DNA of 64,000 bases from Sipunculus nudus (lineage: Eukaryota; Annelida; Sipuncula; Golfingiida; Sipunculidae). Below, piece after piece: positions 1-64,000 of this stretch. A model generated the notes under the pieces. It was given only the letters and a program-made list of their open reading frames with translations, searched no databases and was not told where the DNA came from. The position numbers and the translations under genes are program-made. The DNA is taken from positions 60,707,676 to 60,771,675 of the forward strand of contig CM049316.1 in NCBI GenBank assembly GCA_026874595.1, read 5' to 3'. Every line of letters begins with the position of its first letter. Position 1 is the stretch's first letter.

Positions 1-607
1 TGCTTACCATTATGAATATTTCTGATGATAGTCCACTCCTATCTCCACAGTAGAAATTAATTACCCATCCACAAATATTCATAAAGGGTAATGATTGATA
101 ATTTTAGGTAAGATACTTCCAGTTATCATAAACCTTCTGATCTTTCTTATAAACTCACCTTTTGACCCAGTCTCATTATTACCTGTATTTGTTTATATGT
201 TGCTTAACTTAATGCATGACTTCAAGTTGAGTTGTGATAGATTTGCATATGTATTCATCTGTATTTAGTAAATAGTTACTTAGCATGTAGTAATATAATA
301 ATATATCTTTCAACCATGCTGCAATTCTCCATTTAGGCAGTGAAAAAACATTTGAGAAATTAATATTTTTAATTAATATAAGCTGTGCATACCTGCAAAT
401 TATTAAATATGATAATTGCTGCAAGAAAGGAACACTGGTAATGGTACTGATCAGGTCAGCAATTATTAATCTGAGCAATGTGAGAGGTAGTTTTTATGAT
501 GTGCTTGATTAACACATAAACAATGTATATCTGTTGATAGGGGTAGCCTGAAATATTTATAAATATATCCTTACCCAAGAAACAATGATGCAACTCCTGT
601 AAGTGAT
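1..607. other. 3' flank of DAD1, no other gene seen
   Basis: AT-rich sequence downstream of the DAD1 stop codon; it should hold the DAD1 3' untranslated region. A possible minus-strand polyadenylation hexamer (ATTAAA, reading TTTAAT on the plus strand) lies at 368-373. Short open frames here have no recognisable content. Confidence 0.5.
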
Positions 608-738
608 TTAACCGATGAAGTTGACTATGACCAGATGTAATATCACATGGGCAAAGATGAAATCTGCAAAAGCTCTCTCTGGCCCAATGCCAAGAAATTC
701 TTTTCTATTCTGTGGATTGACTTGTATCCTCAAGCATG
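608..738 (-). CDS. DAD1: DAD1 coding exon 2 (terminal)
   Basis: 131 nt after a pyrimidine-rich acceptor (TTTCTTTGCAG). It encodes [10 protein letters not shown] through VNFIG and stops with TAA at 610-608. It is short and its encoded segment is under 45 residues, so it is easy to miss; it is identified by alignment from memory to animal DAD1 C-termini. Confidence 0.96.
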
Positions 739-2550
739 CTGCAAAGAAACATCAAATTCATTGTAATATGTGGTATACAGGGAAACAATTTTTATGCAAG
801 ACAACAAATTGAACAATACAGGTAAGTGATCCTACAATACCAGCAGTCAATCATAAAAAACATCAGGAGTAGAAATGGAAAGATAAAATAAAATATGACG
901 GTAATTTTGGATACTATTACCAGTGAAATGATCAGCAAATATTATACAGATCATTTGAGCAGAAAGAAGCCTTGCCAGAATATATGTGACCATGCCAGGG
1001 CTTATGGCCGAGTTTCACTTGACTGGTACACTGGCAATCCTGCAAGCGGACAAAATGAGTCTTGTTATTTTTAATATTATTTTAAATTTAAATATGACTT
1101 TGCTGGTTTGCTATCCTATGTCCATGGTGTCATAAGTAAGGTAAAAATTAATGTTTATGAAAATCTATCATCATTGTAAAAATCTATCATCATTGTAAAA
1201 TTCTATCATCATTGTAAAAATCTGACTTCATTGTTAAATCTGCTAGACATCTACATGGGAGGGGACATGTTAATACCAAAATATATCCCAAAACCATGAT
1301 ATTAAAATAAACTTATATCTTTTTTTTCTCATAACAATGAAGTGTTATACTTGTAAATATTACTCATTTTTAAACTGTGGTAAAATCTTGTTTCTGATGT
1401 ATAAGGTTAAACTGTTCATGCAATGTTCAGTCCATCTGGGCACTTTGACTGCATCTGCACGGAGAGGAGCAGAGCGGATTGGAATCACAGGTCTTCGGAT
1501 GAGACAACTGCCTTGTAAGTGACCCATCTCCTGGTATAATCAGGTTTATACCATATACCTCAAAAGAGCAATTAAGTTGTGATGCTAATCAGTAATCACC
1601 CACTCATAGTCCCACATGGTTCATCTGGCCATTTGCTGATTAATCAGATTTACAGATTAGCACCAGCTTTGGCTGGCCAGCTGCCTGTATTGCACTAATT
1701 ACATCAAAGGGTAAAGGTGTGAAATGGTGGCTTCAGTGAATTATCCTGCTTAATTACCTACAGCATATCTTTAAATCTAAATCAGTAAATAATCTTGAAC
1801 TTTAAAGATCAACACATACATTTATTTGAATGTGTCAACAATCAGGATTGAATTAAGTTTATGAACCAAATGTATGCCACTTTTTTAGTGTTCATTAATT
1901 TTCATTCAAGAATTATATCAATAAAGAGAGCTGATTTAAAATAAAAAATAGACGTGTTATCAATGCAAACACATAAATTACCAAAAAAGGAAACAAAATA
2001 CTTTTGTTAATATACTTCAATACTAAATTAAAAAAAGCAACAATCAGCATTTGAATTTTGATTAATAAGCTAGTGGGAATTCAAAGTAGTCCTTGATATG
2101 CATACAAACATCTTAATAAATAGTTTCATAACATTACCAGATAACACAGTATGAAATTATAACTTAAATGATAATTGTATAAAAGGGTGTGTGAACAAAT
2201 AAACACATTTACCACAATAAGGGCCGAATAGTATTATTGAATGTAGAAAAACTTTGGCACCAGGGCATGTTTACTTTATGGTCTGCAACCAGTTAACAAC
2301 CTAAAGGTTTATATATGTATGGTATTATTTTCATACCTGCCAAAATAAAAGAGCCGACGCATGAGATAAATCCTGACAGGAAAGAGTTGAAGGGAAATGT
2401 TCCAACCATACAGCAGTAACCAAACTGCACAACGCCGGTCAGCAATATATACAGCATGTACGCATCTATGATTTTGAGTTTCTTGGATGTGGAGCGCATA
2501 TACTCATCGTAGAATTTCTTCAAAACGGTCTGCAATGTGTCGGCCGGCAT
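608..2550 (-). CDS. DAD1: DAD1, oligosaccharyltransferase subunit (two exons)
   Basis: Encodes the small membrane subunit DAD1 (Ost2 in yeast) of the ER oligosaccharyltransferase, which transfers the lipid-linked glycan to asparagines of nascent proteins. Exon 1 (2550-2337) and exon 2 (738-608) join with GT at 2336-2335 and AG at 740-739, giving 114 residues; human DAD1 has 113. The conserved core is unmistakable: [18 protein letters not shown], then [20 protein letters not shown] in exon 1, then [18 protein letters not shown] and [10 protein letters not shown] in exon 2. The junction codon is GCA (A), where human has V. I chose ATG 2550 because it gives the family's N-terminal length; the same frame is open upstream but unlike DAD1. 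Three hydrophobic segments are expected. No frame damage is seen. The gene is divergent from the zinc-finger gene next door. Confidence 0.97.
739..2336 (-). other. DAD1 intron
   Basis: 1598-bp GT-AG intron, AT-rich, with no coding content seen. It contains a short 19-bp tandem repeat at 1161-1240. Confidence 0.9.
1161..1240. repeat. 19-bp tandem repeat, about 4 copies
   Basis: The motif CTATCATCATTGT recurs at 1165, 1184 and 1203, with a decayed fourth copy at 1222, so the period is 19 bp. It lies inside the DAD1 intron. Confidence 0.85.
2337..2550 (-). CDS. DAD1: DAD1 coding exon 1
   Basis: 214 nt: 71 codons plus the first base of codon 72 (phase 1). It starts at ATG 2550-2548 (protein starts MPADTLQ) and ends at the donor GTATGA. 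It carries the first two hydrophobic segments, up to SFILA. Confidence 0.96.
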
Positions 2551-2966
2551 CTTGACAGGTGTTGAGCAGTTCCTCAGATCAGTGGATTCAACGTGGCAAA
2601 GAACGGAGGCCCAGACGATGCACACCTCGGATCTCGCGGGACACTGCGAGAACAGCACAGGAATGCTTGGATTTTAAGCGGCTACAAACCTGTACATAAG
2701 TTAACAAGAGCCACCATTACCTCATTTCAAACATATAAACTACATTATTTTGTTTGTATGAGAAAACACACAATGAACCGTTTTATTGTTGTAGTAAAAC
2801 GACACTGAATGAAACATTGCGGGTCTCGCGGTGGGCATGTGACTTGGTCTGATGTACAAATTTGATCACGTGACAGATTCACCTCGCCATGATCGTTGAT
2901 GCGATACCCCAGGCTTTGGAACACATGGATAAAATCCTTTGATCGATCGATTATTGACTATCGCAG
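2551..2966. promoter_or_regulatory. Putative bidirectional promoter, DAD1 / zinc-finger gene
   Basis: This stretch separates the DAD1 start codon from a candidate 5' splice donor (CAG|GTATGC, cut after 2966) of the plus-strand gene. It is richer in CpG than its surroundings. Two TCTCGCGG motifs (about 2631 and 2823) resemble half of the TCTCGCGAGA element known from housekeeping bidirectional promoters, and a perfect TCACGTGA palindrome (E-box/CLEAR type) lies at 2866-2873. Promoter function and the noncoding first exon are inference; no transcript evidence is available. Confidence 0.5.
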
Positions 2967-4194
2967 GTATGCGTTCACAGTTCCTTATGTACATAGACAA
3001 CGTGTCTTGTCAACACTTTCATCACGAGTGTTAATTAAATAGAAATGGTACGATACAAACCGCATTAGATTAAACTCGGATCACGTTACCTTGTCTGTGC
3101 AGTGTTTAACAACACTGAGCCGTGAGCGCGATATGAGACTCACGCTTTTGACAAGTCATTGCGGATAATATTTCTAATATCACAGAACAGAGTGTAAAAT
3201 AATTCTCATTTTAATCATATACAGTCTGTTAATACTGCTAGTCACTATTCTGATCAGTCAGTCAGTTAATCAATTAGATCTTAAAACCGTTATGACTCTA
3301 ACTAAATTGAAGCCATTCTTTGTGGACGCGAAGCCAGGTAACCTGGTTTCGGTGACTGGCAGGGCTGTTGACCCCACAGTCTTTGGCACACTGTCACACA
3401 TCTGGGGCATGCTTGGGAAGTATAACTGTCCCTGCAACATCTTCAGTCAGGGTTCTGCAGCCTCAGCAGATGTGTTTTGAAGCTAAATGACATGTGCTGG
3501 CCCTGCTGCAACTACAGTCCAGTGTGTATATCCTGATCCTGTTTTCACTGAAAACTTTAAATTTTTATTATTTTAGTATTATTTTTAGGTGCTGCACACA
3601 TTTTTAACATTTAACTTTTCATTGTTTCAATTATATTACTATATTCTTAATAGTCAGTGTTTCATTGCTTATTTGGACTCTCAGAATGTATACTACATTC
3701 TGTAAATGTTTAAAAAAAATTAAATTAAATAACTTTAAAATTTTGTATATGAATAAGACACTGGTCCTTGAAAAAATAAGAAAAAGGTGGAAATAATTAT
3801 AGTGCCTAGACATTTTGAATCCCTTAACTTGAGAAGATTGTTGGAATATGATGGCTTATATTTGATCAAATTAATTACACATATTGTCACCTTGTTTTGT
3901 TGGTATTTTCTGCATTGAAAAGGTGACTGTGGCCATTATGCACAACTGGTATTTATTGATATTTGAACTTTTGCATTACTGTGTATTGTAACTTGAATTC
4001 ATTTATATAAACAAAACATGCAGAATTGAGGTTAAGGATGTCAAATTGTACAATTGATAAAAACAGAAATGTAGACAATATGTGTAGTAAAAGTTACAAT
4101 TTCCTTTCAGATGAAAATGAAAAGGATGCTAAATGGCAGACATGGATTATTATGAGAGGAGTCACCCTTGATACTGTGTTACAGGGAAGAAGTT
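2967..4194 (+). other. 5' region of the zinc-finger gene, probable 5' UTR intron
   Basis: No convincing coding sequence. Two good acceptors precede the coding start: TTCCTTTCAG ending at 4109 and TGTGTTACAG ending about 4184. A noncoding first exon ending at 2966 could splice to either. An ATG at 3292 is followed by a donor-like CCAG|GTAACC at 3336, but joining it to either acceptor meets a stop codon, so it is not called coding. Confidence 0.4.
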
Positions 4195-4696
4195 ATGACA
4201 AAAGAGCTTAACTGCAAGATGAACCACAGAGCTCTTATTTTAAGGAAGGCACCAGCCAAAGGGAATATTGTTCATGACACTCAGTCACAAATTAAGGAAG
4301 ACCATGGCAGAACCGGACAACTTAACAATACTCAAAATATACAGCACGCCAGCCTTGTTAATTTACTGGGGAAAGGGAACATTCCACAGCTCCCTCAGGT
4401 AACACTGAAACACGTACTGCAGGAGGTTCAGCCACACATTACTCCGAAAGTCATCATCACACAGCCCAAGGTGGCTCAGGTATCCACCAGTGGTGACATC
4501 ACTGTTGTTGGACCTGAAGTACAGGTGGGCAGGACGGTCTCTGAAGCTGAAATTGTCAGCTTTGACAAAACAAAAGAACCATTTAAGTGTGCCCAGTGTG
4601 ACTACTGCAGCCACAACAAGCACTATCTGAAACAGCACGTGGATCTTGTTCACAACGCCGAGAGACCTTTCAAGTGTCCTTTTTGTGACTATGCAG
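4195..4696 (+). CDS. ZNF507: ZNF507-like coding exon 1
   Basis: 502 nt. It encodes a 129-residue leader with no clear domain, then finger 1 (FKCAQCDYCSHNKHYLKQH) and the first half of finger 2 (FKCPFCDYAG). The donor GTAACT begins at 4697, leaving one base of a glycine codon. Confidence 0.88.
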
Positions 4697-7600
4697 GTAA
4701 CTTTTGTTTGTGTACAAATTAATCCATTACTGTGTTTGGCTTCATTTTCAGGGGGTTGAATTTTCGCTATTCTCACTTTTTCAATGTTTCAAGAGGGTTC
4801 TGTTATGGCTTTACCACCATGATGTAACCTACACTAAATATATCCATCATAAATCATAATATGATTTATTTATAGCAAGCATCAAACAAGTGGATTTTTT
4901 GTTCAGTGTTGGCAGATAATGTAAAAGTTCTATTGAATGTCGATAATACAGACAGTAACAGACATGAATAATGTGCATGAGGTGCCAATGAAGCTATATA
5001 ATAAATGACCTGTGTAGAAAGGGTGTGTTATTCACTAACGTTAAATTTTTTTGATAATTTCCTGTTCACAAATCTTGCAAATTTGAAACTCTTGTGAAGA
5101 AATAGCTGGCCACAGTATATCGATGATTGGTCATTTTATTTTGTTGGTGTGCAGATAATCAATTATAATTCATAATTTTATATCGATGGTTGGTCATTTT
5201 ATTTTGTTGGTGTGAAAATTAATCAGTTATATATATGATTGGTTATTTCATTTCATAAAACAAGTTGCATTTTTGCATAATCAGTCACAATAGATTATGT
5301 ATGTACATGTAAAGAAGTCATTTTGACCAGAAAAAAATTCCAATACAGTCAGTCTGCATTAGTTATAGTCGGTATACATGTCTTAATAGGATGCAAGTCC
5401 ATTTCCCAGGGATTAACTCTAGGCTGCTGCTGAAACAACAACTGAATGAAAAATTGAAAAGAAAATGTTTCCTAGCCAGATACAATTTTAGTCTGTTTAT
5501 TTTACAGATCTAAGATTTTGCCATGGCCAGTAAAAAGGGTTGTTAAGACTTGTAAAACTAATTTTATTTTTCTACAGAATTTCCTGTCATAAAAAAACAG
5601 TACTAGTCTTGCCTAATACTCAAAGTTTTATGGAACTCTGTAAATCCTATTTAATTAAACAAAAATAAAGGAATATATACTTCATTCTATATAACTTAAT
5701 GTTAGATGTGTAAAATTTTGCAGTTGATATAACTTATTGGTAGATGTATAAAATTTTGCAGTTGATATAACTTATTGGTAGTTGTGTAATATCTACAAGT
5801 TGATATAACTAATTGTTAGATGTGTAATATTTTGCAGTTCCTATAATTTATATAATTACATAATACATATGATTTATGTGTTATATTTTTATGTTTATAT
5901 TAGTTGTAGGAATTGTTTTAAAATCATAATTGATGATTGAACAATAATAAGACTGATGATCGATTATTAATCGATAATTTTATGTACATTCTATCTTACC
6001 TTGAAATCTGCTGTATACTAGTACCTAAATATCAACCCCTGACATGTACATCGTTATCCATAATGAAACCAGTCAAACCACCAATCCACCCGCATCCAAG
6101 GTGGACTTGCTGTCAGACGATTGTTGGCTTTTCAAGGTTCCATTTTGATGCTGTTTGTTACTTAGTGTTAGTATATCTCTAACAGAATTTAATTCTTTGG
6201 ATGTTCTGACATAATTGTTTTTAATCAATCAAGCAAAAATGCATTTGATTTAATCGATTCCAGATGAAAGAAAACATCTGATTTAAACGATTAATATCTG
6301 CAAACCACTAGTTTGATTTATTTTATGGGTAGATGTGTCATATTTTGCAAAACAAATGCTCTGGTGCTATTTGCCTGATCACTGAATTGAATGCAGAGCT
6401 CTACATCAGATAACTGATCATTAGTGTGCCTCACTGTTCACTCACTGTTTAATCGAGATAAAGACTACTGCTGGTTGTATACAGGAACACAGCTCCTGGC
6501 TCTATGCTTAGGCAAAGGTCATTGTTGTTGTGCATCATGCTGGTGTGGTTTCAGCAGTGCCAGTTGATAACAAAGTGATTGAAATATTTCTGAATGAAGC
6601 CTGGTCAACATTTTAAACACTACACAATACATTTAAGAAATTGTTGCCAAGTTTAATTATCGAGTACTTGGTAAATTAAATCAAAACAGAAGTTTCCTTT
6701 TATAAAATTCAACCTGAGGCCCAAAGTACAAACATTCAATAATCATTTGAACAGTACAAAAACCATAAATTTTATTTAGTATCTGTAGTATTAGGACACA
6801 TACAATGTACAATATGTATAATATAAATATTTATTACATAAAAACCTCACATTTATATTCAGACATATCATAATATTTTGTTATTACTGGAGCGGGTTAT
6901 GAATAATTTAAACATTTATTCCATGTATCATTGTGATCAAATGTTAAAGGTAAGCTTCAGCTTTCGCTATTTCAATAACAGATCTATATATCTTAGAATG
7001 TTTACATTTTTAATCAATTTATAATACAAAGGGAAAAGCAAGGATTTACATGATTAATAAAGAAATACCAAGCTTTTTATTATGAAAATATATATAATAG
7101 CCAGTAAAGACCTAGTTTTTGTCACTGACTGTCTCAACAATCTTTTTTGCTGGCAAAACTCCAACAGAGACTGTTAAACTATTACTGATAAAAACAATAA
7201 GTCCTGTTCTCTGTTGCTCTGAATTAAGGAGAAGTGGCTCAAATGTCAAGTGACCTGTTCCTTTCTAGCACTGATGATGTTTATCACTACTGATAGGACC
7301 GATGATCGTTTATAATCAATGGTTAAAAGTTTAAGCAATTGATGATGATCAATCTTGCAATTCTATAATCGATAAGAGAGTTTTGCACATATCTCAGGCC
7401 ATGTGATGGGAGGTGACCTGTATCCTTTCAAATAATCTATGAAAGCAAACTAGAACATTCTGTGTTTACTAATGAATTCCTACTTGAGTTAACCAAATAC
7501 AGTAAAATTTAAATCATGACCACCAATGGGACCTCGATAAAGTGGTTTGTATTTTTAAGGTGGTCATCTAATCCAGGTCTGATATAAAGACTATAAAAGA

Positions 7601-10600
7601 ATAAAGACTGAAAAAAATGGTCATTATTTTGAGATGGTTACTAAACCGAGATGGTCATTAGATAAGGTATGTATATGTCAAGGCTCAGATCCCGGTCTGG
7701 ACCAATCAGGAATTGGTCCAGACCAAATCCCGATCGGGATTCATTCTGGACTCATCCCCGATCAGGATCTGGTCTGGACCAGTTCCGGATTGAGATTCCA
7801 TGGCAGACTAGCGAAGGCTTTTGGTGTAAACATTATATTCCAATAGGTTAAGACAGGAAAAATAATAAATCCAGTTGTGTGAAAAATTTTATTTTATATA
7901 TTAATATATTTAACAGAAAATATATATAGTTGAAAATGTTGATAAGAGAAGTTTTAAATTGTTGGTTTTCATGAAATCAGGATTTTTCACTTGAATGTAA
8001 GCTGTTCATGAGTTGATACAAGTTAAGAATATCCATATTTGAAAACTGGGGACTGAAAACTTCATATGATACCTAACTTCTTACTATGTCAATCATCTAA
8101 CAATTTATTCTACCAACAAAACACATCAAATATGTATACACTTATTTACACAGTGAGTCAGCTTAAACTACTTCATTTGTTATATAAAAATTGAATAAAC
8201 AATCTGATGAAAATACTGGAAATAATAATTAAACTTGAAAAATATAACAAGGACTTGAAAAATAATTATAATAAATTTAATCACTCAATTAATTAACACT
8301 TTAATATTAGTTAAGTTATTAAGGTAGAATAATTAACACTGACAACAAACTAAATTAAGATTTATCATTACTTATTAAGTTATAATCTCAGACATCTTGT
8401 CAGGGATACAGGCATGCTCTGAATCTAGGTCTGGGCTGACCTGATCCTTGATAAGTTCAGACAGGAACTCATTCTCTTTCATTAAAAGTTAATGATCAGC
8501 CTTTAGGCGGACCTGATTCCGATTGGCATCTGGTTTGGACCAATGCCGGATTGGTCCAGACCAGATCCAGATCAGGATTTGGTCTGGCCTAAACCTTGAT
8601 CGGGATTTGGTCTGGACCAATCTTTAGGGATCTGGGCCTTGACATATACATGAACTATTAATGATTTACCTTTGATTGAATTCACTGCATGTAAAATTAA
8701 TCATTGTGATTAGTATAAAAACTATTGGTTGACTAAATTCAGTTAGTTTCAGATTCTTTGTAAATTTTACTTTCAAAACAATCTTCGGTTTAGTGACAGT
8801 TATATTTATATCTGTCTCCTGCCTTCCTTGATTGTTACCTCTAAATGTAACATAAAAAGAACAGTTTTACATCAGAACCAGGTCATGTTTCCTCTGCGCC
8901 TGAAATTTAAGCCATAAACATGATGTAGCTGTCAGCTGAGCACAAAGTGCCATTATGTACTGATTTATCATTTTATAACACATTTTCATACCCTTTGAGG
9001 TTCTGACCTTTGACATTTTCTTCATAGGTTATCACCAGCAGCATCAAGTTCACATTCATGAGTCACATGTTTTAGACTTCCTTACCATTCATGTATGACC
9101 CAAAAAAAATTGAGAAAATTCCTTGCACATATACTAAAACATAGTTAAGTTTTCTTGATTTATTCAGAGCATTGATAACCCGGCATTATGGGTTGATGTT
9201 TTAATAAAAATTTATATATTTAAGTTCATCATGTGCTTGCATAATTGTCATATATGTATATATATTTCCCCATTTGTATATGATATTAAGGTAAAAATTT
9301 TGACAAAGAGTGAATTTTACCCAGTAGTCATAATTTAGGCACATTTAAATTAATTTCTTATTACAGCCTAATGTGCCTTTAACACTATTACACCAAACGT
9401 GATTACTGTTGGAATTAAAAGCATCAGTATGCGTGTCTAACATGCATTTGCTGAAATCCACAGTCCATTGAAAGACAATTTTATTTGCAGCAGTTAGGGC
9501 TGAAATGGGCACAAAATTTTGGACTCAAGTACCTGATAGGCAATACCCAACTCGGACTCGAGTATTCGTTACTATGGCAACGCTGTAAAGTTAAACTGAC
9601 ATCTCTTTACCGATGCAAAAAATACATCTGTTTGACTTCATGATGTCTTAACTTTATCCAAACGAAGGAATAGATATAAATACTAAAATTAAACAGTGGA
9701 AAACTCCATTTGAAAGCATATAACTCATAAATGTAAGTCTCTTCGAAATAGACTGTACAGTATGATTATTACTTCAATAATGAATAAATAGGCCAAGACT
9801 GCCAGTAAATTTGCAATAATATTTAGATATGCAGATAGATAACGAGTACTCGAGTCCGAATTTTGGACTCGAGTACTCGGTAAGTATTACCCGGACTCGA
9901 GTACTCGAGTACTCCTTTCAGCCCTAGCAGCAGTGCAAGATTTAGATCAATTCAAAATGGCATAGTAGTATTTTCGTTTGGTGAAAAAGGACTTTGGGAA
10001 GATATTTTGTAACTGTTAGTCCAGGCCTTTAGTCTATTCATTTTTTTAGCTCAGTTGACAATAAGTCAACTGAGCTATAGCAATGGTCCTGTGTTCATCC
10101 GCTGTTTGTCCATCTGTCTATCCATCCTTTTCATTAAACTGGCACGTTTTAAAACTGTTAGCCCTACAAATCCAAAATTTGGCATACAGTTAGACATCTC
10201 CAAACTTCCTACCTTACGGAAAATTGGTCACTTCAACTTCATTCCTTCAAGATATTAAGGAAAAACCTCTATTGTCCATTTAAAACCCATTGTTAACCTT
10301 CAAGACTGCCTAATACCAAACCCCTGATCTGTTATTAATCATATTTTATATAAATATTTCTTATATATTTCCTATGTATGTACTAGAAATAAGGTCAGTA
10401 TTGTGTAATTTCTTGAAGTAATGGGCGGCCGATTATGGGCCTGAACATAATGAACTTTATAAAAATTCAGGAAAGATATTTTACTCACTTAACATAAGAA
10501 TTATTGAAGCTAGAGACTTTTGTTCAGGGATATAAGCATAATTAATCAAATTTCGGTTGTATACCCAAAATTTAATCTGAATTTTACAAATTTTGTAAGC

Positions 10601-13600
10601 TATTAGCATAAATGTAAAATCAGTACTTTAACTTTTGCCCAAATCTGGCCTCGGCACATTTTTGTCCTGTAAGTACTGTGGATTTACTTTTCACTGCCTG
10701 TAAACATAAGGATTTAATCTGTTAAAATCTAAAATTTGAAAATTAAAGCTCCAAAATAAGGTTAGTTATAAAATTTTTTTAGAGGCTCTTATTGTATTTT
10801 CTTGCATTGTCAAGTAGCCCACTTTGGTTACTGGAGTCATTTGGTGCAGCTCTCTCTTCTTACCTTATTTGTTATGGGTCACTGGGGGATCAGGGGTCTC
10901 AGGTGTATGCAGAGGTATTGTAACTCTCACCATGAACACCCCCTCTTGCCATTGAGCCCTCCTTGCACCTTTGGAATTGCCCATTAGTTTTTATAACAAC
11001 TGTATAAGAATTTATTAAATGAAAAAAATTTTAAAAAAATTAGTGTAATAAAAAAATTAGGATCTAATTCAAACATATATTATTGCCACAGATGAATGAG
11101 ATATAAAGTGATCAGCTCTGGCTGTCCATCTCTGTTTATCATTAAATATATAATAATTATAAATCAATTTTTAGCTCAGCTGACTTTAAGTCATCTGAGC
11201 TATAGTCGTGGTCCATTGTCCGTCGTCCGTCCGTCTGTCCGTCTGGATGTCCGTCCGTAAAACTGGCATGTTTCGACACCATTGGACCTACGAATCTGAA
11301 ATTTCTGCATACAGTTAGATGTCCCAAAAATCTCCTACCATGCCGAAAATTGGGTCAATAGGACTTCGTTCCTTCGAGATATAAAGGAAAAACCTCAATT
11401 TTTTATTAGCTCAGCTGACTATAAGTCATCTGAGCTATAGTCGTGGTCCATTGTCCGTCGTCCGTCCGTCTGTCCGTCCGTCCGTCCGTCTGTCCGTCCG
11501 TCCGTCCGTCCGTAGATGTGGCACGTTTTGAAACCGTAAGACCTAGGAATCCAAAATTCAGCATAATGTTAGATGTTCCCAAGATCTCCTACCAAGCCGA
11601 AAACTGGGTCTTTGCGACTTCGTTCCTTTGAAAAATTAAGGAAAAACCTCAATTTTTTTATTAAAATCCTATTTTCACACTTCAGGACTGCCTAATATCA
11701 AAACCACTCATCTGTTTTTCCTCATATTTACCATAAATATTCTTCTATATAGTTCCTATGTACATGCCAGAAATTAAGTCTGTTAAGTATAAATTCTTTA
11801 AGTTATGGGCCCAAACATAATGGACTTTGTAAAAAATCAGGAAAAATATTTACTCACTTAACATGAAAAATTTTGAAACTAGAGTCTATTTTCCTAAGTA
11901 TATAACTATGTTTAATTAAGATTCAATTGTTTACCCAAAATTAGATCTGAATTTTGTAAATTTTTAAGTAATTAGCATAAAAATAAAATCAGTACCTTAT
12001 ATTTTGCCCAACTTTGACCATGGCACGTTTTTTTCCTGTAAGTACCATTGATTTAATTTTCACAGCATGTAAACATAAATATTTAATTTGTTTAAATCTG
12101 AAATTTGGAAGTAAAAGCTTGAAAATTAAGCTAGTTATTGATTTTTTTCTTGAGGCTCTATTGTAGTCATTTGCTTTGATTACAGATTACAGATGCAGGG
12201 TCCCACTCCAGGTCACTGGAAGTCAGCTATGCCAGGGTTTCTGATTTGTAACAGTCACTGGGGGAGATCCCCTGCTGTGACAGGTGTACAGTTATTCTCA
12301 TATCACCACCCCAATCACCCCCCCCCCCCCCCCCGCAAACCCAACCCACCAAGTGTTATGCAGTATTGTTATTGTTTTCACTGTATCTCCTTAATTGTAA
12401 TGCTGTTTCCACTCTGATATGCAAAAACTTTCCTTGAAAAAGTAATTCAAGGTGTAATCCAGAAGATGCAATGTTGTGTAATGTAGCATTTTTAAAGAAA
12501 TCATTTTTCTTTTAAATGATTTTACCAGTCATAATGGAACCCATCAGTATGCTTAAATTATGATAAAATATGAAGCACATTATGGATTAATAAAGACACA
12601 ATTAAAAACTGTGAAATTTAAATCAAGTATTTTTTTAGATATTTATTGTTTTGCAGATTTAAAAGATATATTTTTGTGGTAAAAAATAAATAAACATTTG
12701 TATACATGATGTGGTGTTATCTGACAAGATTGAGATTTATGATGATGCAATTGAGAATTATGAATCAACTTTTATATTCAGAAAAATATGTTATATTGAA
12801 AATGTATAGAAATATAAACTTAAATTAAAAAAGAAATTGGTGTGATAAAAAAATGAGGATTTATTACAAACATTTGTTCATTATTATCCTGCATCAGCAG
12901 AATTTGAGATCAGGCTTTGTTTGCCATTTTTTATGTTGTTAATTAGTTATATTTCAACTGTGTACATTTCATAAAAAAACATATTTAATAATATATATTA
13001 TACAAAAAAAAGATTCGATTGAACAAATGTGTAAACTACTGAAATGTCAACAGTTAATCGAAAAGCCAACTAATGATATGGTAATTGTACAGATCATTTG
13101 TTCACAAACTGCTCATATGCTTCAGTTTCAACATTAGGAAACACATGGTCAGGTCACAAAATATTGTTTGCAACAATTTCTTGCTCATCAATACAAACCA
13201 ATCATATAAACCAACCATGGCCTTTATTACCTCTTCCTCTTACACTTTATCTCCATTTTATATTATTTTAGATTTTTACCTTCAAGGTTAACGTCAGCTG
13301 AGCACAGTGACCCATAGGTCCCTTGTTAGAAATCTATTTTCACACTTCAGGCCTGACTAATATCAAAACCACTCATCTGGTTTTCTTCATATTTACCATA
13401 AATATTCCTCTATATAGTTCCTATGTACATGCTAGAATTTGAGTCAGTATTATTTAATTTAAAAAAGGTATGGGCCAAAACATAATGGACATTGTAAAAA
13501 AATCAGGAAAGATATTTGGTCACTTAAGACCAAAAATGTTAAAGGTAGGGACTTTTTTTCAGTAATACAACTTTAACTAATCAAAATTTAATTGTATACC

Positions 13601-16600
13601 AAAAATTAGTTCAAAATCTGATAATTTTTTTTAAATATTGGCAAAAATATAAAATTGGTACCTTAAATTTTGCCCAAGTTTGACCATGGCACGTTTTTTC
13701 CCTGTAACTGCTGAGGATTTAATTTTCGAAGCATGTTTTTGTTACCATTTCACCTGTTAACACCAAAAATTTGAAACCATTTGATCAAAATCTGAGATTT
13801 TATTCAAGTTTTTAAGCACCATGTCACATATTGTTTACATCAAGCTAGTGTTATGCAGTTTGCTAGAGCTCAGCTCCCCAGCTTCAGCTCTCAGTTCCGT
13901 AAATTTGGCATACAGTTAGATGTCTCCAAAATCCCCTACCATGCCAAGAATTTGATCACTAGGACTTAATTCCTTTGAGATATAAATGAAAAACTTCATT
14001 TTTCCATTAAAACCCCATTGTTCACTGTAAGAATGCCTTATATCAAAACCACTGATCTGACTTTGATCATATATAATATACATATTTTTCTATACATTCG
14101 CTATGCACATACCAGAAATGATATCAGTATTGCGTAATTGTTTTAATTTATGGGCCCAAACATAATGCACTTTGTAAAAAATCAAGAAATATATTTACTC
14201 CCTTAACAAGAGGATTGCTGAAGCTAGAGATTTTTTGTCAGGGATGTAACATTATTTAATCAAGATTCAATTGAATACCAAAAATTAGTTCTGAATTTTT
14301 CAAATTTTATAAGTTATTAGTATAAATATAAAATTAGTACCTTAAATTTTGCCCAACTTTGACCATGGCACGTTTGTTTCCTGAGAGCACTGTTGATATA
14401 ATTTTCATATCATGCACATATAAGGATTTCATCTTTGTAGTTTAGAAAGCTGAAAGAAATTGGCCAAATATTGTAGCTTTTATTAATGTTTTTATGAGAC
14501 CATGTCAGACCCAGGGTCAATCCAGCCCCTCTTGAGTCACCTGTATGTTGACCTTGTTGACCTTTCATCAGATTATGCACGCTTGAGGCGAGGCATACAC
14601 TGGGGGCGGCCAGGCAGCTAATGCCCAGCCACAGTTGATCCAGGTGTCCAACCCAACTCATCTAGTAGTTGTTTTGAAAACAACATAACAATAAACAATA
14701 AATTAATAATTTTTATTGGTTTTTAATAACAAATTAAAGAAAAAGTAATAGAAAAGGAATTTGTTAGTTGATGAGTAACAGAAAATTAACTTGCAGTTAC
14801 TGATGATGTAAGAATCTTGTATGGATGGATTGAATGTCAGTGTCAATGTTATTCTAAATAAAACCATGCAGTCACCTATGGTATTTTTCAATTAAATTTT
14901 AATGATAAAAAAATAAATCATATTATTCATTACTAATCATTAGGGATCATATGAAGGAAATTAATGATAGACAAAGATGCAGTTGATAATATTAATCTAG
15001 ATTCCTACTGTGTCTAGTGTGTAGATTGATGTGAAAGTAGTCCAAAGTGAATATATTACATTTAATTTTTTTTAATATAAATAAAAGCCAAGTGAATTTT
15101 GTATATTCTGGATTCTCAACATCATTGTTTGGCTAAAACTACTAGACGTGGTGCAAATGCTTTGCAAATGTATTTGAATACGAATATGAATATGTACTGC
15201 ATTAAAAAATTTTATTGGGAATTCAGGTAAAAATGAAAGTATTTGAATACCAGTGCAGATACTTTCAAAATGTTTTCATGGGCATTCATGAATATATTCT
15301 ATAATATTATTTTAATAATCATTCCAGTTATTTTTTATTTTAAAAAATCATTTTTTTTATTATTTTTTTTAAATAAAAATTATATTGGCACAATATTTGT
15401 TATTAAATTTTAAGAAATAGTTAAACTCTTTTATTATATGTGCTGCTTATAAGTTATATGGCCAAGTCAAAATCTTTGTGACAATAGCACTCCATTTGTT
15501 AATAAAATAAATGAAATCAATCCTCTTCCCTGTCTCCAAAGATACTATCAATATCATACATAAGCTAAACACCAACATCTCATAATAAAGCTTATATTTA
15601 TTACCACACAAAACCAGCATGTGACTCATTCCCAATTCATATGTTTTATCATATATAACAGCTGAGCGCCGTGACCCATGGGTCCCTTGTTTTTGTATAA
15701 GCACTTGAATGCTACCCTTCTCTCTCTCTTTCTCTCTCTCTCTCTTTCTTTCTCTCTCTCAGTCTCTCTCTTTCTCCATCCAGACTTATTAAGAACACAT
15801 TTTTTGTTGGTTAAATGTATCCTTTCACATAACCTTAAGGCACATTTTTTTCCCCTCATTGCATTATTAGATGGTTTCAGGCCACAATTTTCATGTATTA
15901 CACAGTACAATATATACTTATCAGATTTGGTTTATGCTCTTTTAAAAAAGGAATATTTTAAAATTTTTTATACAGCATTTTTATTTCAGTAAATAAATTA
16001 AATGTGTTTTATTCAACGTCAGATAATCTCCACTTTTTTCCTTTATTCTATAATTAACAGGTGTTCATACATTCCCATGGTTATTTTATGCACATATTAC
16101 TGTCACACGGCTGAAATTATGATACTTCTAGAAATATTTAATCATAAGAAACTCCTGCATCTTTGATAAAACCCATAAAAGTGCACAGTATTACTTTGGC
16201 GAATATATAATAATCATATTGAATAATCACTAGTTAGCAGGGTTATTTCCTCTTAGCTTTACAAATGCTAATACATATAAAAAAAATAATAAGTATATAA
16301 ATTGCATTTGCTAAAATTTTCAAAATAATTCAGCTGAGCTAGGTGACCCTTGGGTCCCTTGTTTTAATTCCAACTTCTAGAACTTAAAACTATTCATTAC
16401 ATAATTTTTGTCTAATGGCATCTGAAAATCCCAATAGATGCATTCAGTGTTTGAAAGTTTTTAAGCCGCCTTTCTTACATTTGCAAATGTCATGCCTTGC
16501 TGCCATTGTGTTATGAAATATCATGTGGTGCATTGTCAAATATATGTCTAACAGTCTTGAATTTTCAGATTTGAATATGGAGAAATATCTGACATTGCTG

Positions 16601-19600
16601 AATACATGTATCATGTCTTCCATCGAATAATATAATATTATGACTCTCCAAATGGTATATATATGAAATCTAAATAAGGTTTTTTTTTGTCAATTAACAA
16701 AGGTCTCTTCATGTTTCAGGGAAAAGGAGTCATTCCTTGAAAGAGCATCTGGTGGTACACAGCAATAACCGGCCTTATGAATGTGGATTTTGCAATGCAA
16801 CCTTCCGCAAGAAAGGCCATCTTACAAACCACATAAAGATGCACACATCACAGAAAGGGTTTGCCTGCAACCTTTGCCAGAGTCACTTTGAGAATCCACC
16901 AGAACTCTACAGCCATCTCAGGACTTCACACTCTAGTCAGGAAACATATCCTTGTGACGTTTGTGATTATGTCACCACCCTGAAGGCAAACATTGTCATG
17001 CACAGGCAGTCCCATCGCAGTTATGAAGCTTATAAATGTATAGTATGTAAGTTCACCACGCATCAGATCGGTGTCATGAAAGAGCATCTTCAGATCCATG
17101 GTTCCAATGCTTCCTATGAAGTCATCAGAGCTCTGCTGAAAACAAAATCTGGTGTGCCCTTAAGATGTGCTGAATGCAGCTTTGTCTGCACAGATCAGGC
17201 TGCCTTACTAGAACATATGGCAAACCATGTTTACGTTAGCAACCAGAGAGACCAAAAGCAAAATGGTAAACCTGAGGCTGCCACTGTGTCATCAGTCAGT
17301 GAAGCAGAGGGGACATCAGGCCAGACAACTTACCGCTGCAGTGACTGTCACTTCACCTGCACTGAGGCTGTGACGTTTATCACTCACATGTTGTCCCAGC
17401 ATTCCCCAAAGCTAGCAGTTGATAAGAAAGATCAGCAAGGAGAATTGAACAGTAACCCCTTGTTGAATTACACGCATGATGCAACAGCAGGGTTTTACCG
17501 ATGCACAGTGTGTGGTTATACATCAGAGCATCAGAGGACGATCAAAGCACATATGTGGAGACACTCTGGTAATTCTGAGGTAGACTACCCCATGTTTCAG
17601 AATGGCCCGCTCAGTATTTATGAAGACACCCCGATTGGTAGGCCACAAAACCTTGGTAGCACTGGTGTGGAAATGATCCACCCTGTTACCATTGTCAGTA
17701 AACCTGAGAAGACTGTACCTACAGTTGGTGACCCAAAATGCACAGTTTCAGAGGCAAACCCCAGTGATGCTGCTTTCTCCGGGCAGTCAGGTGCAAAGCC
17801 ATGCCTGTCTGATGTGGAGTCTGTTGCATCTGCTGTTATGAAGAGCATGGATAGTTCTGGACAACATTTGATACAAGGTCAAGGTGTTGATGTGCAGGCC
17901 TCTTCCAATGCTGGTTATATTCTTCTTGCTGGTAATACTGTGACCAAGGAACACCAAGAGGTAGAAGAATCTATAAGGAAGGAACCTGAGGAAAAGGAGA
18001 GTGGGCTTGTTCATCAAAGTCAGGTACTTAACCAAGAATTTAGTAAAAACCATGAACTGAGAAATTATATTTTACCATCACCAATTCAGACAGTTGAAGC
18101 TGAACCAGAAAATACACTTACAAAGTCACCAGTGGTAATGAATGAGCCACACGATACAGAGATGAGAAAAGAGTGTCAGACCCAAACTACATCTGATGTG
18201 ATTATGTGGGAAAGTGCACAGATGATTGTTGAAGAGGTTTTACCAGTAGCTGCTCAGTGCACCATAAGTTCTACAGAACCTGAGGAAGTGACCAGGAGCA
18301 ATCTACAGGACTCCTCGGATGAACAATCATCTTTGACCTCTGATTCTGTGGAGGAAATTACGGAAGTGAGCCAACATGATGGCACAGGCAGAAGCATACA
18401 AGCTGGCTATCCAGATGACAGCACAAGTAACTCACCACAGCTTACCAGCAGCAGTGAAAGCACAGAAATAGTGAAACTGCTCCTGAAAACAAGGTCCAGT
18501 TTGGGAGAAGCTACCTCTCAAGAAGAAGCCAAGCTTGCATCCACGATTCTCCACCAATTGGGAGTTTCTGAAAGCTCTGATACTGTAAAAACCCCTGCAC
18601 TACAGTCAGTCACCCCAAGTCCATCAGATTCACCAAAGCTCATGAGTCAGAAGAGGAAGATTCGGGAGGATCAGGATTTGATTGGTGCAGCCAAGAAAAT
18701 ATGCAATGCAGACAATACTCATGGCAGTGTACTAGTTGAGAAGGTCTCTCAGGGTTATTACACACCTAACTTTAGTAGTGGCAGCAGATCCCATAGTCCT
18801 CAAGAGCCAGTATTTTTGACACAATCAGCTAATTCAGGACACTCCACTGCCAAAGGTGCAACAAGAGAGGCGTACCACAAACTGTTATCCAAGCAAGATG
18901 AAAAGGAAAGAATGGATGTTGAACAGAATACTATTAAGAGACCAGATGATAAATCTGGAAACCCCGAGGAAAACAGTTGCCTACAGGCATCACCGAAGGT
19001 CCAGGAAGGACCAGGTTCTAAGTGCGAGTCTGTAACATCTAATTCTGCCAAAGTGAGTGATTTGACAGATGAAGCCTTAACACTTTTGTCTCTTCTGAAG
19101 AAAGAACCAAAAGTAAACCCTGCATGTCCACCTCCACAGCCAGATGTATCCAGCAACAAAGCAAACAGGCCAAAGTCAGGCATATCAAGCACCCTGCTGG
19201 CTGTCATTGAGCACTTGCGTGAGAGGTCTAAATCTGAAAGTGAGGGAGATGAGCATAGTGAAGGAACTAAGTCCAGCAGCCGACCCTCTCGGCCACGCAG
19301 GAGAAGTAGAAGAGGATCTACAGAAGATGATGGTACACCCATTGATCAGTATGACAATGTAGAGAAGATCATCGGAGATGATGTAACATATCGATGTAAG
19401 CTGTGTCACTATACAAGTAACAGCACTGCATTCATGAAGGCACATGTCAGTCTCATTCACAAGACTAAGAAACCATTTGAGTGTTCCCTCTGTGAGTATG
19501 TTGCAGCGTCAACAGATGATTTGCAGAAACACACATTGAAGCATTGCAAAGTTCGTACTTACCAGTGTCGGGTCTGTTCCATGTCTTTTGTCTACAAGAG

Positions 19601-20456
19601 TCAGCTGCGAGCACACATGCGAGGCCATGATGATTCTCAGACAATGAGCATTATCAAAGGAGCTCTTCCTGAAGCCCAGTCCTCCTCAGAGTCTAAAGCC
19701 AAACACGCATGTTCAGTTTGCAATCAGACATTCCCTACAAAGTCTCGTCTCAGCAGCCACTCATGTAAACCCAATAAAACTAGCACCTATTTTGTATGTC
19801 AAGTGTGTTCTTTCAAAGCCCAGACAGAGGCGGAGTTCATTGAACACGCTAAAGCTGAACATATGGCACAGGAAGAGAAGCCTGATTGTAATAGCTCTTC
19901 AGACACAGAAGGATCTGATAAAACCAAAGACAAAAGTAGTGCCAGTGTGAACTTGGTGTGTTCAATGTGTGGCTTCACAGCCATCTCGACTCGGAGCTTG
20001 AAATCTCATATGAAGCGTCATATAAATGACCAGAGGTTTGTGCAGCAACCCCTTGAACAGTACAAATGCAACTTGTGTGGATATTTGTGTCATCATTTAC
20101 CGTCACTGAAATCCCACATGTGGCGTCATGCGAGTGATGCCAACTATAGTTATGAAGTTACAAATGATGTCATAAATGCTGCCATGGATTATGGGGGCAG
20201 CGAATCTGGAAGCACCACTCAAGAACAAGAATCGGAGCCAATGACAAGAATACTGGACCAACAGACCGCAAGTGGTGACCTCCAGAGTTTTATCACTTTT
20301 AGGTGTTGTCAGTGTGGGTTTGAATCTGAGAACAAGAGTGTATTGAACGCACATATGACGCAGCATAATGATATTATCCAAAAAACCCTGGAAGTTAATA
20401 GGTCTAGAATACTCGGCAAGTCTGAAGGACAGAGATCTGGTGCACATATCTTATGA
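4195..20456 (+). CDS. ZNF507: ZNF507-like C2H2 zinc-finger protein (two coding exons)
   Basis: Probable nuclear transcriptional regulator related to vertebrate ZNF507. Exons 4195-4696 and 16720-20456 join in phase 1 inside finger 2 and give 1412 residues; human ZNF507 is about 950. About 17 C2H2 fingers form two clusters, residues about 130-450 (nine) and about 1057-1400 (eight, of which the HACSVCNQTF finger is degenerate), separated by about 600 low-complexity, Ser/Glu-rich residues. Family hallmarks: YRCTVCGY with HMWRH and then DYPMF near 430-460; SGISSTLLAVIEHLRER; the C-terminal array CKLCHYTS, CSLCEY, SFVYKSQLRAH; CGYLCHHLPSLKSHMWRHAS; and the last finger FRCCQCGFES. A basic run RPRRRSRRGS near residue 1025 is a likely nuclear signal. 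ATG 4195 is the first in-frame ATG after a stop at 4153-4155. DNA-binding preference is unknown. Orthology is strong; function is family inference. Confidence 0.92.
5118..5250. repeat. 63-bp direct repeat, about 2.3 copies
   Basis: TATCGATG(A/G)TTGGTCATTT begins at 5118 and 5181, with a weaker third copy near 5231. Intronic. Confidence 0.75.
5690..5841. repeat. 38-bp tandem repeat, 4 copies
   Basis: Four diverged units starting TATAACT(T/A)A and ending TTTTGCAGTT or a variant of it, spaced 38 bp. A stray related piece (AGATGTGTCATATTTTGCA) sits near 6335. Confidence 0.85.
7669..8651. mobile_element. Foldback-type DNA element with terminal inverted repeats
   Basis: The ends are 15-bp inverted repeats: ATGTATATGTCAAGG at 7669-7683 and its complement at 8637-8651. 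Inside each end are about 120-220 bp of short, mutually inverted modules built on GATC(N)GGAT and GGTCTGGACCAAT, so each arm folds on itself as well as on the other. The centre (7850-8400) is plain AT-rich DNA. There are no coding frames, so it must be non-autonomous. I cannot define a clean target-site duplication or name a superfamily. Confidence 0.8.
9495..9926. mobile_element. hAT-type MITE with perfect 8-bp target duplication
   Basis: The element starts TAGGGCTGAAA and ends with its exact complement TTTCAGCCCTA. Both flanks carry the same 8-mer GCAGCAGT (9487-9494 and 9927-9934), the signature of hAT transposition. Subterminal palindromes of the type CGAGTACTCGAG are repeated near both ends, a usual place for transposase binding. 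It is 432 bp and has no coding capacity. The perfect duplication suggests a fairly recent insertion. Confidence 0.93.
11409..13325 (+). mobile_element. GCTCAG...CCCTTG element, copy C, inserted in B
   Basis: A complete 1.9-kb copy. 5' hairpin TAGCTCAGCTGAC/GTCATCTGAGCTA, then an expanded (GTCC)n run (11453-11515), the body, a C-tract near 12320, and 3' end GACCCATAGGTCCCTTG. TTA flanks both ends (11406-11408, 13326-13328). It is the youngest of the three nested copies by position. Confidence 0.8.
13890..14430 (+). mobile_element. 5'-truncated internal block of the same family
   Basis: The text from GTAAATTTGGCATACAGTT to GACCATGGCACGTTTG repeats the order of the family body found at 11550-12030, but without the 5' hairpin. 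It lies within copy B, so B contains two body blocks in a row. Confidence 0.6.
15718..15776. repeat. (CT)n microsatellite
   Basis: Imperfect CT/TTCT dinucleotide tract about 60 bp long, next to the 3' end of copy B. It produces spurious Ser/Leu- and Arg/Glu-rich open frames on both strands. Confidence 0.9.
16720..20456 (+). CDS. ZNF507: ZNF507-like coding exon 2 (terminal)
   Basis: 3737 nt after the acceptor TGTTTCAG. The first residues KRSHSLKEHLVVH complete finger 2 exactly, which fixes the splice junction. Fifteen further fingers and the acidic/serine-rich linker follow, all in one open frame to TGA at 20454-20456. The exon is free of breaks. Confidence 0.95.
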
Positions 20457-21951
20457 TAAGGGACAAAGCTCATGTACATAAATGTAAAATGTATTTTGTT
20501 TTATGAATCTCCTTTTGGATTGTCAAATTTTGAAGTGTTTGAAATCATTTTAGTGCAGATTTAGCATTCACATGGTAATGAAGTCCACTTTCAGCAAAAT
20601 CCTTTAGAATGTTGTTCAAAATGTGGCTTCCAAATTTTCCCATTTTGACAAAACTCAACAGGTTTTATGCAGGTGGCAGGCTCCAAAATGCTTTGGTCTT
20701 TATTTCTACCAGTTAGTACGATTGACGATGAACCAGATGTGTTTCATGGCAGCACCTGATATATTCTCCATTTGATGTTGGAAGACTTTCAAGGACCTGC
20801 AACCATTCAAATTGAATTGTACCCATGAGAATGTATGAAGGGTATTGAAACTGTTTTACAGAATTAGGTTGCTCAAATCGGTTGAGGCTAATTTGTACGT
20901 GTTTGAAAGGGGTACAATAGAGATGCCAGAGTGTTTCTGCATGTGTCTTGTGTGTATTGACAAATGTGCTATACTTTATTCAGATCTGCTTAGCTTTACT
21001 TCTCGCTTTTTGTCAGTGTGCTTAACCTTTGTTTGACTTATCTGCGAGACGAGTTGCTTAGTGTCCATGACACGTGGTCAGTGCATGATATACTAATATA
21101 TCATGTATCTTTGTCGATATTGAACTTGATCTTTGGTACATATCAGTGATCTGATTCAAGGAGAAAAGATATTTTGTGTTTGCATTTGTTTTTGGTTTCC
21201 TTAGGCAACTTAGATCAGGATCTTATGCATATCTTGTCAGTCTCACCTGTTTCCTTTATAACTTTTATTTATCCGATACATACCTCCAATTTGACCACAT
21301 CATGACGCAGTTAGGTGCTTATACCTTTCATGTTTTAATTCTTTAGCCATACTTTTGTGCTAGTTCACAGGACAGCTACGTCAGTCACCAGTCGGCCTAG
21401 TCTCCTTATGTAATATATACAAGACCGTGTTAATTACTGATGTGTTATTTTATTAATGTTTGTTTTGAGTGTGTACATAGTGACTTTTACCTTTAGTGTT
21501 TTATACATATTTATGTGTATGTTATGTATATAATTCTCAGAGGGTAAGCTCACAGAAAATAAATAACAGAAATATGTCAGATAATTTTGATAACTCATTC
21601 ATGGTCATAATTATTACCAGGTGTACAAATTTATTTATTTTTTGTTGTTATGCACAGATATGTGCATTTATATAGATATATGCCTGCCGAGGACAACACA
21701 CACTTTCTTAACACTTATTTACTGTAATAGATATGACAGAAAGGCATCCAGCTATTAGCCTCCCACCCCAGCCGAAACTTCGTGCATCAAAGAAACGCCA
21801 GTTTCTCAAACACAATTCAGGCAGCATAACAGTCATGGACTTGCTCCCAGATAATTTCTGGTGATACCAACTTGATGGTGAACAGATTTGTCCTTTCATC
21901 ATCTAAACTAAAAAACCTCAGGTAACTGTTGCATAGTATTGTTTCAATAAA
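20457..21951 (+). other. Probable 3' UTR of the ZNF507-like gene
   Basis: No further coding sequence follows the stop. AATAAA hexamers occur at 21558-21563 and 21946-21951; either could end the transcript. A 1.1-1.5-kb 3' UTR would be ordinary for this type of gene. The assignment is inference. Confidence 0.5.
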
Positions 21952-22318
21952 AAATGATGACGTGTTGCCATGTCAGACTCAGGAAGTGTGTTTGGACCCA
22001 GTCTACAGGTTTTATGTAAATGTTTTAAAATATCTGGTGTGCTTTTTTATTAGCTGAGAAGGAACATTATTGGCAAGGTTACCAATCTGAACTGATGGAT
22101 AGGAGACTAATTAACCTTGGGGACAGGAATAGAACTATACACGTTTTTGGCTGCTATGAATAGACCACTAATAACAGACTTCGTAATTCTGAGGTGAATT
22201 TGTCCACTAGATCCTATCCCAGCCAAAAGATGGCGCTACCGTTTATTTAAGGCAAAGTCTGTGGGTTTAGTAAAGATTATTTGGAAGATATTGTATGATA
22301 TATATATTTCGCTCCTCA

Positions 22319-22737
22319 TGCAGTGGTTATTCACTGCAGTTGTCCCAGACGTATCATGTAACCGCTGCTTGGTATATCAAGGTTCTCAGGGCAGGAACAC
22401 CAGTGTGCGCAAAGAGCTCAGAATTGTAAACAGACCACTGAAAGCGTGCATAGTGTTGAACTGGGCTTCCAGCCAAAATTTTAAACATGCGACACCAACT
22501 CTCGTTGGTCTGATAACACAATTCTGGCATAGGGCCAAGAATCAGACCAATGAGAGCTTGTGTCCCAGTGTAATCTATCCAACAAGAACAGTTGTCGCAT
22601 GTTTAAAATTTGAGTTTGATGCCCAATGCAATACCACGCTTTCTGTTCAAATCTGTGCCCACCTTGGTCTCCTGTCCAGAGAACCTTGCCATACCAAGCA
22701 GTCGTTTCATCTGTCTGGGACAGCATGATGACCGCAG
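22319..22737. repeat. Long imperfect inverted repeat (hairpin)
   Basis: The left arm (22319-22508) and the complement of the right arm (22579-22737) share, in order, TGTCCCAGAC, GCTTGGTAT, CAAGGTTCTC, GAAAGCGTG, and the perfect core AAATTTTAAACATGCGACA. A loop of about 70 nt separates them. No transposase or gene is inside. It may be a foldback transposon or a transcribed hairpin; nothing here decides which. Confidence 0.8.
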
Positions 22738-22749
22738 CATGATGAGTAT

Positions 22750-24836
22750 ATATTCATATATATACATATATATATATTGAGGTTTTACAGTAAACTCGAC
22801 CCGGATGCTTTTCAACTGATGCTGTGTGTTAATCAGCAGCTCTTGTGTAAAATATAAATGTTGATGATGAATAATTAGATTGATCTTTTGAAAGCAGTAA
22901 GTTTAAATAAAACTATGCATTGCAGGATAGTAATACTTCATGATGTATGCTTTTTGAGCCGTCATATGAATCATAATTTCATTAAGGCCAACAAGTCATA
23001 AACAGATATTTGTTCTTATGTAAATGTGCATATCATTTGTTATATATATATGTACATATATGTAAATCAGCCCCCCCCCCCCCCAGATGGGGTTCTGCCA
23101 AGGTTGAATGGTGTACCTCCAAAAATGTCTCCATTATTTATTACAGTAATACCGTCTTTGCATCTCAGTGCCCTCACGTGTCCATTCAGTGAAACATTCT
23201 GTGGGTGAGATCTTCATTCTATAAACCATACTTGTTTAAAATCCGTATACAGAAGAATGGATTGCAGACCTGGAATGCAGTATCTTTACTGCACTGAAAT
23301 ATAGTTCAAGAGATACTTTATTCAAGACGGGAGATAGTTAAAACATCTAAATGTTTCAAGTATGAAACAAAGATGGTGCTGTGATGCAAAGGCAGCATAT
23401 ATAATAATATTGGTCACTCTGAAGAGGTGCTACATCTGACTACTCATTTTAGTCTCATTTATAGGGATTGTTTAACTATTCTGGTATTTCCTCTTGTCAG
23501 AAACAGCTATGAGAAAAAAAAAATTGATTTGTATTTTGGGTTCAGTAAACTCCTCGCAGCTTGCTTTATCATCAGTCAAAAAAACATGACTTCAACTGAA
23601 TAATGCGATTTAACGTTAAGTTTGTTAAAGATAGTATCTCTGTATGCAAGTAATGATACAGAAAAACATTGATACAGTGTATTTTTGGTTTAGTCACACC
23701 AACTTCGACTTACTTTACAGAAGGTCATGATAAATTCAGGTGTTTATGAAGAAGTTAATGATTTATTCAAGTGATAAAGGAGAAAGTCTGTATTGCATGG
23801 AAGTGTGCAGGAATAAGTCTATGGGTTCTTTGATGGTGCTGACACCTGGGTGTGATTATACTGATTAAATCGCGTACCTGCACACTTTAGAGTAGTATAT
23901 TTTCTTGTTTTACTGTTGCCATAGAACATATTACATATATGCCATATCTAATTTGAGCAAATGTTCATGGAGAACTAATTGTTTGGTATATTTATTTATC
24001 TCTTTTGTACTTAATTACTGCGGGTACTCAGTGCGTTGGTAACATGCATGATAAGTTTTGATAAAGTAGTAGTTGTTAGTGCCTGATAGGGTTGGTCATA
24101 TGTGACATGAGAGGGAGAGAGAAAAAAATACCCTTAAGCCTTGTAAGGATACTTTCATATGAGGTTATTTATTTAAGATTTCAAAGATGATTAAGCTGAT
24201 TAAACAAATTATGAACATAAGCACTCGAACGATAGCTACAACAGATTCGTTATCATTCGTTAAACGGCTGTTCCGAAAGACACAACAATTATGACTTTAT
24301 ATCTAGTATGACCCATATGTTACGTGCTTATATGTAACTAAAATGATGTCTCTCACACACACTTCCATCATATACTAGTATCAGTATGTGCTGTCCATTT
24401 TATTTATTTATCTTAAACTCAAGCACTGTCATGCATTTAGCGACAGAGATTTATTTATAGATCTAGAATAGAAGAATGTTTGTAACCTCCGGGGGGTTTA
24501 ATTTGTTACTAATCATGAAAACACTTGAAGCAAAACAAGAAAACTGTAAATGCTAACTGTTTCGTAATTATAATAAAAAAAATCCCTGATACACTTGTCT
24601 TGTTCTTTATTCATGTAGGAAAGTTCTTCTTTCCTGTCAGAGTGTATGGTATCGGTGACACGTTTTGAAAGCTTAGTGGGATACAAATCAAATGAAGCGT
24701 GAATCTTGCCAGTTCCCTGAATATTTATTGTCACATCTTTGACGTATATAATTTTGTTTTATATTGCAAAAGTCACATTCGTGAGAGTATGGAAGAAACG
24801 TCTTTAATGGTCTGCGTAGCAAATCTTTTTATTTTA
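22750..24836. other. Non-coding, nothing recognised
   Basis: AT-rich intergenic DNA with a short (TA)n tract (22749-22780), a 14-bp C-tract near 23071, and no coding or structural feature I can support. Confidence 0.6.
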
Positions 24837-25180
24837 CTCAGTTGACTGAAAGTCAACTATGGTACCGGTATAACGCTTTGTCCGTTTTCCGTCCGTGTGC
24901 AAGGCAAAAATCGTAACTTACAGCTTACCCTAGAAACTTGTTACTGATTATTCATAATAATAAAAAAAATCTCCTTTGGAACCTAAAATAAGGTCACTGC
25001 GACCTATATCCTCCCGAGTTATGGGGCTCGTTAGTAACCCCCCGAAAATTAAACATTTGATACAAAACCTCCAGTATCTTGATAATTAATGCATGGATTA
25101 CCATGAATCTTGCCTTGAATGTTAACCATTAGTAGTTTTGTTAGTTCCCGATATCTGGTGGCACCACCTGTATTTTAAGC
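24837..25180 (+). mobile_element. Truncated relative of the GCTCAG element (copy E)
   Basis: Begins with the hairpin CTCAGTTGACTGAAAGTCAAC after a TTTTA flank, then GTCCG motifs, then AGGTCACTGCGACCTATAT, which recurs in the relative at 53605-54660. It ends abruptly near 25180 at a GGCACCACCTG motif where a different repeat begins. Confidence 0.65.
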
Positions 25181-26420
25181 GAACCGGTGAGCTTATGCGA
25201 CAGCTCAACGTCGTCTGTCCGCCGTCGCCCGTACGTTAACCCATGCAATCTCAAAAACCATTTGATCTAGCAGCACTGAATTTTTTAAAAGAATCCGTGA
25301 CATGCCAAACTTTATCGGATTATGCTTATTCTGTTGCTTACTGCATTTTTATAGATTTGCAGGGGAAAAGCTAAAAAAACTTTAAAAATCTTCTTCCCCG
25401 AAACTGTCAAGCCAGATTGTTCAATATTTCACAGAAATAATCTCTGAAACAATCTGAAGTTTGTTCGAATGGTTCCAGTTCGGTGAATTTTGGCCGAGTT
25501 ACAGGAAGCTTAACTTAGTCATTTGGCAAAAAAAAAACAACTTAAAATGCAATATCAGAAATGGCTGGAGCTTTCTTCACGAAATGTTATACAAATGTTG
25601 GTCACAGGACTCATATATGAATCTGAGGTATTGTTGGCGCCACCTGCATCAACCATTTCTGTACGAGTGTCATCGGTCATTAGCACATTAACCCATAATT
25701 TCTCAGGAATAGCAGGAGCTAGCATCTCCAAAAATTATTAAAAAATCTGTCACATATAAAATGTGTGATTGAGCGTTTTGTGGCGCCACCTTCATTAACT
25801 TATATTTCACGAAGAAAAAGCAAAAAAAAAAAACTGAGAAAATCTTCTCTGAAATCATTCAGCCAAATGGTTCAATATTTCACATAAAATATCCCAGAGA
25901 TAAGTTCTTTCTAGTTTTTCGAATGGTTTGGGTTTGATTAATTTTAGCGGAGTTACAGGAATTTGAACTTCGTCATTTTGCCAATTAAGCATACTGACAT
26001 AAAAATTGCAGGATCGATAGGAGCCAGCATTACCAAATTTTGTGCAAATATTTGAAATTGCAGTTTTTTGGCGCATCAACCTTTTTTTTAAGGACAAAAC
26101 CTCATAATATAACCCTCTTTCGGTGTAAATATGGTTCATGATGAAACTGTCAAGCTGAATCATTTAATATTTCACAAGAATTACTTTAGGGTAGGGTCCT
26201 CCTTTTTCAGTTATATAAGAATAGATTTTGTTAATTTATTTTTGGTAGAGTCATAGAAAGCTACATGAAATTGGTTTTGTGGCCATTAGTAAGCCCATTT
26301 CAATCTGAGGACTGCATTAGTTTTCTCCTGCAAAACAGCTGTTTCAAATTCTGTGACGCTGAACAAAAATGATTCTTCGGAGGCCTTTGTTCAAGTTTAC
26401 TTGATTGTTTGGCAGAATTA
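25181..26420. repeat. Old interspersed repeat with internal reiterations
   Basis: Starts with a CGTCGTCTGTCCGCCGTCGCC segment of the kind at the heads of mollusc repeats. One internal module (GAAACTGTCAAGC... then CAATATTTCACA... then GAGTTACAGGAA) recurs at about 25397, 25852 and 26142 with heavy divergence. No coding content. Confidence 0.55.
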
Positions 26421-26596
26421 TTGAACCTTTAACAATGAAAGGAATACATCTTTTTTTATACTAAACATTTTTACAAATCAATCTAATGGATATGTCAGCT
26501 TGAAAAAAAGCATTGTAGCCAAAATGATTCAGTATGAGAAAACAGGTTTTTTCAACAGCCAAGATTGTGTCTGTATCTATAAATAGTTTTGTACAG

Positions 26597-26692
26597 TTAG
26601 GTACAGGTCAAGATTTCACTCAGTGCAGCCAGGTGCAGGTCAAGATTTCACTCAGTGCAGCCAGGTGCAGGTCAAGAGTCCACTTAGTGCAG
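26597..26692. repeat. 32-bp tandem repeat, 3 copies
   Basis: AGGTCAAGA recurs at 26605, 26637 and 26669, each followed by (T/G)(T/C)CACT(C/T)AGTGCAG. The copies are nearly identical, so the array is young. Confidence 0.9.
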
Positions 26693-26699
26693 TAGCTGC

Positions 26700-27579
26700 A
26701 GAGAGAAATTCGTTCTGGTTCACTTGGGGCAACTGCCTTCCTCATATAAGCCTGGTCAGCCCTAACTCAAGAGAAGTTTGATGGATTGGCCTGAAATTTT
26801 GACCTTGCCTTGCATCTTTGATGGCTTTCTCTTTCACAAGACTGGTGGCGCCGGTTACAATCATTTTTGCACAGTCTATGTCCCTGCTTATTTCTCAGGA
26901 GGGGTTTGATATGTATCAGGCTGAAATAGGGCATATGTATACATCTTGGATAGCTTCGTCGTATACAAGAATGATGGCCCACGTACAATCATTTTTGTGT
27001 TGTTTGCGCCCATGCAAGTACTTCTGCAGTGATGTTTTTGTAATTGGTTCTTGAAAAAAATATGTAGTACTAGCATTCTTAATATACATGTCACACATGT
27101 ACTTGAAAAGTAATGGTTAGCATTGAAACATCATACCTGGTGGAGAAACCATTGCACAGGTTCGCATTAGGCCTGTAGACCTTGTTTCTTTATATTTTCT
27201 GACAATTATGATTGTATTCACCCCATGCAGCTCATGAGACATACATTTTGGAACTTTGGCTTGGAAAAGACTCAGCTGGAAATAAAAGTCCTGAAATTTA
27301 CATTATAAGGAATGCAATCATCCGCCACGTGTTGGGGGGGGGGTCCTTTTTATGGGAAGCTCCCAAAAACGGTGTTAGCATTCATCTTTTTTTTTATATT
27401 TCAAGGTTCATTCATGCATAATTGGCTGTACATTTCGGAATATTCTTTGATAACGGTCCTGAATCGTGCCGGATCCACACCAAAGTATAATCGATTCTTC
27501 ATCAGCAATGCCTAATCCGCAATGCCTAAAACCTTTCATGAGTTTACGTTAATGATTGCGTGAGTTATATTATGGACAA

Positions 27580-27614
<35 letters not shown>

Positions 27615-28760
27615 CACGAACGGGAATGAACGCATACATTCCTGGTGCAGACAATAATGTAATTCCTACAGTGCAATTCAAACCCTTAACCAGAAGCAAT
27701 ACACTAAGAAGCTGTCAATACTCGTTGGTTACATTGAAGCCATAAGCTACTCGGTCACAGAGGGGGTACGCTCTGAACACAGCGAGGTAAGACACATCTG
27801 ATTGACTCTGCTTGTAAACAAAGATGGCTGCGCCCATGCGGAGCTCGTTGTGCGGCACTGCAAGAGAGGAAATTTGCAATCAGTGGGTGATAATTAACTG
27901 ACCTCAGGCCGTAACAGCAAGTTAGAATAGAGATTGTCCGGAAAGGGTACGACTGCATTCTGTGTATTCCAACGTGGGTGGTTAAATATTACGCAGGGGG
28001 AATTCCACAGAAACAGCACCGCCAGGTGGCCAAACGTGACGGACAATCACGGTTTTGTGCAGCGGTAACAATTTTTTTTTTTTTTTTGGGGGGGGGGGAT
28101 GTATATTTCAGATCAAGAGCCATGGCCAGATTTTGTAGACTTACTCTGTATCTTGTAACCCAATGTTAAAGTATTCAGAGAAAACCCGTAACAATAATAA
28201 AATTTAGTATGTAACATTTACATTATTATATATTTAACATTATATACAACCGTTTCTTGCAATCCTGTTTAGTATCTTTTAATCAAATGTAAAAGTTTAA
28301 GAGAAAACGTACACAATAATTAAATTTAGTATATAACATTTTATTCGGTAAATTATATACAAACGTTTCTCGCGATACTGTTTAGTCACCCTCCCCTTTC
28401 AGCATTTAGTTCCATTCTGCGTCATGTCTGAAGTTACAGTCTATAAAGCTGGTACAGTCGGCAAAGCTAATACGACTTACTTAAGCTGTATCGATAGGTA
28501 CTGCCACCTTGCGGAGAATTAGAACACCTTTTCATGGTTACCTGACAATCATACTATAAGTACAGCATAGTAGTTCCATTCTCAGTCACGTATTCTACCT
28601 ATCAAAGAATAATTATTTATATTTTATTTTATATATTTAAGTAACGATTGGCATTACTAACCATCTGACAGGACTTTTCGCCGATTCGCAGATGGACTAA
28701 TAAAACTGACTTACATTCTTAAGAAAGCAAAAAGTAAATAAATTAGACTGTAGTGAAGGG
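26700..28760. other. Intergenic, nothing recognised except simple repeats
   Basis: Contains an (AC)n microsatellite at 27583-27610 and short T and G runs near 28071-28098. The open frames here show no family resemblance. Confidence 0.55.
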
Positions 28761-29253
28761 TCAATTAATCAGACGTTCATTGACTACTGGTACTGGCGTC
28801 TCTTCATCAAGGATTTCTACTTCCGTTTCATCCCCGTCCTCAAACTGCTTATAATCATGGAAACCGGAACTAGCTCTGTCACGTGCTCCACCAGGGTGTT
28901 CTATCATTTCCAGCTCAAACTGCTCCCCTTTTCTTGGCTCAACTTTGTGATACACCGCCCTATTCTTTGACGTGGAATTATACTGCTCCGCCGGAAATAC
29001 GTCATCATCGAGAATATCCGGAAGTGAAACGGATGCTGACAAGAATCGACTTCCGTTCTCGTCTTCCTTGAACTCGTAGCCGTAGCTGACTCTCTTGGTA
29101 TTACCGCCATATCTTTCATTGAATGTCGTAGTCGTCATTGACGGCTCCGGCCATTCTAACACTGACACAGGACGACTTGTTAACCTGATAACACGTCGTG
29201 GCACCGCGCCGCCTCCTACAGAATTGTGACGTGGTCGTTGGTTTTTCTTCCTC
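28761..29253 (-). CDS. Mucin-like gene exon 5, cytoplasmic tail
   Basis: 493 nt after acceptor ATTCTTTTAG. It begins with the rest of the arginine codon, then RKKNQRPRH, and runs 163 more residues to TGA (28763-28761). It is hydrophilic with basic membrane-proximal and acidic distal halves. It ends ETPVPVVNERLIN, which is not an obvious PDZ ligand. Confidence 0.9.
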
Positions 29254-32200
29254 CTAAAAGAATACATTTTCATATTAGCAGAAATGCCAGGTCTTAAGGG
29301 GTGGATACACGGTCTAAGAAAGTAGGCAGGGGTTTACCCCCCCCCCCCCCCCTGCATGGTACAGGTGAAATGTGCGTGTGCGGGGAGATAAAGTAGACTA
29401 TAGGCCTACATGACTCTTTGATGCGGAAGTATTCTTAAGTTAACGATGATACGAAATCTCGGGCTTCTTTTCGGTATTAATCGTATATTATGCTAATTTC
29501 CCAGATTCTTTAGGTCGAAAAGGGGGTGGGTTGCGCTGCCCTCGAAATCCGCCCCTGATCTCATTGTTATCCCCTTAAGCGCTATTACATCTTGTTTTAC
29601 CCACAGGCACTCGATCGTTACCTATACTAGGCCTATATGTTTACATGGTTACGCCCCCTTATATCACCCATTGGTAACATGTAAATGACTATTTATAACG
29701 AGTGCCTGTGGTTTTACCGCTCTCGCAGTAATGAGGGGACATCAATACATGCATTCTATTGAATTTTTATTTTAACAAAGAGGATATCTGGCACTTTGTT
29801 TCTAAACCATGAAACAATATATATACGTCCGACTTATAAACAGTTTGGGCATTTTAGTCAATTTAGGATTGAAGCCTAAAGTAGCCTATGTTGTGCTCAA
29901 GTAATCAGCCACATTTCCCCATTACAATATTGTAGTAAATTAACATAATTTAAGTGTTTAAGTGCCGAGGAATGTCAATACAGTTTGGAACCTCGATCAT
30001 GCTCTCGGGTCCCACAAACTTGGCATATCTGTTTTGACCATTTTCAAACAAGACAACAACATAGTATGTAACGTGAGTGGTAATGCAGTCTTAAAAACGA
30101 ACCCCATAGACCCGAGCCTGCCTTTTACATGCTATGAAGATTCTTCAAGGCTAGATCGACCTGTTCTGCAGCCAACTTTGAAATGTTTACCACTCTGTCC
30201 ATTTAAAAATATATCAACCCTGTTTCCGGCACATTTCTGATATTTTCCTAGCTCCTAGGACAATTCACTTATTTATTCAACCCAGAAATACATATCATGC
30301 GTGATTGGTTGAAATACATTTATATCATGCGTGATTGGTTTTCGCGTTATTAACTTGTTTTCATTGGGAGCTCCAGATGACAGCACTGCGCTGAACATAG
30401 AATTTTAACATCATTAACTGGCCGTTTCACTGTTGCGCTTATAATAGCTCTAAATTTACAAAACAGGTGTCATAAAATAGCTAAAAAGATTCATTACTAG
30501 ATACCATAATGGGTAACTGCCCTGTTGCTTTATGCAATATTTACGAGAGTCTTGAAGTGCGGTATTGCATTCGACTCTGTCCTGTCAAACCCTCCACAAA
30601 ATCTCTAGGCACGCCGCTACGTCAGTGTAACCTTCAAAGTGAGTCGGGTATACGTATGACATTACAGATGTTGATGGTTTAACAGACATACCTGTAGCAA
30701 GCGACGACAATCACTACCAGCACTATCAACAAGAGGACCGGGATGACGACAGCTACAACGACGATCAGAGTCTACAAGTGGTTAAACATCATATATTAAT
30801 TATAAAATAATAATAATAATAATAACAACAATAATAATGATAATAATTATGAGACATGTAATAATAATAATGCTCATTACTAATGTATTCAATTTTTTTA
30901 CAAATTATATAAAAAAGTTATATTTTGATTTATTTTAATGCTACATATATATGTATTTGCTGTAAGTATGAAAATAAAATTTCACAAACACATACACATG
31001 TACACTTCACACATGCACACTGATCACACGGACTCGAGTTTGTCAACATTACATTACGTTTGTGTCACGCATTTTCCTTCTATGTACGCCATCAGTGTTC
31101 TTACCGGTTAAGCCACACATAGCCGACTCGTGCATTGTTCCTTTCTAAGACAACTATTCTTAAACTTTTGTAATTCAGTTGCGACATGCTGGTGACACTT
31201 GGCACAATGTGTAAATGTTAGTGGTCGGGGGGTGATATAAAATTCGCTTAATAATCGATATAACAATCTTATCGTTAATCAAACTGGTTTCCTTATTTTG
31301 AATGCCTTTCTACCCAAAATATACGATATCTAGTCACAAAAGCTTTAAATTTTACTTTTCAAATATTTCGTAGCCTCACGCTTCCACTAGTACGTCTCTT
31401 TTTCTATGACACCAGTGGAAGCGGTATACGCTACGAAATGATTGAAAAGTAATATTAACTCTCCATAGAGACAGTGGTTTCGGTTGTATATAGGCGATCA
31501 GAATGAGGAAAACCAGGATGACAAAGGAAAAAAATACGCTGAAAATGACGTTTGGGGGATGGGCCCCTAATTATATCGACCCCCCCCCCCCCCATCCCCC
31601 CCATTACACACACACACACACAACTGGCGACGAAACAAGAGGAATGTTGTAATTGCAAAAAAAAGAGGGAACTTCTTTGTTAGTACAGCAATACATTTTA
31701 TGTGATAGAACACCAGATTTAGTAAATTCATGCTTTATCCAATCTTCCTACCGTTTTCTGTCTTTGTGCGGCAGATGGCGCCGCAGTGCCGTCTCTATGA
31801 AGACAGTGGCTTCCGTTGTACACCAGCGTATTTTTCAATTGTAATTTCATCAAGTGTTCTTTCATTTTTGAGAAATGTGTCATATTCACATTCACATACA
31901 GCACCCGGGCCTTGGTTTTCTTTCTGAAATAATCACAGTGAAATCAATGAATCTCTATTTATAGGATTATTTCCCCCTGGCTTCATGCCCGTAACGCAAA
32001 AAAAAAAAATGATAGTTTGTTTTCACTTGCCTGCGTTAAAGCCCCTATAAGGTGGAGATTTTACCCCGTAAGGTTTGGTCAGATTTGACCAAAGAGGTTC
32101 ATATTAGCATATTCATCGTTCAACGTGATAACATGCAACATCCCCAAAATATAAATTACGTATAATATACTTGCGATGACACATAAATTGTAACTTAATA

Positions 32201-35200
32201 ATCAGTCAAAGACACCATGTAGCGGTATTCACAAAGAACGGTTGTCCCGCGAACAGCATTCATGTAAATTTCGGCATTGTTTCTTAAGAGAATATACTTT
32301 TAGCGCATGGTAAAACTTCCAAGCCTATGAATAAACTGCAGTAATGTTTATCTCTATGTGATAAATCTATCTTTCATTGCCACATCTTGAAATTATATTC
32401 CTGTTTAACTTCAAATGATACTCTTACCCATTCTGACTTATACATGAGTCTTGTGTACAGATGGTCGGGTTATCATTGTTATACTTCAACCACAAACGTT
32501 CCAGGATTGATTTTACTTCTGATTCATTCGCTCTCTTGTCTTCGAAACTTACCGTCAAGCCTAGAATCGACCCTGTATAATATATGGATATAGACACATA
32601 TTCCTTTATCAGCGTTTTACCTTAGAATTATAATAAAACTTTTCAATTATTTATCATGATAACTTGCGAAAAGTATCATTGGGAAATTTCTGTTTTTGTA
32701 TTGTGTATTGAACTGCCAACACGCAGAAATTTGACCCCTTTGATAAGCCATATTTGCTTCATAAAATGATAATTAGGGAAGTCCATTGGCAAGCAAATAC
32801 ATTTTTATTATCTACTACAGTAAATCAGTAAAATACTGATTTTCCCAACCTTATATCATATTTAAATTTTGTTACATATTTGCTTGGTATTAAAAAAAGA
32901 AGCAATGTGAACTTATTTGCAGGCAAATATTTATTATCAATATTTTGAATTCATGTTTGTAGACCTATTAGATTCTTTATAAATCAATTTATTATATATA
33001 TAGCAGTATATTAGTCGTCATCATAAAATGGCATACATAGTGCCATAGTACCCACAATGTTTTACCACAGAGAATTTGTTTATTTTAACCGTCTTGAAGG
33101 GGACATATTGCTTGAACTTGATATTACATGCATTATTGACTGATGTAAATATCATCATCGTCTGATGTTAATATATGCATCACTGAAATACCCCTGCAGG
33201 ATTTGCTAAAGGAAATCTCGACTTACCTGTTTGAGGTTTTACACAGACATCGCTAACATTCGAAGGTGAGTCAGTGGTTACAAGTAGTGTCCGAGGTGGC
33301 ACGGAAGACAAAACGGACGTGGTGCTAGATGTAACAATGGAAGTATAATCTTGCTTATCAGTTGACCTCTGGGATGTACCCTCGGTCGAAGGATTTGGTG
33401 CTGATGTTTTTTTCATTGTGACTGACATTTCCTCAAGTCCAGTTGTCCGTATTATTTCCGGCTTCTGGGTGGTCATGGAAGAACTGGTCGGCGTTTGACT
33501 TGAACCTCCTCTAGTACTTTTTGTAGAACGGTCAGGTGATACCGTTGTTGTTACGTCATGGGCATCAAGCCGCGTGGATACTTGTTTCGGAACACTTGAT
33601 GTTTCAGCTATACTTGTGGTACGCAAGGCGGCTGAATCTCCTGTTGGTACCGCCGTGGGTGTGCCATCTGTTGGTGGGATAGTCCGAGTCGGGCTCGTGT
33701 GTTTGTCGAATGTTTCAGATTGGCCAAACTCTGAAGAGGTGGAAGTTTTCATCCTCACAACTGATTTTGCACCTGTAGTTCTCAACGCACCTGTTGTTGC
33801 ATCTTTAATCTCACCTGTGTTGTCTGGGGGTGGTTGAGACGAACTGGGGAGGGCGTTAGAGGACCCTTCATGAGAACTGGTATCTCTGACTGTTGATTCT
33901 TTCTGCACCGTGTTATCGTCAACTTTTGTTTTGTCTGTTGTACCCGACATTACATGCACAGCACCAGAGGTTAATTTCACCTCCTTTACTAAATCACTGA
34001 ACTCACTTTGAAGTCCAAAGGTTGTTGAATCATCTGTGCTGTGCCATATCGTGGTTTCGGCAACCGTTTTCGATTCTTCCTTTCCTAAATATGAAGTTCG
34101 TTGTCTTTCAAATGATGTCAGTTCATCGGGGCTAGACCAAACGGTGTCTTCGTTGACCGTGGTGGGTTCTTTCTTTTCTACACTTTGGGTATTGTGATCC
34201 TCAAGGGTCGCTGTCAAGTCACCAGGATCTCGTGAGTGCGAATCTAAATGGATTGCTGTGATTTCCTCCTTGTTTAAGTCTGACCGGACATCCTCAGTGG
34301 AGAGTAGGTTATCGGGGCTATTCCAAGTCGCGTATTCATTGACTGTTGTGAATTTCCTCTTCTCTGAATCTGCAGTAGGGTTGTCTCCTAAGGATGTCAG
34401 GTCTCGGGGTCGACGCCCGGTCGAATCTCCGTTGACGGTGGTGGATGTTTCCTTTTCTAATTCAGATTGGTCATCTTTAAAGGATAGTAAGCCATCGGGG
34501 CTATCCCAAGTCGCGTATTCATCAACTGTTGTGAATTCCCCCTTTTCTAAATATGTGGCCTGGTGATCTTCTAAGGATGTTAGGTCACGTGGTCGACGCC
34601 CAGCAGAATCTCCGTTGACGGTTGTGGATTCTTTCTTATCGAATTCTGAGGTTTTGTGAACATCAGAGGATGTTAGATCACCTGGGCTGTGCCAAATCTC
34701 ATCTCCGATGATTGTTGTGTGATTCTCGTTCTGTAAATCTGAAGACTGGTGAACTTCAGAGGTTGTAACGTGATCGGACCGATCCCGTGCTGTGGAATTA
34801 TCTGATGCTTTTAATCTTTCCTTTTCTAAAGTCGAGGCTTTTTCTGTAAGGAATATTCCTGCTCGTGAAGTATTTGAAATTTTGATCGTATCGGTCGTGT
34901 TATTATACGTGGTGTCCGTTGTATTCTTAGCATGTGTCACCTACAATTAACGGTATACAGAATTATATGTAGTAAATCTTTCTTTTTCCTCTCTGTCTCT
35001 CTCTCTTTTAGATGAACAGCACAAGAATATTTCGAGGTCGATTACGTCATATGTGGAGATGAGGTATAGAGACCAAAGGGGAAGTGGCTATAAAATAAAT
35101 CAAAATTAAAGAAGAAATACCTGTTTTCGTGAATATGCTCAGCCTAAATCGCGCATATTTAGTGGTGTTATAGCAATAGTCAATGAAAACGATATGTACA

Positions 35201-37193
35201 AATAAAGTCAAATGACAAATCATAAGTTCAATATCATGCTGCAGAGTCACGAGTCCTTACCTGTCAAACAATGTTAAGATGTTGTAAAATTGTTGAAAAT
35301 ACAATTGAACGGATTTCCAGCAGATAGGACGATTAAAAATTGATTTTACTCTGAAGATATAGTGACAGTGACTGCCTGGGTATTATAACATTGCTAAATC
35401 TAGAAAAATGAATGCCATGGAAGACCTGTGGGGGACTTGGTGTTTATTTATTTATCATGGACGGAAGTGTATGGCCTGAGATTTATATTCAAATCTCCCT
35501 GTCATGCTAGGACAGCTCGCACGTATTACGTGATCGTCTGCATGCACATGTTTAAAACGTCAATGTTATAACCAATCTGTGCAAACTATTAACCAAACAT
35601 TACCAACCAAAACTTTCAATAAGAAACAGGTAAAAAAATCTTGATGCTCATTTAGTATATGAATTTTTTTAATTAAAATAAATATACAACGTTCGACTTC
35701 CTTATAAAGTTCTATTTAATTATGTGTCTGATGATTTTACCGATTTGTCCTAATGCAAATAATAAAACAAAAGGATGGGTAATTGGTGGGAAAGGAAAAC
35801 AAAAACCACAGAACTGCATGAAAATAATACAACCGGAAGCATTTTATCTAAACGAATACATGAATGTGAAAAGCTAACGTTATACGTGCAGGCAGATACA
35901 ATGCATGTTTATGTACCGGGGTTTTTGTGCACCTTTTGACACGGGATGTGCGTAAATGATGTAATTATTGTTGCCCGTGGTCTTTTTTAAAAGTCTCTTT
36001 TGAAATATGTTTTATTTTACGTCTATATACATCGCTAGTATAGGGATGTAACAATGCATCGAAGAATAAGTTAGATTTATTTCGATTATTATTTTGTTGC
36101 ATGTACCATCCCGAAGTCCTCTGTCAGCTCTCAAATTTGGTGGAGAACTTCACGATGTCGAAGCTCTTTATCTTGTATGAACTGTGAATCTACAAACATC
36201 CATTTCGGTAAAATTACTTTATTTTTATAAAGAATGAAATTTACTACTTACGTAAGAATTGAATCGAGAATTGAATCGAAGGTAAAGAATTGATAATTGA
36301 ATCGATTCTAATGTCCCTCACAGTTCACGGGCGTGTCAGCTAGGGCCGCATTTGCATGTAGATGGGCACCTATGGAATGCAGACGAGGTCAGTGCTATCC
36401 TTTATGTCAGGACCTTAACAAAATATGAAATCCTTTTTTTATGATTAATTTAACTAGGACAGAACTCAATGAGAGTATATTATAGAGTTGCAAGAGAAAT
36501 ATCTCCTATTTAAAGTTGGTTGTCACTTAGTTCAGAAGTGGTCAAAGTTGAAGGTTAATATATTTTGGCCTAAATGTTTCATGTAGTGAATTGTATATTT
36601 AAGTTTTTTTTATTAACAAATATAGAACAGCCAAAGGGTTTTAGTGTCTATGCAGAATGGCAGCCACCCTAAGCGGTTTAGAGAAACTGGGAGAACTTAT
36701 CTTGTCAAGGTTCGATTAAGGGCGCGGGGATGACTCGAAAGTACTTCTATAGGAGAGCATCCACGCAAGAATCGATCTGCAGAGAGAGTTTTGTGGCAAA
36801 GGGGCGAGTATCTGCTAAATTAAAAGCGGATTAACGCCTTATTGGACAACGCCCAAATACTCAAATGACACTAGGATATGAGATTACTTTTAAGCATTAT
36901 TGAACAAAAGGCCAACATCAAAATACCATGAAAATACCATGTAACCTTTTTCAGAAATCAGTTTGTAAAATGACTTCAAACTAATAGGCGGCATGATTTG
37001 TTCTAGATGACCATTCTTAACATTCCCCTACAGAGAGAAAAATATGGGCCTGTATTTTTCAGCATAACAAATTCTTATGTCATTATCGCAGCAATCATAT
37101 AGTTATTCATGAAGTTATGTAAATATTGTGTGAATAACACGTGGACTGTAAAAGGGGAAATTATCTATAATTTGGACATTATTATAAGACAAT

Positions 37194-37281
<88 letters not shown>

Positions 37282-38209
37282 AAGGACACTGAGTTAAGCA
37301 TAATCATGAGAAACAATCATGAAGGAGAAACAAACACATGTATTATTAACAAGCATTTTAGCCAAATAGCTTTATATTAAAACTAATCTGTATAATTTGT
37401 TATTGACATTTTGGTTATGTGGGATAATTTGTATCCTACAGACGTGACAATAGTCTTATCACGACAAGCCGTTATTCGTCATGATTTATCAGTTTATATA
37501 TTCAAAATAATGGTTATGTGCAGGTTGTGTACATTTATAAAACCGTTATCAAAATCAGCATCTGTCACCCAGATCAATTGTATACAGACTTAAACAGAAG
37601 TGAACTCTGTAGTGTCATTTTACGTATTGTGTTCAAGGTAACGGTATTGTAGGTGTCCTCTAACAGATTAAATAAGAAAACTCGCCGATCAGGTATAAAA
37701 TCTTCAAAATGGCCGAAGAGTCTGTCCGATTTTTGAATAAATGTTATTATTAGTCCGCAAATTACCATACTGCTAGTCCGTGGGTAAGTGCTCAGCTCAC
37801 CTCCTTATTACAACGGGACCCTAGCTACTAACTAAACGACTTGTCAAATATTTGATAAATATTATTAGATATTAGATAAATAAATGTTGGGTAAATTATA
37901 TGTCAGGTGTAATCTGAAGACACATTTGAGTCCATTGAAAAACAGTGAACAAGAACCAGTGTCAGTTTAGTTGCGTGTGAAGAAACTATCATGTATAATT
38001 GCATTAAAAATCTGACAAATGTCTGGTTGCTTAAATTATTAATATACACGGTATGAAGAAAATATTGACACAGATAATCTCTGCAAGAACAATGTGCTTC
38101 AGAAAGTGGTTTATCAGGGGAACCAATATCAATTGGGCTGAATAATGATAACATATTACTTAATAGTAGGGGAGACTCCATACCAAGTGTTTACAGCAGA
38201 ATTTGATAA

Positions 38210-38265
<56 letters not shown>

Positions 38266-39210
38266 CCCCCATGCACATATACACAACACTGCATGCACAG
38301 AAGTCTACATTATTTTCACCTGATACAGTGTTCTTTCTGATATACATATTTCTTTTTTAATTTTCATATGATATATTGGTACATTTTATTTTTTTTTAAT
38401 TTTAAAATACATGTAGTACGCTTGTTAAGCACACAGTAACAGCCAGTCACTTTTTAGTGGGCTAATATTTAAGTACATGACATTATTTCATAATTTTTTT
38501 TATCATTATTATTTCTCTGGCTAAATTAAAACTGAAATTTTATATGTTGACTCAATTTAAATTTCATTTTCTATCAAGACAGACACACGATAGAGTAATA
38601 ACAACTTTTGAGATATTGTCATGAGGTTTAATATTAGTTCGTTAAAATGTGTCTTGATGTAAATTTGTTTAAATAAGTGTACTGTTTAAAATGAAAAAAA
38701 AATAATGTTTAAATATCATATATCGAAATGAATGAAATCAAGAAAACATGTTTAGCATCAGAATGAAATCTGCACCAGATTTAAAATAATGTATACCTTA
38801 TGAGTCTAATATGAATTTAAAAAAAAAAAGTTTGTTTTCATTTTGAATTAGGATGCTAACACAGCAGTCAAGTTCAGTAGGGCATGCTTAATAAATAATA
38901 TTTATAATTTGTTTGCGATCTCTGTACATGTTGTGTATATGCATGCGTGTTCATATATATATATTTTTTATTTTCAAATTTTGATTCAATAAAAAAATTA
39001 TTTTTAGACATGAAATAAACATGATACAGGAAAAAACGGTTTTGACATGAATTGTCATGTATAGTTAATTATTTGCCAATTAATACAGGAAAAATTAGCC
39101 TATTAAAAAGTGGTTTGCGGTTACTGGTTTCTTGAAATTGTGTACTATTTAAACATTAAATTTTCAAAAAAATGATAAAATTTCATATGAAAATGAATGT
39201 GAATTTTGTA

Positions 39211-39284
<74 letters not shown>

Positions 39285-42200
39285 TACTATTAGAAAGAGT
39301 TCTGTACCTGGTTTAAATGATATGTACTTTTGCCAGGGATGCTGCCTTATGGTGACTCGGTGGCTATATATATGTTATCCGCATGGCTCATCAGGATATA
39401 GATAAAAGGATTCATGGTTTGTATGGTCGAGGACATCCACTATATATATTATAAGTCCGTGTTGATAATGCGTCACCCTGTTATTAATCAATGTATGACA
39501 GTTTTATCAAGGCCGACTCCCTGACAGAGATGAATATAATGTGTCCAGGTTGATGTTGGTTCCCTGACAGAGATGAATATAATGTGTCCAGGTTGATGTT
39601 GGTTCCCTGACAAAGATGAATATAATGTTTCCAGGTTGATGTTTGTTCCGTGGTAGAGATAGATATAATGTCTCCAGGTTGATGTTGGTTCCCTGACAGA
39701 GATGAATATAATGTTTCCAGGTTGATGTTTGTTCCCTGGTAGAGATAGATATAATGTCTCCAGGTTGATGTTGGTTCCCTGACAGAGATAAATATAATGT
39801 GTCCAGGTTGATGTAGGTTCCCTGACAGAGGTGAATATAATGTGTCCAGGTTGATGTAGGTTCCCTGACAGAGGTGAATATAATGTATCCAGGTTTATGT
39901 TGGTTCCCTGGTACAGATAAATATAATGTCTCCAGGCTGATGTTGGTTCCCTGACAGAGATGAATATAATGTGTCCTGGTTGATGTTGGTTCCCTGGTAC
40001 AGATAAATATAATGTCTCCAGGCTGATGTTGGTTCCCTGACAGAGATAAATATAATGTGTCCAGGTTGATGTTGGTTCCCTGACAGAGGTAAATATACTG
40101 TCTCCTGGTTGATGTTGGTTCCCTGACAGAGGTGAATATAATGTGTCCAGGTTGATGTTGGTTCCCTGACAGAGGTGAATATAATGTGTCCAGGTTGATG
40201 TTGGTTCCCTGACAGAGATAAATAAAATGTGTCCAGGTTGATGTTGGTTCCCTGACAGAGGTGAATATAATGTCTCCAGGTTGATGTTGGTTCCCTGACA
40301 GAGGAAAATATAATGTTTCCAGGTTTATGTTGGTTCCCTGGTACAAATAAATATAATGTCTCCAGGCTGATGTTTGTTCCCTGACAGAGATGAATATAAT
40401 GTGTCCTGGTTGATGTTGGTTCCCTGGTACAGATAAATATAATGTCTCCAGGCTGATGTTGGTTCCCTGACAGAGATAAATATAATGTGTCCAGGTTGAT
40501 GTTGGTTCCCTGACAGAGGTAAATATACTGTCTCCTGGTTGATGTTGGTTCCCTGACAGAGATAGATATAATGTCTCCAGGTTGATGTTGGTTCCCTGAC
40601 AGAGATGAATATAATGTTTCCAGGTTGATGTTTGTTCCCTGGTAGAGATAGATATAATGTCTCCAGGTTGATGTTGGTTCCCTGACAGAGGTGAATATAA
40701 TGTGTCCAGGTTGATGTAGGTTCCCTGACAGAGGTGAATATAATGTATCCAGGTTTATGTTGGTTCCCTGGTACAAATAAATATAATGTCTCCAGGCTGA
40801 TGTTTGTTCCCTGACAGAGATGAATATAATGTGTCCTGGTTGATGTTGGTTCCCTGGTACAGATAAATATAATGTCTCCAGGCTGATGTTGGTTCCCTGA
40901 CAGAGATAAATATAATGTGTCCAGGTTGATGTTGGTTCCCTGACAGAGGTAAATATACTGTCTCCTGGTTGATGTTGGTTCCCTGACAGAGGTGAATATA
41001 ATGTGTCCAGGTTGATGTTGGTTCCCTGACAGAGGTGAATATAATGTGTCCAGGTTGATGTTGGTTCCCTGACAGAGGTGAATATAATGTCTCCAGGTTG
41101 ATGTTGGTTCCCTGACAGAGGTGAATATAATGTCTCCAGGCTGATGTTGGTTCCCTGACAGAGATGAATATAATGTGTCCAGGTTGATGTTGGTTCCCTG
41201 GTAGAGATAAATATAATGTCTCCAGGCTAATGTTGGTTCCCTGGTAGAGATAAATATAAAGTCTCCAGGCTGATTTTGGTTCCCTGACAGGGGTGAATAT
41301 AATGTGTCCAGGTTGATGTTGGTTCCCTGGTACAGATAAATATAATGTCTCCAGGCTGATGTTGGTTCCCTGACAGAGGTGAATATAATGTGTCCAGGTT
41401 GATGTTGGTTCCCTGAGAGAGATATATATATAATGTGTCCAGGTTGATGTTTGTTCCCTGGTACAGATAAATAAAATGTTTCCAGGTTGATGTTGGTTCC
41501 CTGACAGAGGTGAATATAATGTGTCCAGGTTGATGTTGGTTCCCTGGTAGAGATAAATATAATGTCTCCAGGCTGATGTTGGTTCCCTGACAGAGGTGAA
41601 TATAATGTGTCCAGGTTTATGTTGGTTCCCTGACAGAGATAAATATAATGTCTCCAGGTTGATGTTTGTTCCCTGACAGAGGTGAATATAATGTGTCCAG
41701 GTTGATGTTGGTTACCTGGTAGAGATAAATATAATGTCTCCAGGCTGATGTTGGTTCCCTGACAGAGATGAATATAATGTGTCCAGGTTGATGTTGGTTC
41801 CCTGGTAGAGATAAATATAATGTCTCCAGGCTGATGTTGGTTCCCTGACAGAAATGAATATAATGTGTCCAGGTTGATGTTGGTTCCCTGGTAGAGATAA
41901 ATATAATGTCTCCAGGCTGATGTTGGTTCCCTGACAGAGATAAATATAATGTGTCCAGGTTGATGTTGGTTCCCTGACAGAGGTGAATATAATGTCTCCA
42001 GGTTGATGTTGGTTCCCTGACAGAGATAAATATAATGTGTCCAGGTTGATGTTGGTTCCCTGACAGAGAGAAATATAATGTGTCCAGGTTGATGTTGGTT
42101 CCCTGACAGAGGTGAATATAATGTGTCCAGGTTGATGTTGGTTCCCTGACAGAGGTGAATATAATGTGTCCAGGTTGATGTTGGTCCCCTGACAGAGATA

Positions 42201-45200
42201 AATATAATGTGTCCAGGTTGATGTTTGTTCCCTGATACAGATAAATATAATGTCTCCAGGCTGATGTTGGTTCCCTGACAGAGGTGAATATAATGTGTCC
42301 AGGTTGATGTTTGTTCCCTGATACAGATAAATATAATGTCTCCAGGTTGATTTTGGTTCCCTGACAGAGATAAATATAATGTGTCACCAGTTGATGTTGG
42401 TTCACTGGTAAAGATCTATAAATGTCACCAGGTGAATGTTCGTTTCTTGGTAAAGTTAATATAATGTCACCAGGTTGATGTCTGTTCCCCGGTAAAGTTA
42501 TATATAAATGACACTTGATTGATGTTTGTTCAATACCAAGAATAAATATATTGTCACCAGGTTTATGTTTGCTACATACTTAAGATAAATCTAAATGCTA
42601 CCAGGTTAAGAGAAAAATATAAATGTCACCAGGTTGATGTTTGTTACATGGTAGAGAGAAAAATAATGTCTCCAGATATGATGTTTGTTACCTGGTAAAG
42701 ATATATATAAAAGTCACCAGGTTGATGTTTGTTCCCTGGTAAAGAGAAAAATAATGTCTCCAGGTTTATGTTTGTTCCCTGGTAAAGATAAATATAATAT
42801 CACGAGGTTTATGTTTGTACCCTGGCAGACATATATATAAACATCACCAGGTTGATATTTGTTCCCTTGTTAAAATAAGAGAAATATTCCAGGTTGATGT
42901 TCGTTCCCTGGTACATATAATATTCCAGGTAGATGTTGTTGACCCAGGTAAATAAAGTTGAAATGTTCCAGGTTGATGTTTTTCTCCTTTGTTAAAATAA
43001 GAGAAATATTCCAGGTTGATGTTTGTCCCCTTGTTAAAATAAGAGAAATATTCCAGGTTGATGTTTTTTCCCTTGTAAAAATAAGAGAAATATTCCAGGT
43101 TTATGTTTGTTCCCCGGTACATATAATATTCTAGGTAGATGTTGTTGACCCTGGTAAATAAAGTTGAAATGTTCCAGGTCTATATTGTTCTCTGGTAATT
43201 AAAAAAGGATTTTATACAACCAGGTAGCTGTTTGTTCCTTGAAATTAAAAAAAATCGAAATGTTCCAGGTTTATAATTTACCCTGGTAAATGCAAAATAT
43301 TTTACACAAACAGGTTTATGTTTGTTTCCTGGTAAATACAAGCTGAAATATTCCAGGTTGATGTTTGTTCCCTGGTAAACATTAACCATTTTACACAAAC
43401 ACGATTATGTTTGTTCCCTGGTAAATACAAGCTGAAATATTCCTGGTTGATGTTTGGCCCCTGGTAAACATTAACCATTTTACACAAACAGGATTATGTT
43501 TGTTCCCTGGTAAATACAAGCTGAAATATTCCTGGTTGATGTTTGTTCCCTGGTAAACATTAACCATTTTACACAAACAGGATTATGTTTGTTCCCTGGT
43601 AAATACAAGCTGATATAATCCAGGTTGATGTTTGTTCCCTGGTAAATAAAGTTGAAATATGCCAGGTTTATGTTTGTTTTCTGGAAAATACAAATTGAAA
43701 TATTCCAGGTGATGTCTGCTCCCTGGTAAATACACAATATTTTACACAACTAGGTTGATGTTTGTTCCCTCGTAAATATAAAACTTGCAGGCTGTACAAT
43801 ATGTATAATATACATCAGATATGAATAGTTATATAAGCTATATAGGCTGAGCCTTTGTATGATGTTTAAAGCGTCTGCATATTTATACAATTGTTGCAAT
43901 AGGTAATAGGAATTTGCCTTTTATTCATTGGACTCATTCATTTTTTGCATTTATTGATATTTGAGTGTTTTCCCCTTTTGATTTGCATTTCTGCTGGTGG
44001 TTTAATATTTTTTTCAGATGCCCCTGAGGAAGTGCAAAGCCCCTTGTCACCTTGTGGAAGAGGACTTTTCTGTTTCATGCAAGCGAGGTTGTAAGGTCTG
44101 CCTATATTAATAATGCAGATACACTACCAACATCCTCCACAATCGTCGGACATGGACAATTTCAAGCTCTAGTTTCTACCATGTCAGAGAAAGTCGGCCC
44201 TGACATCTTTCAAAATATCCATATCAAGACTTGGTCCCCAAAAATCACCAAATAACTTCTGTTGGATGCACAACATGTCTTACCCAGAGTTCAACTCAAT
44301 TAATGCAGGTATTCTGGTGATGCCTCGTCAAAATCATATTGTTCCACTCAAGATTCCATTGACTATCTAAAGCATTTAGGGCTAAACTGTAGTTTGCCAA
44401 AATTGATATAGGAGCTGCATTCCCCCTTATACCCATCTGCCCTAAATTAAAAAAAAAAACTTTTTTTGGCAGGATCAGTTTTATTATGATTAATGATAAC
44501 CTATGAACTGCGAATCATCATAGAGCATCTTTGAAAACATTCAGCACAGCTTTAAAATTTGTTACTTTCAAATCATGCCTGATGGGTGCTATAGTTTATG
44601 TTCTGAATGATTTTCTTTTTATAAAAGATAGCCCTGCCAAAACTGTGATGAGGCTGTTCTGGCTGCACTCTGACTTCTTAAGCAACAGCAATTGTCTTTC
44701 CCCACTGACTTTTCAACAAGCCTGATCCAACGGCCAGTGAGATCATCTGCAGGCTCTTTGCTGGTGCTCGCAGATTTACTTCTTCAGTTGATTTGCGTTT
44801 CCCTATCACTTATTCTGTCTTTTACCAATTGCTATCTGCCCTGAGACACACTGTTCAGTCCATTTACCTGAGGAGTCTGTTCTCTGCATTAAACCTCACT
44901 TGTTTTCATGGATGCTTCTGAGTTGATGAGCTTATTCCTTCCAGTAGGCATGTAATACACAATGCCATTCAGGTGTCTGATATATCTTTCTCTTGTGACA
45001 AAAATTCAACAGCTCGTATCACACTTCGTCATAGTAAAAATATGCCGTTTGGTCGCTGTCATGTCATTGTACTTCAGTCCAAAGCTGCAGGTCCTAGCCC
45101 TGTTGCTTCTCTTCATAAATTCTGCCAAGCATGAGGAAGCCTTCCTGGGCCCCTTTTAGGATCTCCCCCTGGATGCCCCATATCCCACGCTCAATTTAGC

Positions 45201-48200
45201 CCGTGATTTTCATTATTGTAACCTTGACACCCAGAAATTTAAAGGCCATAGCTTTTGGATCGGAGCTGCCACAGAGACAGCTGCTCAAGGCAACACAGAT
45301 GCCCAAATACGCAATCTTGGAAATCAAATGCATTTATAAAATATATCAGATTAAACATGGCTCATTGAATCCATGTGTAAAAGTCATGTTTTCTTAGCAG
45401 TTTTATCTGTACCCTTATAGCCGTGTACCTACAGTTATGTACCCCTCCTTGTCTTTATATGTATTTATATTTTGCAGGGATGGTGTCTCAAGTGAGCCTA
45501 TTTCATGACCATGTAGTTGTTATATCTTCAGGAATAGTGTCTCAAGTGAGCCTATTCCATGACCATGTAGTTGTTATAGCTTCAGGAATAGTGTCTAAAG
45601 TGAGCCTATTTCATGACCATGTAGTTGTTATAGCTTCAGGAATAGTGTCTAAAGTGAGCCTATTTCATGACCATGTAGTTGTTATAGCTTCAGGAATAGT
45701 GTCTAAAGTGAGCCTATTTCATGACCATGTAGTTGCTATAGCTTCAGGAATAGTGTCTAAAGGGAGCCTATTTCATGACCATGTAGTTGTTATAGCTTCA
45801 GGAATAGTGTCTAAAGTGAGCCTATTTCATGAACATGTAGTTGTTATAGCTTCAGGAATAGTGTCTAAAGTGAGCCTATTTCATGACCATGTAGTTGCTA
45901 TAGCTTCAGGAATAGTGTCTAAAGTGAGCCTATTTCATGACCATGTAGTTGTTATAGCTTCAGGAATAATGTCTAAAGTGAGCCTATTACATGACCATGT
46001 AGTTGTGATAGCTTCAGGAATAGTGTCTAAAGTGAGCCTATTTCATGACCATGTAGTTGTGATAGCTTCAGGAATAGTGTCTAAAGTGACCCCATTTCAT
46101 GACCATGTAGTTGTTATAGCTTCAGGAATAGTGTCTAAGGTGAGCCTATTTCATGACCATGTAGTTGCTATAGCTTCAGGAATAGTGTCTAAAGTGAGTC
46201 TATTTCATGACCATGTAGTTGTTATAGCTTCAGGAATAGTGTCTAAAGTGAGCCTATTTCATGACCATGTAGTTGTTATAGCTTCAGGAATAGTGTCTAA
46301 AGTGAGCCTATTTCATGACCATGTAGTTGTTATAGCTTCAGGAACAGTGTCTAAAGTGAGCCTATTTCATGACCATGTAGTTGTTATAGCTTCAGGAATA
46401 GTGTCTAAAGTGAGACTTTTTCATGACCATGTAGTTGTTATAGCTTCAGGAATAGTGTCTAAAGTGAGCCTATTTCATGACCATGTAGTTGTTTATCTTC
46501 AGGAATAGTGTCTAAAGTGAGCCTATTTCATGACCATGTAGTTGTTATAGCTTCAGGAATAGTGTCTAAAGTGAGCCTATTTCATGACCATGTAGTTGTT
46601 ATAGCTTCAGGAATAGTGTCCAAAGTGAGCCTATTTCATGACCATGTAGTTGTTATAGCTTCAGGAATAGTGTCTTAAGTGAACCTATTTCATGACCATG
46701 TAGTTGTTATAGCTTCAGGAATAGTGTCTAAAGTGAGCCTTTTTCATGACCATGTAGTTGGTATAGCTTCAGGAATAGTGTCTAAAGTGAACCTATTTCA
46801 TGACCATGTAGTTGTTATAGCTTCAGGAATAGTGTCTAAAGTGAGCCTATTTCATGACCATGCAGTTGTTATAGTCTCAGAAATAGTGTCTAAAGTGAGC
46901 CTATTTCATGACCATGTAGTTGCTATAGCTCCAGGAATAGTGTCTAAATTGAACCTATTCTATGATCATTATGTAATTTGTTTTAAAACACTTTCAGGGA
47001 TAGTGTCTCAAGTATGCCTTTTTCCATGTTCATTATGTAATACGTTATAACTTTCAGGGATAGTGTCTAAAGTGAGCCTATTCCATGACCATCATATAAT
47101 TTTTATAACTTTCAGGAAAAGTGTCTCAAGTGAGCCTTTTCCATGATCATTATGTAATTTGTTTTAAAATTAATTCAGGGATAGTGTCTCAAATGAGCCT
47201 ATTACATGTTAATTATGTAATCTGTTATAACTTTCAGCAATAATGTCTCAAGCGAGCCTACTCCATGACCATCATATAATTGTTATTACTTTTAGGAATA
47301 GTGTCTCAAGTGAGCCTTTTCCATGACCATTATGTAATAATTTATAACTTTCAGGGATTGTGTCTCAAGTGAGCATATTCCATAACCATCATGTAATTGC
47401 GGTAACATTCAGGGATGATGTCTCAAGTGAGCCTATTCCTGTGCTACTATTATTTTCTTTATACGCATGGGTAGTGTCTTATATCAGCCTACTGCATATT
47501 CATTCTGCTGTCTTTTCACTTACAATATGCATATGTAAGTCAAAGCCTGGCTTAATTATGTTTTATGTTCAAACTATCATATTTTCAGCTGTCAATCTAT
47601 TATATTCTCCTCCTCTAAAGGGGATTAATTGTTCACTTATGTGTGACCAGTATAAAGCTCTCTTAATTGTACCTGATTCAGGCGTGGATCCAAGGGGGGG
47701 GGGGAGGGTTTTGCTCTCAACAAACAACTTTTTTTTAGACAAATCTTATCCAGACAGGTAGTTTTGGGGGTTAAGCCCTCCCCCCCCCCCCGCTCTATAA
47801 CCAACGACCCTTTCTTTTAGACAATTTTTATTCATGACACCCATTGTCCCCTCCCTGGAAAAAATCCTAGATCCGCGCCTGTGGTTTATTAACTATTCTC
47901 TTAGTTTATGATGTCTAATACCTCATTTTAATTGTCTGTAGAAGGCTGATTGTATTTGTAGAGCTGGTGTCTCATGTGAGCCCATTCCTTGATAGTTCAT
48001 ATTTTTGTACTGAGAAGTTTGCATATGTTTAGGCTGTAGACCATTTGACGTTCCAGCTTTGTATATTACTGATATAGCTTTCCTTTTAATACCCTTACCT
48101 CTACCCTGTGATGCAAGCAGCAGTTTCTTTGTATGGTGGGGGACACTTTGCGTCCGGTGGCGGTTTTGACCCCACCATACCTGGGTTTTGTTACTTATGT

Positions 48201-48449
48201 GATATTATTTTGTCATTTTGGGGTGCGGGATAATTAATAAAATTGTTGGCCCATGTGGGGTCCATAATCAATCAACTGATGTCTCATGTTTTAATGTGTG
48301 CCTGCATGGGCCTGAATATGGTTCTTAAATATATTATGTAAGAGAGGAAAATTCCCGCTATAATGTTGTTATTTAACCACAGTTTTATACAAAGACGTAC
48401 TGTGATACCAAATCACTTCAAGTGACGGAGATTTCTGGTGTAAGGAAAT

Positions 48450-48494
<45 letters not shown>

Positions 48495-48580
48495 AATATA
48501 TATATAAAGAGACAGAGAGAGAAAAGGAAAGAGAGAGAGAGAACTGAAAGAGACTTATAAAGAAGTATAAAAACAAATAC

Positions 48581-48621
<41 letters not shown>

Positions 48622-48722
48622 TATATATAAACAATAAACAAAGTAATATAAACAACAAATACCTGCAAACAGAACATCAAGAGTACCGCCAGAAATGGGC
48701 GATAAATAATTACATCCATCAT
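28761..48722 (-). CDS. Mucin-like type I membrane protein (five exons, 788 aa)
   Basis: Predicted cell-surface glycoprotein of unknown family. The coding exons are 48722-48663, 34940-33227, 32572-32553, 30771-30692 and 29253-28761 (60+1714+20+80+493 nt). All introns are GT-AG and all junction phases agree, giving 788 residues and a TGA stop. In order: signal peptide (residues 1-20, core FLAVLLMFCL, then VTHA before a Thr-rich start); Thr/Ser/Glu-rich ectodomain to about 590 with nine 30-32-residue repeats (about 64-341) and many N-x-T/S sites; one membrane helix (about 600-624, IVVVAVVIPVLLLIVLVV) followed by the stop-transfer CYRRKK; and a 164-residue cytoplasmic tail with YHKV and YGYEF tyrosines and an acidic C-terminus. 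Only one ectodomain cysteine (SDVC) lies near the membrane. There is no recognisable adhesion or enzyme domain. The role is inferred from architecture only. Confidence 0.8.
29254..30691 (-). other. Intron 4 of the mucin-like gene
   Basis: 1438-bp GT-AG intron. Contains a 17-bp C-tract near 29337 and a hAT-like end (ATCCGCCCCTG near 29550) with no partner found. No exon seen. Confidence 0.85.
30692..30771 (-). CDS. Mucin-like gene exon 4, transmembrane helix
   Basis: 80 nt between acceptor CACTTGTAG and donor GTATGT. It encodes TLIVVV then AVVIPVLLLIVL then VVIVVACY, an unbroken hydrophobic run of about 24 residues, and ends with AG of an arginine codon (phase 2). Confidence 0.88.
30772..32552 (-). 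other. Intron 3 of the mucin-like gene
   Basis: 1781-bp GT-AG intron with an (ATA)n tract (30803-30850), a small hairpin (31348-31456), a C-tract near 31580 and an (AC)n run. No further exon fits the reading frame. Confidence 0.8.
31348..31456. repeat. Inverted repeat with about 43-bp arms
   Basis: The left arm 31348-31390 and the complement of 31411-31456 share TTACTTTTCAA, ATTTCGTAGC and CGCTTCCACT. The loop is about 20 nt. Probably a small foldback or MITE remnant within intron 3. Confidence 0.85.
32553..32572 (-). CDS. Mucin-like gene exon 3, 20-nt microexon
   Basis: Flanked by acceptor TATTATACAG and donor GTAAGTTT. Its 20 nt complete the split glycine codon and add SILGLT, leading straight into the membrane helix. 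Without it, exon 2 (phase 1) cannot join the transmembrane exon (phase 0) in frame. Its existence is inferred from splice sites and phase, not from a transcript. Confidence 0.72.
32573..33226 (-). other. Intron 2 of the mucin-like gene
   Basis: 654-bp AT-rich GT-AG intron between the ectodomain exon and the microexon. Nothing else seen. Confidence 0.75.
33227..34940 (-). CDS. Mucin-like gene exon 2, Thr/Ser-rich ectodomain
   Basis: 1714 nt open throughout, bounded by the acceptor TTAATTGTAG and donor GTAAGT. Codes 571 residues plus one base. Nine tandem units (nt 34811-33978) share a pattern of TTVN(E/G), a tryptophan or arginine block, SPDxL(T/L)S and LEKxE. Units 2-3 and 4-5 are a duplicated 61-residue pair spaced exactly 183 nt. 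The last 240 residues are Ser/Thr/Pro-rich without clear repeats, ending SDVCVKPQT. Confidence 0.9.
37197..37279. repeat. (CT)n(TA)n compound microsatellite
   Basis: A pure CT tract (37197-37228) runs directly into a pure TA tract (37229-37279). Confidence 0.97.
38213..38262. repeat. (TA)n microsatellite
   Basis: About 25 uninterrupted TA units. Confidence 0.97.
39214..39282. repeat. (TA)n microsatellite
   Basis: About 34 uninterrupted TA units, just upstream of the 43-bp minisatellite. Confidence 0.97.
39513..42405. repeat. 43-bp minisatellite, about 67 copies, with 430-bp higher order
   Basis: The unit contains TTCCCTGACAGAG, AATATAATGT and CCAGGTTGATGTTGG. Spacing is 43 bp (for example 39560 and 39603). 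A marked variant (AGGTTTATGTTGGTTCCCTG) recurs at 39891, 40321 and 40751, exactly 430 bp (10 units) apart, and again at 41613 after two more such steps. Since 43 is 3n+1 and the minus strand lacks stops, long minus-strand frames of 262-293 codons arise by chance, cycling through all frames with a 43-residue period; I do not call them genes. Confidence 0.96.
42406..43777. repeat. Diverged flank of the 43-bp minisatellite, partly 89-bp period
   Basis: Units keep the core CAGGTTGATGTTTGTTCCCT but vary in length and spacer. From about 43302 to 43610 they alternate as a two-unit repeat of exactly 89 bp (CAAGCTGAAATATTC type and ACATTAACCATTTTACACA type). The divergence suggests an older, less homogenised edge of the array. 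Confidence 0.9.
43990..45400 (+). pseudogene. Fossil tyrosine-recombinase-like element (DIRS/Crypton type?)
   Basis: A broken, old coding remnant on the plus strand. Its 3' part still shows the tyrosine-recombinase style HSFWIGAAT...AAQG motif with an upstream region like the catalytic core of recombinases carried by DIRS-type elements and Cryptons. Several breaks are present; ends and terminal repeats could not be defined. Family assignment is tentative. Confidence 0.5.
45474..46960. repeat. 54-bp minisatellite, about 27 copies
   Basis: The unit contains GTGTCTAAAGTGAGCCTATT, TCATGACCATGTAGTTGTTA and TAGCTTCAGGAATA. Because 54 is a multiple of three, plus-strand frames stay open (361 codons, 18-residue period GIVSKVSLFHDHVVVIAS). 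Differences between copies change amino acids freely, and the frame is lost near 46495 and by a stop near 46675, so this looks non-coding. Confidence 0.96.
46961..47440. repeat. Degenerate copies of the 54-bp minisatellite
   Basis: About eight units of roughly 60 bp keeping GTGTCTCAAGTGAGCCT and CAT(C/T)AT(A/G)TAAT but diverged and lengthened. An isolated echo (GGTGTCTCATGTGAGCCCATTCC) lies near 47965. This is an old edge beside a homogenised core. Confidence 0.85.
47679..47881. mobile_element. Small MITE with CAGGCG(T/C)GGATC ends
   Basis: The left end CAGGCGTGGATC and the complement of the right end GATCCGCGCCTG match over 12 bp with one mismatch. Long G- and C-tracts follow each end. The 203-bp length and CAGG start suggest a hAT-type MITE; no matching 8-bp flank is seen, so the class is uncertain. 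Confidence 0.65.
48452..48629. repeat. Two (TA)n tracts around a GAGA-rich spacer
   Basis: TA tracts at 48452-48490 and 48584-48629 with an (AG)n-rich piece between. The second tract ends only about 30 bp from the exon 1 donor of the mucin-like gene. Confidence 0.95.
48663..48722 (-). CDS. Mucin-like gene exon 1, signal peptide
   Basis: Twenty codons from ATGATG to CAG, then the donor GTATTTG. It reads MMDVIIYRPF then LAVLLMFCLQ, a classic hydrophobic signal core, and ends in phase 0, the phase the next exon needs. The join places VTHA just after the core, a plausible signal-peptidase site before KNTTDTT. The second ATG at 48719 is an alternative start. Its distance (13.7 kb) from exon 2 makes this the least certain exon. 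Confidence 0.7.
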
Positions 48723-49945
48723 ATTCCCTCGCGGCGGGCAGGCAGGCTCATCAGTAGCTTAATTCTCTCTTGTGCACTTCTACAATCAAGCAGCTTCTCA
48801 ACTGTTCCTCCGGAAGCATTCGAGGGGTCAACAGATGCAGACTCTCACGCCTTTGCGACGAGTTAAAAATTTCAGGAAATCGAGTGGATTATCCATATAT
48901 TTTAGCAGGAATAACGTAATGACAGTGATCAGAAATCTGGGCCCGATCCTAAGAGATGAATGAAGGGTGGGCCGGCGGCACTATGTAACCCCCCCGAAGT
49001 GGCCAACGCTACCACGCATATCCGCATTTCTCGTATGGCCGATGTGTTTGGTCGTTATACATACAGCTATCAAAATTCTCTATAAACACTTAATGACTAA
49101 TTAAGTACAGCGTGGATGCTCACGTTTCCCGACTGTTGAAGAGGGAAGTTTTGTTAATCACCGCATGAAACTGAAAGATTTTTTTTATATACAGATCAAT
49201 ATGTTAGATAAAGCAGAGATTAACCGATTACAACTCATATAATTATCTGATTCACTTATTTTAAAATATGAGTACAATAAAATTCATGTAACCCTATACG
49301 CTTTATGATCCCCCACGAGAGGTGTATATATAAACGTATTACTCATGACATACATCCGGCCTGAAAACGCAACCGATACACACAGATCATATTGTGTCCC
49401 GTCACAGTGCTTATTAACAGCATCCTTAATCTAATAAATCATCTCTCGTGATTAGAGGGTAGGATCAGAATCCTTCCTGGTCCTCCGCGCTCACGGACAC
49501 TCACTGACTGGGAGTCCTCAGTACAAGTGTACGTAGTTACACATGTACATGTACATAGCTTAATAAGTGTGTTCCTGTAACAAGTACCCGCCTAGCTTGT
49601 GTGGTTGTGGGACTAACTATGCGGTGATCGAAGGGTGCATATTGTTACCTACGACCTTTGCCATGTTAGGAGGCCATGTTTTCACTCATGTTGGCTTGTT
49701 ATTTTATGGTTTTTTTTTATGTTATTGAAATAACGCAAGAATATATATCTCTGTTCAGTGCGGATCTTGATATTTTTTTTCTTGCGCGGAAGTATGCGCT
49801 CTGCTGAATGCCATCTTGTTGTTTTTCAGTTCTTGCTGTTGGTTACTGGTGCGGTCGTTCTCTGAGTGCACCGATTTCACCTCACGTACACACATCCTCA
49901 AACTTGTATACTCACACGTAGGCATAAACGCAAATGCGTGCACAC
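48723..49945. promoter_or_regulatory. Upstream region of the mucin-like gene
   Basis: Immediately 5' of the signal exon the sequence turns GC-richer (CGCGGCGGGCAGGCAGGC at about 48731-48748), as expected of a 5' UTR or proximal promoter; the rest is AT-rich without recognised motifs. No TATA box can be assigned with confidence. Confidence 0.4.
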
Positions 49946-49948
49946 TTA

Positions 49949-51426
49949 AGGCGGTTTCACACCGGATGCGTCCGAACGAATATGACACGAACGAATATTT
50001 CTGCCGATCCGACTAAAATCCTGTCGCATCCGAAATTTCATTCACACCAAATCCGAACGATATTTTTGGTTTCCGACCGAGGAATTTTCGTCTCCGAAAT
50101 TCGTATTGGACAGATATATGAGCAATATATCGGATGCACTAAAAATATATGCATGCTTTATGGCCATATATACCTGTAGACCTATACAAAAATGTCGAAT
50201 ATTTCTGAACGTGTAAATTGATTTTCTCATTAATTTTTAATTAATAATTATTAATAATAAAGTTTTTATCTCTGAGTGTACTGACTGTGTGTACTGACTG
50301 AATAATCGAAAATAATATTTACCACTCACTCGACCAAAATTCCCATTTCAACATGAATTTAAAAATAATTGCGCAACCTCTTGTTTCAAGAGAACGGATG
50401 CCACTGTAACTGCTGCATTTCAAGTTAAATTAAACTTTGAATCACTAGTTAAGTTTGATTTATATTTCATTTCAAATCTGCCAACATGATTTTGAACAGT
50501 CTGCGCACAGCTTTGAAACTTCTGTTTAAATGCAAAACGTTGAACTAAAAATAATACTATGATAATAATACAAAATGCAAATGAAAAAAGTTATTGTTCC
50601 ATGATTTTTTTTCTATATTTGACGCGGATTTTTATTGGTAATGAACAGCTTGTCCTGGATAATGTCGCTAATTTGTGTTAATATCGCTTACACAGCTGAC
50701 TTATATTCAGGGGCGTCAATAAGGGGGGTTGGGGGGGGTTGGGGTGGGGGGTGGGGGGGGGGGGTCAAGGGGGGATGATCAATGTAATCATCCCTCCCCC
50801 TTTCGGAGAATAACTTTAATATATTGCAAATAATATATTAAGAATTAGAATTTATCCTGAAAAATTTCATCTAAACCTGGTTTAAAGTCTGTTCTGTCCC
50901 CGATTGTAAATTAAAATAAGTGGCCTAGCGGCAATTGAAATCCCTTTTGATAAAAATATAATCCCCCCCCAGGAAATTTACAGATTATATAAAAAGAAGT
51001 CTGGTTAAAATGAAAAAACCTTGGAGCTAAAAAAATGTTAAAAATATCTGTTTAAATCAAATAAATTTGATTGAAATAAAAATAATCCCTGTTTGTATAT
51101 TTTTATCACATAATTTTAAAATAGTGGACAAGGAAACAACACTTCTGTGTTGTACACCATTACATATATATCAAATAGGTAACGTACAAATGAACCAGTC
51201 TGGTTAAAATATTCCAGCTGTTTTGTGTTGAAGGTGAAAAGAAGCCATTCCTGTCGGATGCGAACGACAAAAATAGAACATGTTCTATTTTTTTCGTTCG
51301 GATAGCATCGTTCGGATTAGGTGTGTATGCACTAACATAAAATAAAGTGTTTTATTTTTTCGTTCGTACAGCAAATTTTCGTTCGGACGTAAAATTCGTT
51401 CGTACGCATCCGGTGTGAAACCGCCT
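49949..51426. mobile_element. Harbinger-like non-autonomous DNA transposon
   Basis: The ends are long inverted repeats: AGGCGGTTTCACACCGGATG at the left and its complement at the right, followed inwards by CGAACGAA-type motifs. Both flanks are TTA (49946-49948, 51427-51429), the 3-bp target duplication of PIF/Harbinger elements. Length 1478 bp, no transposase frame. A G-run (50711-50774) lies inside. Superfamily is inferred from the 3-bp duplication. Confidence 0.87.
50711..50774 (+). repeat. G-rich tract, potential G-quadruplex
   Basis: Some 60 bp consisting almost only of G runs separated by T or TT. It has many more than the four GGG runs needed for an intramolecular quadruplex. It lies inside the Harbinger-like element and may be the end of a second insertion that begins CAGGGGCGTCAA. 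Confidence 0.8.
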
Positions 51427-51650
51427 TTAGGCACTCACGAACACACGCACACGAACGAAAAAAAAATCACTTAAAAACATTTGTCTATTTATCCGTCTTA
51501 GTAGCTGTTTCTCTGTCCGAGTGTCTGTCTAGCTGCCTATGTCTGTCTGTCTTTGTGTCTCTGTATGTGTTTCTGTGTGGCTGGCTGTCTCTGCCATGTA
51601 CTGTGTACAGACACACGACATCAAAAGCACCAAACCTGGGGATCTTTTTA

Positions 51651-53281
51651 GCTCAGCTGACCATAAGTCATCTGAGCTATGGTCGTGGTCCATTGTCCGT
51701 CTTCCATAGATGTGGCACGTTTTGAAATCGTAAGACCTAGGAATCCATAATTCGGTTTAAATGTTAGATGTCCCCAAGATCTCCTACCAAGCCGAAAACT
51801 GGGTCTTTGCACTTCGTTCCTTTGAGGAATTAAAGAAAAACCTAATTTTTTATTAAAAACCTATTTTTACACTTCAGGACTGCCTAATATCAAAACCACT
51901 CATCTGTTTTACCTCATATTAACCATAAATATTCCTCTATATAGTTCCTATGAACATGCCAGAAATTAGGTCTGTGTTATTTCATTTAAAAAAGTTATGG
52001 GCCCAAACATATTGCACTTTGTAAAAAATCAGGAAAAATATTTGGTCACTTAACACACAAAAAATGTTAAAGCTAGGGACTTTTTTTTCAGTAATATAAC
52101 TTCAATAATAAAATTTAATTGTATACCCAAAATTAGATCAAAATCTTTTAAATTTTTTAAAATATAAGCAAAAATATAAAATTGGTACCTTAAATTTTGC
52201 CCGAATTTGACCATTGCACGTTTTTTTCTCGTAAGTATATTTATTTTTCACAGCCGGGATACATGTGGATTTAATCTGTTGAATTCTGAAATTTGAAAGT
52301 AAAAGCTTAAAAATTATTCTAATTATTAAAGTTTTTCAGATGCTCTAATGTATTTGCAATTTTTATATCCAAGACCCCACTCTTGCTCACTACAGCCTTG
52401 CCTAGGTAACCTTATTAGAAATGCAGCACTGGCAGAACACCCCTGCTGTAATAAACACACACTTAATCTCATGGGCCCTACCCTAACACCCCCCCCCCCC
52501 CCCCACCACCACCACCATCGTCACCAATTACACTGCAATACATGGTTTGTTATTGTCAACTGTATTTCTTTAAATGTAGAGCTGTTTTTGATCCAATGTG
52601 CACAACTTTTCTTGAAATATTAATTCAAGAAGTAATCCAAGAGATGCTACGTTGTACTGATGTAGCATTTTTAAGAAATTTTTTTCTTTTATATAATTAA
52701 ACAAAATATAATCGAACCCACCAGTAGGCATAATTTGATAATATATGAAACAAATCATGAATAATTAAAGGTGCAATTTAAAATTGTGTATTCTGGAGTG
52801 TTATTTTGATATATTTATTGCTTTGCAAAAGTTAAAAAAATTAGGGTAAACTAAATTAGGTATAAATGTTGATGCAATTTAGATTGGTGAATCAATTTAA
52901 ATATTCAGATATATATGATATACTGTAAATATATAGTAAAATTTATAAACTTTAAAAAATTACTTAACAAAAGAAAAAAATTGGATTTAATACAAATATT
53001 TGTTCAATTTTTTCTTGTTTTAGTAGAATGGAAATTAAAGTAATTTGCTTTGTTTTCCATCTCTCTGTCTGTTTTTAAATATTTAAAAATAATTTCATTT
53101 AAATTAAATTTTATCCTTTACGTATATGCAGAGGAGCTGTAACTCCCACCAGTAACTGTAAGCACCATTGAATTTAATTACGTATTCTGTATTAGTATTT
53201 TTATTGCAACTTAAAAAAATCTATGTTGATGCAGTTATAACTGTCACAACCAGCTCAGCGCCGTGACCCATGGGTCCCTTG
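51651..53281 (+). mobile_element. GCTCAG...CCCTTG element, copy D
   Basis: A solitary 1631-bp copy: 5' hairpin AGCTCAGCTGACCATAAGTC, the family body in the same order as copy C, a C-tract and (ACC)n near 52491-52515, and 3' end GTGACCCATGGGTCCCTTG. Flanked on both sides by TTTTA (51646-51650 and 53282-53286). It is the clearest copy for defining the ends of the family. Confidence 0.85.
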
Positions 53282-53319
53282 TTTTAGGAATTTTATGAGT
53301 CCTCCTGGGTTTGACCCCT

Positions 53320-53341
53320 CCCCCCCCCCCCCCCCCCCCGT
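53320..53341 (+). repeat. C-tract
   Basis: Run of 22 C residues followed within 30 bp by GGATCCGCCTCTG, which resembles one end of the CAGGCGGGATC-type MITEs; the other end is not seen. Confidence 0.8.
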
Positions 53342-53604
53342 TTTTCTTAATTCTGGATCCGCCTCTGAGTACCATGCTCACACATACACGCACAGAGACC
53401 CACAAGTTTGCTACAAGTATAAGGTATGAATTAACACAATTATATGTTATATTTAAAAAAATATTATTTCTCAATGTTACTGCAATATCTTCAAATTAAC
53501 GTTCTATAGAGGAGTTAAAATATCTATTTAAAAAAACGAGCTTATTTTTTTTAATTTAATGCCATTTGTCCACTTTCTGAGCTTAACTGTTATCATAATT
53601 TTTA

Positions 53605-54660
53605 GCTCAGATGAATTGTAGTCATCTGAGCTATAGCTATCACTTTTGTACGTCGTCTGTATGTCCGTCTGTCTCTCCGTTAACGTTTCACAAATTATAA
53701 CCACCTGACTTAGAAATTTCAAACTAAACATCCAGGGAGGTCAATAAAAAATTTCCTTGAACACCTTAAATTAGGTCACTGCGACCTATATTCCCCGAAT
53801 TATTTTGCCTGTTTTTGCACCCAAGCATAATTAGAAATGTGATATAAAGCTCTAATATTTGAATATCTAATGTATTGATTGCCATTATTCTTTCCATGCA
53901 TATTCATCATATATAGTTTCATCAGTTCTACAAGACCCATGGCGCCACCTGTTTTTTTTTCTCCTTTTTTTAACATTTTTCTCTGATTTTGAGACCTTCA
54001 AATTAAGCATTCTGGATGTTAACGGGGCACAAACCGTAACCACTTGACTGAGAACTCCCTGTACATCCAATCAGGTCCGAGGCAGATCTCCATGGAAACC
54101 TGCAGTTAAGTCATGGTGACCGGACCTATATTCTGCGAGCTTTTGAACAGCCAGACAGGGCACAAATTGTATCCAATTAGCCTTTAATCTTCTAGTGTAA
54201 CATTCAGGGGTGTCATGCGTATATATCCTTGTAAACATGAAATTTGGTCACCGTGATCTATATACTGAGAGTTATAGGAAAATATATGATTTGAGCACCC
54301 TGAAGGTTAGATGGGTCCAAATTATATCCGTTGGGCTTAGAATAACGCAATCTATAGGGAAGTTCTAAGCAAATTTTCTTGGAAACCTGAAACTAGGTCA
54401 TGATGACCTCACAGAGGGGTTTGAAAACTGGTGACCTGGATCTTGTTCTTCTCTAGTACAACCTGTATAGACCAGTCATAGTTGGAGTCAGTCTGCACAT
54501 ACGTATCCAATAATTTACGGAATAACCCTGTCGACTGTGGTGTCCCAGAAGATTAAATGTCAAAATCACATCTGAAATTAATCTCACCATTGCTTTCAGA
54601 TCATGAAAATCCTGTTTTGAATGTTAAGCTAAAATGGCAAGTGGGTCATGACCCATGGGT
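53605..54660 (+). mobile_element. Diverged relative of the GCTCAG element (copy F)
   Basis: Starts TAGCTCAGATGAA with the partner TCATCTGAGCTA and ends GTCATGACCCATGGGT, so both terminal signatures are kept while the body differs from copies A-D. The body has about four degenerate units around GGTCA(C/T)(T/G)(G/A)(C/T)GACCTATAT, shared with copy E at 24837. Confidence 0.7.
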
Positions 54661-56681
54661 AATTTGCTTATAACTAACCTAGTGATCTAATACTTATAAA
54701 AGGAATTCGGTCCACCTCTGTTCGCAATGTTCTCTGAAACCGCAATGCGTATGATACTGTGCCATACCTCATTTAAAGGTTATTGTTCCCTCAGTGACAT
54801 GGCAGATATTAGAATAAATAATTTTTAATGTACACAACATTTTGAGTGATTTTTGTGTGTTTCTGATAAGAGCGGAGGCTATCACCGAAAACAGCCGAAC
54901 TGCCTTCGGCAAAGACCGGATTTTCTTTGTGGTCACCTCCAGCCGAGAATTAAGCCGATTTAAGGATCACCGTGCATATGAATAACCTTGATTTTAGTGA
55001 CGTATTTCTGCATGTTTGGGCTGAAATTTGACAAAGGCTCTGACCCACGTGTGTAGTCAGTCAATGTGAAAAACACATGACTCTGGCTCGCTTTACGAAA
55101 AGGAGGGGTTCAACCCAGGAGGATTAATGATAAAACCCAATACAAGGTCCCCATTTCCGGAAAAGGGTTGGGGTGGGGCGAACGTTCTAGGCCTCAAAAT
55201 TGGGCTGATTCAATTATAAAAGGTTGCTGCTGAAAAGGGGGACCGAACCCCTGGACTCCCCTTGGGTCCGCGGAGCAAGAATATCTATAGAATCCGACCT
55301 ACATGGACGTATATGGGTGTATACGGACGGACGTTATGGTGTTTAGCATTCATGTAATGGAGAAGTAAGAGGCATGTCGATGTAATATCATCAGGTATGT
55401 CATGGCTTATGTTGATTACTACTAATATGAGACAGTGCAGTCAGTTTAGAACCATCTTGGAAATGTAGGCCGGATTCTATATTTGGGCCGGGTCAGCTTC
55501 TGCTAATATAACAAGGTATGCATATTTCCATTTCTCTCTTCAGGAACAGTTTCCATGCCTTAAAACGTACATTAATTCACCTTTCATGTCTTCCTACTCC
55601 GATTAAATTAGAGGTAAAGTTAACTATGTTGAATGAATGTCCTCTTTACATTAACCTGTAGGCCTACTTTAAACGTCCAAAAAATGTAACCAGCCAAAGG
55701 TCATCGAAAACCGGAGGGCCCCCGCGTCCCATTCCGGTTCGCAAATTAATGTAAAAATCACCACTGACCAGGTTTTCAAGGTCAACATACCGGTGTATGA
55801 AATCCTTGCCACGAGCACAGCGCCACAAAATAATTGTTAAAGTATTTGTACATATCTTATCGAGACTCTAAACCACTGAAAATCTATTCTTTTAATTTTT
55901 TAATAAAAAAAGGATCCAACAATCCTGTCAATTAATACATCTCCCCAAACCGGTAAAAAGCCTGGTATACCGGGTTTATCAGCTAGTCTACATATAAAAG
56001 ACCTGCATGCTATTAAATGCATGCTCCATATACCTGATTCCCAAACGAACGAACGATAAAGCGCAGTCGGGGCTCGAGCTGATCAAGTTGACGCCAACAA
56101 GCCGGGGCCCGCAGAGCCAAGTAAAAAGGTAGCCAAGACGAATTCCCAGGTTAGCTCCATACCATCCGATATCGATGCCAAGATGGGAAGTCGGACGACC
56201 CAGCACAGCAGGAGGAACCACGCCCACTCAGCGATGAACGCCTGAGCACCCCAGTCACCCGCGTGCAGACAGTTTGGCACTAGTCTAGAACTTTTATGTA
56301 ATTGATGACAGAGTGATCTTTGTTTTCTTCATTATCCATACTTATATCCCTGGACTAGTTTTCCGATTAGATTGGAAACCTTTTCAGAGCTTCCTCGTTG
56401 TTTTCAGGTGTGGAAAATGCAGAAAAATTGTTTCCAAGATTTCTCGAGATTTTCACGGATATTACGGTTTTTGCCGAGTGCGTTTGTCAAGTAATTTGAT
56501 CTAGGATTTTATAAGAATCCTTGAATTGATTGATTCATTAATTACATCTGATAAATATGTCATCTTTTTTATTCTATAATCCAAGTATTCAAATGGTATA
56601 TAACAATATTTAAATAGGGTATTTGATCAACTGAGTTTATTTTGGTAACAACTGTTATATTACTATTAAGTATTAACCTTA
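54661..56681. other. Intergenic; one GC-richer block unexplained
   Basis: No gene recognised. A GC-richer block at about 56040-56285 has minus-strand open frames and ends at a donor-like CAG|GTATAT (near 56033), but the frame compatible with that donor has no ATG, and no partner exon is seen. Confidence 0.4.
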
Positions 56682-56686
56682 CTAAT

Positions 56687-58410
56687 CAGGGCCCGACAAA
56701 AATTTTTTTTGCTGACTAGCCCATGGGCTAGTCAAGTTTGATTTTTGACTAGCCCACAGAAAAATTTCACTAGCCCAGTATGTTTCAACAAAATTAAATT
56801 TAAAATTAAATATCATAAAAATAATCTGATGACAATGAGACATTTTGGCCAAGATGGCGTCCAGGGAATTCAAATAGACAAAATATGTGAATTCCTTTAT
56901 ACATACATTCATGTTTGTTTCTAGTATTAACACTATTCATGAGATGTATTCATTTGTTTTTGATGTTTGCAAAATAGTGAAAACAAGACCTTTATTATTA
57001 AAATTGAATGGTGTCACCAGTATTGAGAAAACATGAAAAATGTGTACCCCTTCCCCACCATCCCAGATTTAGAATTTAAAATTGCCCAAAATGTATCTTT
57101 TGATAACAAAAATGCAGCGTGCACCTCAAGGTTGCAGAGAAAATCTTGTCTCCCGATCTGCTCGTCGTTGTTTCCATTTTTTTTATTTTGCAATAAACCA
57201 GTTATCTTAAAATATCTCAACAGATTCATAACAAACTGCCTTTGAGGTATCCAAAAATGTTCCTTGACTTATACAATTGTCAGTCTATTCTAAATCTTAA
57301 TCTGGGCTGAAAATTGTTACTTTCTGGAATTTTCAAGAAAATATCAAAATATTTTCACCAATTACCTGTGGTCATAATTGTTAATGTCATGTTCGTTGCC
57401 CCTATGCTCATTTGAAAATCTCGCTGGTCAACTGAATTGATTTCGAAAAATTCGAAGGTACAATGTGAACATGTGCCCGTTTTGGATAAAAATAACATGA
57501 AAACAAGTGATTTTCGTTATAAACTGAGGTGGGTTGACGATCGGTGATCTGCCAGAGAAATCCCGTGACTCGTTTTGATCCCGTCGGCTGTCATGAAGAG
57601 CTCACGCAAAACAGATTGAATGGGACAAGTGGCTGTTCCTTTTACCGTACACTGCGCACAGCTGTTCAATTTAATTTCTAATAGATGAACAGGGAAGTAC
57701 AGCACAGAACGGAACAGCTTACCTGAGCGCCACCGTGTGTTTGTTTAAGAGACTAAGTCCATGTTCTATGTGAAAACGCACGCAACCGCGTATTACATCG
57801 GATTTTTTCCCACTGGCAGTTTGACATTTTGGTCTCAACAGTTCATCAAATAGTAGAAATATTACTGCTGAAATAAATTATGTTATTATATTATACAGTG
57901 TAAGATAAAACAAGCCAAATATCTTTGAATAACTTTTGAGACCAGCTAGCATAAAAGTCAGTACTACCAACCGTGTCCATCAACAAGTTCTGCTGCTGGC
58001 CTCGCGGTTCACTACAGGAAAAATGTCAAAGTTGAAAGAAAAGAAACTGCAGGGGACAGTATCGACGCTAATTGTAGCACGAAAGTGGTCCCAAGGAAGG
58101 TGGAAAGATGATATTCAGACATTTTGGCAGCAAGAATTTTCACACATTTTGTCATCGAAATTTTGGCGCGAAGGAAAAATCGTTCGCGCAAGAAGCATTT
58201 TGCCTAACCTTCGCCGAATGAAACGATCCTCCTCGCAGTTGATCCGTTTAAATTTTAATGTCATTAGATCCCTGTTGGGGTTTTGGAGTGTGTGTAAGGA
58301 TTAACTCGTTTATGACTAGCCCATCGGACTTACCAGCCTGGACTTTAGGGTAGTCCGATGGCGAACTTGGGTAGCCCCGGGCGTCGGGCTATAGGGTTTG
58401 TCGGGCCCTG
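56687..58410. mobile_element. DNA transposon with CAGGGCCCGACAAA inverted repeats
   Basis: The ends are perfect 14-bp inverted repeats (CAGGGCCCGACAAA and TTTGTCGGGCCCTG). The 5-mer CTAAT flanks both sides (56682-56686, 58411-58415). Subterminal GACTAGCCC motifs occur at both ends. Length 1724 bp. A 122-codon plus-strand frame (57936-58304), lysine/arginine-rich, is the only notable coding stretch and matches nothing I know. CAGGGCCC ends suggest the hAT group, though 5 bp is short for its usual 8-bp duplication. Confidence 0.85.
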
Positions 58411-59212
58411 CTAATCTATTAACCATTCACTTGCCGGACAGCTCAGTCTCCACCCGCTCCCTCCGCCAGAGGTCGTTTATACTCCAAAGGAATCTCTTCT
58501 GTTTGGGTACTGTTGGGCGGCCGCGACTACTCGTCTCAATTGTCATACTTCAAAATCAAAATTAGTTTCATTTCAAGGAAACACCTTTCGTTTACATTTA
58601 ACATGCGCATGTTTACAAATATTACTTATTCCTTGAAGCCCTTACATTGTCCTTTTCATGGAGTTTATAGCTACGCCGCTGGTGTATTTAGAAGCCCCGT
58701 GCATTGTGGGAGTCAGATTTTTTCAGTCCGAGCCCACGCAGTATGTATCCCCACCAGAGAGTCAAGTTAGCGGAGTGACCTCTTGTGGAGATTGCGTCAA
58801 GCGGACCGAGTACGTCGAACGCTTTCTGGACATCTCGGACCTTTTACATCTCGGCCCACACGAAGTCGGACCAATTAGTACAATCTCGGACCACCGGATC
58901 GACGATCTTCGGACCACATTCCGTGCCATCTCGGACCACAATTATCGGACCCGTTAAGACCTCGATCGGACTCATGATGTCGTTGTCAAATGTATTTGTT
59001 CTGTCTTCAAACCATGTTAAAGCTAATTGTTAAAACAAGAAAAAGCCTTGCTTACTCCACATATAACTATTGCCTCTTTCTCTTTATCATTCTCTCCATC
59101 ATTAATTATTCGCTGCTTATCGTCTTAATCATAATTTATATATAAATGTAATTCTAAAGTTTGTGCTTTGATCGTGTATTAAAGTATTCGAGTGTGTGTG
59201 ATAAAGAATGAA
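58411..59212. other. Intergenic, nothing recognised
   Basis: Contains short reiterations of ATCTCGGACC between about 58825 and 58945, with overlapping open frames of 80-100 codons that look like by-products of the reiteration. No gene called. Confidence 0.45.
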
Positions 59213-59257
59213 AGTAATAAAGAAAGATTGAATGAAAGATTGAATGAAAGAAAGATT
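59213..59257. repeat. GAATGAAAGATT simple repeat, left of the LINE
   Basis: Short stretch of the same degenerate repeat that continues at 62688 on the other side of the LINE, implying one original array split by insertion. Confidence 0.85.
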
Positions 59258-62200
59258 TTTTTTTTATTTTATTGCTGAAAATCATGCAATACACATGTCA
59301 CACATAATTGTACAAATCACATCAAATACAATATAAACAAATATATACAAAGCACATTGCCTGGATATTATTCCATCTATGTTAAAATGCTTCCTTACTT
59401 TTCCCCATTTTTCTAAATGTGCAGTAATCTTATTTTTCTGTTTTGCTATTATATATTCAATTTTTCTCTATATATTTCAATCTCCTAAAAAAATCTGGCA
59501 TTAAATTGCTTGTGTTTTGATTATTTTCCTTTCTACTTTGATATACACACATTTTAAATGTAAGGAGAATCCTGATTTATTAGAAGGTTATTCTTAATTG
59601 GAAACATTCCATACAATACTTTGTTCAAGGTTAATGGTGGCATAATCACTCCAATTGATTTCATCCAATCCACAATTCTAAAATATAGATTTTTTGTTAC
59701 AAAACATTCATAAAAAATGTGTTCCTTGGTCTCTAATTCTATGAAGCAAAAAGAACATCGGTAACTATCAACTAACTTCCATTTTTAAAATAAACTATTG
59801 GTTGGTAGATAGTTATGGAGTATTTTAAATAAGAATTCCCTTGAGTACATATCCAATGAGATTTTTTTGGATGGCTCCAAAGTAACTCTCCCAGTTGATA
59901 TTATCATCCTGTATTGTATGTCTTAACTTGGCCAATGATGAGGGTGCGGTAAATTTTTTTTTCCACCAACAGATCATAAACATATTTGGAAGATAAAGAT
60001 TGTATATTTGTAATACCCTTAGTTTTAATTATGATATGCTCTTCTGACATACCTTCATTTGATTTGATATCCTCGTCTTGCAATAATTTCAGCCAGTTAC
60101 ATGGTATTGCAGCTAATACAGATCTCCATTTGAGATAGACTCCTGTTCTAATGTCTGGATATTTTTTAATCAAGTCATACCATTTTAGCATTTTCCCTTC
60201 ATTTGATAAAAAGTCTTTTACAAACCTTATTCCACACGAGTCCAAATGTTTGCAATACACTGAATTTTTATCCACTTTAATCCACCTATTGTTCCACAGA
60301 GGTTGCAGTTTTACCTCATTTTTTATGGTTGGACCTTTCGAAACTAATTGTGACCAATCTTGTTTATAAAAGCCTGGTATCTTAGATGGTGTTCTATGGT
60401 ATTCAAAGTTTGAAGACACATTGGCAACTCCACCTATTTTCTCAAGATAAAACATTGGTACTGCTTTCCATGCATAAGCACTATTACACAGAATCAACCT
60501 TTTAATCCAAATTATTCTTTGAGTTATCAATCTGCTGTCTAAGTCTATACCTCCTTTATGGTATGGTCCTATCAGTGTACTATATCTGACCTTGGGTTTT
60601 TTCCTCTCCATATAAAATGTTTCATCATTGACATAACAATCTCTATGAATGACTGAGGTGGTACATGCATATTGCATACATATATTACTTTGGATAAAGC
60701 TAATGTTCTACAAATTTCTGCCCTTCCAAATAATGTTAAATTTCTGCTAGACCACACAATAAAGATTTTTTTCAATTGTTCTCTCACATTATCAAAATTA
60801 AGTTTCCTACTGATATCTTTATCATATGAGTGCCAGATGCCAAGAGTTTTAATTGCTCCTTTTGTCAAGTTAACCCATTTACATGAAACTGGTTCTAGTG
60901 TACTATACTTACTTGCACCTATCCAGGCTGCCTCAGATTTATTATAATTGACATGCAGGGAAGAAAATTGTGAAAAAACATTGATGGTGCTAATTAAATG
61001 TTCAAAAGAAACTGTGTTCCTGATGAAAAAAGTTATGTCATCTGCAAAACATGTCATTTTTAGTTCATATGCACCAACATTGACTCCTTGGATATTTTTA
61101 TTTATACGAACTTGATGTGTTAACACTTCTAAAACTAATATAAACAAATACGGGGATATTGGGTCCCCTTGTTTAGTACCCCTAGACAACAAAAAGTATG
61201 GTGTTGTAATACCATTGTTAATAACACGTACAGCTTTTCATGTTATTATGCAAAGTTTTTATCCAGTTAATATACACTGGGCCAAAGCCTAGTTTTTTTA
61301 GAACACTTAACATGAAGACCTGATCTACTGAGTCAAAAGCAGCTTTAAAGTCAGCTCCAAAAAGAATTGCTTCTTGCTGTTCTGTATCACAATATTCCAT
61401 CATATCACTGATTAAGCGAACTGAATTTCCGATATAGCGGCCTGGAACAAAAGCATTCTGATCTGATTGGACCAATTTTTGCAAAACCTTTCTCAATCTT
61501 GAAACTAAAATTTTACTTAACACCTTACAGTCAACATTTATTAAGCTAATTGGTCTCCAGGATTCTATATATCTTTTGTCCTTACCCGGTTTTTCTAAAA
61601 GCTTAATAACTATTTGTTTTTGGCTCTCTGATAATTCTCCTGACTGATATCCTTCATTTAAACAAGCAGTCATTTCAAAATCTATTTCATTAAATATACT
61701 CAAGTATAATTCTTTTGTTATTCCATCATTCCCTGGTGTTTTATTATTTGGCATACTTTTTAAGGATTCAAGTACCTCTGTGACAGTGATGTTACCTTCA
61801 CACTTCAAAGACTCATCCTCAGTTAGTTCTGGTAACCCATAAATACCATCTAAGAACTTATCACATTCCTCAGAGGTGACATCTGAAGCTCTTGAAAATC
61901 GTTGCATAAAATATTCATGAATATGTGACATTATTTTGTTGTGATCAATTGTTTCTTCAGACCCTACTATTAGTTTTTTTATAACTGTCATTTCATGATT
62001 TCTCTTTTCAAGATTTAAGAAATATTTTGTGCTGCGCTCACCCTGTTCATACCACTCAGCTCTGGATCTAACAATTATGCCCTCAGTTATCAGGTCATAA
62101 CATTCTTCAAGTTTCTGCTTTAAATCTTTGTATTTTTCAATAAAACTATTATCATTGCACTCTCCAATATTACTTTCTAACTGCTCAACTGCTCAAGTTC

Positions 62201-62687
62201 ATCCTCTTTATTCTGTTAGCTTTGCTTTTTTCTTTTGAGTATGCTATTGCAAATTTTATGATATTTTAAATAGTCCCACTTGGTTTTAGCATTCATATTT
62301 GTATGAAAAGCTTCATGTTTCACTAATTGTATATAATCTTTTAATTTGGTTATAAATAAGGTGTCTTCAGCTAATGAATTATTAAATTTCCAGTAAGAAG
62401 GCCCATTTTTTGGCATTTCAAAAGAACAAAGTCTAAGTAGTACCGCTGAATGGTCTGTTCCCACACAAGGTATAATGTCACAGTTTGTGACATAGGGTTG
62501 TAAAGTCACTGATATAAGAAAATAGTCTAACCTACGTTGTGTAAGTGGGTTTAATCTCCTCCAAGTAAATCCTTTAATATTTGGATTACGTGGTCGCCAT
62601 ATATCACACAGATCATATGTTTGAAGTATTGTTTTTACAGAGTCAATTGTTTTATATTTGAATGTTGGATTACCACCTTGAGCATCC
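59258..62687 (-). mobile_element. 5'-truncated L1/Tx1-type LINE
   Basis: Non-LTR retrotransposon, 3.4 kb. From its 5' side: the C-terminal part of the AP-like endonuclease (RRLDYFLIS, GTDHSAVLL, 62687-62216); linker with GERSTKYFLNLEKR (about 62040); reverse transcriptase with GRYIG, FGADFKAAFDS, SRGTKQGDPISPYLF and the catalytic FADD (61991-60572); then PLWNN and IPCNWLKLL; and a terminal CCHC motif CSFCFIELETKEHIFYEC near 59750. It ends in an A-rich tail (T-run at 59258-59267 on the plus strand). Coding is broken: a TAA at about 62218-62216, an 8-bp tandem duplication (GAGCAGTT) near 62190, single-base shifts near 61230, 60600 and 59955, and a premature stop near 59820. A 12-mer ATGAAAGAAAGA flanks both ends (59246-59257, 62688-62699). 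It is dead and cannot mobilise itself. Confidence 0.93.
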
Positions 62688-63190
62688 ATGAAAGAAAGAG
62701 TTAATGAAAGAAAGACAGAATGAAGGAAAGATTGAATGATAGACAAATAGATTAAAATAAAGATCAGAATGAATGAAAGATTGATTGGAAGAAAGATTGA
62801 ATGAATGAAAAAGTGAATGAAAAAAAAGACTGAATGAAAGAAAGATTGAATGAAAGAAAGATTGAATGAAAGAAAAATTGGATGAGAGAAAGATTGAATA
62901 AAAAAAAGATCAGAAGAAATGAAAGATTGAATGAATAAAAGAAAGATTGAAAGAAAGATAGAATGAATGATAGACAGATTGAATGATAGACAGATTGAAT
63001 GAAAGAATGATCAGAATGAATAAAAGATTAAACCAACGAAAGATTGAAGAAATTAAAGAAATACTGATTCAGAGAAAGGTTGAATGAATGAAAGATTGAA
63101 TGGAAGAAAGACAGAATGAATGAAAAATGAATGAATGAATGAATGAATGAATGAAAGATTGAATGAAAGAAAGATTGAAAGAAAGATCAG
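62688..63190. repeat. Degenerate GAATGAAAGAAAGATT simple repeat
   Basis: About 500 bp of purine-rich units mixing GAAT, GAAAGAAA and GATT words, including a pure (GAAT)n run at 63124-63152. It flanks the LINE insertion. Confidence 0.93.
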
Positions 63191-63274
63191 ATTGAATTAA
63201 TGATACCTGCTGATCCCCAAGCCTCATGATGAGGCGAAATTGTTGCCACTGTAGGTAAAGTTAAAGTCAGCTAA

Positions 63275-63468
63275 AAATCTGAAGATAAACCAGAAGTCAA
63301 AGTAAAGGAAGTCCAAGAAAAGAATAGTGGAAATTTGGGGTGCGTGAGAAGCGGGGGATATCTCCACTACAAAGTTCCTGAGGAGAGCAAGCCGCATCTA
63401 CCAGCCCCAGCTTACGACTGTGTGACCATAAGGCACATCCGAGGATTTATGCTAACGGCCATAGTATG
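63275..63468 (+). CDS. Possible exon of an unidentified gene
   Basis: Open for 64 codons from just after a TAA at 63272-63274 to a strong donor (GTAAGT from 63469). The composition differs from the flanking repeats: SEDKPEVKVK, then SGGYLHYKVPEESKPHLPAP, then IRHIRGFMLTAIV leading toward a hydrophobic stretch at the splice site. No acceptor compatible with the frame is visible and there is no upstream in-frame ATG, so its left boundary is unknown. The continuation would lie beyond the window. I do not recognise the protein. Confidence 0.35.
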
Positions 63469-63475
63469 GTAAGTT

Positions 63476-63476
63476 T

Positions 63477-63548
<72 letters not shown>

Positions 63549-63555
63549 ATATACA
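63476..63555. repeat. (TA)n microsatellite
   Basis: About 80 bp of nearly uninterrupted TA, starting right after the donor-like site at 63469. Confidence 0.95.
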
Positions 63556-64000
63556 TACATACATGAATGGTTAGTGCTGCCTTTCCGATGGAAAATAATT
63601 GCCGTTGAAGATATATTTTCCTAAATTATAACAGGGAATCGGTATGTAATTTGTTTGGACAAAATAAAAAATAAAAATGAAAATTTTGTGCGAGTGAAAT
63701 CTGATGTAAATAAGTTTATTGTAACTCTATGGTTAAATTAATTTATTAATTACTTTTTTATTTCATGTATATATCTAAACTACAACTGTTTTCACTCTGT
63801 ATAATATACGATGAGAGTGTGATTTGTTTTGTTAGTTCGTTTGATGATATTTCGGTTTTCGTGTCTCCTTTTATATTGTATATATTAAATTCTAATAAAC
63901 TTTGTCAGTTCTTGAGTTAAAATATGGTGTCAATCATTTCCCACATTAAAATTTTTGTTTTAAGTATATATCGAAACTACAACTGTTTTCACTGTGTAAT
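63556..64000. other. Non-coding, nothing recognised
   Basis: AT-rich. A 22-bp phrase around CTACAACTGTTTTCACT occurs twice (about 63778 and 63976), probably part of a repeat cut by the window edge. Confidence 0.5.

Follow-up and report, generated by a model that had tools for sequence, protein, structure and literature searches.

We propose a model of a five-exon gene of Sipunculus nudus that encodes an orphan type I membrane protein of mucin-like character. The gene lies on the minus strand of a 64,000-nt stretch, CM049316.1 (C11):60707676-60771675, of an assembly of 1.43 Gb in 153 contigs; this whole stretch is called the window in the following. The data presented below support well that this is a genuine and fairly ordinary gene, and we consider it probable that the model, taken as a whole, describes a single-copy, protein-coding gene of the animal, the product being a mucin-like membrane glycoprotein of type I. 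Since orphan surface proteins of such a sort are common in invertebrate genomes, the surprise offered by the gene is modest.

The five-exon model

In the model, the minus-strand exons lie at 48722-48663, 34940-33227, 32572-32553, 30771-30692 and 29253-28761, with lengths of 60, 1714, 20, 80 and 493 nt, summing up to 2367 nt, i.e., 788 codons plus the stop codon TGA. The initial annotation had put forward five exons with GT-AG sites, phases 0, 1, 0 and 2 and a product of 788 residues, and splicing reproduces this exactly: the spliced translation is an uninterrupted frame with these phases, and the borders of all four introns are canonical. Two AATAAA polyadenylation signals are present 133 and 416 nt past the stop.

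Exon 1 (48663..48722) encodes in 20 codons the n- and h-region of a signal peptide, with ATGs at 48722 and 48719, and ends at the donor CAG/GTATTT in phase 0. Exon 2 (33227..34940; 571 codons) contains the c-region of the signal peptide, VTHA/KN, with presumptive cleavage at the slash, together with the entire Ser/Thr-rich ectodomain, ending at the donor CAG/GTAAGT in phase 1; within it, the repeat block at 33978..34718 comprises eight degenerate units of 30-32 residues each (protein residues 95-341). Exon 3 (32553..32572) is a microexon of 20 nt, entered in phase 1 and left in phase 0, with GSILGLT spanning its joins. Exon 4 (30692..30771) encodes the membrane helix TLIVVVAVVIPVLLLIVLVVIVVACY and has an alternative acceptor at 30752 that gives a 61-nt form, and exon 5 (28761..29253) encodes the RRKK stop-transfer signal and a tail of 163 residues, ending with the stop TGA.

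Exon 1 and the region upstream

It is noted that exon 1, with a moderate donor and a 13.7-kb intron behind it, is likely, but is the least secure part of the model. With splice matrices of generic metazoan frequencies that were not trained on the S. nudus genome, its donor scores 5.67, placing it in the top 5.5% of the 3179 GTs. Among the signal-peptide-like ATG..GT candidates of phase 0 in the 69 kb upstream, which use 50 distinct donors, that of exon 1 is nevertheless the best, the thresholds of the scans for exon candidates being set after the model had been seen; one other listed candidate is marginally more hydrophobic (3.22 vs 3.16) but has a poor donor. The control strand examined (166 kb) contains 8 donors at least as strong as that of exon 1, some of them stronger, which corresponds to 0.66 per 13.7 kb, and a donor as strong combined with a stretch as hydrophobic occurs nowhere in these 166 kb. 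In Markov resamples of 34971-48800 (n = 200), as strong a donor arises 0.265 times per resample, and one that is also accompanied by as hydrophobic a stretch 0.01 times.

From the side of exon 2, its opening residues VTHAKNTT are predicted to close the signal peptide and to include its cleavage site, and because exon 2 starts with the c-region VTHA, a hydrophobic exon must precede it. This speaks against a larger gene, in which the true start would lie further upstream, with extra exons encoding folded domains, and the part described here would be the stalk, helix and tail only. The length of intron 1, the moderate strength of the exon 1 donor and the room left upstream are consistent with such a larger gene: the next clear gene in the 40 kb examined, a 346-codon plus-strand frame that we take to be OSGIN-like, lies on the other strand and is not reached before L005:8613-9653. 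By contrast, the frames that reach 100 aa or more on the minus strand upstream, within the window, are satellite frames, one 109-aa simple-repeat frame and a group of four at 59904-63010; two of these four match reverse transcriptase, a third is without Pfam match and the fourth is outside the scan. We thus regard the larger gene as unlikely.

Intron 1 (34941..48662) is made up partly of 43-bp and 54-bp satellite arrays, as found by a tandem-repeat scan. The 43-bp array occupies 39518-43782 and, because 43 = 3n+1, opens long false frames, those on the minus strand reaching 696 codons; the 54-bp array, with 34.7 copies at 45475-47389, contains a plus-strand frame of 375 codons composed of the 18-residue repeat GIVSKVSLFHDHVVVIAS. 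Further upstream, at 59904-62192 (minus strand), there are overlapping separate frames of LINE-like character, two of the three matching reverse transcriptase.

The microexon, the membrane exon and their splicing

The 20-nt microexon claimed initially holds up: in a scan for AG..GT exons with length under 300 and an acceptor score of at least -3, it scores highest of the 526 any-phase exons between exons 2 and 4, and it is also the first among the 21 open, phase-compatible ones in the same intron. Exon 4 is the sole exon coding for a transmembrane (TM) stretch with the required end phase in 29300-33190, having one donor and two acceptors, and with the thresholds used for it no equivalent is found in 187.8 kb of control strand.

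The consequences of exon omission can be derived from the model. Dropping exon 3 or dropping exon 4 results in an identical frameshift, which removes the tail, leaves the helix misread or absent and creates a new end ...NDDYDIQ, with the stop in exon 5, while dropping both exons together gives a still shorter end, ...DHVTIL. Nonsense-mediated decay is not expected for a stop in the last exon, and hence not for the skipped messages, the stop of which sits there. It could thus be argued that the gene serves to make both tethered and secreted forms, the omission of exon 3 or exon 4 shifting the frame and removing helix and tail, with either single skip giving the same end and the protein terminating within the last exon. 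However, two of three random exon lengths shift the frame anyway, and we give this account only a small chance.

The alternative acceptor of exon 4 allows a different arrangement. When acceptor 30752 is used, exon 2 joins the helix directly and remains in frame through the tail, giving 775 residues, i.e., 13 codons (39 nt) fewer than the five-exon form, and the acceptors 30752 and 30771 are near-equal, with sums of 10.23 and 10.28 together with the shared donor. Based on these two features, the main transcript might be one that skips the microexon and uses 30752, having a 61-nt TM exon, 775 residues and a shorter helix. If this were so, both the top score of the microexon among the 526 candidates and its phase fit to 30771 would be a coincidence, and such a main form is quite unlikely.

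The repeats and selection

The self-identity of exon 2 has z values of 13.4 at lag 61 and 9.2 at lag 31. From an alignment of the eight degenerate units, the consensus was drawn by eye as near TTVNxDxxWxSPxDLTSxEDxxTSxLEKEE. Among the 45 pairs of units computed, which are non-independent, pS exceeds pN in 23 of the 25 with pN < 0.45, the exceptions being U0-U5 and U1-U2. For the closest double-unit pair, pS/pN in the claimed frame is 2.03, as compared with a neutral mean of 1.33, and pS is likewise larger than pN in the +1 frame; the observed ratio is reached in 126 of 2000 neutral simulations, so that neutrality is not rejected at 5% for this pair, and a stop is gained in 1502 of the 2000. 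Selection among the repeat units is therefore suggestive only. That the gene is decaying or unexpressed, with frames that are open yet out of use, would be consistent with the non-significant test on the repeat pair, but is very improbable in view of the 788 codons having neither stop nor frameshift and of the canonical borders at all four introns.

Splice-site and coding-score controls

With the generic matrix, exon 2 has a donor in the top 0.03% of the 3179 GTs of the strand, exon 3 one in the top 0.44% and exon 4 one in the top 0.6%. Against the model, exons 4 and 5 have weak acceptors, with scores of 0.25 and 0.12 that are equalled by 14-15% of the AGs in the window. The 571 open codons of exon 2 compare with 176 for the longest noncoding frame, as found on the two strands of 61 kb of noncoding DNA. 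With a codon score for which only two coding stretches, a zinc-finger exon and the OSGIN-like exon, served as training set, exons 2 and 5 each outscore all of 3000 noncoding windows, with the claimed frame the best of six; as the noncoding windows are penalised for stops, part of this margin reflects openness as such. The codon score needs longer exons than 1 and 4, and their claimed frames are not the top-scoring ones. Although the exons were initially chosen by eye and the neighbouring satellite DNA does open long spurious frames, a chance assembly of open frames is extremely improbable given the splice-site ranks, the coding scores and the controls for exon 1, the microexon and the TM exon.

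Anatomy of the predicted protein

The signal peptide, Ser/Thr-rich ectodomain and membrane helix proposed at the outset are recovered by prediction: 19-residue Kyte-Doolittle windows with a mean of at least 1.6 begin at residues 1-4, for the signal peptide, and at 589-610, for the membrane helix, and nowhere else, with 31.7% Ser+Thr over residues 25-592 between them. The protein is accordingly predicted to have the features of a type I single-pass protein, namely a signal peptide, one helix and RRKK after the helix. Over the whole 788 residues the content is 26.1% Ser+Thr and 5.2% Pro.

The ectodomain is composed of three blocks. The first (residues 21-94) is without proline and has N-glycosylation sequons at 26, 33, 34, 43, 68 and 93; the second (residues 95-341), i.e., the repeats, has a net charge of -29, 26% S+T and 3.6% P; and the third (residues 342-591), with 37% S+T, 7.6% P and a net charge of 0, is mucin-like. 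Nine N-x-S/T sequons exist in total: besides the six above, within residues 26-93, there is one at 581, and the tail contains two, which would go unused. One cysteine (586) is present immediately outside the membrane helix.

The 163-residue tail starts with RRKK and ends with NERLIN, and its change from basic to acidic, likewise claimed at the outset, is evident in the net charges, which amount to +9 for residues 620-660 and to -10 for residues 740-788. A pattern search of the tail gives one NxxY after Phe (FNERY) and two YxxPhi (YHKV and YKQF), and no match to the patterns for ITIM, half-ITAM, PPxY, dileucine or PxxP. Such short motifs could arise by chance and are taken as leads only.

Searches for relatives

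For exons 2 and 5, Pfam gives no family at E up to 1 and NCBIfam no family above cut-off, the 160 nt of exons 1, 3 and 4 being outside the scan, and no PDB sequence matches exon 2 at E up to 1. The weak matches that were returned are attributed to chance: STEVOR in NCBIfam on exon 2 (13.7 bits vs a cut-off of 166.65) and, among PDB sequences on exon 5, Macrodomain Ter protein (E 0.12) and Crov539 (E 7.8). Thus, as far as exons 2 and 5 and the Pfam, NCBIfam and PDB sequences are concerned, the absence of a named family, as annotated initially, is borne out. In the 1.43-Gb genome, the search with the tail (exon 5) returns only itself, and exon 2 is also single copy; a 30%-identical stretch considered as its paralogue (E 0.505) contains two stops and was rejected. 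Rfam has no match at gathering score in the 64-kb window, and no description of this protein was found in the open-licence literature searched by general terms.

Comparison with known mucins and related proteins

To our knowledge, the catalogue of mucin-like proteins tethered to the membrane is poor outside vertebrates, since homology searches founder on repeats and disorder, and gene finders on small exons. The vertebrate sialomucins without SEA, i.e., CD43, podocalyxin, endomucin and CD164, are single-pass proteins having a disordered glycosylated ectodomain and a signalling or trafficking tail. The present protein has the same single-pass layout, while a link by sequence was not found, and we know of no 31-residue acidic repeat or basic-to-acidic 163-residue tail in these four proteins. 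With the syndecans it shares a disordered ectodomain, one helix and a cytoplasmic tail; by contrast, the C-terminus of syndecans is EFYA, while the present tail terminates with NERLIN, which sets the protein apart from them.

With MUC1, MUC13, MUC16 and HEG1 of vertebrates, the protein has in common a signal peptide, a large Ser/Thr-rich exon, a membrane helix and a tail; by contrast, exons 2 and 5 have no SEA, VWD or EGF match in Pfam, the repeats are lower in proline and a relation of the tail by sequence was not found. In vertebrate transmembrane mucins the PTS domain is usually in a single large exon (PMC1552070). A mucin is strictly defined by a PTS domain beside a SEA or VWD domain (PMC1552070). 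When this definition is applied, a PTS domain is present, with 58 of the 471 100-residue windows reaching S+T 40% and P 5%, cut-offs of our own choice rather than output of the program of the PMC1552070 authors, and the best window, from residue 484, has 45% S+T and 8% P; neither SEA nor VWD is found in exons 2 and 5 by Pfam at E up to 1. Hence, of the term mucin in the initial annotation, the type I architecture and the mucin-like ectodomain stand, while the strict definition, with SEA or VWD, does not apply to what is found in exons 2 and 5.

The rules used for Drosophila ask for S+T >25% and four repeats of ten residues, with the name mucin for proteins in which PTS repeats make up more than one third (PMC2515642). 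The present protein has 26.1% S+T over its 788 residues and eight degenerate units of 30-32 residues, as given by our own alignment rather than by the program of PMC2515642, and its repeat block amounts to 31.3% of the protein with 3.6% proline, below the one third; under these rules, it would be classed as mucin-related (Mur) and not as Muc (PMC2515642). In the compared mucin repertoire, six of the mucins and three of the mucin-related proteins are without conserved domains; the present protein has a helix and a long tail. In summary, no named family is shown to include the protein, and in its working it would resemble a tethered mucin or sialomucin.

Surrounding DNA and bacterial contigs

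On the plus strand of the window, a large frame with C2H2 zinc fingers, 1252 codons in length, is present at 16698-20456 and a smaller zinc-finger frame upstream of it at 4156-4722; perhaps the two belong to a single gene. Elsewhere, the plus-strand open frame of 593 codons at L005:4225-6006 is presumably a non-LTR reverse transcriptase. A COX1 search of the assembly gave bacterial genes and a single nuclear fragment of mitochondrial COX1, rather than a mitochondrial genome. In this fragment, ATA is read as Met and AAA as Lys at positions which we take to be conserved; this argues against the code of echinoderms and hemichordates and would suit a mollusc as well as many other animals, so that no particular phylum is indicated by it.

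Nine contigs of this animal assembly (C60, C61, C62, C66, C72, C74, C75, C89 and C123) are bacterial, from which it follows that the sample carried bacteria. Nine bacterial COX1 matches with near-equal scores are distributed over eight contigs, the copy in L008 having 577 codons within an oxidase operon, and the oxidase in C123 is presumably of cbb3 type. For one bacterial COX1, the best 80 of 582 GTDB relatives are all 52-58% identical. The bacterial contigs possibly come from an associated bacterium that is undescribed and present as several strains.

Proposed mechanism and role

Based on our model, the predicted signal peptide would direct the protein into the secretory path, where the ectodomain may become an extended glycosylated rod composed of a patch of N-glycans, the eight acidic repeats of 31 residues and a Ser/Thr/Pro stalk, the last with putative O-glycans on its Ser/Thr as suggested by composition. 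The membrane-adjacent cysteine 586 could pair two chains, and the single helix would anchor the protein, with RRKK halting transfer. In the tail, FNERY (PTB-type), the two YxxPhi motifs (endocytic-type) and the acidic end make an adaptor link for uptake or signalling the most likely function. Overall, we infer a negatively charged glycocalyx molecule or an anti-adhesive or receptor molecule of a surface-exposed cell, and epithelium or immune cells may be the place where it acts.

Finally, we consider a further-reaching proposal, that the gene encodes a single-copy, lineage-born surface receptor in which the 20-nt microexon is a frame gate for anchored versus secreted forms. We hold it to be doubtful. 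If it were true, inclusion of the microexon, or its skipping together with the use of 30752, would give two tethered receptors differing by 13 codons at the membrane, while skipping of the microexon alone would yield an acidic mucin that is secreted and has a new end, the message being stable against nonsense-mediated decay. The gene gives a testable exon structure, in which the microexon would decide whether the membrane anchor is kept.
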